Origin: Pseudomonas sp. BN102
Lineage (GTDB): Bacteria > Pseudomonadota > Gammaproteobacteria > Pseudomonadales > Pseudomonadaceae
Length of the DNA stretch: 64,000 nt
Reading direction: 5' to 3'
NCBI RefSeq assembly: GCF_029871245.1
Contig: NZ_SSON01000036.1
Location: forward strand, 1 to 64,000
Position 1 is the stretch's first letter, and each line of letters starts with the position of its first letter. The notes beneath the pieces are model-generated. The model made no database searches. It was given only the letters and a program-made list of their open reading frames with translations, and was not told the origin of the DNA. The position numbers and the translations under genes were made by a program. Shown piece by piece: positions 1-64,000 of the stretch.

Positions 1-60
<60 letters not shown>

Positions 61-142
61 TTTACAACTTGTTGCTCATCCAGCCTTGGCCGGATGTCGA
101 CGCCTTTCTTTAACGATCCCGTCGCAACCGGACCGTAGAATT

Positions 143-218
<76 letters not shown>

Positions 219-220
219 AA

Positions 221-296
221 TGGCGTCCCCTAGGGGACTCGAACCCCTGTTACCGCCGTGAAAGGGCGGTGTCCTAGGCCACTAGACGAAGGGGAC
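221..296 (-). tRNA. tRNA-Glu(TTC)
   Basis: A complete 76-nt tRNA on the minus strand. It begins GTCCCCTTCGTCTAGTGG, carries the TTC anticodon in a CCTTTCAC loop and has an encoded CCA. It is promoter-proximal in a Glu-Gly-Gly tRNA operon, two bases before the first Gly tRNA. Confidence 0.97.
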
Positions 297-377
297 GCGG
301 CCCGGAACTTACAACAGCTTTGACGCTTTCTTCCGGCTTCTCCGCTTTGCCTTAGGCATCGCGTCGAAGTGGCGCGC

Positions 378-406
378 ATTCTAGGGAGGCTTTCGACACC
401 CGTCAA
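378..406 (-). promoter_or_regulatory. sigma70 promoter of the tRNA Glu-Gly-Gly operon
   Basis: On the minus strand TTGACG (-35, plus coordinates 401-406) is followed after exactly 17 bases by TAGAAT (-10, 378-383). This is near consensus and lies about 80 bases upstream of tRNA-Glu. A GC-rich stretch follows the -10, as expected for a stringently controlled stable-RNA promoter. AT-rich DNA upstream (about 408-460) could serve as an UP element. Confidence 0.85.
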
Positions 407-528
407 CCCTCTATCAAAAACTTTTTAAAATCAAAGACTTCTGCTCAAAATTTGATCCACCTCTATTAGCTTTCGAGGCAAGTCACTACACTCGGGCGAA
501 TCTGACAAGAACATCGGAGCCCCTGCAG

Positions 529-1299
529 ATGTCGCCACTCGTGATCACCCTGTTGATCGTTGTCGGTATCGTCATTCTCATCGTCATTGGCTACATCAAC
601 CACCTGGTGGAAAACAGCAAGCTGGAGAAAGCCCGCCAGAAGGCCGACCTCAGCGACCGCATCCGTCGTTGTGCCGACCTATCCGAAACCCTGCCGGGAC
701 AAATGGTCTCCCCTGCCCTCAAGCTGCTGCTCACCCGCCTGCAACTGCAGCTGGGCGAGCGCCTGCTGCAAGTGGACAAACGCGACGCCGCCCTCAAGGT
801 GCATCTGGAGCAACTGCGCGCACTGGCGGGCCAGGGCGAATCCATCCCGGTGGCGAATGCGCCGCAGAAGATTCAGAGCGAAGCCAAGGCCAAGGAAGTC
901 CGCTTCCAGCTGGAAACCCTTCACGGCCAGATCACCCGCGCCGCCCAGGACGGCCACCTGCCCGCCCCGGAAGCGAAGAACTGGGGCAAGGAAATCCGCG
1001 ACATGCTGGTGCAGCTGCACGTCGAGTTCTTCACCAACCTCGGCCTGCAGGCTCTGCAGGAAAACCAGCCGCGCCAGGCCCGCCTGGCCTTCGAACGCGG
1101 CGTCCAGTACCTGCAGAAGCAACCCGACCCGGCGCGTTACCGGAACCAGCAGCAACAACTCAAGGCACAGCTCGCTCGGGCCAATGCCCTGGTGCTGGAG
1201 TCCGCCCAGCCCGAGGCCGACGAACCCAGCACGCTGACCGAAGGTCTGAAGTCATTGGATGATGACAACGACTGGAAGAAGAAGAACATCTACGACTGA
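529..1299 (+). CDS. membrane-anchored hypothetical protein
   Basis: A 256-residue protein with one N-terminal membrane segment (about residues 4-22, rich in Ile, Val and Leu) followed by a charged, mainly helical cytoplasmic region. The C-terminus is acidic, then basic. I recognise no catalytic motif. Residues about 150-215 read like a TPR-type helical hairpin (repeated Ala/Leu/Gln helices). The gene lies between the tRNA operon and a glutathione S-transferase gene 23 bases downstream, with which it is probably co-transcribed. Position and size match the conserved Pseudomonas protein I recall before the GST at the PA2820-PA2821 locus. The function is unknown. Confidence 0.85.
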   Translation: MSPLVITLLIVVGIVILIVIGYINHLVENSKLEKARQKADLSDRIRRCADLSETLPGQMVSPALKLLLTRLQLQLGERLLQVDKRDAALKVHLEQLRALAGQGESIPVANAPQKIQSEAKAKEVRFQLETLHGQITRAAQDGHLPAPEAKNWGKEIRDMLVQLHVEFFTNLGLQALQENQPRQARLAFERGVQYLQKQPDPARYRNQQQQLKAQLARANALVLESAQPEADEPSTLTEGLKSLDDDNDWKKKNIYD

Positions 1300-1322
1300 T
1301 CCGCTCAGACGAGGACCTCCCG

Positions 1323-1985
1323 ATGAGCCCAACCCTCTACGGTGCCCCGCTGTCCCCCTTCGTGCGCAAGGTACGCCTCTACCTGCTGGAGAAGGGCCTG
1401 GACTACCAACTCGAAATCGTCACCCCCTTCGGCCAACCCGCCTGGTTCCGCGAGCTGAGCCCGCTGGGGCGGATTCCGGCGATGCGCGACGGTGACGTGA
1501 CCCTCGCTGACTCCAGCGTCATCTGCCAGTACCTGGAGGAGAAGCATCCTCAGCTCGCCCCGCTGTACGGCCGTGATGCCGAGGAGCGCGCACGGGTGCG
1601 CTGGCTGGAGAAATATTCGGACTATGAAGTGGCGCCGCTCGCCACCTTCGGTGTGTTCCGCAACCGCGCGCTGAAACCCACCATGGGCCAACCCTGCGAT
1701 GAAGCCGCGGTGCAGGCCGCACTCACCGACAAGCTGCCACCCCACTTCGACTACCTGGAAAAAGCCCTTGGCAGTGCCGAGTACTTCGTCGGCGAGCGAC
1801 TGACCATGGCGGATCTCGCCTTTACCACGCAGTTGATCAATATGGAGCACGGCGGCGAGCGCCTGGACGCCGAACGCTGGCCACGACTGGCTGCGCACTA
1901 CGAGCGCATCACCGCGCGGGACTCGGTGCAGGCCGTGGTGCCGGGGGAGCAGAAGATACTGGCCAAGCTGAGCGGCCGCGCCTGA
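1323..1985 (+). CDS. glutathione S-transferase family protein
   Basis: A 220-residue protein of typical GST length. The N-terminal thioredoxin fold (about 1-80) begins with the LYGAPLSPFVRKVR motif, where a Ser near residue 11 is a likely glutathione-activating residue. The cis-Pro/GSH contact region reads GRIPAMRDG and the ADSSVICQYLEE segment supplies the SNAIL/TRAP-like GSH-binding Ser. The C-terminal helical domain contains GERLTMADLAF, the usual N-capping box. It probably conjugates or reduces electrophiles with glutathione in the cytosol. Substrate cannot be judged. A Rho-independent terminator follows directly. Confidence 0.9.
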   Translation: MSPTLYGAPLSPFVRKVRLYLLEKGLDYQLEIVTPFGQPAWFRELSPLGRIPAMRDGDVTLADSSVICQYLEEKHPQLAPLYGRDAEERARVRWLEKYSDYEVAPLATFGVFRNRALKPTMGQPCDEAAVQAALTDKLPPHFDYLEKALGSAEYFVGERLTMADLAFTTQLINMEHGGERLDAERWPRLAAHYERITARDSVQAVVPGEQKILAKLSGRA

Positions 1986-2010
1986 AGGCCCTCACTGTCT
2001 CTATGAAGAA

Positions 2011-2036
2011 GCCCGGACCAGTCCGGGCTTTTTCTT
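2011..2036 (+). terminator. Rho-independent terminator after the GST gene
   Basis: Stem GCCCGGAC/GTCCGGGC with a two-base loop, followed by TTTTTCTTT. It lies 26 bases after the GST stop codon. Confidence 0.9.
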
Positions 2037-2077
2037 TGCAGCGCAGCCCTACAGACGGACCTCGATCGCGCGGGACC

Positions 2078-2163
2078 TGTAGGGTGGATGTCGCTTCTTA
2101 CATCCACTAACGAGGCCACTCCGAACTCCGCTGGCGGACATGAAAGGCGATGTCCGCCCTACG
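2078..2163. repeat. REP-type hairpin pair
   Basis: Two hairpins lie between GTAGGGTGG and CCGCCCTAC. The first is GTGGATGT/ACATCCAC (2084-2107). The second is GGCGGACAT/ATGTCCGCC (2133-2158). The layout is that of a Pseudomonas REP doublet between convergent genes. Confidence 0.6.
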
Positions 2164-2173
2164 AAATGCGCTG

Positions 2174-2656
2174 TCAGCAGTCGGTCAGGCGCAGGAAGAT
2201 GGCCGCCAGTCGTTCGATGCCGGCCTGGTCCTCTGCGGTGAAGCGCGACGTCTTGGGGCTGTCCAGGTCGAGCACTCCAATCAGGCGATCCTCCTTGATC
2301 AGGGGCACCACCAGCTCGCTGTTGGACGCGCTGTCGCAGGCGATATGCCCGGGGAAGGCATGCACGTCTTCCACGCGCTGGGTCTCCCGGGTACGCGCCG
2401 CGGCGCCGCAGACGCCACGGCTGAAGGGAATCCGCACGCAGGCCACCTTGCCCTGGAAGGGGCCGAGCACCAGCTCCTCGTTGCGGTTGAGGTAGAAGCC
2501 TGCCCAGTTCAGGTCCGCCAGCTCGTTGAAGAGGAAGGCGGAGAACTGCGCGCTGTTGGCGATGAAGTCGCGCTCGTCGGCCAGCAGGGACTCCAGCTGG
2601 GCGGCCAGCAGCGCATAGCCGGAAAGGCCGGCGCCAGCCTGTTGTAGGTCGATCAT
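2174..2656 (-). CDS. msrC: free methionine-(R)-sulfoxide reductase (GAF domain)
   Basis: A 160-residue GAF-fold protein, the usual length for fRMsr (YebR/MsrC), which reduces free Met-R-sulfoxide with thioredoxin. Family landmarks are NWAGFYL, the GPFQGKVAC segment, the SRGVCGAAA Cys and HIACDSASNSELVVPL, which supplies the catalytic Cys region. The ATG at 2656 overlaps the stop of the upstream ATPase gene (ATGA), so the two are translationally coupled. A longer reading upstream only runs through that gene. Together with msrB and gpx nearby it forms a peroxide/Met-oxidation repair neighbourhood. Confidence 0.9.
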   Translation of the reverse strand: MIDLQQAGAGLSGYALLAAQLESLLADERDFIANSAQFSAFLFNELADLNWAGFYLNRNEELVLGPFQGKVACVRIPFSRGVCGAAARTRETQRVEDVHAFPGHIACDSASNSELVVPLIKEDRLIGVLDLDSPKTSRFTAEDQAGIERLAAIFLRLTDC

Positions 2657-3549
2657 TTGGAAGACTCCAGCAAAGCCAGCCCGACCCAATGGCGGGCGAA
2701 TTGATAGGCACAACGTCCGTTGCGGTTGCCGCGCCCCAGGGCCCAGCGAATCGCCAGTTTTTCCAGCTCCTCGGTCCACTCCCAGTCCAGCGCGGCGGGC
2801 TTGGCCAGCACGCCGACCCAGTGGCGCACCACGGCGAGGAAATGGTCCTGGGTGAAGGGATAGAAGGACAGCCAGAGGCCGAAACGGTCGGACAGGGCGA
2901 TCTTGTCCTCCACCGCCTCGTTGGGATGCAACTCGCCGTCGACCATCTCCCAATGCTCGTTGTCGCTCTGCTTCTCCGGCACCAGGTGGCGGCGGTTGGA
3001 GGTGGCATAGAGCAGCACGTTGTCTGGCGCGCGCTCCAGGGAACCGTCCAGCACGCTTTTGAGCACGCGGTAGTCGCCCTCGCCCGCCTCGAAGGACAGG
3101 TCGTCGCAGAACAGCACGTAGCGTTGCGACTGACTGGCCAGTTGCTCCACCACGCGCGGCAGGTCGGCCAGGTGGTCGCGCTCGATCTCGATCAGGCGCA
3201 GCCCGGCGCCCGCATGCTCGGCCAGCAAGGCCCGCACCAGGGAGGATTTGCCGGTACCGCGGGCGCCCCAGAGCAAGGCATGGTTGGCCGGCAGGCCGTC
3301 GACGAACTGGCGGGTGTTGCGTGCTAGCTGCTCGCGCTGGGTGTCGACGCCGATCAGGTCGACCAGGGACAGGTCCAGGCTCACCGCCAGCGGCTGCAGG
3401 TAGCCGCTGCGGCCCTCACGGTGCCAACGCGCGGCGAGGCAGTGTTGCCAGTCGATGGCAGGACGGGTCGCCGGCAACAGGGGTTCGAGGCGAGCCAGCA
3501 CGGCATCGGCACGCTCGAGAAATGCATTCAAACGGGAATCCACGGTCAA
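2653..3549 (-). CDS. DUF815 family AAA-type ATPase
   Basis: A 298-residue P-loop ATPase. Walker A is GARGTGKSS (about residue 95) and Walker B-like YVLFCDDLSF follows. The region around ATSNRRHLVPE resembles sensor 1 and the family signature. Length and motifs match DUF815, whose role is unknown. The start is taken as the TTG at 3549; a GTG two codons further in is equally possible. It is divergent from sagS and coupled by a 4-base overlap to msrC. Confidence 0.85.
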   Translation of the reverse strand: MTVDSRLNAFLERADAVLARLEPLLPATRPAIDWQHCLAARWHREGRSGYLQPLAVSLDLSLVDLIGVDTQREQLARNTRQFVDGLPANHALLWGARGTGKSSLVRALLAEHAGAGLRLIEIERDHLADLPRVVEQLASQSQRYVLFCDDLSFEAGEGDYRVLKSVLDGSLERAPDNVLLYATSNRRHLVPEKQSDNEHWEMVDGELHPNEAVEDKIALSDRFGLWLSFYPFTQDHFLAVVRHWVGVLAKPAALDWEWTEELEKLAIRWALGRGNRNGRCAYQFARHWVGLALLESSK

Positions 3550-3641
3550 CTCCTTGGCTCAGCCGCAGTCACCAGGCACTGCTGGCAGACCGGATAGGCT
3601 ATGCTTGGCAGGCCCTCGGAACAAGGCCAATCCCACCTCCA

Positions 3642-5969
3642 ATGGATATTCCGCTGACTCAACGGCTGTCGTTCAAACAGGCCAGCCTGACGGTTCTGGT
3701 GGCGTTCATTCTCGGGACCGTCCTGAGCATCATCCAGGTGGCCAGCGACTACCTCAACGAGAACGCCTCGATCGATCGGGAGATCAAGGCTCTCCTCGAG
3801 ATCGCCCACAGTCCCGCCGCCCGGATCGCCTACAACATCGATGCCGAACTCGCCCAGGAACTGGTGCTCGGCCTCCTGCGCTCGCCGGCGGTGATACGCG
3901 CCGAGATCATCGACAACAACGGCGCGGTGCTGGCCAGCGTCAGCCGACCCCGCGCCGAGAGCGACTTCCGCATATTCAGCGACTATCTGTTCGACGAGCG
4001 CCGCGAGTTCGAGGACCCGCTGTACATCATCCACGCGCCCAACGAGACCCTCGGCGTATTGCGCCTGGAAGTGGACACCTTCGCCTTCGGCAACCACTTC
4101 CTGCGCCGCGCCATGCTCACCCTCCTCAGCGGTTTCGTGCGCAGCCTGCTGCTGTCGCTGATCCTCCTGGTGCTCTTCTACAGCATGCTGACCAAGCCTC
4201 TGGTGGGGCTGATCCGCGCCCTCAGCGAGCGCGACCCGCGCGCCGCGCCTGACGCCAAACTGCCCTGCCCGCCCGGCCACGAACAAGACGAGATCGGCGT
4301 GCTGGTGGAAGTGATCAACCGGCAGCTGGCCAGCCTTTCCGCCGAGATGCATCAGCGCCGGGAAGCCGACCAGCGCCTGACCCAGTACCTCGCCGAGCTG
4401 GAGAACATCGTCTCGGCACGCACCGCCGAATTGAAGGCCGCCAACAGCCGCCTCAGCCGCTACAACCAGGAGCTGGAAGTGGCTCGCAGCACGGCACTGG
4501 AGATGGCCAAGGCGCGCGCCGCCTTCCTCGCCAACATGAGCCACGAGATCCGTACGCCACTCAACGGCCTGCTGGGGATGCTCGACCTGGCCCTGGACGG
4601 CCCGCTGAGCAACGAGCAGCGCCGCCAGCTACAGATCGCCCACGACTCGGGCAGCGTGCTGGTGGAACTGCTCAACGACATCCTCGACCTGTCCAAATTC
4701 GAGGCCGGCCAACTGGAACTGGAGCAGATTCCCTTTGACCTGGGCACCCTGGCCGAAGACACCGCCAACCTGCTGTCGCAGAACACCTCGCCCGGCGTGG
4801 AACTGACCTGCCTGATCGACCCGCAGCTGCCGGGGCTGGTGATCGGCGACCCGACCCGGGTGCGCCAGGTGGTCAGCAACCTGCTGTCCAACGCCCTCAA
4901 ATTCACCCGCATCGGCCGTGTCGACCTGCGCGTCGCCCCCAGCCCTGGCGGCGTGCTGATCAGCGTCCGCGACACCGGCATCGGCATCTCCGCCGAATCC
5001 CTGCCAAAGCTGTTCCAGCCCTTTTCCCAGGGCAGCGCGGGGATCACCCGGCAATTCGGCGGCACCGGCCTCGGCCTGGCCCTGACCCGCCACCTCTGCG
5101 AAGCCATGCAGGGCCAATTGGACGTCAAGTCCCAGGAAGGCCTTGGCAGCCTGTTCAGCGCCGAGCTGCCGCTGGTGGAGCACAGCCCGCCGGAGCCGCG
5201 CTCACCCCTGCAGGGCAAGGTGGTCGCCCTGTGCAGCGCGAAAAGCGGCCTGGCCGAGCTGCTCGGCACCTGGCTGCCGCGGTGGCATCTCGACTTCGAG
5301 CGGCGCGACAGCGATGCCAACCTGGCCGGCGCGCAGGCCGACCTGCTGATCAGTGACGATCCGGACGGCCTGGAAAGCATGCGTCGCACCGTCCAGGCAC
5401 CCGTCCTGCTGGTGACCGGTTACGGCAGCTTCCTGCCGGCGCCACGCGCGGCAACCCTGACGCCCCTGCACCAGCTGGCCCGACCGCTATCACGCGCGGC
5501 GCTTTATCAGGCCCTGCGGCGGGTACTGCTGCAACTGCCGGAAGAGGCGCCCACAGCGCCTCCGCCAGCGCCCGAGCCACAGCACCGAAACGCGCGCGTG
5601 CTGCTGGTGGAGGACAACGCGGTGAACCAGCTCGTGGCCAAGGGCATGCTGGCCAAGCTGGGTTGCGAAGTGCTGCTGGCCGGCCACGGCGCCGAGGCCC
5701 TTAGCCGCCTGGAGCAAAACCCGGTCGACCTGGTGCTGATGGACTGCAACATGCCGGTAATGGATGGCTACGAAGCCACCCGCCGCATCCGCCAGAGCGG
5801 GCGCTGGCCGGACCTGCCGATCATCGCCCTGACCGCCAACGCCCTGCCGGACGAACGCGAACGCTGCCGCGCCGCCGGCATGGACGACTACCTGGCCAAA
5901 CCCTTCCGTCGGGAAGAACTGGTGGCCCTGCTCGACAGCTGGCTGCCCGCTACTCAGGCAACCCCATGA
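3642..5969 (+). CDS. sagS: hybrid sensor histidine kinase/response regulator, SagS-like
   Basis: A 775-residue hybrid kinase. Two membrane segments (about residues 13-35 and 155-180) bracket a periplasmic sensing domain. A HAMP-like region and a coiled coil (about 240-290) lead to the HisKA box [12 protein letters not shown] with phospho-accepting His301. The HATPase domain shows [26 protein letters not shown] and [10 protein letters not shown] degenerate receiver-like stretch precedes the true receiver (about 655-770), which has phospho-acceptor Asp701 in [13 protein letters not shown] and the invariant Lys in YLAKPF. The start at 3642 (MDIPLTQ) is chosen because the reading frame upstream is non-membrane and overlaps the divergent gene. 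Gene order identifies it with P. aeruginosa SagS, a switch controlling biofilm commitment through HptB and BfiSR. Its 3' end overlaps ospR by 20 bases. Confidence 0.92.
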
Positions 5970-6417
5970 GCTGACCCAGCAGCTCGCCGAGGCGCTCGCG
6001 CAGTTCCGCCATCTCGTTGAGGTCCAGGCCGCTCGAGCAGATCAGTTCGTTGCGCAGCGGCATGACCTTGTCCCGCAGGCCCGCGCCCTCCTCCGTCAGC
6101 GCCAGGTGCACCTCGCGCTCGTCGTGGGCGGCGCGCTGACGCCGTACCAGGCCGAGCTGCTCCAAGCGCTTGAGCAGCGGCGTGAGGGTGCCGGAATCCA
6201 GCAGCAAGCGCTCGCCCAGGGCCTTGACCGTAGGCTGCTCCGGCGGCCGGCCGTGCCACTCCCAGAGCACCAACATGACCAGGTACTGCGGGTAGGTCAG
6301 GCCAAGGGGCTCCAGCAACGGCCGATAGCCACGGATCACCGCGCGGGAGGCGGCGTACAGCTTGAAGCAGAGCTGGTTGTCCAGCAGCAGCTCGGGCTCG
6401 ATGGACAGCTTGCTCAT
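5950..6417 (-). CDS. ospR: MarR-family oxidative-stress regulator OspR
   Basis: A 155-residue MarR winged-helix protein. The N-terminal Cys17 in [12 protein letters not shown] corresponds to the redox-sensing Cys of the OspR/OhrR family, and a second Cys lies in ELICSSG in the C-terminal half. The recognition region includes [17 protein letters not shown] and the wing [13 protein letters not shown]. OspR is known to repress its own operon with gpx and to be inactivated by oxidation. Here the ATG (6417) overlaps the gpx stop codon by four bases, giving a gpx-ospR operon. The start was chosen for that coupling and for the conserved N-terminus. Confidence 0.93.
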
Positions 6418-6899
6418 TTCAGCAGGGCTTCGATCTCGGCAGTGATCTCTTCCGGCTTGGTGGTCGGCGCGAAACGCTTGATCCGCTGGCCGTCCTGACT
6501 GATCAGGAACTTGGTGAAGTTCCACTTGATGCCTTGGCTACCCAGCAGACCCGGGGCGCGCTTCTTCAGCTGCACGTAGAGCGGGTGGGCATCGGTGCCG
6601 TTGACGTCGATCTTCTTGAACAGCGGGAAGCTGACGCCGAAGTTCAGTTCACAGAACTCACTGATGGCGCCCTCGTCGCCCGGCTCCTGCTTGCCGAACT
6701 GGTTGCAAGGAAAGCCCAACACTACCAGGCCCTTGTCCTTGTACTGCTGCCAGAGGCTTTCCAGCCCCTTGTACTGCGGGGTGAAGCCGCACTTGCTGGC
6801 CGTATTGACCACCAGCAAGGCCTTGCCGCCGAAGTCCGCGAGAGTCTTCTGCTCGCCTTTGATGGTGGTAACGGGGATATCGAGAAGCTTGTCGCTCAT
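6414..6899 (-). CDS. gpx: glutathione peroxidase (Cys-type)
   Basis: A 161-residue thiol peroxidase of the GPx family. The peroxidatic Cys is in NTASKCGFTPQY (Cys37), the second conserved box is GFPCNQFG with the probable resolving Cys, and the WNFTKFL motif completes the active site. Cys replaces the animal selenocysteine, so it most likely uses thioredoxin. First gene of the gpx-ospR operon; a palindromic operator candidate lies 50-70 bases upstream. Confidence 0.95.
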   Translation of the reverse strand: MSDKLLDIPVTTIKGEQKTLADFGGKALLVVNTASKCGFTPQYKGLESLWQQYKDKGLVVLGFPCNQFGKQEPGDEGAISEFCELNFGVSFPLFKKIDVNGTDAHPLYVQLKKRAPGLLGSQGIKWNFTKFLISQDGQRIKRFAPTTKPEEITAEIEALLK

Positions 6900-6948
6900 G
6901 GCCTGGACCTGTTCTGGGAAAGGATGACAGACAAAAGATAGTCATCAA

Positions 6949-6968
6949 TTAAATTGCGTGCAATTTAA
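6949..6968. promoter_or_regulatory. candidate OspR operator upstream of gpx
   Basis: TTAAATTGCGTGCAATTTAA is a dyad whose 9-base arms pair exactly around a central GT. It is AT-rich in a GC-rich genome and lies 50 bases before the gpx start, where a MarR repressor would block the gpx-ospR promoter. Binding is inferred. Confidence 0.75.
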
Positions 6969-6995
6969 ATTTCGGGACTTCCACGCCAGGCACAG

Positions 6996-7055
6996 GTAGG
7001 AGCGAGCTTGCTCGCGAACAGCCTTGCGAGCCTTCGCGAGCTTGCTCGCTCCTAC
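6996..7055. repeat. REP doublet, GTAGGAGCGAGC family
   Basis: Two inverted copies of GTAGGAGCGAGCTTGCTCGC (6996-7015 and the reverse ending at 7055) separated by a short spacer. This is the common P. aeruginosa/P. putida-type REP sequence. It sits between the gpx-ospR promoter and the end of msrB. Confidence 0.85.
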
Positions 7056-7066
7056 AGGAAAGGCAT

Positions 7067-7459
7067 TCAGCGCGGTTCGAGCTTCAGCGACACCGAATTG
7101 ATGCAGTAACGCAGGCCGGTGGGCCGCGGGCCGTCGGGGAAGACATGGCCCAGGTGCGCATCGCAGCGGGCGCAGCGCACTTCGATGCGCTGCATGCCGT
7201 GGCTGGAGTCCTCGCGTTCCGCGATGACATCCTTGCCCACCGGCTGGAAGTAACTCGGCCAACCACTACCGGAATCGTACTTCGCGTCGGAATCGAACAG
7301 CGCCTCGCCGCAGCAGGCGCAGTGGTAGATGCCCGGGGTCTTGGTGGCGTAGTACTCGCCGGTGAAGGCTCGCTCGGTACCGCCCAGGCGGCAGACGTGG
7401 AACTGGGTGTCGGAAAGCTCCTCGCGCCAGGTTTCCAGGGGTTTCTCTAGCTTGTCCAT
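7067..7459 (-). CDS. msrB: peptide methionine-(R)-S-oxide reductase MsrB
   Basis: A 130-residue MsrB. Zinc-binding CxxC pairs are CACCGE and CARCDAH, and the catalytic Cys is in RYCINS near the C-terminus. SGSGWPSYF and GHVFPDGP are further signatures. It reduces protein-bound Met-R-sulfoxide using thioredoxin. The start at 7459 (MDKLEKP) matches the normal family N-terminus; the reading frame continues upstream but without family similarity. Adjacent to gpx-ospR, consistent with an oxidative-repair role. Confidence 0.95.
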
Positions 7460-7633
7460 GACAGTCCTCGGCAGTGTTAAAAAAGCCCGGTCCCGACCTT
7501 TTCGGGCCATCGGGCCGCACGTATCATGCGCGATTCATCAGACGCCAGTCTGGCAGCGGCGTTACAGGCTGCCAAGGCGCATCGATCCCCGTCGCCCGGC
7601 GCGACCCTTTTCATCTCGGGACAGTTACGCATC

Positions 7634-8845
7634 ATGCAGGTCAGCAAATCGAACAAGCTCGCCAACGTCTGCTATGACATCCGCGGACCGGTGCTCAAGC
7701 ACGCCAAACGCCTGGAAGAGGAAGGCCATCGCATCCTCAAGCTGAACATCGGCAACCCGGCGCCGTTCGGTTTCGAGGCGCCTGAGGAAATTCTCCAGGA
7801 CGTCATTCGCAACCTGCCCACCGCCCAGGGCTACAGCGACTCCAAGGGCCTGTTCAGCGCGCGCAAGGCCGTGATGCAGTACTACCAGCAGAAGCAGGTG
7901 GAAGGCATCGGCATCGAGGACATCTACCTCGGCAACGGTGTGTCAGAGCTGATCGTGATGTGCATGCAGGCGCTGCTCAACAACGGTGACGAGGTGCTGA
8001 TCCCGGCGCCGGACTATCCGCTCTGGACCGCCTCGGTGAGCCTCGCTGGCGGCAAGCCGGTGCACTACCTGTGCGACGAGCAGGCCAACTGGTGGCCGGA
8101 CCTGGAAGACATCAAGGCCAAGATCACCCCGAACACCAGGGCCATGGTGATCATCAACCCGAACAACCCCACCGGCGCCGTATATTCCAAGGAAGTGCTG
8201 GAAGGCATGGTGGAACTGGCGCGCCAGCACAACCTGGTGCTCTTCTCCGACGAGATCTACGACAAGATCCTCTACGACGGCGCCGTGCACATCTCCACCG
8301 CCTCGCTGGCGCCGGACGTGCTCTGCCTGACCTTCAACGGCCTGTCCAAGTCCTACCGCGTGGCCGGCTTCCGCTCCGGCTGGGTGGCCATCTCCGGGCC
8401 CAAGCAGAAGGCCCAGAGCTATATCGAAGGCATCGACATCCTGGCCAACATGCGCCTGTGCGCCAACGTGCCGAGCCAGCATGCGATCCAGACCGCCCTC
8501 GGCGGCTACCAGAGCATCAATGACCTGGTGCTGCCCAACGGCCGCCTGCTGGAACAGCGCAACCGCGCCTGGGAACTGCTCAACGACATCCCCGGGGTCA
8601 GCTGCGTCAAGCCCATGGGCGCGCTCTACGCCTTCCCGAAGATCGATCCCAAGGTCTGCCCAATCCACAACGACGAGAAGTTCGTGCTCGACCTGCTGCT
8701 CTCCGAGAAGCTGCTGATCGTCCAGGGCACGGCCTTCAACTGGCCCTGGCCGGACCACTTCCGCGTGGTCACCCTGCCCCGCGTCGACGACCTGGAGCAG
8801 GCCATCGGCCGCATCGGCAACTTCCTCAAGTCGTATCGCCAGTAA
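7634..8845 (+). CDS. alaA: alanine-synthesising aminotransferase AlaA-like
   Basis: A 403-residue class I PLP aminotransferase, almost the length of E. coli AlaA (405). Motifs are NIGNPAPFGF, the NPNNPTGAVYS substrate loop, DEIYDKILYDG, the PLP-lysine in FNGLSKSYRVAGFRSGW and the C-terminal RVVTLPR arginine. It is expected to interconvert glutamate/pyruvate and alanine/2-oxoglutarate. The start MQVSKSNKL is used because the upstream in-frame extension has no family similarity. A small hypothetical gene follows after 6 bases. Confidence 0.9.
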   Translation: MQVSKSNKLANVCYDIRGPVLKHAKRLEEEGHRILKLNIGNPAPFGFEAPEEILQDVIRNLPTAQGYSDSKGLFSARKAVMQYYQQKQVEGIGIEDIYLGNGVSELIVMCMQALLNNGDEVLIPAPDYPLWTASVSLAGGKPVHYLCDEQANWWPDLEDIKAKITPNTRAMVIINPNNPTGAVYSKEVLEGMVELARQHNLVLFSDEIYDKILYDGAVHISTASLAPDVLCLTFNGLSKSYRVAGFRSGWVAISGPKQKAQSYIEGIDILANMRLCANVPSQHAIQTALGGYQSINDLVLPNGRLLEQRNRAWELLNDIPGVSCVKPMGALYAFPKIDPKVCPIHNDEKFVLDLLLSEKLLIVQGTAFNWPWPDHFRVVTLPRVDDLEQAIGRIGNFLKSYRQ

Positions 8846-8851
8846 CGGCCA

Positions 8852-9304
8852 ATGGACCTGCAGATCGACGACTTCTACAAGGACTGCGCCGCCGGCTTGC
8901 TGCAGCTGTATCAGGCCTTCCCGCGGCGCATAGCCCTCTACGTGGAAGACCTGATCGGCCCGTCCGAGCCGGACGAGTTCGGCCTGCCCAGCAAGCGCCA
9001 CGAGAGCTGCCTGGGCGCCCTGCTCTGGCTCGCCGACGAGGGCTACCTGCGCTTCGACAGCAGCATCCGTTTCGAGGCCCTGGACCAGGCGGTCCTGACC
9101 GAAAAGGGCTTTCTCCGGCTGTCCCGTTCGATATCCGCCGCACTAACCACCCCTGAAGCCCTGCCCGCCAGCATCCTGCGGGTCCGCGCCAGCCTTGCGC
9201 AGCAGCTGCGCGAGGCCCTGCGCAGCGCCGACAGCGAACGCCTCGCGTACCTGACTCGTCTAGTCTTCGAAAGTGAAGCAGTCGCGGCAGGCGACATAGT
9301 TTGA
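8852..9304 (+). CDS. conserved hypothetical protein
   Basis: A 150-residue soluble protein, mostly helical, with a tryptophan and aromatic patch in ALLWLADEGYLRF. I recognise no catalytic motif; the middle part reads like a winged-helix-type fold (LTEKGFLRLSR). It starts 6 bases after alaA and is probably in the same transcript, ending 87 bases before htpX. P. aeruginosa has a hypothetical gene at this position (PA2829 as I recall). The function is unknown. Confidence 0.8.
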   Translation: MDLQIDDFYKDCAAGLLQLYQAFPRRIALYVEDLIGPSEPDEFGLPSKRHESCLGALLWLADEGYLRFDSSIRFEALDQAVLTEKGFLRLSRSISAALTTPEALPASILRVRASLAQQLREALRSADSERLAYLTRLVFESEAVAAGDIV

Positions 9305-9391
9305 AATAGTCCCTGGTTGAATACGCCAGGGCGGCCCCTTATATACCCCGCATACCAAAACGCTTTCCGCCGTGAGGAGATTGTTCCAATC

Positions 9392-10264
9392 ATGATGCGC
9401 ATTCTGTTGTTCCTGGCCACGAACCTTGCAGTACTGGTGATTGCCAGCATCACCCTGAAACTGCTGGGGGTGGACCGTTTCACGGGCCAGAACTACGGCA
9501 GCCTGCTGGTTTTCTGCGCCGTGTTCGGCTTCGCCGGCTCGCTGGTCTCGCTGTTCATCTCCAAGTGGATGGCGAAGATGGGCACCGGCACCGAAATCAT
9601 CACCCAGCCGCGTACCCGCCACGAACAATGGCTGCTGCAGACCGTCGAGCAGTTGTCCCGCGAAGCCGGCATCAAGATGCCCGAGGTCGGTATCTTCCCC
9701 GCCTACGAGGCCAACGCCTTCGCCACCGGCTGGAACAAGAACGACGCGCTGGTGGCGGTGAGCCAGGGCCTGCTGGAGCGCTTCTCGCCCGATGAAGTGA
9801 AGGCCGTGCTGGCCCACGAGATCGGCCACGTGGCCAATGGCGACATGGTCACCCTGGCGCTGATCCAGGGCGTGGTGAACACCTTCGTGATGTTCTTCGC
9901 GCGTATCTTCGGCAACTTCGTCGACAAGGTGATCCTGAAGAACGAAGAAGGCCCGGGCATCGGCTACTTCATCGCGACCATCTTCGCCGAACTGGTGCTG
10001 GGCATCCTGGCCAGCATCATCGTCATGTGGTTCTCGCGCCGCCGCGAGTTCAAGGCGGACGAAGCCGGCGCCAGCCTGGCCGGCACCAACGCCATGATCG
10101 GCGCCCTGCAGCGCCTGCGCGCCGAACAGGGTGTGCCGGTGCAGATGCCTGACAGCCTGACCGCCTTCGGCATCAACGGCGGCCTGAAGCACGGCCTCGC
10201 CGGCCTGCTGATGAGCCACCCGCCGCTGGAAGACCGCATCGAGGCCCTGCGCCACCGCGGCTGA
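9392..10264 (+). CDS. htpX: membrane protease HtpX
   Basis: A 290-residue M48 zinc metalloprotease. Two N-terminal membrane segments (about 4-24 and 33-55) precede the catalytic HEIGH motif in [14 protein letters not shown]. Two further membrane segments flank EGPGIGYF, and the third zinc ligand lies in [12 protein letters not shown]. It cleaves misfolded inner-membrane proteins alongside FtsH. The start at 9392 (MMRILLF) agrees with the family; a longer reading lacks similarity. A strong terminator follows. Confidence 0.95.
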
Positions 10265-10283
10265 AACGATTCACACTGGACTT

Positions 10284-10310
10284 GGGCGGCCCATGGGCCG
10301 CCCTTTTTTT
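10284..10310 (+). terminator. Rho-independent terminator after htpX
   Basis: GGGCGGCCC ATG-centred palindrome (10284-10303) followed by a run of seven T. Confidence 0.93.
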
Positions 10311-10326
10311 GCCCGCGCAAAGGCCC

Positions 10327-10368
10327 TGTGGGGGCGAATTCATTCGCCAAGCAGGCCGCAGGCCTGCC
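10327..10368. repeat. REP element, GGGGCGAATTCATTCGCC family
   Basis: GTGGGGGCGAATTCATTCGCC followed by the hairpin GCAGGCC/GGCCTGC. It is a single copy of the family also seen at 11.9, 14.9, 17.46 and 17.6 kb and lies against the tpm stop codon. Confidence 0.8.
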
Positions 10369-10372
10369 TTTT

Positions 10373-11029
10373 CTACCGCCGACGCAGCCTGAACACCGGC
10401 TCATGCAGGCTATCGAGCCCGCGGGAGGCGAACTTCCAGTTCTTCTCCAGCACGTCGCGACGCTCCAGCATCTCCACCTCCCAACCCGCCTCCAGGTGTC
10501 GGCGCACTTCGGCTTCCGGTACTGAGAACGGCGGCCCGTCCAGACGGGCCTGCTCGTAATCCAGGGTGACCAACAGTCCATCGCAGGGTGACGGGAGAAT
10601 GCGTTCCAGATGCGCCACATAGTTGTCACGCATACCCGGCGGCAGGGCGATCAGCGCCGCCCTGTCGTAGAGCGCCCGGCAATCGGCGACATCGGCAGCG
10701 GTCACCGCGAAGAAATCCCCCTGGAGAATCTCGATGGTACCCGCCCTGTAGCGACGCAGACTCCCGTGCTGCGACACCTCGTACCCAGACCCCTGCTCGG
10801 CGAAGAAGTCCTCCACCGCGCGCTCCGCCAGCTCCACGCCCAGCACCCGATGGCCCTGCCCGGCCAGCCAGAGCATGTCCAGGGTCTTGCCACACAGGGG
10901 TACCAGCACCTGGCAACCGGCGGGCAGTTGCAGCTGCGGCCAGTAACGTTCGAGGTAGGGGTTGGTCTCGCGCTGATGGAAACCGATCTGATTCTCCGCC
11001 CAGCGCGCCTGCCAGAATTGCTCGTCCAT
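10373..11029 (-). CDS. tpm: thiopurine S-methyltransferase
   Basis: A 218-residue SAM-dependent methyltransferase of bacterial TPMT length. Signatures are [15 protein letters not shown], the SAM-binding [16 protein letters not shown] and the following [13 protein letters not shown], plus [15 protein letters not shown]. Bacterial Tpm methylates thiopurines and detoxifies selenium and tellurium oxyanions. Divergent from the dioxygenase gene, with a 99-base AT-rich intergenic region between them. Confidence 0.95.
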
Positions 11030-11128
11030 GATTCCTCCATCAATTCGATCAAATAGCTCAAATATTTATACTGGAAATCGATATATCCAGCCCGGATGAT
11101 GCCCGCATCCTACCGGAGGAATTCCGAA

Positions 11129-11896
11129 ATGCTACCCAGCCTCTTTATCTCCCACGGCTCCCCCATGCTCGCCCTGGAACCCGGGGCTAGCGGCCCGGCG
11201 CTCAAGGCCCTGGCCGATGCACTGCCGCGGCCCAAGGCGATCCTGGTGGTCTCCGCCCACTGGGAAAGCGACCGCCTGCTGCTCAGCGGCGGCGCCCATC
11301 CGGAGACCTGGCATGATTTCTACGGTTTCCCACCAGCGCTCTACACCGTGCAGTACCCAGCCCCCGGCGCGCCGGAACTGGCCAGGGAAATCGCCGACCT
11401 CCTGACCGAAGCCGGCCTTCCCGCCGGAGTCGATGCGGAGCGCCCCTTCGACCATGGCACTTGGGTCCCGCTGTCGCTGATGTACCCGGATGCCGATATC
11501 CCGGTGGTCCAGCTGTCGCTGCCCACCCGCCTCGGCCCGGCTTTCCAGACTCGCGTCGGCCGTGCCCTGGCCGGCCTGCGCCAGCGCGGCATCCTGCTGA
11601 TCGGTTCCGGCAGCATCACCCATAACCTGGGCGAACTGGACTGGCGTGCCGGCCCGGACGTGATCACGCCCTGGGCCAAGGAGTTCCGCGACTGGATGGC
11701 GGCACACCTGGAGGCGGACGACGAAGCCGCCCTGCACGACTATCGGCGCCAGGCGCCCCACGCGGCTCGCAACCACCCGCGGGACGAGCACCTATTGCCG
11801 CTCTACTTCGCCCGCGGCGCCGGTATCCGCTTCGGCCTGGTACACAGCGGCTTCACCCTGGGCGCGCTGGGGATGGATATCTACCGGTTCGACTAG
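11129..11896 (+). CDS. class III extradiol dioxygenase (4,5-DOPA dioxygenase-like, YgiD family)
   Basis: A 255-residue LigB-superfamily protein. FISHGSPM supplies the first metal-ligand His, SAHWES and the TWHDFYGFP box follow, and FDHGTWVPL and GSGSITHNLGEL carry further active-site His residues. YgiD-type enzymes have DOPA 4,5-dioxygenase activity; the physiological substrate is not established. The start at 11129 is preceded by GGAGGA at 11115-11120, so it is preferred to an upstream in-frame ATG. Confidence 0.88.
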   Translation: MLPSLFISHGSPMLALEPGASGPALKALADALPRPKAILVVSAHWESDRLLLSGGAHPETWHDFYGFPPALYTVQYPAPGAPELAREIADLLTEAGLPAGVDAERPFDHGTWVPLSLMYPDADIPVVQLSLPTRLGPAFQTRVGRALAGLRQRGILLIGSGSITHNLGELDWRAGPDVITPWAKEFRDWMAAHLEADDEAALHDYRRQAPHAARNHPRDEHLLPLYFARGAGIRFGLVHSGFTLGALGMDIYRFD

Positions 11897-11914
11897 ATAC
11901 CGGGCATTCCCGTT

Positions 11915-12010
11915 GTAGGGGCGAATTCATTCGCCAAGGGCTGCGCAGCAGCCCCATTGGGCATTGCAAGGCAGACCTGCGGCCTGCTTGGCGAATGAGT
12001 TCGCCCCTAC
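11915..12010. repeat. REP doublet, GGGGCGAATTCATTCGCC family
   Basis: GTAGGGGCGAATTCATTCGCC at the left and its inverted partner at the right end (ending CGCCCCTAC), with internal GGCTGCGCAGCAGCC and GCAGACCTGCGGCCTGC hairpins. It is a typical BIME between convergent genes. Confidence 0.88.
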
Positions 12011-12044
12011 AGTGCATCTCAGCAGCCCTTTACAGACGCCCATG

Positions 12045-12071
12045 AAAAAGCCCCGCAATGCGGGGCTTCTT
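12045..12071. terminator. bidirectional terminator between the dioxygenase and deaD genes
   Basis: AAAAAGCCCCGCAATGCGGGGCTTCTT: a GCCCCGC/GCGGGGC stem with an A-run on one side and T-rich sequence on the other, between convergent genes. It fits deaD termination (minus) best. Confidence 0.85.
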
Positions 12072-12088
12072 CGTTTCCAGCCGGAGGA

Positions 12089-13756
12089 TCAGTCCTCGCG
12101 GTAACGGCGCAGCTTCAGCTGCTTGCCGGCGACGCGAGTGTCCTTAAGCTTGCCCAGCAGGCGGTCGAGGCCTTCTTCCGGCAGCTCGACCAGGCTGAAG
12201 GTTTCGCGGATCTGGATACGCCCGATGGCCTCACGAGCGATACCGCCCTCATTGAGGATGGCGCCCAGCAGGTTCTTTGCGGCGATGCCGTCGCGGGTCC
12301 CCAGGGCAGTACGGCAACGCACGCGGCCTTCGGCCAGCGGCATCGGTGCACGACGCTCACGGTACTCACCACGCTCGCCACCTTCACGCTCGCGGCGCTC
12401 GCGGGGCTGGGCGCTTGGCACCAGGGGCTGCTCGCGTTCGACATCAGCAAGGTTCAGTGCCTGGGCATTGGTGGCCTTGCGCAGCAGCGCTGCGGCCAGG
12501 GCACGCGGGCTGCAACCGATATCGGCGATCAGGCGGTCAAGCAGTTCGCCGTGGCTGGCTTCAGCGTCGGCCACCAGCGGGGTGAGGCTGGCGGTGAGCT
12601 TCTTGATGCGCGCGTCCAGCACCTGCTGGGCATTGGGCAGACGCACCTCGGCCACTTTCTGGCCAGTAACGCGCTCGATCACCTGCAGCATGCGGCGCTC
12701 GCGCGGAGTCACCAGCAGCAGGGCGCGGCCGTCGCGGCCGGCTCGGCCGGTACGGCCGATGCGGTGTACGTAGGATTCCGGGTCGTAGGGCATATCCACG
12801 TTGAACACGTGGGTGATGCGCGGTACGTCAATACCACGAGCGGCGACGTCGGTGGCGACCACGATGTCCAGGCGGCCGTCCTTCAGCGACTCGATCACTC
12901 GCTCGCGCTGGTTCTGGGCGATGTCACCGTTCAGCGCAGCGGCCTTGTACCCCTTGGCTTCCAGGGCGCTGGCCAGGTCCAGGGTGGCCTGCTTGGTGCG
13001 CACGAAGGCGATCAGCGCGTCGAATTCCTCGACTTCCAGCAGGCGCAGCACGGCACCGGTCTTCTGGTCGGCGTGGACCATCAGGTGGGCCTGCTCGATG
13101 CGCGCCACGGTCTGGGTCTTGGCAGCGATCTTGACGTGCTGCGGGTTCCGCAGGTGGCGCTCGGCGATCGAACGGATCGACGGCGGCAGGGTAGCGGAGA
13201 ACAGCACGCTCTGACGGCTTTCCGGGAGGGCTTCGAAGATCACTTCGAGGTCGTCCATGAAGCCGAGCTTGAGCATCTCGTCCGCCTCGTCCAGCACCAG
13301 TTGCTGCACGGTGGCGAGGACCTTGTCGTCACGACGCAGGTGGTCGCAGAGACGGCCGGGGGTGGCCACGATGACCTGGGCGCCCTGGCGCAGGGCCTTG
13401 AGCTGCGGGCCCATGGGCGCGCCGCCGTAGACGGCGACCACGTTCAGGCCGGGCATCTGCTTGGCGTAGGTTTCGAAGGCGGTGGCGACTTGCAGTGCGA
13501 GCTCGCGGGTCGGTGCCAGGATCAGCGCCTGCGGCTCTCGTTTGGCCGGATCGATGCGCGACAGGATCGGCAGCGCGAAGGCTGCAGTCTTGCCGGTGCC
13601 GGTCTGGGCCTGGCCAATCATGTCGTGGCCGGCGAGGATCACCGGAATCGACTGGGCCTGGATGGGGGACGGCTCTTCATAGCCGACCGCCGTAATGGCG
13701 GCCAGAACATTGGGATGAAGGCCGAGCGCGGCGAAGGTGCCGAGTTCCTGGGTCAT
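12089..13756 (-). CDS. deaD: DEAD-box RNA helicase DeaD/CsdA
   Basis: A 555-residue helicase. The Q motif is at the N-terminus (FAALGL...PSPIQ), then AQTGTGKT (Walker A), PTRELALQV, DEAD box, SAT, ARGID and HRIGRTGRAGRDG. An Arg/Glu-rich linker (about 440-470) leads to a C-terminal DbpA/CsdA RNA-binding domain. Cold-shock and ribosome assembly helicase; in pseudomonads also linked to virulence gene translation. It has a long untranslated region upstream (next entry). Confidence 0.95.
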   Translation of the reverse strand: MTQELGTFAALGLHPNVLAAITAVGYEEPSPIQAQSIPVILAGHDMIGQAQTGTGKTAAFALPILSRIDPAKREPQALILAPTRELALQVATAFETYAKQMPGLNVVAVYGGAPMGPQLKALRQGAQVIVATPGRLCDHLRRDDKVLATVQQLVLDEADEMLKLGFMDDLEVIFEALPESRQSVLFSATLPPSIRSIAERHLRNPQHVKIAAKTQTVARIEQAHLMVHADQKTGAVLRLLEVEEFDALIAFVRTKQATLDLASALEAKGYKAAALNGDIAQNQRERVIESLKDGRLDIVVATDVAARGIDVPRITHVFNVDMPYDPESYVHRIGRTGRAGRDGRALLLVTPRERRMLQVIERVTGQKVAEVRLPNAQQVLDARIKKLTASLTPLVADAEASHGELLDRLIADIGCSPRALAAALLRKATNAQALNLADVEREQPLVPSAQPRERREREGGERGEYRERRAPMPLAEGRVRCRTALGTRDGIAAKNLLGAILNEGGIAREAIGRIQIRETFSLVELPEEGLDRLLGKLKDTRVAGKQLKLRRYRED

Positions 13757-14123
13757 GGGTCTGCCTCAATGTGCATCCGCAAAGACCCTTGTTCCATGGC
13801 TGCACATGCCGTGAAGGACCTTGTGGGTCACCCTGGCAGCCTGGTAGAGAATTTGCGAGAACGCTTTTTTGGAATGGATGAATCGTCAAGGGTAGTCCGC
13901 ACGGCGGACTTGCAGCCGAAGGCAAAGTGCCTCGGGATAAACGCAGTACTTGAACGGAGCCGAAGATTGGCCGGCGCGCATAATACAGGAAAATTCTTCC
14001 CAGCGTGCAGGTTTTTCCGTGGCCACAGTTCGACTCTGCCGGACGGTGTCCGGTAATGGACAAGGCCCCGGCGCGGGTCTATATCCCACCTGCCCACTCG
14101 CCATTCCCACGAGGAAAGCCCCT
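13757..14123. other. 367-base intergenic region with probable deaD leader
   Basis: No supported gene. It separates the divergent deaD and enoyl-CoA hydratase genes. The E. coli deaD/csdA family is known for long structured cold-responsive leaders, so much of this DNA may be transcribed leftward as 5' leader; that is inference. AGGAAAG at 14112-14118 is the ribosome-binding site of the hydratase. Confidence 0.5.
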
Positions 14124-14915
14124 ATGTCCCTCAGCTCCACAGGCTGCGTCAGCCGCGAAAAACGCGGCCATATCATGCTGATCGGCCTTGACCGTACACC
14201 CAAGCGCAACGCTTTCGACCAGGCCATGCTGGACGACCTGGTGCTGGCCCTCGGTGAGTGCGAACGGGACGACAACGTTCGCTGCGCGCTGGTCTTCGCC
14301 CATGGCGAGCATTTCACCGCGGGGCTGGACCTGGCCAGCGTTGGCGACACCTTCAAGCAAGGCTGGAAGTTGCCATCAGGCGCCATCGACCCCTGGGGCA
14401 CTTTCGGCGGCAACCGCCTGACCAAGCCGCTGATAGTCGCAGTGCAGGGCTACTGCTACACCATTGGCATCGAGCTGATGCTGGCGGCGGACATCAACCT
14501 CTGCGCCAGCAATACCCGCTTCGCCCAGATGGAAATACAACGCGGGATCTTCCCCTTCGCCGGGGCCACGCTGCGGCTGCACCAGGTAGCGGGCTGGGGC
14601 AACGCCATGCGCTGGCTGCTCACCGGGGATGAGTTCGACGCCCATGAGGCCTACCGACTGGGGTTGGTCCAGGAAGTGCTGGCCAGCGAAGACCTGATGC
14701 CACGCGCCATCTGGCTGGCCGAACGAGTGGCGGCCCAGGCGCCGCTGGGCGTGAAGGCCACCCTGGCGTCGGCCCGCCAGACGCTGGATCAAGGGGAAAG
14801 GGTTGCCGCGGCGGCACTGCAACCGGTGGCCCAACGACTACTGAACACGGAGGACGCTGCGGAAGGGTTGCGGGCGATGCAGGAACGGCGGGAGGGGCAT
14901 TTCAAGGGCAGATAA
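14124..14915 (+). CDS. enoyl-CoA hydratase/isomerase family protein
   Basis: A 263-residue crotonase-fold protein. The oxyanion-hole segments are AHGEHFTAGLDL and VQGYCYTIGIELMLAADI. The acidic residue usually found in hydratases is at EIQRGIFPFAGA, so catalysis could be hydration or isomerisation, and the exact substrate is uncertain. The start at 14124 has a GAGGAAAG ribosome-binding site; the frame extends further upstream but without family similarity. Confidence 0.88.
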   Translation: MSLSSTGCVSREKRGHIMLIGLDRTPKRNAFDQAMLDDLVLALGECERDDNVRCALVFAHGEHFTAGLDLASVGDTFKQGWKLPSGAIDPWGTFGGNRLTKPLIVAVQGYCYTIGIELMLAADINLCASNTRFAQMEIQRGIFPFAGATLRLHQVAGWGNAMRWLLTGDEFDAHEAYRLGLVQEVLASEDLMPRAIWLAERVAAQAPLGVKATLASARQTLDQGERVAAAALQPVAQRLLNTEDAAEGLRAMQERREGHFKGR

Positions 14916-14928
14916 CCGCTCTTCTCCT

Positions 14929-15023
14929 GTGGGGGCGAATTCATTCGCTATGCAGACCGCAGGTCTGCTCCTCAAGGTCGAAGGGGCTGCCCTGCAGCCC
15001 TCAGCGAATGAATTCGCCCCCAC
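14929..15023. repeat. REP doublet, GGGGCGAATTCATTCGC family
   Basis: Inverted copies of TGTGGGGGCGAATTCATTCGC bracket a GCAGACC/GGTCTGC and a GGGCTGC/GCAGCCC hairpin, between convergent genes. Confidence 0.88.
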
Positions 15024-15056
15024 AAGGCATGTTCCTCCCACCTCCGTGCCGGCGGC

Positions 15057-15803
15057 CTAACTCGCCTCCCGCACCACATCCAGCAGCGACTGCAGTGAAT
15101 AGCCCAGGCTTGGCGCCAGGGCATCGGCCTTGGCCTTCAGCGCCTCCCGATCCAGTTGCTGGTCGAGGTCGGCGGGCACGAAGAGGATGACGTTGCCTTC
15201 CTTCACCGGGCATTCCCAGTAGTGCCGGTGGAAGAGCCCGCGCAATAGCGCAGCGCCCAGCGGTTTTCCGTCGTCCGTCGCCCACTGGTTGATCACCAGC
15301 CAGCCGCCAGGGCTGAGGCGCTTCTGGCAGGCGCCGAGGAAATTCCAGGCCAGGTGGCCGACGCCCGGCCCGTGGTCGGTATAGAGGTCGACGAAAATCA
15401 GGTCCGCCGGCTCGGCACTGTCCAGCAGCTCCACGGCATCCCCGATGCGCACGTAGAGGCGCGGGTCGTCGCTGAGGCCAAGGTATTCCATGGCCAGGCG
15501 CGGCACGTCCGGGCGCAGCTCGATCACCTCGACATCTTCCAGCGGCAGGAACTTCAGGCAGGCCTGGGTCAGGGTGCCGGCGCCCAGGCCGAGGAACAGC
15601 GCGTTCTCCGGCGCCTCGTGGCAGAGCGCGCCCAGCAGCATGGCGCGGGTGTAGTCGTACTCCAGCCAGGCGGGGTCGGCGCTGAACACGCAGCTTTGCT
15701 CCACCGCCTCGCCGAACTCGAGGATGCGGTAAGGGCCGACCTCGTAGACCCGGATCACGCCGAAATCATCATGCACTTCCGCGAGCAGGCGCTCCTCGGA
15801 CAT
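15057..15803 (-). CDS. spermidine synthase-like methyltransferase-fold protein
   Basis: A 248-residue Rossmann protein of the spermidine synthase superfamily. FLGLGAGTLTQACLK is the nucleotide-binding glycine loop, VIELRPDVPRLA the acidic strand, GDAVELL and DLIFVDLYTDHGPG follow. It lacks the obvious aminopropyl-transfer GGGDG signature, so it is more likely a SpeE-like protein of unknown reaction. The start at 15803 (MSEERLL) follows GGAGACG. Convergent with the hydratase and divergent from the DAHP synthase gene. Confidence 0.82.
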   Translation of the reverse strand: MSEERLLAEVHDDFGVIRVYEVGPYRILEFGEAVEQSCVFSADPAWLEYDYTRAMLLGALCHEAPENALFLGLGAGTLTQACLKFLPLEDVEVIELRPDVPRLAMEYLGLSDDPRLYVRIGDAVELLDSAEPADLIFVDLYTDHGPGVGHLAWNFLGACQKRLSPGGWLVINQWATDDGKPLGAALLRGLFHRHYWECPVKEGNVILFVPADLDQQLDREALKAKADALAPSLGYSLQSLLDVVREAS

Positions 15804-15880
15804 CACGTCTCCACCCTTTCGATGCCGATGCGTAATGGTGCGCATCAGTCCGACGCCACAGTGGCGCCCATTGCCATTGA

Positions 15881-17434
<1,554 letters not shown>

Positions 17435-17454
17435 TCTGCCCTCGGCGAATACCC

Positions 17455-17712
17455 TGCAGGAGCGAATTCATTCGAGATTGCAGGACGCAGTCCTGCCGTA
17501 GGTTGGCGCTGAGCCTGCGAAGCCCAACGAAGCCATGCATCGGCATCGCACGTTGGGCCTCGTGGAACTCGGCCTAACCTACGACGCCCGGCCCACCCTC
17601 GGCATACTCCTGTGGGGGCGAATTCATTCGCTGAGCAGGACGCAGTCCTGCAATGGATTGGCTCCCAGCTCGGAGACAATTGTTGGGCTTCGCTTAGCTC
17701 AGCCACAACCTA
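17455..17712. repeat. REP cluster, two families
   Basis: Two copies of the GCGAATTCATTCG element with GCAGGAC/GTCCTGC hairpins (17455-17497 and 17612-17652) alternate with inverted CGTAGGTTG/CAACCTACG-type elements (17498-17583 and about 17683-17712, GTTGGGCTTCGCTTAGCTC). No gene is seen in the 287 bases between the flanking genes. Confidence 0.82.
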
Positions 17713-17721
17713 CGACGCATC

Positions 17722-18936
17722 TCAGGTCAGACAAGCCTGCAAGCGCACGGTCCCCGGCCGGCGGCAGGTCACCACCACCTCCCCAAGGCCCAGCCAGCCC
17801 GCCATGCTGCGCAGGCTGTCCGCCAGCGCCTGCATGCCGGCTTCGCCGAGGCCGTGCTCTTCCTCGTGCAGGGCATGCACCGCCAGGCGATCCTGGGCCC
17901 GTTCTGCGCGCAGGTCGACCCTTGCCGCCAGGCGCTCGTCGTGGAGGAACGGCAGCACGTAGTAGCCATACTGGCGCTTGTGCTGGGGCGTATAGATTTC
18001 CAGCCGGTAGCGGAAGTCGAACAGGCGCTCGGTGCGCGCCCGCTCCCAGATCAGCGAATCGAAAGGCGAGAGCAAGGCGCTCGCCTTGATCTTGCGCGGC
18101 ACGCTGGGATCGCCCAGGCAGTAGGCGGGCTGCCTCCAGCCGTCCACCTGCACTTGCTGCAGGGCGCCCGCCTCCACCAGTTCGGCCAGGCGCGCCTGGC
18201 TGTCGGTGGTTTCCAGCCGGTAGTAGTCACGCAGGTCGCGCTCGGTGGCGACGCCCAGCGCGACTGCGGCACGCAACAGCAATTGGCGCTGGGCATCGGC
18301 CTCGGGCAGTTCGGGCTGGTTCAGCAGGTCGGCGGGGATGACTCGCTCCGGCAAGTCATAGAGACGCTCGAAGCCCCGGCGCCCGGCCACCGTCACCTCA
18401 CCGGCGGCGAACAGCCACTCCAGCGCGTGCTTTTCCGCGCTCCAGTCCCACCAGGGCCCTGCCCGCTCGGCACGGGTGCTCAAGGCTCCCGCGCCGAGGG
18501 CACCCTGCTCGCGCACCGACTGCAGCACCCGCTGGATCACCTCGCGCTGCTCGAAGCCGAAACGCGCCAGTTGCTGGTAGATCCCCTGACCATTGGCGGC
18601 CCGGCGCATGCGCCAGCGCAGCAGCGGATAGAGCTCCAGCGGCAGCAGCGAAGCCTCGTGGCCCCAGTACTCGAACAGCGCGCGGCGCCGGGGCTTGCCC
18701 CAGGCCAGGTCGTCCAGCAATTCGCGGTCGTAGTGGCCGAGGCGGGAGAAGGCCGGCAGGTAGTGGGAGCGCACAAGGGCGTTCACCGAGTCGATCTGCA
18801 CCACACCGAGCGCCTCCAGCTGTGCCAGCAACTGCCGATGGCGAATGGTGCCCCGCGGCGCGCGGGCGAAGCCCTGGGCAGCCAGGGCCAGGCGGCGGGC
18901 TTCGGTTAGGGAAAGGGACTGCGTCATGGGCTCCAT
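17722..18936 (-). CDS. winged-helix DNA glycosylase-like protein (YcaQ/AlkX family)
   Basis: A 404-residue HTH_42 protein, matching YcaQ length (about 410). The DSVNALVRSHYLPAFSRLG segment, EYWGHEASLLP and the C-terminal block LLSPFDSLIWERARTERLF with YYVLPFLHD are family hallmarks. E. coli YcaQ and Streptomyces AlkZ unhook interstrand crosslinks and alkylated bases. The start may be ATG 18936 or ATG 18927, which has GGAG three bases before it. A DUF3291 gene lies 32 bases upstream, perhaps co-transcribed. Confidence 0.85.
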   Translation of the reverse strand: MEPMTQSLSLTEARRLALAAQGFARAPRGTIRHRQLLAQLEALGVVQIDSVNALVRSHYLPAFSRLGHYDRELLDDLAWGKPRRRALFEYWGHEASLLPLELYPLLRWRMRRAANGQGIYQQLARFGFEQREVIQRVLQSVREQGALGAGALSTRAERAGPWWDWSAEKHALEWLFAAGEVTVAGRRGFERLYDLPERVIPADLLNQPELPEADAQRQLLLRAAVALGVATERDLRDYYRLETTDSQARLAELVEAGALQQVQVDGWRQPAYCLGDPSVPRKIKASALLSPFDSLIWERARTERLFDFRYRLEIYTPQHKRQYGYYVLPFLHDERLAARVDLRAERAQDRLAVHALHEEEHGLGEAGMQALADSLRSMAGWLGLGEVVVTCRRPGTVRLQACLT

Positions 18937-18968
18937 GCCAGCAAAGGGGATGACGCTTCACAGTAGCA

Positions 18969-19469
18969 TCAGCCCGCCTGGCTTTCGCGCTCCCGCTCGA
19001 AGGGGGCGAAAGGCACGGACTGGTCCGGCGCCAGGAAAGTCTGGCGGAAGGTGAAGGCTTCCGGCGTGGGTCCCGCTTCGCGCAAGCGGGCCAGGCGCGC
19101 CGCGGCTTCCTGGACGTCCGGCCGATGTCCCTTGGGGACCCACCAGAGCACCTGGTGCACGCCGGAAATGCGCTCGAACCACTCCTTGCGCCGACGCAGC
19201 ATCTCGACATGGGCGGAGCGGTAGACGAAATCGTTGAGGCTGGCCACGTCGCGCCAGACCGAGAGGTTGACCAGTACCTCGGGGCCGAAGGGGCGGATGG
19301 CGGTGGCGTCGCCCTCCTCGTCCTGCAGGCGCCAGACGAAGCCCGACGCACTGTCGGCCAGGGCGTTGACCGGTGCCAGGTTGGCAACGAAGTCGGCCAT
19401 GCCCGGGGAATCCAGGGGCGCCTTCATCGAGGCGATGTTCAGTTGAGCCAGTTCATGGGTGTTCGACAT
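18969..19469 (-). CDS. DUF3291 family protein
   Basis: A 166-residue soluble protein. LAQLNIASMKAPLDSPGMADFV at the N-terminus, VNLSVWRDVASLNDFVYRS and WWVPKGHRPDVQEA are typical of DUF3291, a dimeric alpha-beta barrel-like family of unknown role, possibly monooxygenase-like. It precedes the YcaQ-like gene. Confidence 0.82.
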   Translation of the reverse strand: MSNTHELAQLNIASMKAPLDSPGMADFVANLAPVNALADSASGFVWRLQDEEGDATAIRPFGPEVLVNLSVWRDVASLNDFVYRSAHVEMLRRRKEWFERISGVHQVLWWVPKGHRPDVQEAAARLARLREAGPTPEAFTFRQTFLAPDQSVPFAPFERERESQAG

Positions 19470-19503
19470 GGATCGTTTCCTGTGGGTCCATCCATCAAAG
19501 GTT

Positions 19504-19538
19504 GCGGCCCGCCCTTCGCTTCACCGGTGGCGGGCCGC
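19504..19538. repeat. GC-rich hairpin between DUF1127 and DUF3291 genes
   Basis: GCGGCCCGCC pairs perfectly with GGCGGGCCGC across a 15-base loop. It could attenuate transcription leaving the DUF1127 gene, but no T-run follows on the minus strand. Confidence 0.5.
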
Positions 19539-19547
19539 ACTGCTGCT

Positions 19548-19787
19548 TCATTTTTTTAGCGGGTCTTCCCAGAAGTGACGCTCGCTTTCTTGCATGACGT
19601 CGGCACGGGACAGGCCTATATCCTTCAGCAGCTCATCGCTCATGCTGGCCAACTGTTCGCGCTCATGGGCCAGTTGATACCAGCGCTTCAGCTGATGCAG
19701 CAGGCTGCCGAACCAGTTTTCCTGATGAGGCAGCGAAGGAAAATGAGCCTGGTGCAAAGTGCCGATAAAACCACGTTGACCTTTCAT
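19548..19787 (-). CDS. DUF1127 small Arg-type protein
   Basis: A 79-residue protein with the DUF1127/YjiS signature in its C-terminal half: REQLASMSDELLKDIGLSR. Small DUF1127 proteins affect phosphate and carbon metabolism or RNA turnover in other bacteria. The start at 19787 follows GGAGGG with 7-base spacing, so the upstream in-frame ATG is rejected. Divergent from a LysR gene that probably controls it. Confidence 0.85.
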   Translation of the reverse strand: MKGQRGFIGTLHQAHFPSLPHQENWFGSLLHQLKRWYQLAHEREQLASMSDELLKDIGLSRADVMQESERHFWEDPLKK

Positions 19788-19884
19788 CGCATCGCCCTCC
19801 GTGTGGGGATGGCGCCAGTTTCCGACCAGGACTAAGATCAATCCAACGAATGTTTCTGATGCACTGCATCTCAGGATTTGATGA

Positions 19885-20736
19885 ATGAGCTACCCAGCCA
19901 TCGATACCGAACTGCTGCGCACCTTCGTCGCCATCGCCGATAATGGCGGCTTCACCCGCGCAGCGGAAGTGGTCAACCGCACCCAGTCGGCCGTGAGCAT
20001 GCAGATGAAGCGGCTGGAGGAGGATGTGCTGCAGCGCACGGTGTTCGAGCGCGACGGCCGCCAGGTCAGGCTCACCGCCGAAGGCCAGATCCTCCTGGGC
20101 TATGCCCGACGCATCCTCAAACTGCACGGCGAAGTGATGAACACCCTGCGACAGCCGCACATGGTGGGCTCGGTGCGCATCGGCACGCCGGACGACTATG
20201 TGATGCGCTTCCTGCCCGGCATCCTCTCGCGCTTCGCCCAGGCCTACCCGCTGGTGCAGGTCGAAGTGCACTGCGACTCTTCCGCCCAGCTGCTGCAGCG
20301 CCAAGACCTCGACCTGACCATCGTCACCCGCAAGCCGGGCGACGACATCGGCGAACTCCTGCTCCAGGAACGCTTGGTCTGGGCCGAGGCCATCGGCTTC
20401 AGCCCCCATGAGCAAACGCCCGTGCCGCTGGCCATGTTCAACGGTGAATGCTTCTGCCGTGCCTGGGCCTGCAACGCCCTGGACGCCATGGGCCGCGAGT
20501 ACCGGGTGGCCTACACCAGCCCGAGCCTGTCGGCGCTCATGGCGGTGGTCAGCGCGGGCCTGGCGGTGACGGCCCAGTTGCAGAGCCTGATCCCGCCCGA
20601 CATGCGCATAGTCGGAGAAGCCGAGGGCCTGCCGCAGCTGCCGCTGTGCAACATCATGCTGCTGCGCAACGAGCACAATCAGTCGCCGGTGACCGCGACC
20701 CTGGCCGAGCAGATAGTCGAGGGCTTCCGCACCTGA
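19885..20736 (+). CDS. LysR-family transcriptional regulator
   Basis: A 283-residue LTTR. The winged HTH reads LRTFVAIADNGGFTRAAE and RTQSAVSMQMKRLEE; the C-terminal half is a periplasmic-binding-like effector domain. It is divergent, by 97 bases, from the DUF1127 gene, the usual layout for target and regulator. Effector unknown. Confidence 0.9.
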   Translation: MSYPAIDTELLRTFVAIADNGGFTRAAEVVNRTQSAVSMQMKRLEEDVLQRTVFERDGRQVRLTAEGQILLGYARRILKLHGEVMNTLRQPHMVGSVRIGTPDDYVMRFLPGILSRFAQAYPLVQVEVHCDSSAQLLQRQDLDLTIVTRKPGDDIGELLLQERLVWAEAIGFSPHEQTPVPLAMFNGECFCRAWACNALDAMGREYRVAYTSPSLSALMAVVSAGLAVTAQLQSLIPPDMRIVGEAEGLPQLPLCNIMLLRNEHNQSPVTATLAEQIVEGFRT

Positions 20737-20774
20737 CGCGTGACCCGCCCTATTCGGCCGGGAGAGCCAACCAG

Positions 20775-20820
20775 GGTGAAAATCCGCGTGGCGGATTTCC
20801 ACCAAGCAGGCATGCCTGCT
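20775..20820. repeat. paired hairpins between convergent LysR and TauE genes
   Basis: GGTGAAAATCCGC/GCGGATTTCCACC (20775-20803, one bulge) is followed by the perfect 16-base palindrome AGCAGGCATGCCTGCT (20805-20820). It is likely a REP or bidirectional terminator. Confidence 0.6.
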
Positions 20821-20861
20821 GGATGTCGACGCTCACTTCCAGCCGCTTGATGCACCCTTGG

Positions 20862-21614
20862 TTACTTGATCCCCAGCAACGCCGCGCAGAGCAGCAGGAA
20901 GGCGCAGAACAGCGAGCGCAGCACCCGCTCGGGCAGCGCGTGGGCCAGGCGCACGCCCCAGCTGATGCTGAGCAGTCCGCCCGCCGCCAGGGGCAGGCCC
21001 ATGGCCCAGCTCACATGATCATGCAGGCCGTAGGTGGCCAGGGTCACCGCCGTGCTCGGAGCGGCCAGCGCCAAGGACAAGCCCTGGGCCATCACCTGGG
21101 TGGTGCCGAATACGCTGGTCAACACTGGCGTGGCAATCACCGCCCCGCCTACGCCGAACAGGCCGCCCGCCGCCCCCGCCACGCCGCCGAGCGCCCCCAG
21201 CCAGGGCCAGGGCTGGCGCAGCTCGCTGCTGGCCTCGACCTTGGCCATGAACATCCGCGCAAAGTTGTAGGCGGCCAGCGCCAGGAGGAAGCCGATGAAG
21301 GCCAGGCGCATGCTCGCCGCGTCAACCTTTACCGCGTAGAGCGAGGCCAGCCAGGCGAAGCCGAAACTGGTGGCCGCGAGAAGCGTTGCATAGCGCGGAT
21401 CGATGCGATTGCGCTGGTGGTAGCGCCAGAGCGCCAGCAGCACATTGGGCACCACCATCACCAGGGCCGTGCCCTGGGCCATTTGCTGGTCGAGACCGAA
21501 GAGCACCCCCAGCGCCGGGATGGCAATCAGGCCGCCACCGATACCGAAGAGTCCGCCCAGGGTGCCGAGCAGCGCGCCGAGCAGCAGATTCAATAGCAGA
21601 GCCAGCAAGTCCAT
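20862..21614 (-). CDS. TauE/SafE-family membrane permease
   Basis: A 250-residue protein with about seven or eight membrane segments. Two glycine-rich repeats, GGLFGIGGGLIAIPAL near the N-terminus and GGLFGVGGAVIATPVL in the second half, are the duplicated TauE signature. The family exports sulfite or organosulfonates. Divergent, by 95 bases, from a LysR gene that may regulate it. Confidence 0.92.
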   Translation of the reverse strand: MDLLALLLNLLLGALLGTLGGLFGIGGGLIAIPALGVLFGLDQQMAQGTALVMVVPNVLLALWRYHQRNRIDPRYATLLAATSFGFAWLASLYAVKVDAASMRLAFIGFLLALAAYNFARMFMAKVEASSELRQPWPWLGALGGVAGAAGGLFGVGGAVIATPVLTSVFGTTQVMAQGLSLALAAPSTAVTLATYGLHDHVSWAMGLPLAAGGLLSISWGVRLAHALPERVLRSLFCAFLLLCAALLGIK

Positions 21615-21709
21615 AACGCCTCCAATCAGATGGAGCGGATGCTACGCCGGCGTGGTTGGCGCGGAAACGCACAGCGGCGCACAATGGCTTTGCCAAGTAC
21701 GCATAGGCA

Positions 21710-22669
21710 ATGCAGATGAACCCCGACGCCCTCACCGAACAGCTCGCCCTTTTCCTCGACGTCCTGGATGCCGGCAGCTTCTCCGCCGCCGCCCGCCGCC
21801 ATCCGCTCACGCCTTCGGCCGTGGCCCGGCGCATCGACGCCCTGGAGCGCGCCCTGGGCAGCAGCCTGTTCGTGCGCAGCACCCACGCGGTGAAGGCGAC
21901 CCCCGCCGGCCTCGCCTTTGCCGAGCGGGCAAAACGGGTGCTGGCGGAACTGCGCCTGGCCCGCGCCGAGGCGGTGTCCCTGAGTAGCGCCCCGGAAGGC
22001 CTGATCCGCATCGACGCCCCCGCGCCTTTCGGCCGCCGTCATCTGGCGCCGGCGATCGCCGAGTTCCTGGTGACCTACCCCGGCCTCGACGTGCAGCTGA
22101 GGCTGATCGACAGCTTCGTTGACATGCAGGGCGAAAACCTGGGCCAGGTCGATCTGGTGCTGCGCATCGGCCCGCTGGCCGATACCCGCCTGGTGGCCAC
22201 CCCGCTGTCGTCACTGGTGCGGGTTCTCTGCGCCAGCCCCGAATACTTGCGTCGCCGCGGCATTCCCCGCGACGTACGCGAGTTGCCCGAACATGACGGC
22301 CTGGACTGGGACGCCCTGGCGCCACCCTATGCCTGGCGCTTCGAGGTGGACGGCAAGTTGCAGCTGATTCGCCCGGGACGCATGCGGATGACTGCGAACA
22401 ATGCCGAGACCCTGCTGTTCAGCGCCATGGCGGGGCTCGGCATCGCCCACCTGCCCACCTGGCTGATCAGCGAGTACCTGGTGCGCGGGGAACTGGTGCC
22501 GCTATTCTGCGAGGACGGCCTGCCACCGCCCGAGCCCAGCGGCATCTATGCCCTGCGCCTGGAAGGAGAAGCCAGCTCGCGCAGCCGGCTGCTGCTGGAG
22601 TTCCTGAAGAACCGCTTCGGCCCGGTGCCGCCCTGGGACCTTGCCCTGGGCGGCCTGGGCCGCGCGTGA
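21710..22669 (+). CDS. LysR-family transcriptional regulator
   Basis: A 319-residue LTTR of the DhcR/CrgA-like group. The HTH is FLDVLDAGSFSAAARR followed by PSAVARRIDALERALG. The effector domain contains GLIRIDAPAPFGRRHLAPA. It is divergent from the TauE permease gene and ends directly against the stop codon of the RDD gene. Confidence 0.9.
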   Translation: MQMNPDALTEQLALFLDVLDAGSFSAAARRHPLTPSAVARRIDALERALGSSLFVRSTHAVKATPAGLAFAERAKRVLAELRLARAEAVSLSSAPEGLIRIDAPAPFGRRHLAPAIAEFLVTYPGLDVQLRLIDSFVDMQGENLGQVDLVLRIGPLADTRLVATPLSSLVRVLCASPEYLRRRGIPRDVRELPEHDGLDWDALAPPYAWRFEVDGKLQLIRPGRMRMTANNAETLLFSAMAGLGIAHLPTWLISEYLVRGELVPLFCEDGLPPPEPSGIYALRLEGEASSRSRLLLEFLKNRFGPVPPWDLALGGLGRA

Positions 22670-23179
22670 TCAGCTCGGCAACTGCACGACGCGGGTGCCA
22701 GCCAGTTGGTCGTGCAGGCAACGACGGTCGGCGCGGAAGATGAACAGGTAGTCCACCAGCACCACCAGCATCCCCACCACCGGGATATAGGCCAGCAGCC
22801 ACCAGACCAGGTAACGCTTGAGCAGCAGATTGCCCAGTTCGGGCACCTTGCCATTCAGGTCGACGATGGCGATCTTCAGTAGCCGCTTGCCGAGGGTCTG
22901 CCCGTAGGTCTTGAGGAAGTGGCCGTTGACCAGGAGGAAGGCCGCCACTCCCACCACCAGGCTCAGCAGCTGCTGGCCCAGGCTCGGCTCGATGCCCTGC
23001 TGGGCCGCCGCGAAGGCACCGGTGAAGTAGGCCACCGGCACGGTCGCCAGGCTCATGATCAGGCCGTCGATCAGCGCCGCGCCGAGACGGGTCCCACGGG
23101 AGGCGAGCAGCGGTTCGGCGGCACTGTTGAGCATGAGTTCCGCCTGGGGGGCCTGATAGGGATTATCCAGGTTGTCCAT
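22670..23179 (-). CDS. RDD family membrane protein
   Basis: A 169-residue protein. An N-terminal NPYQAPQAE segment is followed by the RDD domain with the GTRLGAALIDGLI motif (Arg and Asp in the first helix) and three membrane segments. TYGQTLGKRLLKI is the conserved loop. Function is uncertain; some RDD proteins are proposed ion antiporters. The start at 23179 has AAGGAG at good spacing. It is divergent from ohrR. Confidence 0.87.
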   Translation of the reverse strand: MDNLDNPYQAPQAELMLNSAAEPLLASRGTRLGAALIDGLIMSLATVPVAYFTGAFAAAQQGIEPSLGQQLLSLVVGVAAFLLVNGHFLKTYGQTLGKRLLKIAIVDLNGKVPELGNLLLKRYLVWWLLAYIPVVGMLVVLVDYLFIFRADRRCLHDQLAGTRVVQLPS

Positions 23180-23258
23180 GTTGCACTCCTTGCAGTGATT
23201 GACTGGGCAATTGTGGCCCGTGGACAAGGCAACGCAAGGCGTCCAGCGAGCTGATGGA

Positions 23259-23301
23259 CAAAATGCATTTTGCCCACGAAAGGCTTGCGCGCTAAATTAG
23301 C
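23259..23301. promoter_or_regulatory. candidate OhrR operators upstream of ohrR
   Basis: Two dyads: CAAAATGCATTTTG (23259-23272) and GCTAAATTAGC (23291-23301). The second sits in CTTGCGCGCTAAATTAG, 27 bases before the ohrR start. The GCGC(G/A)CTAAAT core recurs upstream of the esterase gene. Confidence 0.6.
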
Positions 23302-23327
23302 CTCCATCACTGCCCAGGAGGCCAATC

Positions 23328-23774
23328 ATGTCCATCACCCCCTGCAACGAGCTGCTGCTCGATAACCAGTTCTGCTTCGCCCTCTATTCCACGTCCCTGC
23401 TGATGACCAAGGTCTACAAGCCCCTGCTCCAGGAGCTGGGCCTGACCTACCCGCAATACCTCGCCATGATGGTGCTCTGGGAAAGCGACGGCATCACCGT
23501 GGGCGAAATCAGCAACCGCCTGCTCACCGACCCCGGCTCCCTCACGCCGCTGCTCAAGCGCCTCGAAGCCGAGGGATTTATCACTCGCACCCGCAGCAAC
23601 AAGGACGAGCGCGTGGTGGAGCTGCGGCTCACCGAACAGGGCCGTGCCCTGCACGAGAAGGCCAAGGCCGTGCCCGCCTGCATCCTCGCCGCCACCGGGC
23701 GCTCCATCGAGCAGCTGGACAGTCTCAAGGACGAGCTGGTTTCGCTGCGCGGCAACCTGGGCAAGGCCGTCTGA
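23328..23774 (+). CDS. ohrR: organic hydroperoxide resistance regulator OhrR (MarR family)
   Basis: A 148-residue MarR protein. The reactive Cys16 in LLLDNQFCFALYS is the peroxide-sensing residue of OhrR, LTYPQYLAMMVLWE and [18 protein letters not shown] form the winged helix. It is a paralog of OspR in this window. In PAO1 ohrR is followed by ohr; here the next gene is an exported esterase (see findings). Confidence 0.92.
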   Translation: MSITPCNELLLDNQFCFALYSTSLLMTKVYKPLLQELGLTYPQYLAMMVLWESDGITVGEISNRLLTDPGSLTPLLKRLEAEGFITRTRSNKDERVVELRLTEQGRALHEKAKAVPACILAATGRSIEQLDSLKDELVSLRGNLGKAV

Positions 23775-23828
23775 CGGCCTTATGCCCGAGTCAAACAGGC
23801 GTTATTCCAAAGTCTTTCAATAAATATC

Positions 23829-23889
23829 TTGCGCACTAAATAAATCGGGTTTAATTTCTGCCCCACGCACTTACTTAGCGCGCTAAATT
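23829..23889 (+). promoter_or_regulatory. candidate OhrR operators upstream of the esterase gene
   Basis: CTTGCGCACTAAATAAA at 23828-23844 and the palindrome TTAGCGCGCTAA at 23875-23886 share the GCGC(G/A)CTAAAT core seen upstream of ohrR. They lie 40-100 bases before the esterase start. Confidence 0.6.
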
Positions 23890-23925
23890 TTAGACATCAA
23901 ATCAATCCAGATAGAGGAAGACGCC

Positions 23926-24945
23926 ATGAAACCGATCAGCACTTTCGTCGCTGGCAGCCTGCTCGCCCTGTCCGTCAGCCACGCCTTTGCCGCGGGCAGC
24001 CCGGGCGTGGAGCACACCACTCAGGCCTTTCTCGAAGCTCTGGCCGCGGGCGGCGGCAAGCCTCTGGAAACCCTGACGCCCAAGGATGCCCGTGCCGTGC
24101 TGGCCGGTGCCCAGGCCGGAGTTAAGCTGGAACTGCCGAACGCCGACGTGAGCCAGAAGACAATCGAGGCCAGCGGCCAGCAGATCGACCTGACCATCGT
24201 CCGTCCCGCTGGGGTCAAGGGCACGCTGCCGGTCTTCATGTTCTTCCACGGTGGCGGCTGGGTGCTGGGCGACTATCCGACCCACGAGCGCCTGATCCGC
24301 GACCTGGTGGCCGGCTCCGGCGCCGTGGCGGTCTACGTGAACTACACGCCCTCCCCCGAGGCCAAGTATCCGACCGCCATCAACCAGGCCTATGCCGCCA
24401 CCAAGTGGGTGGCCGAGCATGGCAAGGAGATTGGCGTGGATGGCAGCCGCCTGGCGGTGGCCGGCAACAGCGTTGGCGGCAACATGGCCGCGGTGGTCAG
24501 CCTGATGTCCAAGGACAAGGGCACGCCGAAGATCCGCTTCCAGGCCCTGCTCTGGCCGGTGACCGACGCCAACTTCAACAACGCGTCGTACAACCAGTTC
24601 GCCGATGGCCATTTCCTCAGCAAGAGCCTGATGCAATGGTTCTGGAACAACTACACCACCGACCCGCGCCAGCGCGCCGAGATTTACGCCTCGCCGCTGC
24701 AGGCTTCGGTGGAGCAATTGAAAGGACTGCCGCCGGCCCTGGTGCAGACCGCTGAGTTCGACGTGCTGCGTGACGAAGGCGAAGCCTACGCCCGCAAGCT
24801 GGATGCCGCCGGCGTCGAAGTCACCTCAGTGCGTTACAACGGGATGATCCACGACTTCGGCCTGCTCAACGTGCTGGCCAAGGTGCCGGGCACTCGCGCC
24901 GCGGTGCAACAGGCCGGCGAAGCGCTGAAGGAGCACCTGAAGTAA
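23926..24945 (+). CDS. exported alpha/beta hydrolase (HSL-type esterase)
   Basis: A 339-residue protein with a signal peptide (about 1-22, ending HAFA). HSL family: oxyanion motif HGGGW, nucleophile in AGNSVGGNMAA (where most relatives have GDSAGG), catalytic Asp in EFDVLRDEGE and His in GMIHDFG. It probably acts on esters in the periplasm. It sits in the place usually held by ohr after ohrR, with shared operator-like sequences, suggesting induction by organic peroxides. Confidence 0.88.
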   Translation: MKPISTFVAGSLLALSVSHAFAAGSPGVEHTTQAFLEALAAGGGKPLETLTPKDARAVLAGAQAGVKLELPNADVSQKTIEASGQQIDLTIVRPAGVKGTLPVFMFFHGGGWVLGDYPTHERLIRDLVAGSGAVAVYVNYTPSPEAKYPTAINQAYAATKWVAEHGKEIGVDGSRLAVAGNSVGGNMAAVVSLMSKDKGTPKIRFQALLWPVTDANFNNASYNQFADGHFLSKSLMQWFWNNYTTDPRQRAEIYASPLQASVEQLKGLPPALVQTAEFDVLRDEGEAYARKLDAAGVEVTSVRYNGMIHDFGLLNVLAKVPGTRAAVQQAGEALKEHLK

Positions 24946-24960
24946 GGGCTGCGGAAACGA

Positions 24961-24989
24961 AAAAGCCCGGTATCAGCCGGGCTTTTTCT
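24961..24989. terminator. bidirectional terminator between esterase and efp
   Basis: AAAAGCCCGG TATCAG CCGGGCTTTTT: a six-base-pair GC stem with flanking A- and T-runs, serving both convergent genes. Confidence 0.92.
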
Positions 24990-25005
24990 TGTCTCGCTAG
25001 AAGGC

Positions 25006-25572
25006 TCAGGCCTTGACGCGGGACTTGTACTCACCGGTACGGGTGTCGATCTCGATGGAGTCACCGATTTCGCAGAAGGCGGAAACCTGAAGCTCGGCAC
25101 CGTTGTTCAGGCGAGCGGTCTTCATCACCTTGCCGGAGGTGTCGCCACGGACGGACGGCTCGGTGTAGGCGATCTGGCGAACGATGGTGGTCGGCAGTTC
25201 GACGGAGATCACGCGATCGTTGTAGAACACGGCTTCGCAAACGTCGGTCATGCCGTCTTCGATGAAGGTCATGACGCCTTCCAGGTCGGCTTTCTCGATC
25301 TCGTACTGGTTGAACTCGGTGTCCATGAACACGTACAGCGGATCGGCGAAGTAGGAGTAGGTCACTTCCTTACGTTCGAGGATGATCGGCTCCAGCTTGT
25401 CGTCGGCCTTGAACACGGTCTCGGTGCCGGCGCCGGTCAGCAGGTTCTTCAGCTTCATCTTGACGACTGCGCTGTTACGGCCGGACTTGTTGAACTCGGC
25501 CTTTTGGATGACCCAGGGAGCGCCATTGATGTTGGCGACTTGGCCGGCGCGGAACTCTTGAGCGGTTTTCAT
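25006..25572 (-). CDS. efp: translation elongation factor P
   Basis: A 188-residue EF-P. The modification loop reads NKSGRNSAV with Arg32 in place of the Lys used by E. coli, the form rhamnosylated by EarP, whose gene is next door. It relieves ribosome stalling at polyproline. The start MKTAQEF at 25572 matches the family. Divergent from earP? No: both are on the minus strand, with earP upstream and its stop 43 bases before the efp start. Confidence 0.97.
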
Positions 25573-25615
25573 ACGAATATCCGATGTGGATGAGTGACAA
25601 AAAACAGGCCGCATA

Positions 25616-26743
25616 TCATAGCGAATTTGTACAAATCTGCACCAGACCCGTCGCAAGGTCGATGCGTGCAGCCTGCAACTGGCACCAGCGCTCGGCGTGG
25701 TGCCGTATCTCCGGCCACTGCGCCAGCAGCGCGGACCAGGCCTCGGCCATGCCTTCGCCACGGTTCCAGGCACGCCAGCTTTCGGCCAGCGCGGCAGCTG
25801 CGGCAGGCGACAGCTCACCGCAATAGAGGGCGAGGAACGCCTCCAGCTTGTCCCAGTGGGCGCCCTCCTCCTGCTGGTAGATGTGCCAGAGCAGCGGCCG
25901 ACCGGCCCACTGGGCGCGGACGAAGGAATCCTCCCCGCGCACGGCATTGAAATCGCAGCTCCAGAGAATTCGATCGTAGTCCTCCTGGCTGACGAAGGGC
26001 AGTACCTGGATGGCCAGGTTGCCGCGGCGAAAGCCGGAGCCGGCCGTCAGTTTCTCTTCACCCAGCCAACGGGCCAGGTCTCCCAACACGCGACCGACCG
26101 GCACCAGCAATTGCACCGGCTGCGGACTGGCCGCCAGGGCATCCAGCCAGGCGGCCAAGGCGGCATTCTCGTAGGCGAAGAGCGAGATCAGCAGCGCACC
26201 CTCTTCCAGCTCCACGCCCAGCTCCTCGAGGAAAGAACGGCGCGCCTGCGGGTCTGCCTGAAAGGCCTGGCGCCGCTCCACCAGCGTGGACTCACGCAAC
26301 AGACCGCCGGTGCCTTCGGTGAAGCCGGGAAAATAGAACACCTTCTGCAGGCCGTTGAACTGGACGGACGGCAGCCCATGGCAGCCGGCCACCCAGTCCT
26401 CGGCGCTGAGGTATTCCAGGTTCAGCCAATGCGGCTTGTCCGCCCGGGCGGCCATGGCTTCCAGGTACTGGGCCGGCAGCTCGCAGGCGAACGCCTCGAT
26501 CACCACATCGGCCACCTCCATGGGCTGCCAGTCCTGACGCCAGTGGCGAATCTCCACACCCAGTTGCCACTGGCATTCGGCCTCGGGATCGGCCTGTGGG
26601 CACAACGGTGCGAAAACCGCGGGCTCATCCACCCAGAGGCACACCGCCTGCCCATGCTCGGCCACCAGTTGGCGAGCCAGGCGCCAGGTGACGCCTATAT
26701 CGCCAAAGTTATCGATGACGTTGCAGAAGATGTCCCACTTCAC
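25616..26743 (-). CDS. earP: EF-P arginine rhamnosyltransferase EarP
   Basis: A 375-residue protein. The N-terminal [24 protein letters not shown] is typical of EarP, which transfers rhamnose from dTDP-rhamnose to Arg32 of EF-P. The active-site loop DNFGDIG carries the conserved Asp residues, and [18 protein letters not shown] is the second conserved block. The start is GTG at 26743, preceded by GGAAG; an ATG overlapping it is out of frame. It is upstream of efp in the same direction. Confidence 0.95.
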
Positions 26744-26865
26744 ATTCAGGCTTCCCGGGGAAAAAACGCAGTTTACCGAAGACGCCGGGCGCAGAAACAA
26801 AATGCCCGCCAAGAAGGCGGGCCAAGGGAGCATGGAGCAGAAAAGGAAGAGCGGGGAAGGAAGCC

Positions 26866-27075
26866 TCAGGCCACCAGGGTGTCGGGACCGCGCTGGCGAC
26901 GGGCCATTTCCAGCAGCCAGATCGCCTTGCTGGCGCCAGCCGCCTCGCGGGAGACGAAGGGACCGGAGCGCATCACACCGTCCACCACGACGAACCAGCA
27001 GGCCATATGGCCATCGGAACGGAGCGCCTCGGGAACCGCGGTACCAACCAAGGACATGACATCAACGTGGGACAT
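26866..27075 (-). CDS. small hypothetical protein
   Basis: A 69-residue protein. The middle reads GHMACWFVVVDGVMRSGPFVSREAA, resembling small conserved Pseudomonas proteins with a beta-hairpin core. I do not recognise a function. The ATG at 27075 has GGAGG five bases upstream, which supports a real gene and selects this start. Confidence 0.7.
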   Translation of the reverse strand: MSHVDVMSLVGTAVPEALRSDGHMACWFVVVDGVMRSGPFVSREAAGASKAIWLLEMARRQRGPDTLVA

Positions 27076-27591
27076 GACCACCTCCATCGCTTTGCATGGC
27101 GCCAAGACTATGAGGGCACGTCGGGGAACAGAAATCAGTTGCCTCGATAGTGGCTATCCATTTCAGCAATTGGCCTTCCGTCGCCTTATTGGACAGCAGG
27201 GAAATGTCGCAGCTACACAAATGGACCAAAGCCAACAGCGTCGATGGCGTCCCCTGACAGGAAGTCACCCATGCCCCTGTCCGCTCAACCCTGGACAGGA
27301 CCGTCACGTCAGGGTGGCGGCCCGGTTGCCCAAGGGCTGCCGCAATGGCAGTCCAACCGCCAGGGCCGCCACCTCGCATCACGACATGCGGGTTCGGGCG
27401 CAGCGAAGCGCATCCTGCTCTTCCAGCACCCAGTTGGCGGCGGATCCGTCCTGGCCATGCGGGTTTTCCTCGTTGTCCGATTCAGCTCTTGGCAATTCCT
27501 TGAATGCGACCCACAATAATCACAGTTAGTGCATTGATCAATCACGATAAGTGACACCAAGACGTTTCATTCCGTAATTAAGATTCGCGGC
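27076..27591. other. 516-base intergenic region without supported gene
   Basis: Separates the small hypothetical gene (minus) from the XRE regulator (plus). Reading frames here lack ribosome-binding sites and codon character. The right end holds the twin operator candidate listed next. Confidence 0.5.
27521..27553 (+). promoter_or_regulatory. twin CAC-N5-GTG operator candidate before the XRE gene
   Basis: CACAGTTAGTG (27521-27531) and CACGATAAGTG (27543-27553) are 22 bases apart, about two helical turns, with the palindrome ATTGATCAAT between them. They lie 39-71 bases upstream of the XRE start and fit a dimer-of-dimers repressor site for autoregulation. Confidence 0.6.
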
Positions 27592-27966
27592 ATGAACACG
27601 CTTGGATCGCGCATTGCGCACTACAGAAAATTGAATGGACTCTCCCAGCAGGCCCTGGCCACCAAGTGCGGATGGGAATCCCAATCCCGCATCGGCAACT
27701 ACGAGAAGGACTTTCGGGAGCCCTCGTTCGACGACCTGAGGCGAATCGCCAAGGTGTTAGGGGTGACGCTCAACGACCTGCTCAATCCGGCGATGCAGAT
27801 TGCCGAATCCGAAGAAGGCCAGTACACGCCCGAGGACAAGCTCAGCCCGCGCTCGCGACAGGTGCTGAACAGCCTCACCCTGGCCGCCAGTGAGGGGCGA
27901 CTGGACGAGCAGGACCTGCTCCTGCTGCAACAGATCGCCCGCCGCCTGGAACGGGCGGAAGACTGA
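27592..27966 (+). CDS. XRE-family transcriptional regulator
   Basis: A 124-residue protein. The N-terminal HTH_3 domain (about 4-62) reads GSRIAHYRKLNGLSQQALA with SQSRIGNYEKDFREPS as recognition region. The C-terminal half is helical and acidic, probably for dimerisation. There is no phage gene or toxin partner beside it. It may regulate itself through the twin sites upstream. Confidence 0.88.
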   Translation: MNTLGSRIAHYRKLNGLSQQALATKCGWESQSRIGNYEKDFREPSFDDLRRIAKVLGVTLNDLLNPAMQIAESEEGQYTPEDKLSPRSRQVLNSLTLAASEGRLDEQDLLLLQQIARRLERAED

Positions 27967-28048
27967 AAGCCAGGCCGATCCTTTCCGTGCCGCTGCTGTC
28001 TCAAGGACATGGGGAACCGCACTCCCCTTGCCTCGAGAGGTACTGCCT

Positions 28049-28231
28049 ATGCTTGCCCAAGTCGTCAAGATCGCCTTGCTGGCAGCCGTACTTGCCAGCA
28101 GCAGCGGCTGCATCATCCATCACTTCGATGACGACCACGACCGCCACCGTGGAGATTGGGACAACCACCGCGATCATGATGATCGGGATGACGGAGATCA
28201 CCGGGACGGGCACCGGAAAGGCCACCGCTAA
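28049..28231 (+). CDS. small His/Asp-rich exported protein, possible lipoprotein
   Basis: A 60-residue protein. A signal peptide (MLAQVVKIALLAAVLASSSGC) ends in a Cys with a lipobox-like SSGC. The mature part is almost entirely His, Asp, Arg and Gly (HHFDDDHDRH and similar), which suggests metal binding in the envelope. GAGAGG at 28035-28040 gives a good ribosome-binding site. A terminator follows. Confidence 0.75.
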   Translation: MLAQVVKIALLAAVLASSSGCIIHHFDDDHDRHRGDWDNHRDHDDRDDGDHRDGHRKGHR

Positions 28232-28240
28232 ACCTTGGAA

Positions 28241-28264
28241 GCCCCGCTGAAGCGGGGCTTTTCA
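28241..28264 (+). terminator. Rho-independent terminator
   Basis: GCCCCGCT GA AGCGGGGC stem followed by TTTT, 10 bases after the small His-rich gene. Confidence 0.9.
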
Positions 28265-28332
28265 TTGCCACTCCGAGAAGGTGCGCTACCGGGTGTATAT
28301 TCTGGGACCCGGCCCATCGAGAGCGGTCGACC

Positions 28333-29001
28333 ATGGCTGCTTCCACCCCAGGCATCTCCCGACGCCAAGTGCTCAAGGCCTTGGTTGCCTTCGCGGCGCT
28401 CCTGGCCACGGGCGATACCCTGGCCAGCCGAATCGACATGGCCCTGCGGCCGCGCAATCTCCATGCCCGGCTGCTCAACCGCGACCGTCATCTGCGCCTG
28501 GAGCGCCCGGCAGCTGGGGAAATCGCCACTTTCTGCTACTTCCGCAAGGGCAAGGGTTGGGACCTCAAGGGCTATCGGCAGGGCTGCCGCATCCTGCGGG
28601 ACGTAAAGTACAAGACCACGGTAAAGGTCAACGTCAAATTGCTGGACCTGCTCTTCCTGATCCAGGCCTGGTTGCGCATCAACAAACTGCCCACCCGCAT
28701 CCTCATCAATAGCGGCTACCGCACTCCGCGCCACAATGCCAGCCTCGAGGGCGCGGCCAGGCAATCGCTGCACATCCGCGGAATGGCCGCAGATATCCGC
28801 ATTCCCGGAGTCAGCATCGAGCGACTGGGCAAGCTGGTTCGCGCCATCGGCGCCGGCGGTGTGGGCTTCTACCCGTCCAAGGGTTTCATCCATGTCGACG
28901 TTGGCCGAGTCAGGACCTGGCGCGTGGCCGAACTGGTGGAGCCGGGGCAGGAGGAATGGGCGCTTGCCCTGCTGGATCAGGACGAGCACAGCTTCAGCTG
29001 A
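28333..29001 (+). CDS. Tat-exported M15-like peptidase (DUF882/YcbK family)
   Basis: A 222-residue protein. The N-terminus has ISRRQVLKALVAFAALLA, a twin-arginine-type signal. The domain motif SGYRTPRHN, SLHIRGMAADI and FIHVDVG supplies the zinc His/Asp/His of the VanY/M15_3 group. YcbK (MepK) is a murein endopeptidase that cuts 3-3 crosslinks, so this is likely a cell-wall hydrolase. It ends next to a convergent small gene. Confidence 0.9.
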   Translation: MAASTPGISRRQVLKALVAFAALLATGDTLASRIDMALRPRNLHARLLNRDRHLRLERPAAGEIATFCYFRKGKGWDLKGYRQGCRILRDVKYKTTVKVNVKLLDLLFLIQAWLRINKLPTRILINSGYRTPRHNASLEGAARQSLHIRGMAADIRIPGVSIERLGKLVRAIGAGGVGFYPSKGFIHVDVGRVRTWRVAELVEPGQEEWALALLDQDEHSFS

Positions 29002-29003
29002 GG

Positions 29004-29207
29004 TCAGTCCGGGTCGGCGCAATCACCGCAGACGAATTGACCCCGTCTGTCGGTCCTGTCGGTGAGCTCCCCGCAGTAATCGCACGCCCCTTCGGGCGAA
29101 TCCAGCAGGTCGCCTTCCTCGTCGTCGAAGAATTCATCGTCCAGATCGTCGTCGTTGTCGAGCAGGTGGTCATGCTCGGGTTCGTGGAGGTCGAGATCTT
29201 CGTCCAT
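29004..29207 (-). CDS. small acidic zinc-ribbon protein
   Basis: A 67-residue protein. The first half is extremely acidic (Asp/Glu runs). The C-terminal half has CDYCGELTD and CGDCAD, two CxxC pairs suited to one zinc. Function unknown. Its stop lies two bases from the stop of the convergent peptidase gene. Confidence 0.78.
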   Translation of the reverse strand: MDEDLDLHEPEHDHLLDNDDDLDDEFFDDEEGDLLDSPEGACDYCGELTDRTDRRGQFVCGDCADPD

Positions 29208-29305
29208 TGCAAGGTGCCGGGGTTGGAGTGGAGAGGTCGCGGACTATAACGCCGACCACGCGGGGCCGCCATGGATCCATGGAGTGGGAAGCGCCCGACA
29301 TTGGA

Positions 29306-29455
29306 TCAGCAGTTACCTTTCTTCGCTTGTCCCGGCGGGCAGTGATGCGGCCCATCGTCGACATCGCCGATGTCAATGGCGACGCCCGGTAATCGAAGGC
29401 TGCACCCCGTGAGGAGCAGACCGGCCAGCACAAGGACCAGAATGCGGGAAATCAT
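29306..29455 (-). CDS. 49-residue lipoprotein, second of a coupled pair
   Basis: ATG at 29455, stop at 29306; too short for usual ORF filters. The signal peptide ends LLLTGC, a canonical lipobox. The mature sequence keeps the pattern of the next entry: PGVAIDIGD, then CPPGQAKKGNC against PGVHARIGD and CPPGHRMKGEC. The start codon overlaps the upstream stop (TGATG) and is preceded by AAGGGGGA, so it is translationally coupled to its paralog. Confidence 0.82.
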   Translation of the reverse strand: MISRILVLVLAGLLLTGCSLRLPGVAIDIGDVDDGPHHCPPGQAKKGNC

Positions 29456-29637
29456 CAGCATTCCCCCTTCATACGATGCCCCGGTGGGCAGAATCCGCCG
29501 CCATGGTAATGCCCACCACCGAGGTCGACCCGGACGGCATCCGCGTCGCCAATCCGAGCATGTACCCCTGGAGCACTGAAGCTACAGCCAGTCAGAACGA
29601 TTACCGCACCCAGCAACAACGCAATCATTCCTTTCAT
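29455..29637 (-). CDS. 60-residue lipoprotein, first of a coupled pair
   Basis: ATG at 29637 with GGAGGAGTACTCCA upstream. The signal peptide ends VLTGC (lipobox). The mature part is SFSAPGVHARIGDADAVRV, a Gly/His-rich linker and a C-terminal CPPGHRMKGEC. It is related to the downstream 49-residue lipoprotein, suggesting a tandem duplication. Two Cys in the C-terminal motif could form a disulfide or bind metal. Function unknown. Confidence 0.82.
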   Translation of the reverse strand: MKGMIALLLGAVIVLTGCSFSAPGVHARIGDADAVRVDLGGGHYHGGGFCPPGHRMKGEC

Positions 29638-29908
29638 TGGAGTACTCCTCCATCGGCCGCAAACCAAAGGTTGAGGCAATCTGATGAGCCAATGTCGATA
29701 CAGCCGGTCGAATATTCAGACAATTTGAACGGACCCACGTTCCTGAGCATTCCCCTGAAATCGGGTGAATCCTGCGCCCGTGAGGTGCCGTCCATCGCGG
29801 GCACAATTCGACGTCCGGAGGACCGGTACCGCTGGTCTGCTGCTCAAGGACTTTCCCGCTGCAGAAGCGCCCAATGCCATCTGGGGGTCACTGGACAGGA
29901 GAACCGGC

Positions 29909-30043
29909 ATGCTCAAGCGCCTAATCCCTCTAGCCATGCTTGCCCTGATCATTGCGATCAGCGGCTCTTCTTGTGACAACCGCAGCAGCGATGGCGGCGG
30001 TTCGCAGCAAAGCGAGCCCTCGGGCGGTAGCGGCGGATACTGA
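29909..30043 (+). CDS. 44-residue small lipoprotein
   Basis: ATG at 29909, preceded by ACAGGAGA. MLKRLIPLAMLALIIAIS is a signal peptide and SGSSC a lipobox-like site. The mature part is only about 22 residues, rich in Ser and Gly. A terminator follows the stop codon. Function unknown. Confidence 0.7.
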   Translation: MLKRLIPLAMLALIIAISGSSCDNRSSDGGGSQQSEPSGGSGGY

Positions 30044-30059
30044 CATCAGATCGACCAAA

Positions 30060-30087
30060 GCCCCGCCCGCGCGCGGGGCTTGTCGTT
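30060..30087 (+). terminator. probable terminator after the 44-residue lipoprotein gene
   Basis: GCCCCGC/GCGGGGC stem with a short GC loop (30060-30079), followed by TTGTCGTT. Confidence 0.65.
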
Positions 30088-30119
30088 CCTGATCGCCAGA
30101 GCAATGCATAGGCACCCGG

Positions 30120-30209
30120 TCATGCGCTTGCCCCTTGGCGGAACCCCCAAAGCAGGAGCAGCACAGCGACAAGGATAGCGATCCCGACACTTGCAGAACC
30201 GAACGTCAC
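30120..30209 (-). CDS. possible 29-residue membrane peptide
   Basis: From GTG at 30209 to TGA at 30120. The peptide has one strongly hydrophobic segment (about residues 8-22, IAILVAVLLLLWGF) with a short polar tail RQGASA. The ribosome-binding site is weak. Small single-span peptides of this type exist in pseudomonads, but this may be a chance frame. Confidence 0.3.
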   Translation of the reverse strand: MTFGSASVGIAILVAVLLLLWGFRQGASA

Positions 30210-30600
30210 CAGGCCCGCCTGCCAAGGTGCTCAGCTATATCCGGCGGCAGTGACGGGAGACATGGCGCCGGTGCCGAGTCTCGATCATCTTCGGTTCTCC
30301 CTTGGCCTGACCTGCAGCGGTTTCCCCGCGCCCGAAATCAACTCTAGGCCGTAGCCCCCTATCCGCCAGCAATCCTGCCCTGGGCGCCGCATCGGCTCTC
30401 GGCAGCACGCTAGCGACCTGGGGTTGCGACCAATGGCCGTTTGCCACTGGAACTACCGCGCCACGACCAAGATCAACCGTACTGAGGCTGGCGCCGTGCA
30501 ATGCGGTCTGGAACCAGGGAATGCCACGACTGCAAGGTTGCACCCGGGCGGGGATAGCTCGGCGCCAGCCAGCTCCCCCATCAGCGGAAAGGAGATCGAT

Positions 30601-30762
30601 ATGCTGATTCTCATCCGACGCATCGGCGAATCCATCCGCATCAACGACAACGTCACCGTCCGAGTGATGGCCGCTACAGGCAACAAGGCCGTCCTGGGTA
30701 TCACCGCACCGAAGGCAATTGTGGTCAGGGACTGGGAGAGCTGCCCTCACCAACGGATCTGA
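30601..30762 (+). CDS. divergent CsrA/RsmA-family protein
   Basis: A 53-residue protein starting MLILIRRIGESIRINDNVTV, as in CsrA. Leu4, Arg6, Arg7 and the GNKAVLGITAPK strand are kept. The normal VHREEI segment with the RNA-binding Arg44 is replaced by VVRDWESC; Arg is at position 43 and Asp at 44. The C-terminal helix is short. It is preceded by AAAGGAG. It may be a paralog of RsmA with altered RNA affinity, or a decaying copy. Confidence 0.85.
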   Translation: MLILIRRIGESIRINDNVTVRVMAATGNKAVLGITAPKAIVVRDWESCPHQRI

Positions 30763-30889
30763 CGCGCTTCTGCGGGAAGAATTCTGACGCTCTCGCCCCT
30801 GACTGCGGCATACGTTGGACCCGGCCTGGAAGAGCGGGAGGTGCCGATCGCCCTACAGCACCACGCCTGCCGGGCCAGCGAAAAATGAC

Positions 30890-31437
30890 GCGCAGTGCAT
30901 CTACATGGCCGACTCCGGCGGCGCCATGAACATGCAGGACATCCGTGCGCGCGCGCCTTCAAGGCGCTGCTGAAGCCCAAGACCCAGACCGGCATGCACG
31001 CCCGCCACAACCTCAGCCTCGGCGTGGCCAACTCGATCGTCGCGGTGGAGGAAGGTTGCGACCGCATCGACGCCAGCCTCGCCGGCATGGGCGCGGGCGC
31101 CGGCAATGCGCCGCTGGAGGTGTTCATCGCCAACGCTGAACGGTTGGGTTGGAATCACGGCAGCGACCTCTATCGGCTGATGGATGCCGCCGACGACCTG
31201 GTGCGCCCGCTGCAGGACCGCCCGGTGCGGGTCGACCGCGAAACGCTGGGCCTCGGCTATGCCGGCGTCTACTCCAGCTTCCTGCGGCATGCCGAAGTGG
31301 CGGCGACCAAGTACGGGCTGAAGACCCTCGACATCCTAGTCGAGCTGGGCCGGCGGCGGATGGTCGGCGGCCAGGAAGACATGATCGTCGACGTCGCCCT
31401 GGACCTCCTCAAGCAGCAGGATCAGGTGAGTCGCTGA
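30890..31437 (+). pseudogene. fragment of 4-hydroxy-2-oxovalerate aldolase (MhpE/DmpG)
   Basis: The C-terminal part of a HOA aldolase. The left piece [21 protein letters not shown] (30890-30950) is one frame; after GCGCGCGCG the frame shifts and continues [23 protein letters not shown] to the end at 31437. GMHARHN supplies the metal-ligand His pair, and [13 protein letters not shown] the C-terminal domain. The N-terminal barrel half is missing, so no active enzyme is expected. It lies 14 bases before the SDR gene and marks the remains of a meta-cleavage operon. Confidence 0.85.
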
Positions 31438-31451
31438 ATGGAGAGGAAGAC

Positions 31452-32303
31452 ATGACCAACGTTGTTCCGAACGGCAAGGTGGCCATCGTCACCGGCGCCA
31501 GCTCCGGCATCGGTCGCGTCACCGCGCGCGAACTGGCGCTGCAGGGCTACCGCGTGTTCCTCGCCTGCCGCTCGGCGGAGCGCACGAAACCCGTGCTGGA
31601 GGAAATCTCCCGCGTCAGCGCCGGGACAGCCAAGGTCGCCTACATACCGCTGGACCTCGCGGACCTGGATTCGGTGCGACGTTGCGCCGAGGCCTTCCTG
31701 AAACTTCGGCTTCCCCTGCACCTGCTGGTGGGGAACGCGGGTCTCGCTGGACAGCGCGGCCTGACCAGGTCCGGCTTCGAACTTGCGTTCGGTACCTGCC
31801 ATGTCGGCCACTTCCTGCAGGTGCAGTTGCTGCTCGAACGCCTCAAGGAATCTGCGCCGGCACGTGTCGTCATGGTTTCCAGCAAGGCGCATCGGCACGC
31901 GCAGACCATCGACATGACTGCCGTTCGCCAGCCAACGAGCAGTCGAACCGGGATCAAGGAGTATGCGGTCGCCAAGCTGGCCAACCTGTTGTTCACCAAG
32001 GAACTGGCACGTCAACTGGAGGGCAGCGGCGTAACCACTTATGCGGTTCACCCGGGAGTGGTTGCCACCGACGTCTGGCGCACCCTCCCCGGCCCGGCGG
32101 CCTGGTTGCTCAAGAAGTTCATGCGCAGCGAAGCCGAAGGGGCGGCAACGACCCTGTTCTGCGCAACCACCCCGGCTCTCTCCACCCAGAGTGGCCTGTA
32201 CTACGCCGACTGCGCCGAGGCCGAAGCATCGCCCACGGCACAGGACATGGCGTTGGCGGCCGAGCTGTGGCGCTTGAGCCAGGAGTGGGTGGCCGGGCGC
32301 TAG
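31452..32303 (+). CDS. short-chain dehydrogenase/reductase
   Basis: A 283-residue classical SDR. GASSGIG is the nucleotide motif, GNAGLAG (NAG box), VVMVSSKAH the catalytic Ser and YAVAK the catalytic Tyr/Lys. The Arg/Ser residues after the second beta strand (CRSAERT) suggest NADP(H). It resembles the retinol dehydrogenase-like group; substrate unknown. Immediately downstream of the aldolase relic, it may be a survivor of that catabolic operon. GAGAGGAAG precedes the start. Confidence 0.88.
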   Translation: MTNVVPNGKVAIVTGASSGIGRVTARELALQGYRVFLACRSAERTKPVLEEISRVSAGTAKVAYIPLDLADLDSVRRCAEAFLKLRLPLHLLVGNAGLAGQRGLTRSGFELAFGTCHVGHFLQVQLLLERLKESAPARVVMVSSKAHRHAQTIDMTAVRQPTSSRTGIKEYAVAKLANLLFTKELARQLEGSGVTTYAVHPGVVATDVWRTLPGPAAWLLKKFMRSEAEGAATTLFCATTPALSTQSGLYYADCAEAEASPTAQDMALAAELWRLSQEWVAGR

Positions 32304-32352
32304 GCAGAAAGCCAATGCCTGGCCTCACCTACCTGTGTCCGCTGCGGCCAGA

Positions 32353-32378
32353 AGCGGACACTCGCATGTCCGCTTTCC
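32353..32378 (+). terminator. hairpin after the SDR gene
   Basis: AGCGGACA CTCGCA TGTCCGCT followed by TTCCCC. A perfect 8-bp stem but weak U-tract. Confidence 0.5.
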
Positions 32379-32453
32379 CCAGCTGATATCCCAGCTGCCG
32401 ACTCCCCGACAGACGCCTGCTTCATTGTCGATTGTAGTGGTGCCAGGAAGAGA

Positions 32454-33785
32454 TCAGGGGGCCACGTCGATACCCACATCGGGCGAACGCCTGCCGCCAG
32501 GGTTCAGTCCCGCACGGCAGTAGCTCTCGCCCTTCTCCTTGTCATACAGCCCTTCCCATCTGGAGATCACCAACGCCGCCAGGGCGTTGCCGATCACGTT
32601 CAACGCGGTACGCGCCATGTCCATCAGTCGGTCGACACCGGCGATGAAGGCCAGGCCTTCCAGGGGAATGCCGACGCTGCCCAGGGTGGCCAACAGCACC
32701 ACGAAGGACAGACCCGGCACGCCGGCTACCCCCTTGGAGGTGACCATCAGGGTCAGCACCAGGGTCAGTTGCTGGCCAAGACTGAGGTCGATGCCATAGA
32801 GCTGAGCGATGAAGATGGCGGCGATGCTCTGGTAGAGGGTCGAGCCATCGAGGTTGAAAGAGTAACCGGTGGGCACCACGAAGCTGCTGATGGACTTGGG
32901 TGCGCCGTAGGCCTCGGTTTTCTCGATGATGCGCGGCAGCACGGTTTCCGAACTGGCGGTCGAATAGGCCATCACCAGTTCGTCCTTGAAGATGCGCATC
33001 AGCTTGACGATGGAGAAGCCGAACAGCCGCGCCACCAGCCCCAGCACCACGAAGGCGAAGAAAGCGACCGCCACATACAGCAGGATTACCAGCTTGGCCA
33101 GCGGCAACAGGGACGCGAAACCGAAATTGGCCACGGTCACCGCGATCATCGCGAATACCCCGATGGGGGCGTAGGCCATGATCATGTGGGTGACCTTGAA
33201 CATGGTATCGGCGATGTGCTGGAACACCTTCACCAAGGGTTCACGGGTCTCCGTCGGCAAGCTCGAGAGGGCCAGGCCGAACATCACGGAGAAGAAGATG
33301 ATCGGCAGCATCTCGCCGCGTGCCATGGCCGCGAAGACGTTGGAGGGGATCAGGTTGAGCAGCGTCGCGATGAAGGCGTGGTCGTGCTGCACTTCCTGGG
33401 CGGTCTGCTGGAACCTGGAGATGTCCACGGTGCCCAGGGTGCTCATGTCGATGCCGGCACCAGGCTGGAAGACATTGGCCAGCAGCAGGCCGACCACGAT
33501 CGCCAGGGTGGTCACCACCTCGAAGTAGATGATGGTCTTCAGGCCGATGCGGCCGAGCTTCTTGGCGTCGCCCACGCCGGCGATGCCGACGATCAGCGAC
33601 GCGATGACGATCGGGACGACGATCATCTTGATCAGGCGGATGAAGATATCGCCCGTCGGCTGCAGCACATTGGTGATCCACCAGGCCTTTTCCGCGCCGT
33701 ACTGGTTGAGTACGGCACCTACCGCGATGCCCAGCGCCAGGCCGATGACGATTTGCCAGGCGAGGCTGAGTTTGGCTTTGCCCAT
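32454..33785 (-). CDS. gltP: proton/glutamate-C4-dicarboxylate symporter, GltP/DctA family
   Basis: A 443-residue DAACS transporter with eight membrane segments and two re-entrant loops. The Ser-rich hairpin AYSTASSETVLP, the FVVPTGYSFNLDGS motif (NMDGT-like) and VPGLSFVVLLATL are family signatures. It imports glutamate, aspartate or related dicarboxylates with protons. The last 25 residues after YDKEKGE are unusual. It lies downstream of the ThDP decarboxylase operon but 530 bases away, and an operator-like sequence shared with that cluster lies about 300 bases upstream. Confidence 0.92.
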   Translation of the reverse strand: MGKAKLSLAWQIVIGLALGIAVGAVLNQYGAEKAWWITNVLQPTGDIFIRLIKMIVVPIVIASLIVGIAGVGDAKKLGRIGLKTIIYFEVVTTLAIVVGLLLANVFQPGAGIDMSTLGTVDISRFQQTAQEVQHDHAFIATLLNLIPSNVFAAMARGEMLPIIFFSVMFGLALSSLPTETREPLVKVFQHIADTMFKVTHMIMAYAPIGVFAMIAVTVANFGFASLLPLAKLVILLYVAVAFFAFVVLGLVARLFGFSIVKLMRIFKDELVMAYSTASSETVLPRIIEKTEAYGAPKSISSFVVPTGYSFNLDGSTLYQSIAAIFIAQLYGIDLSLGQQLTLVLTLMVTSKGVAGVPGLSFVVLLATLGSVGIPLEGLAFIAGVDRLMDMARTALNVIGNALAALVISRWEGLYDKEKGESYCRAGLNPGGRRSPDVGIDVAP

Positions 33786-34315
33786 GTCTTGTAGTCCTTG
33801 AATCCGGTTAAAGCTCCGCCCGCTTCCGTCGGATGAACCGGCGAAAGTTGGCGACTTGTCGGGGGAGTTGGCTGTTAAGGCCGGGGTTGGGAAGACGAAG
33901 GAGGCGGCAGATCGAAGCGTTGGTACTTGTTATGACGCAGTGGCCCGGAGGGGCCCTGGGCAGTGAGTCGGGGCATGATGAGTGAAGTCCTCGGTTCTTA
34001 TTCTTGTGATTCGGCCTAACACCGAAGCGAATACTGCGGAGGTAAAGCTACTCCATGGGCGGCGCGAGGATCAGTGGGCGTTACGGCCTATCAGATATGC
34101 CCGGAGGCTATAGCGGGGAATTCCGTAAAACGCGGCCCGACGAAAGGCGCACAGCCCCCTGGAAAGGGGCGACGCCTACCCATGACTCCGCGCTTGCCTG
34201 ACTGTAGGGTGCGCCATGCGCAGCGATTGCGGGCTCGGCGCCGGCGCCGGCGCCGCGTCCAACCGCTGGTGCGCACGGCTCCCCTATCTGGTTGGCTCCC
34301 ATCAGGCAGAGCCGG
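33786..34315. other. 530-base intergenic region upstream of gltP
   Basis: No supported gene. It holds the gltP promoter region, the operator-like sequence at 34088-34113, and a GGCGCC triplet repeat (34237-34254) in a region with REP-like GTAGGGTGCGCCATGCGC sequence near 34204. Confidence 0.5.
34088..34113. promoter_or_regulatory. LysR operator-like site upstream of gltP
   Basis: CTATCAGATATGCCCGGAGG plus CTATAG. It matches 20 of 26 bases with 42924-42949 next to the LysR gene and shares AGATATGCCCG with 41192-41202 upstream of the decarboxylase operon. Confidence 0.55.
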
Positions 34316-35140
34316 TTACTCATCTTCCCCCGCCCGCTCCAGCAGGCTGCGGGCGCGGCCGATCACAGGGGCATCCACCATCGCCCCATCCACCACGAAT
34401 ACGCCCTCCCCCGAGGCTGCCGCGGCGAGCACACGGCGAGCCCAGTCCAGCTCGGTGTCGCTGGGGCGCAAGGCCTGGTGGATCACCTCCACCTGGCTGG
34501 GGTGGATGCACAGCAAGCCGGCGAAGCCCATGTCGCGGGCGAAACGTACCGTCCGGGCCAGTCCCTCGGCGTTCTGGATATCCGGGTAGACGCTGTCCAG
34601 GGGCGGCGCCAGGCCGGCAAGACGGGAATGCAGGAGCACGGCGTAGCGCGCATGGCCCATTACCTGCTCCGCGGCCTCGCTGCCGCTGGCCAGGTTGAGG
34701 TCCAACCCCAGGTCGAGGCTGCCGAAGGACAGGCGCTCGACGCCCTCTGCCGAAGCGATCTCGCCCACCGCCCAGAGCCCACGGGCGCTTTCGATGATGG
34801 GCCAGACCGGCTTGCCGGTGGCCGCCGCGCGACGTACCTCTGCTGCGCTTTCGGCCTTGGGCAGCATCACCCCGACCACCCCTGCGTGCCGCTGGCAGAG
34901 CGCCAGGTCGGCTTCGTGCTGGGGATGCGCCGGCGCGTTCACCCGCACCAGGATTTCAACGTCCGGATGCTCGACGAGGAAGCGTTCGAGGTTGTCCCGC
35001 GCCTCCACCTTGAGGCTTTCCTGGACGGCGTCCTCCAGGTCCACTATCACCCGGCTGGCGCCGCTGGCCAGGGCCTTGGGAATGCGCTCGGGACGGGTGG
35101 CCGGTACGAATAACGCGGATCGGATGACGGTCTTGCTCAT
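34316..35140 (-). CDS. CitE-like HpcH/HpaI-family lyase, probable (citra)malyl-CoA lyase
   Basis: A 274-residue CitE-superfamily TIM barrel. RSALFVPATRPERIPKALASG at the N-terminus, VDLEDAV (metal-ligand acidic residues), RVNAP, LPKAES and PIIESARGL (catalytic Glu and Arg), and CIHPSQV are present. CitE-like lyases cleave citramalyl-CoA or malyl-CoA to pyruvate or glyoxylate plus acetyl-CoA. Last gene of the seven-gene operon (41105-34316). In P. aeruginosa Ccl has this role in itaconate breakdown. Confidence 0.9.
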   Translation of the reverse strand: MSKTVIRSALFVPATRPERIPKALASGASRVIVDLEDAVQESLKVEARDNLERFLVEHPDVEILVRVNAPAHPQHEADLALCQRHAGVVGVMLPKAESAAEVRRAAATGKPVWPIIESARGLWAVGEIASAEGVERLSFGSLDLGLDLNLASGSEAAEQVMGHARYAVLLHSRLAGLAPPLDSVYPDIQNAEGLARTVRFARDMGFAGLLCIHPSQVEVIHQALRPSDTELDWARRVLAAAASGEGVFVVDGAMVDAPVIGRARSLLERAGEDE

Positions 35141-35160
35141 GATTGTGTTCCCCTGCCCTG

Positions 35161-35988
35161 TCAGTCGAATTCCACTTCGCCCAGCTGGGCGAGGCCGGCC
35201 TGGTTGCCGGCCCAGACTTCCGCCTTGCCGCTGCCCACCAGCGTTCCACTTACCTCGAAGCGCTCGGGGCAGATCAGCGGGCGCACACCGCGAAAGGCGA
35301 AGCGGCGCAGGCGCGCCTGCGGATTGGCGCGGCAGAAGGCGCGCAGGTTGAGAGTGGCGATCAGCGGCCCGTGGACCACCAGCCCCGGGTAGCCCTCCGT
35401 CTCGGTGACGTAAGGCCAGTCGTAATGGATGCGGTGGCCGTTGAAGGTGACCGCCGAATAACGGAACAGCAGCGTGGGGCTGGGCTCGACGGTCTCCAGC
35501 CAGGCACCGCTGCGCAACGGGTCGGGGCTGGACAGTTTGGGCGGCGTAGGCTCGCGGTAGACGATATCCTGCTCGTCGCGCAGGGCCAGGCGCCCCTCCT
35601 GGAAGTGATCATGGCGCACCGTGACGAACAGCAGCGAGCCGGTGCGGCCGTGCTTCTCCTGAACGTCGAGGATGGTGGAAATCCGCGTCACCTCCCCGCC
35701 CACCTTCAGCGGCTCGATGAACTCCAGGCGGCTGCCGGCCCACATGCGGTTGCGGTTGTCCGCCGGCGGCAGGAAACCGCCCCGCGCCGGATGCCCGTCC
35801 CCGCCAAGGCGGGATTCGAACACCGGGTCCTGGAAAAAGGCCCAGTGCCACAACGGCGGCAGCGCTTCGCCGTGGGCAGGGGTGGGTTCGCCGAGAGTAG
35901 CGGCGATGCGTTTGACCAGGTTGCGGCTGATCTGGTCGTGGGTTTCCTCGGTGCGTCCGATCCAGGCGGACAGCTCCACTTCACTCAT
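35161..35988 (-). CDS. MaoC-type hydratase, probable mesaconyl/itaconyl-CoA hydratase
   Basis: A 275-residue double hot-dog protein. The C-terminal half has the hydratase motif HYDWPYVTETEGYPGLVVHG (Asp/His pair of the MaoC site), and RMWAGSRLEF with LRSGAW marks the mesaconyl-C4-CoA hydratase group (HTD2/Ich). It would hydrate itaconyl- or mesaconyl-CoA to citramalyl-CoA. It starts 64 bases after the CoA-transferase gene and ends 20 bases before the lyase gene. Confidence 0.88.
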   Translation of the reverse strand: MSEVELSAWIGRTEETHDQISRNLVKRIAATLGEPTPAHGEALPPLWHWAFFQDPVFESRLGGDGHPARGGFLPPADNRNRMWAGSRLEFIEPLKVGGEVTRISTILDVQEKHGRTGSLLFVTVRHDHFQEGRLALRDEQDIVYREPTPPKLSSPDPLRSGAWLETVEPSPTLLFRYSAVTFNGHRIHYDWPYVTETEGYPGLVVHGPLIATLNLRAFCRANPQARLRRFAFRGVRPLICPERFEVSGTLVGSGKAEVWAGNQAGLAQLGEVEFD

Positions 35989-36052
35989 GTTCGTCTTGCT
36001 CCTCGATTGGACTGGAAGCCCTTGTCGACTCTACCGACCGGCCTCCATGAAT

Positions 36053-37255
36053 TCAGATCATTCCGGCCCGGCGCATCTGCTCCGCCTGCTCGGCGGGCAC
36101 GTCCAGTTCAGCCAGCAATGCCTCGGTGTGTTCGCCCAGGGCCGGCACCGGGTCCATGCGCGGCGCATAGGCGCTGTTGCTGGCCGGCGGCAGCAGGCTC
36201 GGCAAGGGACCTGACGGGCTGCCGATCTGGCGCCAGCGGTCGCGGGCCTTGAGCTGAGGGTGCTCCCACACGCCCTGCATGTCGTTGACCCGCGCATTGG
36301 CGATCTGCGCCTCCTCCAGGCGCTGGATCACCGCATCGAAGTCAAGCCGAGCGAAGGTCTCGACGATGATGGCCCGCAAGGCCGAGCGATTCGCCACCCG
36401 TTTGAAGTTTGCGGAAAAGCGCTCATCCGTGCTTAGTTCCGGGCACTGCAGCACCTTCGCGCAGAAGGCCTGCCATTCGCGCTCGTTCTGCAGGCCGAGC
36501 ATCACGCTGTTGCCGTCCCCTACCGGGAAGGGACCATAGGGATAGATGGTGGCATGGGCGGCGCCCGCACGAGGCGGCGGCGGAGCGCCTTCGTAGGCGT
36601 AGTACATCGGGTAGTTCATCCACTCCACCAGGCTTTCCAGCATGGACACGTCCACCCTGCTGCCCTGCCCGGTCTTCTGCCGCAACAGCAGCGCAGAGAG
36701 GACGCCGGTGTAGGCGTACATGCCTGCGGCGATATCGGCGATGGAGCAGCCGGCCTTGGCCATTTCGTCGTCGCCCGGGCCGCCGGTGACGGAGAGGAAG
36801 CCGCCCTCGCTCTGGATCAGCAGGTCATAGGCCTTTTTCTTTTCATAAGGGCCGCCCTCGCCATAGCCGGAGATGTCGCACACCACCAGGCGTGGAAAGC
36901 GCGCGTGCAACGCCTCGAAGGACAGTCCCATGCGCGCGGCGGCGCCGGGCGCGAGGTTCTGCACCAGCACATCGGCCTTTTCCAGAAGGCGATCCAGCAC
37001 CTCCAGCGCCGGGCCCTGCTTGAGGTCCAGGGTCAGGCTCTCCTTGGAGCGGTTGGTCCAGACGAAATGGGACGCCAGGCCACTGACGCGCTCGTCATAA
37101 CCACGGGCGAAGTCACCGGAGCCGGGGCGCTCGACCTTGATCACGCGCGCGCCCAGGTCGGCCAGCTGACGGGTACAGAACGGCGCGGCGATGGCGTGTT
37201 CGAGACTGACCACCGTGATGCCGTCGAGGGGGCGCATTGCTGCAGGCTGGCTCAT
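36053..37255 (-). CDS. class III CoA-transferase (CaiB/Frc family)
   Basis: A 400-residue class III CoA-transferase. LDGITVVSLEHAIAAPFCTRQLADLGARVIKVE is the N-terminal block (quoted in part as LADLGARVIKVE), NRSKESLTLDLK follows, and the catalytic Asp is in YDLLIQSEGG. GYGEGGPY is the Gly-rich loop. Similar enzymes transfer CoA from succinyl-CoA to itaconate, mesaconate or citramalate. The start at 37255 is preceded by GGGAGC; a longer frame is possible. Confidence 0.88.
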   Translation of the reverse strand: MSQPAAMRPLDGITVVSLEHAIAAPFCTRQLADLGARVIKVERPGSGDFARGYDERVSGLASHFVWTNRSKESLTLDLKQGPALEVLDRLLEKADVLVQNLAPGAAARMGLSFEALHARFPRLVVCDISGYGEGGPYEKKKAYDLLIQSEGGFLSVTGGPGDDEMAKAGCSIADIAAGMYAYTGVLSALLLRQKTGQGSRVDVSMLESLVEWMNYPMYYAYEGAPPPPRAGAAHATIYPYGPFPVGDGNSVMLGLQNEREWQAFCAKVLQCPELSTDERFSANFKRVANRSALRAIIVETFARLDFDAVIQRLEEAQIANARVNDMQGVWEHPQLKARDRWRQIGSPSGPLPSLLPPASNSAYAPRMDPVPALGEHTEALLAELDVPAEQAEQMRRAGMI

Positions 37256-37309
37256 GGATAAGCTCCCGATTGCAGACGCCGCGCCCGCCAAGGGGCGCGG
37301 CTGACAGGG

Positions 37310-38473
37310 TCAGAACGAACGCGGCAGTTCGAGCAGGTGCTCGGCCACGTAGGACAGGATCAGGTTGGTGGAGATGGGCGCCACCTGGTACAGGCGGGTC
37401 TCGCGGAACTTGCGCTCCACGTCGTACTCGTTGGCGAAGCCGAAACCACCGTGGGTCTGCAGGCAGGCGTTGGCCGCTTCCCAGCTGGCCTTGGCCGCCA
37501 GGTACTTGGCCATGTTGGCGGCGGCACCCGCATTCAGGCCGGCGTCGTACTCCTCGCAGGCGCGCCAGCGCATCAGGTCGGCAGCCTCGATCTCGATATG
37601 GGCTTCGGCGATGGGGAACTGCACCCCCTGGTTCTGCCCGATGGGCCGGCCGAACACCACGCGGTCGCGGGCGTACTGGGCGGACTTCTCGGTGAACCAG
37701 CGGCCGTCGCCGATGCACTCGGCAGCGATCAGGGTGCGCTCGGCATTGAGGCCGTCGAGGATGTAACGGAAGCCCTTGCCCTCTTCGCCGATCAGGCTGC
37801 TGGCGGGGATTTCCAGGTTGTCGAAGAACAGCTCGTTGGTCTCGTGGTTGACCATGTTGGCAATCGGCTGCACGGTCAGGCCGTTGCCGATGGCCTCACG
37901 CAGGTCCACCAGGAAGATCGACATGCCTTCGGACTTCTTCTTCACCTCGGCCAGCGGCGTGGTGCGGGCCAGCAGGATCATCAGGTCCGAATGCTGGATG
38001 CGCGAGATCCACACCTTCTGGCCGTTGATCACGTACTTGTCGCCCTGGCGCACCGCCGTGGTCTTGATCTTGGTGGTGTCGGTGCCAGTCGTGGGCTCGG
38101 TGACGCCCATGGACTGCAGGCGCAATTCGCCGCTAGCCAGCTTCGGCAGGTAGTAGCGCCTCTGCTCCTCGCTGCCGTTACGCAGCAGGGTGAACATGTT
38201 GTACATCTGCCCGTGGATGGTGCCGGAGTTGCCGCCGCAGTAATTCACCTCTTCGAGGATCACCGACGCCTCGGCCAGGCCCAGGCCGGAGCCGCCGTAC
38301 TCTTCCGGGATCATCGCCGACAGCCAGCCGGCCTCGGTCATAGCGGTCACGAAGGCCTCTGGAAAGCCCTTCTCTTCATCGATCTTGCGCCAGTACTCGG
38401 CGGGAAATTCGGCGCAGAGGGCGCGCACGCCTTCGCGGATGGCATTCAGTTCTTCGTTGTTACGGATGCTCAT
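37310..38473 (-). CDS. acyl-CoA dehydrogenase with IVD-type catalytic Glu
   Basis: A 387-residue FAD acyl-CoA dehydrogenase. SMGVTEPTTGTDTT and VWISRI are FAD/acyl contact motifs and THGGFGFANEYDVER is the C-terminal signature. At the usual catalytic Glu (YEGTSE) this protein has YQVAPIS, with no Glu. A Glu at 245 in GLNAERTLIA aligns with the catalytic Glu of isovaleryl-CoA and long-chain dehydrogenases, which suits branched acyl chains. It would oxidise methylsuccinyl-CoA or similar. It lies between ALDH and CoA-transferase genes. Confidence 0.88.
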   Translation of the reverse strand: MSIRNNEELNAIREGVRALCAEFPAEYWRKIDEEKGFPEAFVTAMTEAGWLSAMIPEEYGGSGLGLAEASVILEEVNYCGGNSGTIHGQMYNMFTLLRNGSEEQRRYYLPKLASGELRLQSMGVTEPTTGTDTTKIKTTAVRQGDKYVINGQKVWISRIQHSDLMILLARTTPLAEVKKKSEGMSIFLVDLREAIGNGLTVQPIANMVNHETNELFFDNLEIPASSLIGEEGKGFRYILDGLNAERTLIAAECIGDGRWFTEKSAQYARDRVVFGRPIGQNQGVQFPIAEAHIEIEAADLMRWRACEEYDAGLNAGAAANMAKYLAAKASWEAANACLQTHGGFGFANEYDVERKFRETRLYQVAPISTNLILSYVAEHLLELPRSF

Positions 38474-38486
38474 TGTTGTTCTTTCC

Positions 38487-39974
38487 TCAACGCAGGACAA
38501 AGGGGTTGGGGACGTCTTCGGCGAGGTTCACCCAGACGCTCTTGGTCTGCAGGTAATCCTCGATGGCCACCTGGCCGTTCTCCCGGCCGATACCGCTCTG
38601 CTTGTAACCGCCGAAGGGCGCCATGAAGCTCACGGCGCGGTAGGTGTTGACCCAGACGGTGCCGGCACGGACCTGATCGGTGACGCGGAAGGCGCGGCGG
38701 ATATCCGAGGTCCAGATACCTGCGGCCAGCCCATAGGGGGTGTCGTTGGCGATGCTGATCGCTTCGTCCTCGTCGTCGAAGGGAATGATCGACAGCACGG
38801 GGCCGAAGACCTCCTCGCGGGCGATGCGCATCTGGTTGTTCACGTCGCCGAAGATGGTCGGCTCGACGAACCAGCCATTGGCCAGTTCCGCCGCCTCGGG
38901 GCGCTTGCCCCCCAGCAGGCATTCGGCGCCACCCTCGCGGGCGACATCGATGTACTGCAGCACCTTGTCCCGTTGTGGCTGGGTGGTGATCGGGCCGACC
39001 TGGGTGCTTTCCAGCATCGGGTCGCCGAGTTTCGCGGTGCGGGCCAGGTCCACCACCTTCTCGCTGACTTCCTGGTAGACGCTGCGCTGCACCAGCAGGC
39101 GCGAGCCGGCGATGCAGGTCTGCCCGGAGGCGGCGAAGATGCCAGAGATGGCGCCCTTCACCGCGTGCTCGATATTGGCGTCGGCGAATACGATGTTCGG
39201 CGACTTGCCGCCCAGCTCCAGGGTGACGTGCTTGATGTGCTTCGCCGCCTGGGCGTAGACCGCGGCGCCGGTAGCGTCACCGCCGGTGAAAGCTACCTTG
39301 GCCACCAGCGGATGGCTGACCAGGATCGGCCCCACTTCATGGCCGAAGCCGGTGACGGTGTTGACCACGCCATCCGGGAAGCCCGCCTCCTTCACCAGCG
39401 CCATGAGCGCCAGGGTGGAGCAGGAGGTGAACTCGGACGGCTTGATCACCACCGTGTTGCCGGCGGCGAGCGCCGGCGCCAGCTTCCAGGTCAGCAGCAT
39501 GAGCGGGGAATTCCAGGGCGTGATGGCCACCACCACGCCCAGGGGCTCGCGCTTGGTGTAGGAGAAGATCTGCGGCTTGTCGCTGGGCAGCACGCCGCCT
39601 TCGATCTTGTCCGCCAGGCCGCCGAAGTAATAGAACCACTCCGGCAGGTAGCGCAATTGCCCCAGCATCTCGGCGTACAGCTTGCCGTTGTCGCGGACCT
39701 CGATGGCCGCGAGCTTCTCCGCATCGCGGGCGATCAGGTCGCCCAGGCGGCGCAGCAGCTTGCCCCTCGAGGTGGCCGACAGTTTCGGCCAGGGGCCGCT
39801 GCTGAAGGCCCGGTGCGCGGCCTCGATGGCCAGGGCGGCATCTTCGGCGCCGCACTGCGGTACCTCGGCCCACTCGGCGCCGGTGAAGGGGTTGGCCGTC
39901 GCCAGCCAGCGCCCGGTGCTGCTGGTGCGGTACTGGCCATCGACCAGGTTCTGGAAGCGCTCGGGATTGGACAT
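38487..39974 (-). CDS. aldehyde dehydrogenase (NAD(P)+)
   Basis: A 495-residue ALDH of normal length. Catalytic Cys is in SGQTCIAG, general base Glu in LELGGKSP, and the oxyanion Asn in TPWNSP. The cofactor site contains FTGGDATGAAV. It oxidises an aldehyde to an acid; directly downstream of the decarboxylase subunits, its substrate is probably their aldehyde product. The start MSNPERF at 39974 is chosen over a longer frame. It is 13 bases from the ACAD gene. Confidence 0.93.
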   Translation of the reverse strand: MSNPERFQNLVDGQYRTSSTGRWLATANPFTGAEWAEVPQCGAEDAALAIEAAHRAFSSGPWPKLSATSRGKLLRRLGDLIARDAEKLAAIEVRDNGKLYAEMLGQLRYLPEWFYYFGGLADKIEGGVLPSDKPQIFSYTKREPLGVVVAITPWNSPLMLLTWKLAPALAAGNTVVIKPSEFTSCSTLALMALVKEAGFPDGVVNTVTGFGHEVGPILVSHPLVAKVAFTGGDATGAAVYAQAAKHIKHVTLELGGKSPNIVFADANIEHAVKGAISGIFAASGQTCIAGSRLLVQRSVYQEVSEKVVDLARTAKLGDPMLESTQVGPITTQPQRDKVLQYIDVAREGGAECLLGGKRPEAAELANGWFVEPTIFGDVNNQMRIAREEVFGPVLSIIPFDDEDEAISIANDTPYGLAAGIWTSDIRRAFRVTDQVRAGTVWVNTYRAVSFMAPFGGYKQSGIGRENGQVAIEDYLQTKSVWVNLAEDVPNPFVLR

Positions 39975-39993
39975 GGTAGTCACCTCTCGACAG

Positions 39994-40593
39994 TCAGATG
40001 GGCGGGTGACCAAGAGCCGCACGGAAGCGGTTCTTGATGTAGCTGCCATCACGCGGCGGCAGCACGCGCGGCGGGTTCTCCGCCTTGATCTTGACGGTGG
40101 CGAGCTTCACGCCGGCATCGCGGACGGCGATCTGCTCGCGCAGCCGGTGCACGCCTTCCATGTCGCGGACCTCGTCCGTCCAGCCGAAGCCACAGGTCTT
40201 CGCCACCTGGTCCAGGGCGATGCCGTGGCCGGCATGGCTGACCTGCATGCCGGTTTCGCCGAAGTGGCCGTTGTCCAGCACCACGATGGTCAGGTTGGCC
40301 GGCTTCTGCAGGGCGATGGTGGCCAGGGAGCCGAAGCCCATCAGCATCTCGCCGTCGCCGGTCACGACCACGACGGATTTGTCCGGTTGCGCCTTGGCGA
40401 TGCCCAGGCCGACCATGGCAGCGCTGCCCATGGCAGCCCAGAGGTAGTAGTTGTTGTCGTGGTCCCCGGCGGCCATCACGTCGTAGGAAGCCGAACCCAG
40501 CCCGGTGACCACCAGCAGGTCGCTGCGGTCGGCCAGCAGGGTCTTGACCACTTCGCGACGGTCGAGGATGTGGTTGGCGCTTACTTGACCCAT
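39994..40593 (-). CDS. ThDP-dependent 2-oxoacid decarboxylase, beta (ThDP-binding) subunit
   Basis: A 199-residue ThDP pyrophosphate-binding domain. The GDGEMLMGFGSLATIA motif binds Mg-ThDP and the strand IVVLDN follows. The size and split architecture match sulfopyruvate or phosphonopyruvate decarboxylase ComE-like subunits. It overlaps the alpha-subunit gene by 13 bases. The nature of the 2-oxoacid is not fixed by the sequence. Confidence 0.87.
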   Translation of the reverse strand: MGQVSANHILDRREVVKTLLADRSDLLVVTGLGSASYDVMAAGDHDNNYYLWAAMGSAAMVGLGIAKAQPDKSVVVVTGDGEMLMGFGSLATIALQKPANLTIVVLDNGHFGETGMQVSHAGHGIALDQVAKTCGFGWTDEVRDMEGVHRLREQIAVRDAGVKLATVKIKAENPPRVLPPRDGSYIKNRFRAALGHPPI

Positions 40594-41105
40594 TTCTTTT
40601 CTCCAATCAGGCGCTGCCCCAGCAGCAGCGCGGTAGCGGAATCGCCGTTGAACGCCATGGTGGCCGCGCCATGCAGCAGCGGCGCCACGTCCTTGGGATC
40701 GTCGGCTTGCCAGGTCATCACGCCCATCAGCTTCAGCGAAGCTTCGGTGGCCTGGCCCATAGGGTTCTGCCAGGGGTTGAACTCGGCCCAGTCGCCGCGC
40801 ATGGTCACCACCATCAGCAGCGGGAAGCGTGCGCAAACCTGCAGGGCCAGGTTGTTGATGCAGTTGCCCACGCCGCTGGACTGCATCAGCAGCGCACCGC
40901 GCTCGCCGCCAAGCCAGGCGCCGGCCAGGTAGCCGATGCCCTCTTCCTCGGTGGTCAGCACCACGTCATGGATCTCTGGGTCGGCGATGGACATGCGAAT
41001 GGCGGCGGAGTGGCCGGCGTCCGGCACGTAGACCACGTGCTTGACGTCGTGAGCCTTGAGGACGTTGAACACGTCCACCTGCCAGTCGATTTCGGGTGTT
41101 GTCAT
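40581..41105 (-). CDS. ThDP-dependent 2-oxoacid decarboxylase, alpha (PYR) subunit
   Basis: A 174-residue PYR domain, partner of the downstream subunit. TTEEEGIGYLAGAWLGG carries the Glu that activates ThDP, and LLMQSSGVGNCINNLALQ the conserved Gly-Asn region. ComD-like length. The start at 41105 follows GGAGACAAG. First gene of the operon, with an operator-like palindrome about 90-110 bases upstream. Confidence 0.87.
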   Translation of the reverse strand: MTTPEIDWQVDVFNVLKAHDVKHVVYVPDAGHSAAIRMSIADPEIHDVVLTTEEEGIGYLAGAWLGGERGALLMQSSGVGNCINNLALQVCARFPLLMVVTMRGDWAEFNPWQNPMGQATEASLKLMGVMTWQADDPKDVAPLLHGAATMAFNGDSATALLLGQRLIGEKKWVK

Positions 41106-41191
41106 GCTTGTCTCCGAAAGGCTTGATGCCCTGTGTTTTTTTCGATTCTGCGGGGCTTGGCAGTCAGCGACGACTACCGTTTTTTTCAACG

Positions 41192-41213
41192 AGATATGCC
41201 CGCTCGGCATAGC
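41192..41213. promoter_or_regulatory. LysR operator-like palindrome before the decarboxylase operon
   Basis: AGATATGCCCGCTCGGCATA plus GC contains TATGCC-N5-GGCATA, a perfect dyad. AGATATGCCCG is identical to 34092-34102 and close to 42929-42939. It ends at the base before the MFS stop codon, 87 bases before the alpha-subunit start. Confidence 0.6.
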
Positions 41214-42590
41214 TCAGGAGTGGGCGCCGGAGACGGCTCCGACGCGCTTGAAGCCGGTCTTCTGTTCGATTTCACCACTGCCGTCGAGGTAGCCGTAACG
41301 GGTCAGGTCGGGCATCAGCAGCGAGGCGATGAACGTCACGGCCAGCACACAGGCGACGTAGAAGAAGAAGTAGGTCTCCACCCCTTGGGAGCGGAACGAC
41401 AGCGCCACGTACTCGGCCGTACCACCGAACAGGGCGTTGCCGATGGCGTAGGGGAAGCCCACCCCGAGGGCGCGCACCGATGCCGGGAAGAGTTCGGCCT
41501 TTACCAGGCCGGAGATCGGCGTGTAGAGCGAGGCGATGGCCAGGCCCGTGAACACCAGGAGGAAGGCGACGAAGGGACTGCCAACCGAACGCAGGGCGAA
41601 CAGCAGGGGCACCACGATCAGCATGGCGAGCCCGGAGAACAGCAGCATGTGGGTCTTCACGCCCAGCCGATCGGCGAGCATGCCGAAGAACGGCTGGCAG
41701 AGCATGAAGCACACCAGCGCGGCGGTCATGACGAAACTTACCGTCTCCGCCGGCAGCCCGACCGAGATCACCAGGAACTTCTGCATGTAGGTGGTGAAGG
41801 TATAGAAGTACAACGATCCACCGATGGTGAAGGCGATCACCAGGGCCACGGCGCGCTTGTGCTGGAGCAGCCCCTTGAGCGAGCCGGCCTCCTTCTTGTG
41901 CATGTCCTTCTTCGAAGCGCTTTCATGCATCGCACGGCGCAGGTAGACCACCACTACCGCGCTCAGGGCACCGATGAAGAACGGGATGCGCCAGCCCCAC
42001 TCGGTCAGCTCTTCCTTGCTCAGGGTCTGCTGCAGGGTGACCACTGTGAGGAGCGCGAGGATCTGCCCGGCGATGATGGTGAAGTACTGGAAGGAGCCGA
42101 AGAACCCGCGCCGTCCGGGAGTGGCCATTTCGCTGATGTAGGTTGCGCCCGTGCCGTACTCGGCGCCGACGGACAGGCCCTGGATGAGCCTGGCGATCAG
42201 CAGCAGGATCGGCGCGGCGATGCCAATGCTTTCATAGGTCGGCATCAGCGCGATCAGCAGCGAGCCCGCGCACATCAGGAACACCGAGATGATCATCGAG
42301 ACCTTGCGCCCGCGGGTGTCGGCGATCCAGCCGAACAGCCAGCCGCCCAGCGGGCGCATGAAGAAACCCACGGCGAAGACGCCGGCGGTGGCCAGTAGCT
42401 GGGTGGTCTGGTCGCCCTTGGGGAAGAAGGCGGCGGCGAAGTAGATCGAGGTATAGGCGTAGATGAAGAAGTCGTACCACTCCACCAGGTTGCCGGAACA
42501 GGCGCCCAGGATGGAGCGGGCGCGACTGCGCGCCGACTTCAGGCCGGGGTCGTTGGCGGAGTGGAGCTGCTCGGAAGCGGATGAGGTCAT
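41214..42590 (-). CDS. MHS-family dicarboxylate/2-oxoglutarate permease (KgtP-like)
   Basis: A 458-residue major facilitator with 12 membrane segments. GNLVEWYDFFIYAYTSIYFA, RPLGGWLFGWIADTRGRK and RLIQGLSVGAEYGTG are metabolite:H+ symporter signatures. KgtP transports 2-oxoglutarate, and relatives carry branched dicarboxylates. Immediately upstream of the decarboxylase operon, it is the likely importer of its substrate. Confidence 0.9.
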   Translation of the reverse strand: MTSSASEQLHSANDPGLKSARSRARSILGACSGNLVEWYDFFIYAYTSIYFAAAFFPKGDQTTQLLATAGVFAVGFFMRPLGGWLFGWIADTRGRKVSMIISVFLMCAGSLLIALMPTYESIGIAAPILLLIARLIQGLSVGAEYGTGATYISEMATPGRRGFFGSFQYFTIIAGQILALLTVVTLQQTLSKEELTEWGWRIPFFIGALSAVVVVYLRRAMHESASKKDMHKKEAGSLKGLLQHKRAVALVIAFTIGGSLYFYTFTTYMQKFLVISVGLPAETVSFVMTAALVCFMLCQPFFGMLADRLGVKTHMLLFSGLAMLIVVPLLFALRSVGSPFVAFLLVFTGLAIASLYTPISGLVKAELFPASVRALGVGFPYAIGNALFGGTAEYVALSFRSQGVETYFFFYVACVLAVTFIASLLMPDLTRYGYLDGSGEIEQKTGFKRVGAVSGAHS

Positions 42591-43119
42591 TGTTGTTGTC
42601 CTTTCTTCGAGGCGAGCCGGGACTGAGCGTCGGCCACGGTGGCTCGCTCGGAATGCGCGACTGCAGGTTGTCAGGCGTGGGAGCGGATCAGCGCTCGGTC
42701 GGCGAACACACGGATGCCGGCGTCAGCGCCGGAGGATGCTGGGCGGGACTTCGAACGAGCCGGGCGGCACGGACCGATGGGACAGGGAATCGCGAGGCGT
42801 TGTGAATCATGGGGCAGGCCCTCGGAGCTCTTGTTCTTGTCTTGCGCCGCCTCCAGGGGCAGCGGGTACTCACGGGGACCACGCTACCCCAGCCGGGGCC
42901 GACGAATAAGCCGGACCCTGTATCTATCAGCTATGCCCAAATGTTATCGCTCGCCCGCAAAGGCCCGCCCGCAGTGCTCCGGCCGCCCCTGGAAGGATCG
43001 AGCAGTGCATCCCGGTCCGGCACGCCGGGGTTCGTCCCAGGCCGAATGGCATTACACTCCACAGCGCAGCCGCCCCTGCGGGCCAGGCTCTTAATCTGCC
43101 CCTCGTCAATGGTTCATCG
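42591..43119. other. 529-base divergent regulatory region
   Basis: No supported gene between the permease (minus) and the LysR gene (plus). It contains the operator-like CTATCAGCTATGCCC sequence listed next. The rest is GC-rich without clear repeats. Confidence 0.5.
42924..42949. promoter_or_regulatory. LysR operator-like site in the divergent region
   Basis: CTATCAGCTATGCCCAAATG plus TTATCG, matching 20 of 26 bases of 34088-34113. It lies 170-196 bases before the LysR start. Confidence 0.55.
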
Positions 43120-44043
43120 ATGGACATCGTTCAGCTCAAGACCCTGATCCACGTCGCCGAACTGGGCAGCCTCAGTAAGGCTGCCGACCGCCTGCACATC
43201 GCCCAACCGGCTCTCAGCCGGCAGATTCGCCATCTGGAGCAGGAGCTTGGCACCTACCTGTTCGAGCGCCACGGACGCGGTATGGAAGTCACCGATATCG
43301 GCCGGGAGGTGGTCGCCCACGCCTCGCGCATCCTCGAGGAGATGGAGTCCATCCGCACCACGGCAACCGGCGGGCGTTCCTCCTTCCGGGGCAGCGTCAC
43401 CATCGGCACCACGCCCACGATTGCGGAGATCGTCACCGTTCCCCTGGTACGCAAGGTCCGCGACGACCACCCGCACCTGGTGGTGCGCTTCTCCTCCGCC
43501 TTCAGCGGCTACCTGCTGGACTGGCTGCAGCGCGGCGAGCTGGACCTGGCGTTCTCCTACGACCCGCAGCCCTTGCACACCCTGCGCATCCAGCCCGTGC
43601 TGATGGAAAACCTGATGCTGGTGGGTCCGGCCGATGCCGGCCTGCGCCTGGATACCCCGGTGCGTTTCAGCGACATCCGCGAGCAGCAGGTGGTGGTGCC
43701 GAGCCAGCGCCACGGCCTGCGCAGCATTGTCGAGGAGTGCGCGCGGCAGGCCGAGGTGAAACTGCGTTGCAATGTAGAGGCCGACTCCTTCGGCGCCATG
43801 ATCGACCTGGTGCGCAACGGTTTCGGCCTCACCTTCCTGCCCCTGGCGCCCATCTACGCCCTGGTGCAGAACGGCACGCTGACCGCCGCGCCACTGATCG
43901 ACCCGGAGCCCATGCGCAAGCTGGTGCTGGTCTATCCGGCCGACCGTCGCGTCAGCCCGGCGGCGAAGTTCGTCGGCGAGTCCTTCGTCGAGATCACCGC
44001 CGACCTGGTAGCCCGCAACATCTGGGCCGGCCATATGCTCTGA
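43120..44043 (+). CDS. LysR-family regulator (NAC/CbbR-like group)
   Basis: A 307-residue LTTR. HVAELGSLSKAADRLHIAQPALSRQIRHLE (HTH) is typical; the effector domain follows from about residue 90. Divergent from the permease gene, it is the probable regulator of the permease and decarboxylase operon, and perhaps gltP, because the same operator-like sequence recurs at all three. Confidence 0.92.
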   Translation: MDIVQLKTLIHVAELGSLSKAADRLHIAQPALSRQIRHLEQELGTYLFERHGRGMEVTDIGREVVAHASRILEEMESIRTTATGGRSSFRGSVTIGTTPTIAEIVTVPLVRKVRDDHPHLVVRFSSAFSGYLLDWLQRGELDLAFSYDPQPLHTLRIQPVLMENLMLVGPADAGLRLDTPVRFSDIREQQVVVPSQRHGLRSIVEECARQAEVKLRCNVEADSFGAMIDLVRNGFGLTFLPLAPIYALVQNGTLTAAPLIDPEPMRKLVLVYPADRRVSPAAKFVGESFVEITADLVARNIWAGHML

Positions 44044-44088
44044 CGCACCTGGTCTGCCCCCACGTATCCCGATTGAGTCGAGTTCTCC

Positions 44089-44832
44089 ATGGATCTGAAC
44101 CCTGACGCCCTGGTCATGCTGCCGGGCCTTCTCAACGACCAACGCCTCTGGGCGCAACAGACCGCCGACCTGGCCGGTGAGCGGACGGTGCGCGTCGCCG
44201 ACCTCACCCGCGTCGACAGCATTCCCGCCATGGCCCGCCGCGTGCTGGACGAAGCCCCGCACCGCTTCGCCCTGGCGGCGCTTTCCATGGGTGGCTATGT
44301 GGCCTTCGAAATCATGCGCCAGGCGCCGGAGCGAGTGCAGCGCCTGGCCCTGTTCGACACCATGGCCAGCCTCGACTCGGCGGAGCGCGCCGCCACCCGC
44401 AGGGGGCTGCTGCAGCTTGCCCATCGCGGCCGCTTCATCGGCGTCAGCCCGCAACTGATGCCACGCCTGATCCACCCGCGCTGGCTGGACTCCCACGTCT
44501 CCGCCACGGTGCAGCAGATGGCGGTGGCCGTGGGCAAGGAAGGCTTCATCCGCCAGCAGCAGGCGATCATCGACCGCCCCGACGCCGTGCCCCTGCTCCC
44601 CGGCATTCGCGTGCCGACGCTGATCGTGGTCGGTGCCGACGACCAGCTCACGCCCGTCGCCGAGGCCCGCCTGATGCATGAGCGGATTCCCGGCTCGCGG
44701 CTGGAAATCCTGCCGGACTGCGGCCACCTCCCGCCGTTGGAGCAGCCGGCGCTCACCACCAGCCTGCTCAGGGAGTGGCTTGCCATGGACGCCATCGAGC
44801 AGTCCCAGCCGGAGTTCGTCTACACCCTTTGA
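44089..44832 (+). CDS. alpha/beta hydrolase
   Basis: A 247-residue alpha/beta hydrolase. MLPGLLNDQRLW is the oxyanion strand, LAALSMGGYVAF has the nucleophile Ser, VVGADDQLTP the Asp and DCGHLPPLEQP the His. It starts 46 bases after the LysR gene, probably co-transcribed. Esterase, thioesterase or lactonase; substrate unknown. Confidence 0.88.
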   Translation: MDLNPDALVMLPGLLNDQRLWAQQTADLAGERTVRVADLTRVDSIPAMARRVLDEAPHRFALAALSMGGYVAFEIMRQAPERVQRLALFDTMASLDSAERAATRRGLLQLAHRGRFIGVSPQLMPRLIHPRWLDSHVSATVQQMAVAVGKEGFIRQQQAIIDRPDAVPLLPGIRVPTLIVVGADDQLTPVAEARLMHERIPGSRLEILPDCGHLPPLEQPALTTSLLREWLAMDAIEQSQPEFVYTL

Positions 44833-44846
44833 ATCAGCAGGATGGG

Positions 44847-46061
44847 CTACTTTGTCTTCAGGCAGAAGCTCCGGATCGCCTCGCACGCCGCGTGCAGCGA
44901 CGCATCATCCAGCGCATACGCGATGCGGATGTACCCGTCCAGGCCAAAGGCGCTGCCGGGCACCACCGCGACACTGGCCTCGTCCAGCAGGGCGTGGGCC
45001 GCATCCTCGTCGCTGAACAGTCCGCGACCACCCGGCGATACCTTGCCGATCAACGCGGAGCAGTCGGCGAAGGCGTAGAAGGCCCCTGCCGGCATGTCGC
45101 AGCGGATGCCGGGCGTGTCGTTGAGCATGGCCACCATGAAGTCCCGGCGACGCTGGAACACCTCACGGCTCTCGCGAATGAAGTCCTTCGGCCCGCGCAA
45201 GGCGGCAACCGCCGCGTGCTGGGAAATGGAACAGGCCCCCGAAGTCTGCTGGCCCTGCAGTTTCTCCATGGCCTCCAGCAGCCAGCGCGGGCCGGTGGCG
45301 AAGCCGATGCGCCAGCCAGTCATGGCGTAGGCCTTGGAGACCCCGTTCATGGTCAGGGTGCGCTCGGCCAGGCGTGGCTCGACCTGGGCGATGGTATGGA
45401 ACTCGGCGCGGTCGAAGATCAGGTGCTCGTAGATGTCGTCCGAGAGGACCAGCACCTGCGGATGCTCCAGCAGCACGTCGGCCAGGGCACGCAGTTCCTC
45501 GCGGCTGTACACGGCGCCGGTGGGGTTGGACGGCGAGTTGAGAATCAGCCAGCGGGTATCCGCGCCAATGGCGCTCTGCAGCGCCTGGGCCGTCAGCTTG
45601 AAGCCGCTGTCGGCACCGCAGGTAACGATGCGCGAATGGCCGCCGCAGAGCTGGACCATCTCCGGGTAGCTCACCCAGTAAGGCGCCGGGATGATGACTT
45701 CGTCGCCCTCGTTCAGGGTGGCGGCCAGGGCGTTGTAGATCACCTGTTTGCCGCCGCTGCACACCAGCGTGCTCTCCCAATCCGCCTGCAGTCCATTCTC
45801 GTCGCGGAACTTGGCGGCGACGGCCTCACGCAGCACACGCAGGCCTGCGACCTGGGTATAGCGGGTGTGGCCGGCGTCTATCGCCGCGATGGCGGCCTGG
45901 CGGATATGCGCTGGGGTGTCGAAGTCGGGCTCTCCGGCGCACAGCGAGATAATGGTGGCGCCTTCAGCGCGGCGTGCGGCGACACGATCAATGATTCGAT
46001 AAGTTGCTGAGGGCTGAGCAGCCGCAAGACGGCGATTGAGGCCCTGAAAGTCCCGGCTCAC
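44847..46061 (-). CDS. class I/II PLP-dependent aminotransferase
   Basis: A 404-residue aspartate-aminotransferase-like enzyme (subgroup Ib). CAGEPDFDTP, NSPSNPTGAVYS, LSDDIYEHL, PLP-Lys in NGVSKAYAMTGWRIGFA and the C-terminal IRIAYALDD arginine are present. The GTG start at 46061 overlaps the stop of the preceding RraA-like gene (GTGA). It is the last gene of the RraA operon. Substrate unknown; a dicarboxylic amino acid is plausible from the Arg residues. Confidence 0.9.
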   Translation of the reverse strand: MSRDFQGLNRRLAAAQPSATYRIIDRVAARRAEGATIISLCAGEPDFDTPAHIRQAAIAAIDAGHTRYTQVAGLRVLREAVAAKFRDENGLQADWESTLVCSGGKQVIYNALAATLNEGDEVIIPAPYWVSYPEMVQLCGGHSRIVTCGADSGFKLTAQALQSAIGADTRWLILNSPSNPTGAVYSREELRALADVLLEHPQVLVLSDDIYEHLIFDRAEFHTIAQVEPRLAERTLTMNGVSKAYAMTGWRIGFATGPRWLLEAMEKLQGQQTSGACSISQHAAVAALRGPKDFIRESREVFQRRRDFMVAMLNDTPGIRCDMPAGAFYAFADCSALIGKVSPGGRGLFSDEDAAHALLDEASVAVVPGSAFGLDGYIRIAYALDDASLHAACEAIRSFCLKTK

Positions 46062-46696
46062 TGGCCCACCTCCTGGCGTTCGAGGCCCATCAGCTCGACG
46101 GTGGTGCGCCCTTCGCGCAGCGCCGCCATCATCCGCGCTTCCTTGTCGGCGCGCGCCTCGCCCTCGGCCAGGGTGCGCTCCACCTCGGCCCGGGGAATGA
46201 TCACCACGCCATCGTCATCGGCCACCACCAGGTCGCCCGGCGCGACCTGAGCGCCGTTGAACGGAATGGGCGCCCCGATGGAGGGCGCGGTGGCCTTGAC
46301 GGTGCCCTTCACCGACACGCCACGGGAAAACACCGGGAAGCCCAGCTTCTCGATGGCCTGGATATCGCGCACGCCGCCATCGATCACCAGGCCGACCACA
46401 CCGGCCGCCTGGGCCGCCACGGTGAGCACTTCGCCCCAGTAACCGGCGAGGAAGTTACCGGTGCCCACCACCAGCACGCTGCCTTGCGGGGCGCGCTCCA
46501 GGGCCAGGTGCAGGGCCAGGTTGTCACCCGGCGAACACTCCAGCGGATAGGCCGGGGCGGCAATGAAGGCGCCACGCCAGACGGGGCGGATCGCCGGGTC
46601 CACGGCGGTCGGCAGCCCGGAGGCTTCGTACAGGGTGGAGCTACCGAGCGCCTTGGCGCGTTGGGCTACGGAGCCGATGTCGAAGTTGGCGCTCAT
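46058..46696 (-). CDS. RraA/HMG-aldolase family protein 1
   Basis: A 212-residue RraA-like fold. IDGGVRDI (DGxxRD, the metal- and pyruvate-binding motif of HMG/CHA aldolases), then SRGVSVKGTVKA, IPFNGAQVAPGDLVVADDDG. This is the classical 4-hydroxy-4-methyl-2-oxoglutarate / 4-carboxy-4-hydroxy-2-oxoadipate aldolase signature. It would cleave such compounds to pyruvate plus another 2-oxoacid. Coupled by 4-base overlaps on both sides. Confidence 0.88.
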   Translation of the reverse strand: MSANFDIGSVAQRAKALGSSTLYEASGLPTAVDPAIRPVWRGAFIAAPAYPLECSPGDNLALHLALERAPQGSVLVVGTGNFLAGYWGEVLTVAAQAAGVVGLVIDGGVRDIQAIEKLGFPVFSRGVSVKGTVKATAPSIGAPIPFNGAQVAPGDLVVADDDGVVIIPRAEVERTLAEGEARADKEARMMAALREGRTTVELMGLERQEVGQ

Positions 46697-47358
46697 TGGG
46701 ATTTCCTCTGCAGGTCGTGATAGCCGAGCGCGGCCCGGGCTTCTTTCAGGGTCTTGCCACTGGCGATCTGCTCGCGGATCTGCGCTTCGACCTTCTCGAT
46801 CTGACGGGCGCATTCGGCCACCTCGCGGGCGCGGCCACGGGGCACCAGCACCACGCCATTGGCGTCGGCGACCACTATGTCGCGGGCGCAGGCACGCGCG
46901 GTTCCGATACTCACCGGCTGGTTCACCGCCACCACCTCGACGCGGTCCTTGCCGGTGCGCATGAAGCGCCCCCTGGTGAATAGCGGGTAGCCTTCGCCCA
47001 GGGCCTTAATCACGTCGCGGCAGACGCCGTCGATCACGGTGCCGGCGATGCCGCGCGCCAGGGCGTACTGGGTCATGATGTCGCCCCACACGGTGCAGTC
47101 GGTGCGGCCGCCGTTGGCGATCACCACGACGTCACCCGGCGCCACGTCGTCGATGAAGTCGCCCACGGTGCCGGGCGGGGTGCTGGCGCAGACGTACTGC
47201 ACGGTGAAGGCCGGGCCCACGGTGACCTGCTGGTAATCGGCCAGGGGCGCGATATCCAGGCACTGGCCGGGCAGCCCCAGCTTGTCCATGGCATCGGACA
47301 CGGCCGGCGTATCCAGGCCCTCGAACAGGGCGACGAGCTCCTTGTCTGCTGCGTTCAT
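46693..47358 (-). CDS. RraA/HMG-aldolase family protein 2
   Basis: A 221-residue paralog of its neighbours. It keeps the metal motif as VIDGVCRDV and ends VADANGVVLVPRGRA. The middle (TRGRFMRTGKDRVEV) differs from protein 1, so the substrate may differ. It overlaps both flanking genes by ATGA, so the three must be made in stoichiometric amounts. Confidence 0.86.
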   Translation of the reverse strand: MNAADKELVALFEGLDTPAVSDAMDKLGLPGQCLDIAPLADYQQVTVGPAFTVQYVCASTPPGTVGDFIDDVAPGDVVVIANGGRTDCTVWGDIMTQYALARGIAGTVIDGVCRDVIKALGEGYPLFTRGRFMRTGKDRVEVVAVNQPVSIGTARACARDIVVADANGVVLVPRGRAREVAECARQIEKVEAQIREQIASGKTLKEARAALGYHDLQRKSQ

Positions 47359-48023
47359 GCGCCGGCCTCCGCCTTGATGGCTTCGAACTGGCTGTCGTGC
47401 ATCACGCTCTCCACCGAGCGTCCTGCCCTCACCGCCTCCACCATGCCCGCCTGGCGGCGGTCTATGCGTTCGGCGAGCTCGAGCACTGCTTCGATGACTT
47501 CGGCCGGAACGAAGACGGTGCCGCACTCATCGGCGATCACGTAGTCGTCCTCGTTTACCTCCACGCCGCCCATGCGAACCTTGCAGCCAGAATCGACCTG
47601 CACCAGGCGGTTGCGCGCGCTGATCATGGTCACGCCCCGGCCGTAGACCGGGTAGCCGATCTCCGCGCTGCCCTTGATGTCGCGACTGAAGCCGTCGATC
47701 ACCGAGCCACGGATGCCCTTCTGGCGGGCCGCGTTGGCGAGGATGTCGCCCCAGCTGGAGATGCCCTCCACGCCACCGGCGATCACCAGCACGCGGTCAT
47801 CGGTATCGATGCCCGCTACTACGGGCGTGATCAGGTGAACCGTGGGGTTGGCGTCCTGCTTGGGGGCCAGTTGCACGGTACTGGCGCGGCCGACGATCGT
47901 CGGGCAGTTCCAGAGCGGCCGCAGGCCGACGGTGGCGCCGGGCAGGCCGAGGAAGTCCAGGGCGTCGGACACCGTGTTGGTGTCCAGCGCGGACAGTCGA
48001 TTCAGGGCGTTGGTTGCGTTCAT
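47355..48023 (-). CDS. RraA/HMG-aldolase family protein 3
   Basis: A 222-residue paralog, closer to protein 2 than to protein 1. VIDGFSRDI is the conserved motif, followed by YGRGVTMISARNRLV and IADECGTVFVPAEV. First gene of the operon. Its promoter faces the divergent LysR gene, and an operator-like site lies between. Confidence 0.86.
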   Translation of the reverse strand: MNATNALNRLSALDTNTVSDALDFLGLPGATVGLRPLWNCPTIVGRASTVQLAPKQDANPTVHLITPVVAGIDTDDRVLVIAGGVEGISSWGDILANAARQKGIRGSVIDGFSRDIKGSAEIGYPVYGRGVTMISARNRLVQVDSGCKVRMGGVEVNEDDYVIADECGTVFVPAEVIEAVLELAERIDRRQAGMVEAVRAGRSVESVMHDSQFEAIKAEAGA

Positions 48024-48102
48024 GGGAAGCGGACCTTGTTGTGTGGAGGCCCGAGTATCGGCGGGCTATATCCATAGGTATATTCCTGATCAAGTAACGC
48101 TC

Positions 48103-48121
48103 CCATACGCCCAACCTATGG
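48103..48121. promoter_or_regulatory. LysR operator-like site CCATA-N9-TATGG, copy 1
   Basis: CCATACGCCCAACCTATGG, directly before the LysR start. Its reverse complement differs from the site at 49156-49174 at only 2 of 19 bases. A further CCATAGGT half-site lies at 48072-48079 nearer the rraA operon. Confidence 0.7.
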
Positions 48122-48122
48122 A

Positions 48123-49022
48123 ATGACCATGATCAACTTCCGCCTGATCCGGCACCTCTGGCTGTTCCTCGCGGTGGCCGAGGAACAAAGCTTCAGCCGC
48201 GCGGCCAAGCGGCTGGGCATGTCCCAGCCACCGCTGACCGAGCAGATCCAGATCCTTGAACACGCCCTGAAGATCAAGCTGTTCGAGCGCTCTCGCCGGG
48301 GTGCGCAGCTGACCCCGGCGGGCGCCGCCATCCTCCCCGCCGTGCGCAAGTTCGCCGACCAGCTGGAGCGCCTGGAGCTGGCGGTGCTGGAAGCGGTGTC
48401 CGGCCAGGCCGGCGTGCTGACCATCGGCGCCATCACCAACGCCATGATCGATGTTCTGCCGCCCCTGATCGACCGTTTCAAGGCCGAGCACCCGCAGATC
48501 ACCGTGGCCGTTCGGGAGATCGACAGCGCGGAAGCCATCCCCGCCCTGGAATCAGGCGATATCGACCTGGCCTTCGCGCGACTGGAGGGCAACCTCGGCA
48601 AGGACATCCGCTCCGTGCCGCTGACCGAGGACCGCCTGGCGGTCGCCATCCTCCGCGACCATCCGCTCGCCGCGCGCCAGCGCCTGACCCTCGCCAGCCT
48701 CGCGGACGAACCGCTGGTGATGTCCTCACGCCAGGTCAGCCCGAACTACTTCGACTACCTGATCGGCGTGTGCAAGGCCAATGGCCTCTCCCCGCGCGTG
48801 CTGCACGAGGTTCGCTCGGTCGCGTCGCAGATCGCTTTCGTCAGTTGCGGCCAGGGAGTCGCCCTGGTGCCCGCCTCGATGAAGAAGCTGGCACCGGACA
48901 ACGTGGTGCTGAAGCCGATCACACCCAGGCTCGGCGTGGTGACCACCGCCGCGGTGTGGAATGCCGCACGGCCCAACCCGTTGGTGGACGCAATGGTGGC
49001 GCAGTTGGCGGCGGATGCCTGA
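48123..49022 (+). CDS. LysR-family transcriptional regulator
   Basis: A 299-residue LTTR of the CatR/BenM-like group. FLAVAEEQSFSRAAKRLGM with SQPPLTEQIQILEHALK is the HTH. Divergent from the RraA-aminotransferase operon. An in-frame ATG two codons later (48129) is an alternative start. It likely controls the divergent operon and, through a near-identical site, the hydrolase gene at 49276. Confidence 0.92.
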   Translation: MTMINFRLIRHLWLFLAVAEEQSFSRAAKRLGMSQPPLTEQIQILEHALKIKLFERSRRGAQLTPAGAAILPAVRKFADQLERLELAVLEAVSGQAGVLTIGAITNAMIDVLPPLIDRFKAEHPQITVAVREIDSAEAIPALESGDIDLAFARLEGNLGKDIRSVPLTEDRLAVAILRDHPLAARQRLTLASLADEPLVMSSRQVSPNYFDYLIGVCKANGLSPRVLHEVRSVASQIAFVSCGQGVALVPASMKKLAPDNVVLKPITPRLGVVTTAAVWNAARPNPLVDAMVAQLAADA

Positions 49023-49079
49023 AAGCTCTCTGGAGTCGGTTGGTGCGGGCCACGCTGGCCCGAGCCCGCGAGGTTCAAC

Positions 49080-49138
49080 GAAGGATCACCGGGCACGGTC
49101 TCGTTGGGCTTCGCATAGCTCAGCCGCAACCTACGTAA
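49080..49138. repeat. REP element, GTTGGGCTTCGC family
   Basis: GTTGGGCTTCGCATAGCTCA followed by CAACCTACG. It matches the copy at about 17683-17712 (one or two differences). Confidence 0.7.
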
Positions 49139-49155
49139 CCGTGCGCATCAACTAT

Positions 49156-49174
49156 CCATAGGTTAAGCGTATGG
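49156..49174. promoter_or_regulatory. LysR operator-like site CCATA-N9-TATGG, copy 2
   Basis: CCATAGGTTAAGCGTATGG lies 102-120 bases before the hydrolase gene and matches copy 1 (reverse orientation) at 17 of 19 bases. Confidence 0.7.
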
Positions 49175-49275
49175 ATGGCTTACCAACTTAGGAATTTACA
49201 GAAGGATAAGCTCACCCGAGAGTGAGGGGGCAGCGCAATCAACTGCGCCAACGCCTTGCCCCAGGAGCCGCCAAC

Positions 49276-50094
49276 GTGTCCACAGAACAAGAATTCACCC
49301 GTTCCCTCGTGCCGCTGACCATCGATGGGGTAGACCTGACAGTTGCCGCCTTGCATCGCGCCGGCGACAAGGCGCCCATCGTCTTCCTCCATGGCTTCGG
49401 CTCCACCAAGGAGGACTACGCCGACATCGTGCGCCATGCCGCCTTTAACGGGCATCCCTTCCTCGCCTACGACGCCCCGGGCTGCGGCGAAACGGCCTGC
49501 GCCGACCTATCGCGCATCTCCATTCCCTTCCTGGTCAGGACCGCGTTGGACATGCTGGAGCACTTCGACATCGAGCGCTTTCATCTCGTCGGCCACTCCA
49601 TGGGCGGACTGACCTCGCTGATGCTGGCCCACCAGCACCCGGATCGAGTGCTCAGTTTCGTCGACATCGAAGGCAACATCGCCCCGGAAGACTGCTTCCT
49701 CAGCCGGCAGATCCACGACCATGCGCAGGATGACGCCGAGCGCTTCTTCGACCACTTCATCGAACGCACCCGCCATGCCCCGTCCTACGCCAGCGCGCTC
49801 TACGCCGCCAGCCTGCGCCACAAGGTGCGGGCCGGCGCGGTGCGCGGCATCTTCGAGTCCATGGTAGAGCTGTCCGACCACGGCGAGCTGATGGACAAGT
49901 TCCTCGCCCTGCCCTTCCCACGCATGTTCATGTACGGCGAGCAGAACGCCTCGCTCAGCTACCTGGCGTACATCCAGAGCCAGGGCGTGCACCTGGCGCA
50001 AATCCGCAACTGCGGCCACTTCCCCATGTACTCCAACCCCACTGCCATGTGGGAACGCATCGCCCATCTGCATCGCTTCTGCGCTGCTGGTTGA
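49276..50094 (+). CDS. alpha/beta hydrolase
   Basis: A 272-residue alpha/beta hydrolase. VFLHGFGSTKEDY is the oxyanion region, LVGHSMGGLTSL the nucleophile, and NCGHFPMYSNP the catalytic His. An Asp in VDIEGNIAPED or the later FMYGEQN strand should complete the triad. The GTG at 49276 is preceded by CAGGAG and chosen over the ATG 54 bases upstream. It is probably under the LysR gene upstream. Confidence 0.87.
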   Translation: MSTEQEFTRSLVPLTIDGVDLTVAALHRAGDKAPIVFLHGFGSTKEDYADIVRHAAFNGHPFLAYDAPGCGETACADLSRISIPFLVRTALDMLEHFDIERFHLVGHSMGGLTSLMLAHQHPDRVLSFVDIEGNIAPEDCFLSRQIHDHAQDDAERFFDHFIERTRHAPSYASALYAASLRHKVRAGAVRGIFESMVELSDHGELMDKFLALPFPRMFMYGEQNASLSYLAYIQSQGVHLAQIRNCGHFPMYSNPTAMWERIAHLHRFCAAG

Positions 50095-50225
50095 CGCACT
50101 CGGCGGCCACGCGGCGCGCTGAACCCTCCCAACGCTGACGGATTCCCCTACGCCCGCCCCGCCGGTCGCGGCGGCTTCCCATGCGTTCCGGAAACGCTCC
50201 ACAGAACAAGAACGAGGAGACTCTC

Positions 50226-50570
50226 ATGCTCGAAACCCTCAACGCCTTTCTCTCCGGCAAGGTCCTGCTGCTGATCTTCTAGGGCGCCATCGAGGACCTG
50301 GGCACCGTGTTCGCCTTCGCCGACATCACCATGACGCTGCTGGCGCTGGTCAACCTGTTGGCCCTGGCCATGCTGTTCAAGGTCGGCCTGCGCGTGCGGC
50401 GCGACTACGACGAGCAACGCAAGGCCGGTATCACGGTTCCGGTGTTCGACCCCAGCCGGTTCGCCGACCTCGATCTGGACCCGGGCGCCTGGCCAGCCAC
50501 CCAGGTCGAGTCGCGCAAAGCAGCCGATGGCCCGGAAAGCCTTGGCGAAACGGCGGTGGGCAGAAGCTGA
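50226..50570 (+). pseudogene. AGCS sodium:alanine/glycine symporter remnant with large internal deletion
   Basis: ATG at 50226 with a good ribosome-binding site (ACGAGGAG) starts MLETLNAFLSGKVLLLIF, the N-terminus of AgcS-type carriers. An in-frame TAG (50280) follows at once, and the same frame continues GAIEDLGTVFAFADITM, the C-terminal end of the same family, through to TGA at 50570. About 350 residues of the transporter core are gone, so the gene is dead. It probably followed the hydrolase in the ancestral operon. Confidence 0.88.
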
Positions 50571-50582
50571 GCGAGGTGAGAG

Positions 50583-50605
50583 GCGCTGCCGGGCATCGGC
50601 AGCGC
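50583..50605 (+). terminator. hairpin after the AGCS remnant
   Basis: GCGCTGCCG GGCAT CGGCAGCGC, a perfect 9-bp stem. It has no T-run, so termination is uncertain. Confidence 0.5.
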
Positions 50606-50740
50606 ATTGGCGTTATCGGCGCCAAATCAAGCAAGCCCCGACAGGTTCAACATCGGACTTCGTCAATGGCGCCTGTCAGGCCGCACAGTCGCAAGCGGTC
50701 TCATGGGATGGCAGCTACTTTTTCAACAGAATCGGCCAGA

Positions 50741-50763
50741 AGCGGATCTTCAAGAGATCCGCT
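50741..50763 (-). terminator. hairpin after the agu2A' gene
   Basis: AGCGGATCT TCAAG AGATCCGCT, a perfect 9-bp stem 34 bases after the agu2A' stop codon. On the minus strand it is followed by TCTGGCCG then TTGAAAAAG rather than a long U tract. Confidence 0.5.
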
Positions 50764-50796
50764 AGGCCAGAAGCGGCCGGGACAAGGCCGGGAACT

Positions 50797-51921
50797 TCAA
50801 ACGAGCGGAAGATTCTTGGTGACGCAATGAATGCCGCCACCACCGGCGGCGATCGGGTCGATGTTCACCTGCACCACCACTCGCCCCGGATAGAGTTTGG
50901 TGAGCAGGTCCTTGCAGTACTTGTCCGCCGCCGCGTCGCCGAACTGCGGGGCGATCACGGCACCGTTGATCGGCAGGTAATTGATGTAGCCGGGGGCGAA
51001 GTCCGGGTTGTCACGGGTGTACTGGTTGCTGCGTACCTTCAGGGGCGGCGGCAGGGTGTGGACTTCCAGTTTGCGCCCGTCGGCATCGGTGGCGGCGTTG
51101 AGAATTTCCAGGTGCTTGCGCGTCACGGCGTAGTCGTAGGACTTGGGATCGTTGTCCAGGTTGGCGATCACCACGCCCGGCTTGACGAAGCGCGCGTAGA
51201 AGTCGACGTGGGCATCGGTGATGTCCTTGTCCTTGATGCCGGGAAGCCAGATGATCTTGCGCAGGCCGAGGTTGGCCTTCAGCTCGGCTTCGATTTGCGC
51301 CTTGCCCATGCCGGGGTTGCGGTTGCCGTTGACCCAGCAGCTCTCGGTGATGATCGCGGTGCCATGGCCGTCCACCTCGATGCCGCCGCCCTCGCCCACC
51401 AGCGCGCTGCGGATGTAGTCGGACTCCATCTCGTAGCTCAGGGTGCCGGCCACTCGCGTGTCGTTGGCCGAGGTCTGCTTGTTGCCCCAGCCGTTGAAGT
51501 TGAAGTCCACCAGGCCCAGGCCGCCCGCCCCGTCGACCACGAAGCAGCCGCCGTAGTCGCGTACCCAGACGTCATCCAGCGGCAGGGCAAGGAACTCGAC
51601 GTTGCTGGTGCCGCATTTGCTCCTGGCCGCGGACAGCTGGTTGGCCCGGCACAGCACGGTGACCGGCTGATAGTTGGCGATGGTCCTGGCCAGCAGCGCG
51701 ATGGTGTCGTTCACCGCACCCGCCCAGTCCTCCCAGACGCGCGACGAGGCGGCGAAGGCCAGGATCACTCGCTCCTGTAGGCCGTGTTCGTCCGGCATGT
51801 ACCAGCTGCCGGCCAGGGCGGCGGGTACGCGCGCGGCGCCCAGGCCCAGGCCAAGGGAAGCGACAGCGCCGATACCGCTGGCCGCCATCAGCTGCTTGAT
51901 GAAGTCACGACGTGTAGACAT
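50797..51921 (-). CDS. Tat-exported agmatine deiminase-like protein (Agu2A' type)
   Basis: A 374-residue peptidyl-arginine-deiminase-fold protein. STRRDFIKQLMAASG at the N-terminus is a twin-arginine signal. DDVWVRDYGG, VGEGGGIEVDG, ITDAHVDFY and GGGGIHCVTK carry the guanidino-group Asp/Glu, the His and the catalytic Cys. Agmatine deiminase activity to N-carbamoylputrescine is expected, but outside the cytoplasm. P. aeruginosa PA14 has a Tat-signal deiminase at the end of agu2ABCA'. Confidence 0.88.
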   Translation of the reverse strand: MSTRRDFIKQLMAASGIGAVASLGLGLGAARVPAALAGSWYMPDEHGLQERVILAFAASSRVWEDWAGAVNDTIALLARTIANYQPVTVLCRANQLSAARSKCGTSNVEFLALPLDDVWVRDYGGCFVVDGAGGLGLVDFNFNGWGNKQTSANDTRVAGTLSYEMESDYIRSALVGEGGGIEVDGHGTAIITESCWVNGNRNPGMGKAQIEAELKANLGLRKIIWLPGIKDKDITDAHVDFYARFVKPGVVIANLDNDPKSYDYAVTRKHLEILNAATDADGRKLEVHTLPPPLKVRSNQYTRDNPDFAPGYINYLPINGAVIAPQFGDAAADKYCKDLLTKLYPGRVVVQVNIDPIAAGGGGIHCVTKNLPLV

Positions 51922-51959
51922 GGTGCGTCCTCTGCTGGGTAGGTAGGCGGAGCCTGGTA

Positions 51960-53063
51960 TCAGTCATGGATAGCCGTCTTGAAGGTGGTCCACGCGCGCA
52001 TTCGCGCCCGCATGTCCCGTTGCGGGACGTCCTTGCCGGGGATCAGCCGCGCGTAGGTGGCCTCGTCGACGTAGATATCCGGGTTGTTGCGCATGTCGGC
52101 AGCGACCATTGGCCTGGCCTTGGCGCTAGAGGTGGGATAGCCGGTGGCGTTGCTGATCGCCGCCATGTTTTCCGGGCGCATGATGAAGTTGATCAGCGCA
52201 TAGGCAAATTCCGGGTGCCGGGCATCGGCCGGGATGGCCATGGTGTCCATCCACACCGTGGTGCCCTCCCGCGGGATGCGGTACTGGAAGCGCGTGGCCT
52301 TGCCCGCCTCGTCCGCCGCGCGCTGCGCCTGGGTCATGTCGCCGCTGTAGCCGAGGGACAGGCAGATGTCCCCGTTGACCAGCTGGGTGACCGGCTGCGA
52401 CTGGAACTTGCGGATGTACGGCTTGATCGCCTTGAGTAGCGTCACCGCCTCGGCCAGTTCCTGCGGCTTGCTGCTGCGCGGGTCATGGCCGAGGTAATTG
52501 AGCACCACGGCCAGCACTTCATCGGGCGAATCGATCATCGAGATGCCGCAGTCGGCGAATTTCGCCGCCAGCTCGGGCTTGAAGATCAGGTCCAGGCTGT
52601 TCACCGGCGCGTCGGCCAGGCGCTGCTCGATCAGCGCCTGGTTGTAGGTCAGGCCGATGGTGCCCCAGGTATAGGGCACGGTGGCGTGGCGCGAGTACGG
52701 GTAGCGGGCCTGCAACGTACGCAGGCCCGGCTCGATTTCCTCCAGGTGTTCGAGCTTGCCCTTGTCCAGCTTCTGCAGGGCGCCGGCGCGCATCAGGCGT
52801 TCGGCCACGGTATCGCCGGGGAAGATCAGGTCATAGCCGCTATGGCCGGACATCATCTTCGCCTCCAGCGTCTCGCTGCTGTCCATCACGTCGTAGATGA
52901 CCTGGATGCCGGTCTCGCGGGTGAAGGCGTCGAGGGTGTCCGGGGCGAAGTAGTCCGCCCAGTTGTACAGGCGCAGGACCTTGTCCTCGGCCTGGGCGGC
53001 CAATTGCGCGCAGCCAAGGCCAAGGCCCAGGGCAAGGACCAAGAGTTTTTTCATGGCGTTCAT
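51960..53063 (-). CDS. PotF-like polyamine-binding protein (Agu2C type)
   Basis: A 367-residue periplasmic binding protein with a signal peptide (about 1-27, ending AQAE). RLYNWADYFAPDTLDAF is the PotD/PotF start, and WGTIGLTYN, NGDICLSLGYSGD and WMDTMAIP are family segments. It binds putrescine, spermidine or agmatine. No ABC permease genes are adjacent. It lies 2 bases after aguB in the operon. Confidence 0.92.
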   Translation of the reverse strand: MNAMKKLLVLALGLGLGCAQLAAQAEDKVLRLYNWADYFAPDTLDAFTRETGIQVIYDVMDSSETLEAKMMSGHSGYDLIFPGDTVAERLMRAGALQKLDKGKLEHLEEIEPGLRTLQARYPYSRHATVPYTWGTIGLTYNQALIEQRLADAPVNSLDLIFKPELAAKFADCGISMIDSPDEVLAVVLNYLGHDPRSSKPQELAEAVTLLKAIKPYIRKFQSQPVTQLVNGDICLSLGYSGDMTQAQRAADEAGKATRFQYRIPREGTTVWMDTMAIPADARHPEFAYALINFIMRPENMAAISNATGYPTSSAKARPMVAADMRNNPDIYVDEATYARLIPGKDVPQRDMRARMRAWTTFKTAIHD

Positions 53064-53065
53064 CT

Positions 53066-53974
53066 TCAGGCTCCCTGGCGCTGCCAGCGTTCGTGGGTCT
53101 GGCGACCGTCCAGGCCCAGCAGCGGGCCATACATTTCCGGGCGGCGATCACGGTAGATGCCCCAGTTCAGGCGCTCCTCGGCCATGGCGGCGAGGTCGAG
53201 CCGCTGCACCAGCACACCGCTGCTGTCGCGGTCGGCTTCAGCCAGCAGCTTGCCCTTGTGGTCGGTGATGAAGGACGAGCCGTAGAAGCGCATCCGCAGA
53301 TTGGGGTCGGTGGTCGCCACCTCTTCGCCGACGCGGTTGGCGGCGATCACCGGCAGGATGTTGGCGGCGGCATGGCCACGCTGGGCCAGTTGCCAGTGAT
53401 CGCGCGAATCCAGCCCGTCGGCGCCCGGCTCGGAACCGATGGCAGTCGGATAGAGCAGCACCTCGGCCCCCATCAGCGCCAGGCAACGGGCCGTCTCGGG
53501 GAACCACTGGTCCCAGCAGATGCCGACGCCGATTCGCCCGAAGGCGGTATCCCAGACTCGGAAACCGGTATCGCCAGGGCTGAAGTACTCCTTCTCCTGG
53601 TAACCGATGGCGTTGGGGATGTGGGTCTTGCGGTACACACCGAGCAGGCGGCCGTCGGCATCGGCCACCGCCAGCGAGTTGAAGAACGCATTCCCGGCAC
53701 GCTCGAACCAGCTCAGCGGCAGCACCACTCCCAGCTCCCGGGCGAGGTCGGCGAAGCGCTTGAGCACGGCGCTGCGGCCATACTCCTCGGCCAGCGCCAG
53801 GTGCTTATGGTCCTGCTCGATGCAGAAGTACGGGGTGGCGAACAGCTCTTGCAGCAGGATCAGTTGCGCGCCCTTTGCGGCGGCCTCGCGCACCAGACGC
53901 TCGGCCTCGTCGAGGTTGCTCTCCAGGTCCCAGCTGCAGGCGAACTGGGTGGTGGCGACGGTCAGCAGGCTCAT
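53066..53974 (-). CDS. aguB: N-carbamoylputrescine amidase
   Basis: A 302-residue nitrilase-superfamily enzyme. Glu in LILLQELFATPYF, Lys in GVYRKTHIPN and Cys in GICWDQWFPE form the catalytic triad. It converts N-carbamoylputrescine to putrescine, CO2 and ammonia, the second step after AguA. The start overlaps the aguA stop codon by four bases. Confidence 0.95.
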   Translation of the reverse strand: MSLLTVATTQFACSWDLESNLDEAERLVREAAAKGAQLILLQELFATPYFCIEQDHKHLALAEEYGRSAVLKRFADLARELGVVLPLSWFERAGNAFFNSLAVADADGRLLGVYRKTHIPNAIGYQEKEYFSPGDTGFRVWDTAFGRIGVGICWDQWFPETARCLALMGAEVLLYPTAIGSEPGADGLDSRDHWQLAQRGHAAANILPVIAANRVGEEVATTDPNLRMRFYGSSFITDHKGKLLAEADRDSSGVLVQRLDLAAMAEERLNWGIYRDRRPEMYGPLLGLDGRQTHERWQRQGA

Positions 53975-55029
53975 GGCTTCACCCCGTTCAGCGGCCAGGC
54001 CGGCTGTTGCTGGGTGATGCAGTGCACGCCGCCGCCGCCATGGGCCAGGTGGTTGATCTGCACGGGCACCACTTCCCGTCCCGGGAAGGCCAGGCGCAGG
54101 GTCGCCGCCGCCTCGGCGTCGGCGGCAATGCCATAGGCCGGCATGATGATGGCGCCATTGGCAATGTAGAAGTTGGTGTAGGACGCGCAGAACACCTCGG
54201 CGTCCTGGTCCACCGCTTCGCTGGCCTCGAACAGCTCCAGCATCTCGAAGCGCCGCCCCTGGGCATCGGTGGAGAGTTCCAGGGCACGACGGTTCTCGCG
54301 CACCACTTCGGCGTATACCGAGGACTGGTCACGGGTGGCGTCCACCAGCAATGCGCCAGGCCTGGCGAAGGCGCACACGCCATCGACGTGGCCGTCGGTC
54401 ATGTCGCCGGTGACATGGTCCGGATCGCCCGGCAGCCAGATGGTCTTCTTCACGCCCAGCAGGCGCGAGAAGATCTCCTCCATCTCGGCCTTGCTCATGC
54501 CGGGGTTGCGGTTGCCGTTGAGCAGCACCGATTCGGTGGTGATCAGTGTGCCTTCGCCATCCACGTGGATGGCGCCGCCCTCGTTGGTCAGCACGGTATC
54601 GAAGCACTCCAGGCCAAGGCCGTTGAGGATGCGCCGCGCCAGGCTCTCGTCCAGGTCGAAGGCGGACTTGCCGCCCCAGGCATTGAAGCGCCAGTTGACG
54701 CCGGCTGTGCCGAGGCGCGGATGGCAGACGAAGCTCGGGCCGGAATCGCGGCACCAGCTATCGTTGATCGCCAGTTCGACCAACTCGATGTTCGGCCCGC
54801 AGAGCTCTCTGGCCCGTGCCGCCGCCGAGGAGTCGACGACAATTTTCACCGGTTCGAAGCGGGCGATGGCATTGGCCACGCGGGCGAAGTCCACCTGCAC
54901 GTCGGCCAGGGTCACGCCCCAACCGGTTTCCCAGAGTGCCTGGTTGTGCGGAAAGGCCATCCAGGTGGCGGCGTGCGGGGCCCACTCGGCGGGCATGAGC
55001 CAGCCGTTCTGCGCATCATTGATCTGCAT
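53971..55029 (-). CDS. aguA: agmatine deiminase
   Basis: A 352-residue cytosolic PPAD-fold enzyme. INDSWCRDSGP, TNEGGAIHVDG, TDGHVDGVC and GGGGVHCITQQ are the active-site motifs, with Cys near the C-terminus as nucleophile. It hydrolyses agmatine to N-carbamoylputrescine. First gene of the operon, with the start at 55029 chosen by the family N-terminus (GWLMPAEWAPHA). The palindrome at 55054 lies just upstream. Confidence 0.95.
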   Translation of the reverse strand: MQINDAQNGWLMPAEWAPHAATWMAFPHNQALWETGWGVTLADVQVDFARVANAIARFEPVKIVVDSSAAARARELCGPNIELVELAINDSWCRDSGPSFVCHPRLGTAGVNWRFNAWGGKSAFDLDESLARRILNGLGLECFDTVLTNEGGAIHVDGEGTLITTESVLLNGNRNPGMSKAEMEEIFSRLLGVKKTIWLPGDPDHVTGDMTDGHVDGVCAFARPGALLVDATRDQSSVYAEVVRENRRALELSTDAQGRRFEMLELFEASEAVDQDAEVFCASYTNFYIANGAIIMPAYGIAADAEAAATLRLAFPGREVVPVQINHLAHGGGGVHCITQQQPAWPLNGVKP

Positions 55030-55053
55030 AAAAATGCCTTCAGTTAAGATTTT

Positions 55054-55068
55054 GTTATCACTGATAAC
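55054..55068. promoter_or_regulatory. palindrome in the aguA-LysR divergent region
   Basis: GTTATCACTGATAAC has 7-base arms around a single C. It is 25 bases before aguA and about 95 before the LysR gene, which fits an operator for the divergent regulator or a promoter-overlapping site. Confidence 0.65.
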
Positions 55069-55162
55069 CGAGGCCCCGGTCGTGACGTGCATGCTAGGCC
55101 TGTAAATACATGCCAACAAACGATAGATTTTGCGGACTTCTGATTAGGCAGACTTATCAATC

Positions 55163-56035
55163 ATGCTGAAACACTGGCCACCGCTGAACGCCCTGCGCGG
55201 CTTCGAAGCCGCCGCCCGCCTGGGCAGCTTCCACAAGGCGGCCGAAGAGCTGCATCTCACCCAGTCGGCCATCAGCCAGCAGATCCGCAGCCTGGAAAGC
55301 TTTCTCGAACAGCCGCTGTTCTTCCGCAACGGCCGCAGCGTGGCGCTGACCGACGCCGGTTTCGACCTGCTCAGCACCACCCAGTCGCTGTTGCAGCAAC
55401 TGGCCGTGGGCATCCGCCGCCTGGAGCAATACCGCAAACCGAACCAACTGGTGGTCAACACCACCCCGGCCTTCGCCCGCCACTGGCTGGTGCCGCACCT
55501 GGCGGACTTCCACAGGCGGCATCCGCAGGTCGATCTGTGGCTGCTGACCACCGATGAGGCGCCGGACATGGCGACCCAGACCATCGACATCGCCGTGCGC
55601 GACGACCTCAGCGCCCAGGCCGAATGCAGCTTTCGCGTACTGCTGGAGGATCGCCTCTACCCCGCCTGCCACCGGAGCGTGCTCGAGCAGGAGGCCAGCG
55701 CACGAACCACCCTGCACGGCGAACGCGAGATGGACTGGAGCCACTGGCAGGTACAGGGCGGTATAGATGTCGGCCAGCAGAGCCAAGGCCTGAATTTTTC
55801 CGACCCCGGCCTGCTGCTGGATGCCGCCAGCCAGGGACTGGGCATCGCCCTGGTCAGCCAATTGCTGGCGGGCCGCGCCCATGGCCAGGGCCTGCTGGTG
55901 CCGATGGCGGAACAACGAGTGCGCGGGCCGAACTGGAGCTGGCTGGTGCACCGCGACAGCCAGGACGACCCGCTCACCCGCAGCTTTTGCGACTGGCTGC
56001 TGGAACGCTTCTCGGCGATGGATCAGCACAGCTGA
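55163..56035 (+). CDS. LysR-family regulator, GcvA type
   Basis: A 290-residue LTTR of the GcvA group: LPPLNALRGFEAAARLGSF-like start (here HWPPLNALRGFEAAARLGSF), then HLTQSAISQQIRSLE. Divergent from the agu operon, it is its probable regulator. Ends directly before the gene fragments at 56.0 kb. Confidence 0.92.
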   Translation: MLKHWPPLNALRGFEAAARLGSFHKAAEELHLTQSAISQQIRSLESFLEQPLFFRNGRSVALTDAGFDLLSTTQSLLQQLAVGIRRLEQYRKPNQLVVNTTPAFARHWLVPHLADFHRRHPQVDLWLLTTDEAPDMATQTIDIAVRDDLSAQAECSFRVLLEDRLYPACHRSVLEQEASARTTLHGEREMDWSHWQVQGGIDVGQQSQGLNFSDPGLLLDAASQGLGIALVSQLLAGRAHGQGLLVPMAEQRVRGPNWSWLVHRDSQDDPLTRSFCDWLLERFSAMDQHS

Positions 56036-56045
56036 ACCTTCGGCC

Positions 56046-56263
56046 AACTCGCCGTCGTTCGAAGACGCCGCCGTGCTGGACTTCTTCGAGAAATCGCACG
56101 CCACCTTGCCGCCGCGGAAAAGGCCGCCGGGGTGAAGCACCACGTCGTCTTCTCAGTGGTGGGCACCGAGCGGATGCTGGAGAGCGGCTACTTCCGGGCC
56201 AAGATGGCCCAGGAGAAGCTGATCAAGGAATCCTGCGTTCCCTATTCCATCCTGCGCGCCACG
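56046..56263 (+). pseudogene. fragment of an NmrA-like NAD(P)-binding protein
   Basis: NSPSFEDAAVLDFFEKS (56046-56096) in one frame continues, after a shift near 56095, as ARHLAAAEKAAGVKHHVVFS, with GTERMLESGYFRAKMAQEKL and VPYSILRAT in the next frame, ending about 56263. These are the central blocks of an NmrA/SDR-a5-type protein. Both the nucleotide-binding N-terminus and the C-terminus are missing. Confidence 0.78.
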
Positions 56264-56394
56264 CCGAACTCGTCGGAGATGCCGTTGCCGCCCAGCATGT
56301 CGCGGGCCATGCGGGCGATATCCAGGGCCTTGCCGCAGGCGTTGCGCTTCATGATCGCGGTGATCTCCGCCGCCGCGGTGCCTTCGTCCTTCAT
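56258..56394 (-). pseudogene. fragment of glutaryl-CoA dehydrogenase
   Basis: On the minus strand from 56394 down: [20 protein letters not shown], then [20 protein letters not shown] and DEFGVA. [13 protein letters not shown] and [13 protein letters not shown] are the glutaryl-CoA dehydrogenase signature. Only about 45 residues remain, with the catalytic YEGT region missing. The fragment starts at the edge of a perfect hairpin and meets the NmrA-like fragment head-on. Confidence 0.82.
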
Positions 56395-56446
56395 TTGAAC
56401 TTGGGAAACCACGTCCTCAGGGCGTGGTTTCCCAAGTTCAAATGAA
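56390..56446. repeat. 24-bp perfect inverted repeat with 9-base loop
   Basis: TTCATTTGAACTTGGGAAAC plus CACG pairs without mismatch with its reverse complement (56423-56446) around TCCTCAGGG. The arms are AT/GC balanced, unlike the REP elements here. It sits at the break of the gcdH fragment. Confidence 0.9.
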
Positions 56447-56655
56447 ACGCAAACGGACCACAGACATAACCGACTGGGCCCCGTCGGCGAAAATGCTGCA
56501 AGTCACGATGGTGTGACGCGACACCAATACGTAAGCAATGGAGACACGTTGGCCTTGATCAGTCCGACGCCATCAGTCATGCGCTACACCAACTCCCAAG
56601 CCGGAAACTACAGAATCCGTGCCACTCCAGGGGGCGTCTGATTCGTTCTTAAGCT

Positions 56656-56679
56656 TTAACATAACACATGTTGCGTTAA
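56656..56679. promoter_or_regulatory. dyad operator upstream of the PhyH gene
   Basis: TTAAC-AT-AACACATGTT-GC-GTTAA: outer arms TTAAC/GTTAA and inner AACA/TGTT pair exactly. It lies 60-83 bases before the start. CATAACACATG within it recurs at 59376 upstream of the binding-protein gene. Confidence 0.65.
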
Positions 56680-56738
56680 TTAATTCACGCTGCTAGTCTC
56701 CCCGGCATCCGAGAGAAACCCTCAGAGGAGACAGCACC

Positions 56739-57572
56739 ATGAACGACGCACTGCGCACGGCGTTTCGGGAAGACGGGGCGGTCCTGATCAAGGGGCTGCT
56801 GGACCAGGAGCAACTGGCCCGTTGCCGAGCGGCTTTCGACTGGGCCGTGGAGAACCACGGTCCCCACGCTACCCGGATGTTCAATGGAACCGAGCAGCAA
56901 TCCCACGTCGACAACGCCAATCCGCTTGCGAAGGAGCGGCTCGATGACTTGGTTTCGTCCCTGCCGTTCGGCCAGCTGTTTGCCGACCTCTGGGGTTCGG
57001 AGAATGTCTGGTACTTCGCTGAGGAGGTGTTCCTCAAGGCCGGTGGACACGGCTCCCGCACACTCTGGCACCAAGACACGTCCTACCTGCCCTGGGCCGG
57101 CAACCACTGGGGCAACGCCTGGATCAGCTTCGAGTCCGTTCCCCGGAAGAATGCGCTGGAGATCATCCGCGGCTCCCATCGCGGCACCCGCTACGACGGC
57201 ACCACTTTCCGCGACCCCAACGATCCGACCCAGCCCCTGCATGGCGGCGGCGCCCTGCCCCGACTCCCGGATGTCGAAGCCGAGCGCCGGCTGAACCCTG
57301 ACGCCTACGAAATTCTCTCCTGGGCCACCGAGCCCGGGGACGTGGTGCTGCTGCACCCCGGCTCGCTCCACGGTGGCGCGCCGGTCGACGCGGATTTTCC
57401 GGATCGTCACACCTTCGTCTTCCGCTTCTTCGGCGACGACGCCACCTTCCAACCGCTACCGGAGCACAGCGATTCGGGCTACCCGAGACAAGGCGTCCTG
57501 TTCACGGAGCAGCTGTCGACCCTGAGCGCCGGCGAACCCTTCCGCCACCCGACCTTCCGCCAACTCGTATGA
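56739..57572 (+). CDS. phytanoyl-CoA dioxygenase (PhyH) family Fe(II)/2-oxoglutarate oxygenase
   Basis: A 277-residue PhyH-fold protein. The Fe ligands are His111 and Asp113 in LWHQDTSYLP and His211 in GSLHGGAPV, with a likely 2-oxoglutarate Arg near 229 (FVFRFFG). It hydroxylates a small molecule at the expense of 2-oxoglutarate; the substrate is unknown and not necessarily phytanoyl-CoA. AGAGGAGAC precedes the start. It is the first gene of an operon with RidA and an EthD-like gene. Confidence 0.9.
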   Translation: MNDALRTAFREDGAVLIKGLLDQEQLARCRAAFDWAVENHGPHATRMFNGTEQQSHVDNANPLAKERLDDLVSSLPFGQLFADLWGSENVWYFAEEVFLKAGGHGSRTLWHQDTSYLPWAGNHWGNAWISFESVPRKNALEIIRGSHRGTRYDGTTFRDPNDPTQPLHGGGALPRLPDVEAERRLNPDAYEILSWATEPGDVVLLHPGSLHGGAPVDADFPDRHTFVFRFFGDDATFQPLPEHSDSGYPRQGVLFTEQLSTLSAGEPFRHPTFRQLV

Positions 57573-57586
57573 AAGGAGCGCCGCCG

Positions 57587-58003
57587 ATGAATGCCCAGAA
57601 CCTGAAGCGACAGTCCATCAATCCGCCTCCGACCCAGGTGTTCTACGACAACTTCCACTTCTCCCAGGCCACCCGCGTGGGCGACATGATCTGGGTATCC
57701 GGCCAAGTCGGAATCGACGCCACCATGACGCCGGGCAAGGATGTCGAAGAGCAGGCGCATCTCGCCTTCCAGGGCTTGAGGAATGTGCTCGAAGCGGCCG
57801 GCGCAACACTGGCCGATGTGGTCGAGCTGATGACCTTCCATACCGAGCTGCAGGGTGATATGCAGGCTTTCGCGCAGGTCAAGGACCAGTACTTCCCCGA
57901 TCGCTATCCCTCCTGGACCGCAGTAGGCATCTCGCAACTGGCCCTGCCCGGGCTGCGCCTGGAGATCCGCGCGGTGGCTGTGGCAGGTTGCGGAAACGCC
58001 TGA
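57587..58003 (+). CDS. RidA/YjgF-family protein
   Basis: A 138-residue RidA-fold protein. WVSGQVGIDATMTPGKD, EQAHLAFQGLRNVLEAAG and the C-terminal RLEIRAVAV are family motifs. RidA enzymes hydrolyse reactive enamine/imine intermediates, apt beside an amine oxidase. The start at 57587 is chosen because GGAG lies 8 bases upstream inside the longer frame, which itself begins by overlapping the previous stop. Confidence 0.88.
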   Translation: MNAQNLKRQSINPPPTQVFYDNFHFSQATRVGDMIWVSGQVGIDATMTPGKDVEEQAHLAFQGLRNVLEAAGATLADVVELMTFHTELQGDMQAFAQVKDQYFPDRYPSWTAVGISQLALPGLRLEIRAVAVAGCGNA

Positions 58004-58047
58004 CCATTCCCCTAAAACGTTCCTAACAACCCGCATAAGGACTTTCC

Positions 58048-58344
58048 ATGGCCACCCTGACCGTGAGCTACCCCCTGACCACCGACTCTACCTTCGACCG
58101 GGACTACTACCTGTCAGCCCACCTGCCTCTGGCACAAGCCGCTTGGGGCGAGTTCGGCCTGCAATCGGCAGAAGTCCTTTTCCCGGCTTCAGGCGCGCAG
58201 CCCCTGGCCGGGATGGTGATCCTGCGATTCGTCGACCAGGCGGCAATCGATGCAGCCCTCACCTCGCCGAAGACGCTGGAAGTGCTCGGTGATGTTGCCA
58301 AGTTCACCAACATCACACCGGTGATCTTCCGCGCCAACGACTGA
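58048..58344 (+). CDS. EthD-like dimeric alpha-beta barrel protein
   Basis: A 98-residue protein of the EthD group: SYPLTTDSTFDRDYYLSAHLPL, with the conserved Tyr-His pair (YYLSAHLPLA), and a central strand MVILRFVDQAA. EthD-like proteins accompany oxygenases and may bind or dehydrate products. It is 44 bases after RidA and probably in one operon. Confidence 0.82.
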   Translation: MATLTVSYPLTTDSTFDRDYYLSAHLPLAQAAWGEFGLQSAEVLFPASGAQPLAGMVILRFVDQAAIDAALTSPKTLEVLGDVAKFTNITPVIFRAND

Positions 58345-58502
58345 GGCGGCCATCGCCAGGGTGACCCGATGCATCGGCGGTCACCCCTGCGCCCCCGGAG
58401 TGCTTTATTCCAATAATTTCCCTATGCTGGGCCTCGCACCAACCAGTCGCTGCAGCCGGGCAGCGACTCTTCAAACTGACCTGACGACCTTCCAGAGCCC
58501 CC

Positions 58503-59207
58503 ATGTCCGACGCCAAAGCCCGCCCTCAACCCGTATCCCAACGCACGAGTGAAAGCGAGTCCGAACCCGTCGCGCGCCGGGGCCGGCCTGTCGGCGACCA
58601 CAACGCCAAGCGGGCCGAACTGCTGGCGGCCGCGATCGCGGTGATTGCACAGGAAGGCTACGCCGGGGCCTCGATGCGCCGGGTAGCGCAACATGCCGGA
58701 TGCACGACCGGCGCCGTGACCTACTACTTCGCTAACAAGGAAGAAATGGTGGGCGCCGTGGCGCAAAACCTGTTCGACAGGGTGGACGCGCTACTGGAAA
58801 TCAATCGCGAACAGCTCGATATCAAGTCGCTTATCGAGCAATGGCTGGAATGGATCAGTTCCGACGAGCCGGACAACTGGCTGGCCTGGCTGCAACTGCT
58901 GACCCACGCCCGTCACGAGCCGGCTTTCGCCGGGATCATCAAGCAGCGCTACACACGCTTCCGCCAAGTGTTCACCTCGGTGCTGGAAGAGGGACAGAAC
59001 CAAGGCAAGATCCGCGACGATATCCCCGCCGATCTGCTGGCCGACCAGGTCAGCGCCATCAGCGACGGCTGGCTGATGATGCTACCGATCGAACCAGAGC
59101 GTTTCAGCGCGGAACGCGGCCAGGCCCTGCTCAATGCGCTGATCACCCTGATTTCCCCTCCCAAGGCCACCAAGCGCCCGTCCAAGGCCAAGGCCGCCGC
59201 ACAGTAA
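58503..59207 (+). CDS. TetR-family regulator
   Basis: A 234-residue TetR protein. The HTH is RAELLAAAIAVIAQEGYAGA with SMRRVAQHAGCTTGAVTYYFANKEE as recognition part. The N-terminal 30 residues are polar and disordered, the C-terminus is Lys/Ala-rich. The BetI-like C-terminal domain suggests a small amine or quaternary ligand. Likely controls the amine-related genes here. Confidence 0.9.
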   Translation: MSDAKARPQPVSQRTSESESEPVARRGRPVGDHNAKRAELLAAAIAVIAQEGYAGASMRRVAQHAGCTTGAVTYYFANKEEMVGAVAQNLFDRVDALLEINREQLDIKSLIEQWLEWISSDEPDNWLAWLQLLTHARHEPAFAGIIKQRYTRFRQVFTSVLEEGQNQGKIRDDIPADLLADQVSAISDGWLMMLPIEPERFSAERGQALLNALITLISPPKATKRPSKAKAAAQ

Positions 59208-59217
59208 TCCGCACACC

Positions 59218-59241
59218 GACGGGCCCCGCGCCGGGTCCGTC
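59218..59241 (+). terminator. weak terminator hairpin after the TetR gene
   Basis: GACGGGCCC/GGGTCCGTC with a six-base loop and one G-T pair, 10 bases after the stop codon. No T-run follows; a C/T-rich tract (59249-59286) does. Confidence 0.5.
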
Positions 59242-59375
59242 TGCTCAGCCTCTCCCCTCTCCCATTTCCCCCCCCTCCTCCCCCTCTTCAATACGCCTCG
59301 CGACCGAGTGCCCCCGGTTGCCTGCACGCGCCCGCAGCTTTTTTCTTTGCACGAAATCGAAACTCATGTATTTTG

Positions 59376-59386
59376 CATAACACATG
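59376..59386. promoter_or_regulatory. CATAACACATG operator half, copy 2
   Basis: Identical 11-mer to 56660-56670 in the PhyH operator. Surrounding sequence (CATGTATTTTGCATAACACATG) has a CATGT/ACATG partner arrangement. 40-50 bases before the binding-protein gene. Confidence 0.6.
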
Positions 59387-59425
59387 AAATAATAAATAAA
59401 ACACAACCATGTGGTGAGGGCGAGG

Positions 59426-60559
59426 ATGGACCTGGGAACCAAGGAACTATCGCTGTCAAAGGGGGCAACCCCCCCTCGTTGCGGCCATTGGGGAAGGCCA
59501 GCCTGCATCAGGCTGCTGATGAGTATCTGGTTGACGCTCATGGCGGTACAGGCAAGCGCGGCGGACGTCGTACGGGTGCACAACTGGGCTGAGTACATCG
59601 ACCCGGAAGTCCTCCGTGATTTCGAACGGGATACCGGCATCAAGGTGGAGTACAGCCAGTTCGCAACGGCGGCCGAACTGGAGGCGGACCTGGTGTCTGG
59701 CAAGCGCTTCGACGTCATCGTCCCCACCGACTTCCAGCTTGAGCGATTGATCAAGGCGCATCAACTGCTTGAACTGGACCGGACGAAGTTGCCGAATCGG
59801 GCCGAGGTGAGCGACGAATTGCTCGCCAAGCTCTCCTCGAAGAACCGAGCCGATCGCTACGTCGCGCCCTACATGTGGGGTATTGCCGGACTCGTCATCC
59901 ATGAACGGGCGGCCGCTCGGGCATTGCAGGCGCCGGTGGCTAACAGTTGGAGCCTCCTGTTCGACCCCGCCAGCGCCAACAGGTTGAAATCCTGTGGCGC
60001 TGTCCTGCACAACGAACCGGAGCAGACCCTTTCTCTATACCTCAACTACCGCGGGAAGAACCTCCGCAGCCAGAGCGCACGAGGCATCGAGAAGGCCACT
60101 CGCGAGATCAGCGACCTGGGTATTCCCTTGGGCCCGGCCAGCTTCGCCGATCTGGTGAGCCAGCTTGCCGAAGGTCGGATATGCGCGGCCATCACCTGGA
60201 ATGGCATAGCCTCCATGGCCAACCAGAAAGGCGAACTCCGATTCCACATTCCGCAGGAGGGCGGGCTGATGTTCATCGATAGCCTCGCCATTCCAATCAA
60301 TGCCCCCAGCAAGGCACTGGCCTACCGCTTCATCGACTACATGCTGCAACCCGGAAATGCGGCACGCAACGCCAGGGCCACGCACTTCACCCCCAGCCTC
60401 GACCTGACCCGGGAGCGCAACCGGCGCCTATTGCCGGAGATCACCCTACCGAGCCAGGAGGAAAGAAGACGCCTGTTCTTCCTGGAACGGTTGAGCGACT
60501 CGCAGAAGCGAGCAGTCGATGCGGCCTGGTCGCATCTGGATGGGCGCGACCCCACGTAA
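59426..60559 (+). CDS. PotF-like polyamine-binding periplasmic protein
   Basis: A 377-residue PBP. A signal peptide ends near SIWLTLMAVQASA; ADVVRVHNWAEYIDPEVLRD is the PotD/PotF core start, and WGIAGLVIH, GRICAAITWNG and MFIDSLAIPIN are further segments. The start is uncertain: ATG 59426 gives an N-terminal extension of about 30 residues, ATG 59519 gives a short standard signal. No permease genes nearby, so it may deliver substrate to the periplasmic oxidase or to a distant transporter. Confidence 0.85.
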   Translation: MDLGTKELSLSKGATPPRCGHWGRPACIRLLMSIWLTLMAVQASAADVVRVHNWAEYIDPEVLRDFERDTGIKVEYSQFATAAELEADLVSGKRFDVIVPTDFQLERLIKAHQLLELDRTKLPNRAEVSDELLAKLSSKNRADRYVAPYMWGIAGLVIHERAAARALQAPVANSWSLLFDPASANRLKSCGAVLHNEPEQTLSLYLNYRGKNLRSQSARGIEKATREISDLGIPLGPASFADLVSQLAEGRICAAITWNGIASMANQKGELRFHIPQEGGLMFIDSLAIPINAPSKALAYRFIDYMLQPGNAARNARATHFTPSLDLTRERNRRLLPEITLPSQEERRRLFFLERLSDSQKRAVDAAWSHLDGRDPT

Positions 60560-60608
60560 ACGCGCCCCATAGACGGAGTCCCTGAACAACGCGCCTCTGA
60601 GCTAAGCG

Positions 60609-60728
60609 CTGCACTACTTCGCCGATGACGCCGCAGTGGTCGCGCCAGTCGCCGCGGGCGCAAATACCATCGGATACGTCGACAAGGCCGTCACCGACAA
60701 GGTGAAAGTGCTCTTCAGCTTGCCCTAG
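60609..60728 (+). pseudogene. C-terminal remnant of a PstS-like phosphate-type binding protein
   Basis: LHYFADDAAVVAPVAAGANT, then IGYVDKAVTDKVKVLFSLP and a TAG. AGxIGYVDKxxVDxxVKVL is the usual end of small PstS-like periplasmic proteins. No start or upstream part exists, so it is a fragment of about 39 residues between two intact genes. Confidence 0.65.
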
Positions 60729-60885
60729 CCTCGTCCACAAGCCACCACGCCAAGGCATGCGCCTGGCGTGGCCCCCCTGCCCTTCACACGTCCTGCCATT
60801 CTTCCCTTTGCACCGTACCTGTTGTGAGTTATTTTACGTAACTATGGTTATTTTAATTAAAACAACAGAATTGACCGAGGCGAAG

Positions 60886-62373
60886 ATGGATTCAGATAGC
60901 AATGAGTTGTCGTTGTCGGCGCGCCAACGGCGCCTGCTCCTGCAGGCGATAGGAAGCGCGACCCTGGTCGGAGGGATAGCGCTCAGCGGACGAGCCACGG
61001 CCCAGGTACTGCGGGCGGGACAGGATGCGGTTCTCGACGTTGTCATCATCGGCGCAGGGTTGGCAGGCCTGACGGCGGCGCGAGACTTGCAACGCGCGGG
61101 CTGCGAATCCTTCGCCGTGCTGGAAGCAAGAGATCGGGTGGGTGGACGCACGTACAACCACGACCTGGGCAACGGCGTCATCTCCGAAGCCGGTGGCCAA
61201 TGGATCGGCCCGGGCCAGACCGCCATCTTCGACCTGGCCCGCGAGCTGGAGGTGGACACCTTCCCCACCTATTACCAGGGTAAGAACGTTTATCTGGTGG
61301 GTGGCGCCAAGTACGAGGAAGACCTCTCCAGCGGCCAGAGCGCCAGTTCACCGATCGTGGAAGAGCTCAATCGACTGGCGCGGGGTGTTCCCAGCAAGGC
61401 TCCCTGGACAGCGACGAATGCGGCTGCCATCGACAAGCTCTCGGTGGGGCAATGGCTGGCGCAAAAAGGAATCAGCAACGAGCAGCGGCTCAGCTTCGAT
61501 GCCTCCATCGGACTGACCACCGGCACGCCTCCCTCGAACCTGGCGCTATTGCATTACCTATCGCTCGTCAATTCCGCCGACTGCAGCATGGAGAAGTTAG
61601 AAGGGTTCAAGGGCGGCGCCCAGGAAACCCGCTTCGTCAGCGGTTCTCAGGTCCTCTGCACGCGAATGGCAGAAGCTTTGGGCGACAAGCTCAGGCTGTC
61701 GTGCCCCGTGCGCCGAATCGTTGGCTGGGACCGCGATGTCGTCGAACTCCACACCGACCAGGGCATCCTTCGTACCCGGCAGATCATCGCAGCCCTTCAC
61801 CCGGCACTGTGCAATCAGATCGTATTCGACCCGCCGCTTCCCGATGGGCGCGCGCAGCTGCAACGCCTCTGGCCGTCCCACGCCCCCATGCGCAAGACCG
61901 TGCATGTCTACAAGCGCCCGTTCTGGCGCGAACAGGGCTTGAACGGGCAGATCACCCAGGCCGACGGGCCGCTGATCCTCTCCTACGACAACTCGCCACC
62001 CGATGGCAGCGTTGGCGTCCTCAGCGCCTTCGTCAGGACCGCCCAGCTACCCCACGACGCCCAGCGCGCGGAAAGCACCCTTTCCGCCATCTATGCGCAG
62101 GTCCTGGGTACGGAAGCGCTACAGCCCACCCAGTTCCACGACCACGACTGGGGCAAGGTCGATCCCTGGACCCTGACCTGCGTCGCCTCGATTCCGCCTG
62201 GCTTCCTGACGAAATGGGGCCAATACCTTACCCCCCCAGTGGGCCGCCTGATCTGGTCCGGCACCGAAACGGCCGATATCTGGGCCAGTAGCATGGACGG
62301 CGCGGTGCGCTCCGGTCACCGGGCCGCGCTGGAGGCACTCCAGGCGCTGGCAAAAGCTGGGAGGGGAGCATGA
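60886..62373 (+). CDS. Tat-exported flavin amine oxidase/dehydrogenase
   Basis: A 495-residue flavin monoamine oxidase-fold protein. SARQRRLLLQAIGSATLVGG is a Tat-type signal; VVIIGAGLAGLTAARDL binds FAD, LEARDRVGGRTYNHDLG and EAGGQWIGPGQTAI are MAO motifs, and WSGTETADIWASSMDGAVRSG is the C-terminal FAD block. The next gene, overlapping by four bases, is a diheme cytochrome c, the same arrangement as the nicotine dehydrogenase NicA2 with its cytochrome CycN. It is probably an amine dehydrogenase using cytochrome c rather than oxygen. Start at 60886 (MDSDSNEL). Confidence 0.9.
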   Translation: MDSDSNELSLSARQRRLLLQAIGSATLVGGIALSGRATAQVLRAGQDAVLDVVIIGAGLAGLTAARDLQRAGCESFAVLEARDRVGGRTYNHDLGNGVISEAGGQWIGPGQTAIFDLARELEVDTFPTYYQGKNVYLVGGAKYEEDLSSGQSASSPIVEELNRLARGVPSKAPWTATNAAAIDKLSVGQWLAQKGISNEQRLSFDASIGLTTGTPPSNLALLHYLSLVNSADCSMEKLEGFKGGAQETRFVSGSQVLCTRMAEALGDKLRLSCPVRRIVGWDRDVVELHTDQGILRTRQIIAALHPALCNQIVFDPPLPDGRAQLQRLWPSHAPMRKTVHVYKRPFWREQGLNGQITQADGPLILSYDNSPPDGSVGVLSAFVRTAQLPHDAQRAESTLSAIYAQVLGTEALQPTQFHDHDWGKVDPWTLTCVASIPPGFLTKWGQYLTPPVGRLIWSGTETADIWASSMDGAVRSGHRAALEALQALAKAGRGA

Positions 62374-63050
62374 TGAAACGAGCATTTCTGATCGGCGCCG
62401 CAACCGTAGCGGCGGGTCTCACAGCGGCGGCAGCGGTGGTCGGACCTGAACTGTTGGCGGGCTATCGCTTCATGGATGCCCTCGACCGCTACTACGCCGG
62501 CTACGAGGCCAACGGCGGCGCCTGGCCGCAGATCCAGGATTCCTGCGCGCTCTGCCATGGTGTCAACGGGCAGCCCCGCGATGGGCAGTACGCGGCCCTT
62601 GCAGGCCAGCCAGCCCCTTATATCGAAGCCCAGCTGCACGCCTTCGCCCAGGGTCGCCGCCACAGCGCGCAGATGGGCCCACTGGCGGCGAACTTGAGTG
62701 ATAAGCAGATCAAGGCCCTGGCGGACTACTTCTCCCGCCAGGCAGCGGACACGACTGAGGTTCCCGAGCGGGGCAACGCCCTGACGCAGACCGGCCAGGC
62801 GACTGTCGCCGCCAGGGGATGCATCGCCTGCCACGGCGAGAACCTCTCTGGCGGTCCCCTCGGTCCGCGAATCGCAGGCCAGGGCGAGGGCTACCTGCTG
62901 GACCAGTTGAAGGCCTTCAAGCAGGGCCAGCGTCAGGACCCCACCCAGGCCATGAACGCCATGGTCAGCACACTCACGGATGACGAACTCAAGGCCACCG
63001 CTCATTACCTCGCCGGATTGGCACCGGCGCAAGCCAAGGCCACCCGGTAA
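62370..63050 (+). CDS. diheme cytochrome c
   Basis: A 226-residue exported protein with a signal anchor (about 1-25). Two heme sites, CALCH (59-63) and CIACH (151-155), with Met ligands near MGPLAANLS and MNAMVSTLTDDE. The cytochrome c4-type duplicated fold is likely. Its ATG overlaps the amine oxidase stop (ATGA), so the two are translationally coupled partners. It would carry electrons to the respiratory chain. Confidence 0.93.
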   Translation: MMKRAFLIGAATVAAGLTAAAAVVGPELLAGYRFMDALDRYYAGYEANGGAWPQIQDSCALCHGVNGQPRDGQYAALAGQPAPYIEAQLHAFAQGRRHSAQMGPLAANLSDKQIKALADYFSRQAADTTEVPERGNALTQTGQATVAARGCIACHGENLSGGPLGPRIAGQGEGYLLDQLKAFKQGQRQDPTQAMNAMVSTLTDDELKATAHYLAGLAPAQAKATR

Positions 63051-63145
63051 CCCGAAGCCCCCACCACTGGCGGGCAGGGACGCTCGCCTTCACCCCCTCC
63101 TCCACGCTCCCCTTTGAAACGCTCCGCCACGCTGAAACCAGCATG

Positions 63146-63303
63146 GTTTCGCTTCGCTCGCGGAACGCCGCCCGCCCGTCTCACGTGCTGCTCACGTAGG
63201 TTGTTGCCTAGCGCAGTGGGGCCCAACATTGCTGGCCGTCTCCCGCTGCCCCGCTCGTTGGGTTTCGCTTCGCTCTAGCGGAACGCCGCCCGCACCAACC
63301 TAC
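63146..63303. repeat. REP-like region with a directly repeated segment
   Basis: GTTTCGCTTCGCTC then GCGGAACGCCGCCCGC occurs at 63146-63175 and again (with TA inserted) at 63262-63293. GTAGGTTGTTG and CAACCTAC end-pieces bracket it. It occupies most of the 359-base gap between the cytochrome and the final gene; no gene is seen there. Confidence 0.65.
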
Positions 63304-63339
63304 AAAAGAACGTGGTCAGGGCATGTTTCGCCCGCTCAT

Positions 63340-63364
63340 AAAAAAGCCGCCCACAAGGGGCGGC
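63340..63364 (-). terminator. Rho-independent terminator of the last gene
   Basis: On the minus strand GCCGCCC/GGGCGGC with a 5-base loop, then six T. It lies 46 bases after the stop at 63410. Confidence 0.9.
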
Positions 63365-63409
63365 AAAGGTCACGGGCTTAGGGGCCGTGGACAAAGCAAT
63401 AAACAGTCT

Positions 63410-64000
63410 TCAACGCGCCGCCAGCAGCGCGCCCTGCTCCCGAGAACGCCCCAGCGCGCCGTAGGCGTAAAACAGCTGGATCATCGTGTAAGACCAAGTG
63501 GTCAGAGCGAAGATCATGAACAGCATCTTGTCATCGTCGCCCGGGATCGGGAAAAGGTCATAGACGATCGCCACAGCCAGGGCGGCCGCGGCCCCCACCG
63601 CCGTAGCCATGGCGTGCAGGCCCTCGCCGACACGTATAAGCCGCCAGGTGAAATAGGCGAGATAGACCGTGTAGCACGACCACATGAGCACGTAGAAGTA
63701 CGGCAGCGGCTCGCGAACGAAGTCAGCCAGGACAAGCACGAATGTGGCGGCGAAGGACGCTGCGAATATCATGACATCCTTGAGAGGCGATGGCTTGTAA
63801 TTATGAGTGACCGCCATCAGACCAAGCGTGGCGACAATCGGAATACCGAAACCACGGGAGAAAGCATCGAGAAAGAACGAGATGCTGTAGTTAACCTTCC
63901 ATTCGGTGAAGAGGTAGATAAGAAGATTCGATCCGGAGAAGGCAACGATCAGCCACTCGAAACCGAGCAGATAATTCCGCTTCTTAAGAAATTTGATGCC
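63410..64000 (-). CDS. multi-pass membrane protein, N-terminus beyond window
   Basis: At least 196 residues of an open frame that runs off the window edge at 64000. The visible part holds five or more membrane segments, for example FEWLIVAFSGSNLLIYLF, IFAASFAATFVLVLADFV and VGAAAALAVAIVYDLFPI. An internal ATG at 63817 is not taken as start because the hydrophobic frame continues beyond it. I recognise no family. Codon use upstream of 63850 is less GC-rich than in its neighbours. Confidence 0.8.
   Translation of the reverse strand, partial: GIKFLKKRNYLLGFEWLIVAFSGSNLLIYLFTEWKVNYSISFFLDAFSRGFGIPIVATLGLMAVTHNYKPSPLKDVMIFAASFAATFVLVLADFVREPLPYFYVLMWSCYTVYLAYFTWRLIRVGEGLHAMATAVGAAAALAVAIVYDLFPIPGDDDKMLFMIFALTTWSYTMIQLFYAYGALGRSREQGALLAAR

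Follow-up and report, generated by a model that had tools for sequence, protein, structure and literature searches.

A putative route for C4-branched glutamates through a two-subunit decarboxylase and the itaconate/methylsuccinate pathway in Pseudomonas

What is the substrate of a bacterial locus that joins a two-subunit decarboxylase to enzymes of itaconate degradation? The question is raised by Pseudomonas sp. BN102 (assembly GCF_029871245.1), in which the first 64,000 nt of contig NZ_SSON01000036.1 were analyzed (positions 1 to 64,000, forward strand; hereafter the window). The favored answer, held with rather better than even confidence, is that the locus serves the catabolism of C4-branched glutamates, unusual amino acids of the plant type, by way of a decarboxylase front end, DecAB, and the itaconate/methylsuccinate pathway.

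ORF and family searches place seven genes in one operon on the minus strand. They encode DecA, DecB, ALDH, ACAD, a class III CoA-transferase, a MaoC-like hydratase, and a CitE-like lyase. The DecA and DecB genes share 13 bp, and the remaining spacings are 13-64 bp. A gene for a GltP-type glutamate/aspartate:proton symporter (32454..33785, minus strand) lies 530 bp past the lyase gene, beyond the span 34316..48023. A second minus-strand operon encodes, in order, three RraA-fold aldolase paralogs, Rra1 (47355..48023), Rra2 (46693..47358), and Rra3 (46058..46696), and a PLP aminotransferase (44847..46061), with a 4 bp overlap at each junction. All genes named in the first-pass annotation are intact ORFs of the families it had given.

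Family searches also find genes for a LysR regulator (43120..44043) and a PcaD-like alpha/beta hydrolase (44089..44832) on the plus strand between the two operons; neither was on the earlier list. This LysR gene is divergent from the transporter/decarboxylase operon, and a relative of at least 35% identity is present at 49 of 80 DecA loci. The hydrolase has relatives in genome G013 (91%) and at three Pseudomonas loci (59-65%).

The lower half of the pathway is already known: four enzymes of the operon share 74-92% identity with the P. aeruginosa-type cluster in the literature. This cluster is PA0878-PA0883, and degradation of itaconate and methylsuccinate has been shown for its enzymes (excerpts of PMC12290011 and PMC9875883). 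The reference was G518, a P. aeruginosa-like genome; over the 231 residues compared, its Ich has 97.8% identity to PDB 8khg. ACAD (37310..38473, minus strand) is 92.4% identical to the gene at the position of Mcd (PA0879), whose function is taken from the excerpted PMC12290011. The CoA-transferase (36053..37255, minus strand; PF02515) is 77.0% identical to the gene at the Ict position, the hydratase (35161..35988, minus strand) 77.8% to Ich, and the lyase (34316..35140, minus strand) 74.4% to Ccl. The hydratase matches PDB 8khg, "Itaconyl-CoA hydratase", over all 275 residues (E 2.6e-149), and the lyase matches PDB 8khl (E 2.5e-129).

Orthology thus bears out the proposal that the operon holds the CoA-transferase (Ict), the itaconyl-CoA/mesaconyl-C4-CoA hydratase (Ich), and the (S)-citramalyl-CoA lyase (Ccl) of the P. 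aeruginosa-type pathway. The idea that ACAD brings methylsuccinate into the same path also stands, as identity and position make it the ortholog of the proven methylsuccinyl-C4-CoA dehydrogenase. Ict is reported to prefer (R)-methylsuccinate (PMC12290011, in excerpt). The first-pass annotation also knew of no described system with such a layout, which is corrected in two respects: the lower part has been described in print as a pathway for both itaconate and methylsuccinate (PMC12290011, PMC9875883, both in excerpt), and the layout occurs in other genomes as well.

Apart from these four common orthologs, the window operon differs from the P. aeruginosa cluster. It has no ORF for the MmgE/PrpD methylsuccinate isomerase (Msi) and no unassigned gene at the position of the 2-hydroxyparaconate lactonase. 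In front it additionally has the genes for a KgtP-type transporter, the ThDP decarboxylase, and ALDH. A CitE-type lyase and the conversion of itaconate to pyruvate and acetyl-CoA are shared with Rip, which we take to be the Y. pestis-type itaconate cluster, but the window lyase scores 153.9 bits against a RipC cut-off of 375. Convergent evolution is the origin given for the clusters of Y. pestis and P. aeruginosa (PMC12290011, in excerpt). The BN102 locus would add an uncharacterized front end to the known pathway.

The first component of this front end is a two-subunit ThDP-dependent 2-oxoacid decarboxylase. DecA (40581..41105, minus strand) is the PYR-domain subunit (PF02776) and DecB (39994..40593, minus strand) the PP-domain subunit (PF02775). 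The two domains and the GDG..N ThDP motif, which begins at residue 79 of DecB, place the pair in the ThDP-dependent decarboxylase superfamily. PDAGH and TTEEE stretches of DecA are conserved among five aligned relatives.

Two named families were considered for DecAB, and it scores below the cut-offs of both. Sulfopyruvate decarboxylase ComDE has the same split into two small subunits, but DecA scores 105.2 bits against TIGR03845 (cut-off 147.95) and DecB 136 bits against TIGR03846 (cut-off 221.5). The phosphonopyruvate decarboxylase model, TIGR03297, describes one chain of 360 residues, here present as two separate parts; it gives 112.9 bits for DecB and 55 for DecA, with a cut-off of 312.5. 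Both families share the two-domain architecture of DecAB and have other gene neighbors. In a quick tree DecAB forms a group apart from 11 distant homologs (SH-aLRT 99). We found no published link between DecAB and the itaconate/methylsuccinate cluster.

Such a link is visible in the genomes. Among 398 genomes of the family, BN102 included, Ich is matched at 1e-60 in 167 and DecA at 1e-40 in six, and each of the six has an Ich gene on the same strand at a distance of no more than about 5 kb. DecAB also stands beside such enzymes in Alpha- and Betaproteobacteria, Actinomycetota, and Deinococcota. Relatives of ACAD and/or Ict are present at 48 of 93 DecAB loci, including those of Deinococcus, Streptomyces, Rhodococcus, Mesorhizobium, Sinorhizobium, Bosea, and Methylobacterium, although the Streptomyces ACAD relatives are only 34-35% identical. 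Because the arrangement recurs whole or in part across many genera, it is more than a chance assembly.

DecAB could instead be a general or unrelated decarboxylase, of the 2-oxoglutarate, sulfopyruvate, or phosphonopyruvate type, whose only tie to the itaconate genes is a common regulon. The latter two are the nearest named families, and 34 of the 93 loci, some on short contigs, have neither the ACAD/Ict relatives nor the amino-acid enzymes described below, so that DecAB may serve other 2-oxo acids. This explanation is nevertheless improbable, given the scores below both cut-offs, the separate position in the quick tree, and the constant proximity of Ich in the family.

If DecAB does feed the itaconate/methylsuccinate pathway, it may enter at either acid. 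ACAD is its commonest enzyme partner (45 of 93 loci; Ict 42), which makes 4-methylglutamate to methylsuccinate the likelier main route, ahead of 4-methyleneglutamate to itaconate. Natural (2S,4R)-4-methylglutamate would give (R)-methylsuccinate, the form preferred by Ict, so Msi would be needless; this fits the absence of a PrpD match from all 20 Pseudomonas DecAB loci. As a control, 26 Ich loci were taken from genomes chosen for having no DecA match. A PrpD/Msi relative is present at every one, so that in these loci the methylsuccinate isomerase takes the place of DecAB. None has a window-type ALDH, a KgtP relative, or an amino-acid enzyme of the query set.

The ALDH (38487..39974, minus strand; PF00171) is proposed to be a methylsuccinate/itaconate semialdehyde dehydrogenase. 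Its best NCBIfam match is BADH, below cut-off. Relatives of 74-80% identity stand beside DecAB in Bosea, Methylobacterium, and Haematobacter. At the 20 Pseudomonas DecAB loci no window-type ALDH is found; six have an SSADH-like ALDH after the lyase, and no ALDH is seen at the other 14, of which eight are on contigs that end early and six have the whole flank. This counts against the favored route.

The nature of the substrate is suggested by neighbors elsewhere. Aminotransferase, 5-oxoprolinase/lactamase, GDH-family, or FAD-oxidase-like genes occur at 29 of the 93 loci, with a query set that was picked after inspection of the loci. Since aminotransferase, GDH-family, Asp/Glu racemase-family, and 5-oxoprolinase genes accompany DecAB in other genomes, a glutamate-like substrate, as first proposed, appears supported.

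The 2-oxo acid might also be imported as such or come from aromatic ring cleavage, with the aminotransferase and aldolases serving something else. The KgtP-type MFS transporter (41214..42590, minus strand; NF007710, 587.1 bits against a cut-off of 550) has relatives at 23 of 93 DecAB loci, and a truncated gene for 4-hydroxy-2-oxovalerate (meta-cleavage) aldolase lies 1 kb beyond GltP. Against such a source, none of the operon genes searched matches a ring-cleavage family, and DecAB loci repeatedly include amino-acid and lactam enzymes, so a source of this kind is held to be quite unlikely. The KgtP-type protein probably takes up a 2-oxo or amino dicarboxylate, judging by its subfamily. GltP likewise exceeds its curated cut-off (NF008440, 784.6 bits against 638); it is 97% identical in G013 and has a 63% relative near DecAB in Paraburkholderia.

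All three Rra paralogs of the second operon have the RraA fold of the HMG/CHA aldolase of P. putida F1 (4-hydroxy-4-methyl-2-oxoglutarate/4-carboxy-4-hydroxy-2-oxoadipate; PDB 3noj). With a D-G-x-x-R-D stretch they also keep its Arg-Asp catalytic/metal motif, Arg-123 and Asp-124 in P. putida F1 (PMC5065237, in excerpt). Rra3 is the closest to that enzyme (E 1.2e-37 to 3noj) and barely reaches one curated cut-off (NF006731, 179.1 bits against 179; TIGR02798, 171.9 against 304.5); Rra1 and Rra2 are below both. Unlike the P. putida F1 aldolase, the paralogs share an operon with an aminotransferase, and its genes include no ring-cleavage family. The aminotransferase, the proposed maker of a 4-substituted 2-oxoglutarate, scores 510.2 bits against PRK06107, missing the cut-off of 617.

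Rra1 occurs in 11 of the 398 family genomes, and since seven of these have no DecA match, the RraA operon is a separable module. It may be a pathway of its own, such as one for 4-hydroxyglutamate or one with an oxaloacetate-type decarboxylation, and have no tie to DecAB beyond frequent adjacency. This is a serious possibility, short of an even chance, and it does not conflict with the reading favored for DecAB. In G012, G690, and G433 the operon forms a unit with the second LysR regulator (48123..49022, plus strand, divergent from Rra1) and the second alpha/beta hydrolase (49222..50094, plus strand), and the G690 unit is far from a canonical itaconate cluster. This LysR stays with the operon in several other genomes, and 67-76% relatives of the hydrolase, which possibly opens a lactone, amide, or ester, stand beside RraA operons in Pseudomonas, Pseudogulbenkiania, Paraburkholderia, and Burkholderia.

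On the other side, DecA (six genomes) and Rra1 (11) occur together in four, above chance by a statistic that ignores kinship (hypergeometric P 4.7e-6). Three of these four have 5.4-6.6 kb between DecA and the RraA operon; in G013 the two are on different contigs. The pair recurs in Beta genomes. The decarboxylase and the RraA/aminotransferase operon are linked to itaconate-type genes in other genera too. The first interpretation of the locus is supported in part.

For C4-branched glutamates the following route is proposed. A KgtP- or GltP-type transporter would import the amino acid, or else the corresponding 2-oxo acid, and the aminotransferase would convert the branched glutamate to a 4-substituted 2-oxoglutarate. 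DecAB with ThDP would release CO2, leaving the semialdehyde of methylsuccinate (or itaconate), which ALDH would oxidize to the acid. Ict would form the CoA ester. ACAD would convert methylsuccinyl-C4-CoA to mesaconyl-C4-CoA, a step that itaconyl-CoA would bypass; Ich would then give (S)-citramalyl-CoA, and Ccl would cleave it to pyruvate and acetyl-CoA. 4-Hydroxy-4-methylglutamate may be the substrate of the RraA operon, in the least certain step: the aminotransferase would yield 4-hydroxy-4-methyl-2-oxoglutarate and the aldolases two pyruvates. From methylsuccinate or itaconate onward, the predicted steps rest on orthology to characterized enzymes; for DecAB, ALDH, the aminotransferase, and the choice of substrate, gene content is the guide.

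Another branched C6 2-oxo dicarboxylate, above all 3-methyl-2-oxoglutarate from 3-methylglutamate, would also give methylsuccinate after decarboxylation and oxidation. The downstream enzymes could not distinguish the two sources, and the linkage data apply equally to both. A 3-methyl source is unlikely, however, because 3-methylglutamate is the rarer natural product and the aldolases linked to DecAB are of the RraA/HMG type, which acts on C4-substituted substrates.

A broader claim is put at slightly under even: that an undescribed pathway of at least three bacterial phyla uses a novel kind of ThDP decarboxylase to turn 4-methyl- and 4-methylene-glutamate into methylsuccinate and itaconate, and so naturally supplies the known cluster with methylsuccinate. 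The claim includes a version tuned to 4-methylene compounds, carried on a plasmid by a Bradyrhizobium that nodulates peanut. In the 40 kb read of this plasmid, the DecAB locus comes with GDH-family, 5-oxoprolinase, racemase-family, and aminotransferase genes, and no methylsuccinyl-CoA dehydrogenase is recognizable. 4-Methylene compounds are known from peanut.

Genes for methylsuccinate use are widespread in saprophytic bacteria, and no natural route to methylsuccinate was known before gut bacteria were reported to reduce itaconate (PMC12290011, in excerpt). If the proposal is true, the branched-glutamate decarboxylase front end would be a second, aerobic source of methylsuccinate, probably linked to plants. 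It would also assign a substrate to an uncharacterized group of two-subunit ThDP decarboxylases that extends from Pseudomonas to Deinococcus. Clusters of this kind are also present in distantly related bacteria and could explain the origin of natural methylsuccinate.

The seven-gene operon is read on the minus strand from 41105 to 34316. By ORF calls and protein families it encodes DecA and DecB (together DecAB, the PYR-domain and PP-domain subunits of a predicted two-subunit ThDP-dependent 2-oxoacid decarboxylase), an ALDH, an acyl-CoA dehydrogenase (ACAD), the CoA-transferase Ict, the itaconyl-CoA hydratase Ich and the (S)-citramalyl-CoA lyase Ccl. A KgtP-type transporter gene lies directly upstream, and GltP lies 530 bp downstream. 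Three RraA-fold aldolase paralogues (Rra1, Rra2 and Rra3) and an aminotransferase form a second operon spanning 48023 to 44847, in which neighbouring genes share 4 bp. The plus strand between the two operons encodes a LysR regulator and an alpha/beta hydrolase, and a second LysR and another hydrolase are found beyond Rra1. ORF calls and family searches of the window recovered, uninterrupted, every ORF and family named in the first-pass annotation. The window makes up the opening 64 kb of a contig of 102.6 kb in a genome of 6.48 Mb, where the lyase and the hydratase have a single match each at the thresholds applied.

The stretch 50797-53063 (minus strand) holds an agmatine-deiminase-like protein whose N-terminus looks signal-like, adjoining a PotF-like polyamine-binding protein. 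Both score below curated cut-offs, and the pair is kept next to the RraA operon in the related genome G013.

The predicted conversion of methylsuccinate and itaconate to pyruvate and acetyl-CoA has a firm basis; it is already published rather than new. The evidence consists of matches to PDB entries, identities to a reference genome and the published function of the cluster. The hydratase matches itaconyl-CoA hydratase (PDB 8khg) across all 275 residues, and the lyase matches 8khl; PDB chains searched with the ACAD gave no match at 1e-60. The ACAD and the CoA-transferase were placed using genome G518. Its Ich shares 97.8% identity with 8khg across the 231 residues that were compared, and its cluster runs Ich-ACAD-PrpD-Ict-Ccl. 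Identities between the window and G518 are 77.8% for Ich, 92.4% for the ACAD, 77.0% for Ict and 74.4% for Ccl. According to excerpts of PMC12290011 and PMC9875883, the P. aeruginosa/Cupriavidus cluster breaks down both itaconate and methylsuccinate, its ACAD is a methylsuccinyl-C4-CoA dehydrogenase, and its PrpD serves as methylsuccinate isomerase (Msi). Two earlier proposals agree with this: that the CoA-transferase, MaoC hydratase and CitE lyase are itaconate-type enzymes like those of P. aeruginosa, and that the ACAD could feed methylsuccinate into the same path.

A simple itaconate operon was set aside, since the ACAD, ALDH and decarboxylase would then be superfluous. A Rip-type cluster was rejected because the lyase scores far under the cut-off.

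Many Pseudomonas DecAB loci carry an EtfB-EtfA pair between Ict and Ich (L044 13559-15280, L057 13634-15365 and others), which perhaps supplies the dehydrogenase with a dedicated electron carrier. EtfB at 60% identity or more occurs in 15 of 93 DecAB loci among the matches listed; the window lacks the pair.

The decarboxylase front end is tied to the itaconate/methylsuccinate genes, and not by accident. In a family sample of 398 genomes, own genome included (thresholds Ich E<=1e-60, DecA E<=1e-40, Rra1 E<=1e-70), Ich occurs in 167 genomes and DecA in 6, and by the listed coordinates all six have Ich on the same strand, no more than about 5 kb away. A scan of named genomes gave 539 DecA matches, the best 80 of which (20 in Pseudomonas, 60 elsewhere) were compared; close relatives are over-represented, and the two samples overlap (G692 is L047, G757 is L051, G654 is L101). 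ACAD and/or Ict relatives are found in 19 of the 20 Pseudomonas loci and 21 of the 60 others among these best 80. The only Pseudomonas locus without them, L050, is on a contig that stops shortly past DecB. With plasmid loci added, the set comprises 93 DecAB loci, leaving out L037 (a duplicate of L164) as well as L005-L007, L021 and L025-L029; 48 of the 93, among the matches listed, have ACAD and/or Ict relatives.

The order of the genes varies. Bosea has the same order as the window, while in Mesorhizobium, Sinorhizobium and Haematobacter the set is split into divergent operons. In Streptomyces it is rearranged, with an ACAD relative only 34-35% identical. Deinococcus has a single operon, annotated PrpD-DecA-DecB-PxpA-ACAD-CoA-transferase-lyase-MaoC-ALDH. 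The same content in differing orders argues for a functional tie rather than an inherited neighbourhood.

In six loci from Tardiphaga and relatives (L063, L064, L066, L067, L070 and L071), DecAB occurs with a relative (68-69%) of LysR1, the regulator divergent from the decarboxylase operon, and none of the itaconate, RraA or ALDH genes has a relative within 10 kb. By eye, L063 has an FAD-linked oxidase-like gene after DecAB. It is possible that DecAB serves another use in such loci.

For comparison, 26 control Ich loci were drawn from the 167 Ich genomes. They are mostly top-ranked, and all were picked from genomes without a DecA match, so the absence of DecA from them is by selection and proves nothing by itself. 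All 26 include Ict, Ccl and the ACAD as well as a PrpD/Msi relative, and none has a window-type ALDH, KgtP relative, window-like aminotransferase, Rra1, 5-oxoprolinase, GDH or FAD oxidase. A PrpD/Msi relative, counted as a relative of one Msi-like query at 38% identity or more, is found in 3 of the 93 DecAB loci among the matches listed, and the 20 Pseudomonas loci (from the best 80 of 539) have no PrpD match of any kind. Less similar PrpD-family genes occur near DecAB in L032, L061, L093, L164 and L166.

The commonest enzyme partner of DecAB is the ACAD (45 of 93 loci, against 42 for Ict, among the matches listed). Minimal sets of DecA-DecB-ACAD-Ict are found in Nisaea and Thalassobaculum, and even there the ACAD adjoins DecAB. 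This favours methylsuccinate, and hence 4-methylglutamate, as the probable main route in the window. Natural 4-methylglutamate is the (2S,4R) form, whose C4 would by the priority rules become the (R) centre of methylsuccinate. As (R)-methylsuccinate is the form preferred by Ict in excerpts of PMC12290011, such a substrate would explain the missing isomerase.

Because loss of CO2 must yield a C5 branched dicarboxylate, DecAB would require a C6 2-oxo dicarboxylate. Neighbouring genes point to a glutamate-like compound as its probable source. Among the matches listed for the 93 loci, aminotransferases at 50% identity or more are found near DecAB in 19, the 5-oxoprolinase PxpA in 5 and FAD oxidases in 7. 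Hydantoinase/lactamase-type proteins occur in L074, L081 and L168 (by annotation and similarity), and L164 has a GDH-family protein scoring below curated cut-offs. At least one amino-acid-type enzyme is present in 29 of the 93 loci among the matches listed, versus 0 of 26 control loci; the Fisher P of 0.0005 is a rough guide only, as the queries were picked from DecAB loci after those had been seen.

A further example can be found in peanut Bradyrhizobium. Forty kb of a 979-kb plasmid hold, near DecAB, an aminotransferase with 53% identity to that of the window, a gene of the Asp/Glu racemase family, Ict, Ich, GDH, ALDH, PxpA and two carboxyltransferase-type subunits. In these 40 kb neither the ACAD nor the lyase of the window has a relative at 1e-10, although a gene annotated as acyl-CoA dehydrogenase is located some 17 kb off, amid unrelated genes. 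All seven Bradyrhizobium plasmids with a match are peanut-derived and appear to be one plasmid lineage, of which one was annotated. Peanut is rich in 4-methyleneglutamine.

On a Bosea plasmid (L032 5086-8349), annotated NADP-isocitrate-dehydrogenase, PrpD-family and isochorismatase-family genes directly precede DecAB; conceivably, the 2-oxo acid there might originate from a branched isocitrate.

Several observations bear on the proposed route from a branched glutamate through DecAB and the ALDH. Neither partner set is present in 34 of the 93 DecAB loci among the matches listed, which counts against it. None of the 20 Pseudomonas loci (from the best 80 of 539) has a window-type ALDH; six have an SSADH-like ALDH behind the lyase, and of the remaining 14, eight sit on contigs that are cut off early. 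In the other six (L044, L047, L051, L054, L055 and L101) the flank is complete but lacks an ALDH, which would then need to be encoded elsewhere. The substrate may instead be the 3-methyl analogue. The locus may also be linked to aromatic catabolism, in favour of which a truncated 4-hydroxy-2-oxovalerate aldolase gene lies near GltP (30895-31437, plus strand), with a counterpart in G013 (L025 1405-1932). Only the C-terminal half remains (TIGR03217 positions 179-333 in the window, 162-333 in G013), apparently the leftover of a meta-cleavage pathway gene.

Sulfopyruvate or phosphonopyruvate decarboxylase was dismissed as the identity of DecAB, with scores below the family cut-offs. In a quick tree, one branch (SH-aLRT 99) splits 11 distant homologues from the DecAB proteins, though some long branches, L037 above all, are of unsure placement. 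The itaconate-module label is dispersed across DecAB in this tree (17 changes needed, at least 6 forced).

In the second operon, all three RraA paralogues keep the Arg-Asp motif of HMG/CHA aldolases, with residues as given in an excerpt of PMC5065237, and Rra3 barely attains one curated cut-off (179.1 vs 179). On the simplest reading, the operon would convert 4-hydroxy-4-methylglutamate into two pyruvates. Rra1 occurs in 11 of the 398 family genomes, DecA in 6 and both in 4 (hypergeometric P 4.7e-6, relatedness not corrected). Three of these four have DecA and Rra1 5.4-6.6 kb apart; in G013 the operons are on separate contigs, one ending 1.4 kb past the aminotransferase. DecA has no match in 7 of the 11 genomes that carry Rra1, so the RraA operon can function by itself. 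DecAB-ALDH-KgtP has RraA and aminotransferase genes alongside it in Pseudogulbenkiania and Paraburkholderia, as does DecAB-ALDH in Acidovorax; such genes also accompany DecAB on a Burkholderia plasmid. The two operons as one obligate unit were dismissed, as G012 carries the RraA operon alone.

In P. khorasanensis (L175 9253-12399, the L047 locus), an extra RraA-type gene, about 32% identical to Rra3, lies between the aminotransferase and Rra2, along with an additional LysR and an MFS transporter. On a Burkholderia cenocepacia plasmid (L038 10209-15995), the annotated ALDH after DecAB is only 393 bp and has IS3 and IS66 transposases behind it; this copy therefore looks decayed.

In the literature searched, most subscription journals excepted, no paper was found that ties a DecAB-type decarboxylase to an itaconate or methylsuccinate pathway, or that treats bacterial catabolism of 4-methyl-, 4-methylene- or hydroxymethyl-glutamate; older work on these glutamates probably exists outside it. 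Within that literature, the earlier statement that no described system with this layout is known holds for the front end but not for the lower pathway, and the gene set recurs across genera. The lower pathway is rated as known, and the widely conserved decarboxylase front end as undescribed. Since the control loci have PrpD/Msi and the DecAB loci mostly do not, the pathway comes in two forms within the window's bacterial family: a free-acid form that includes the isomerase, and one that includes the decarboxylase.
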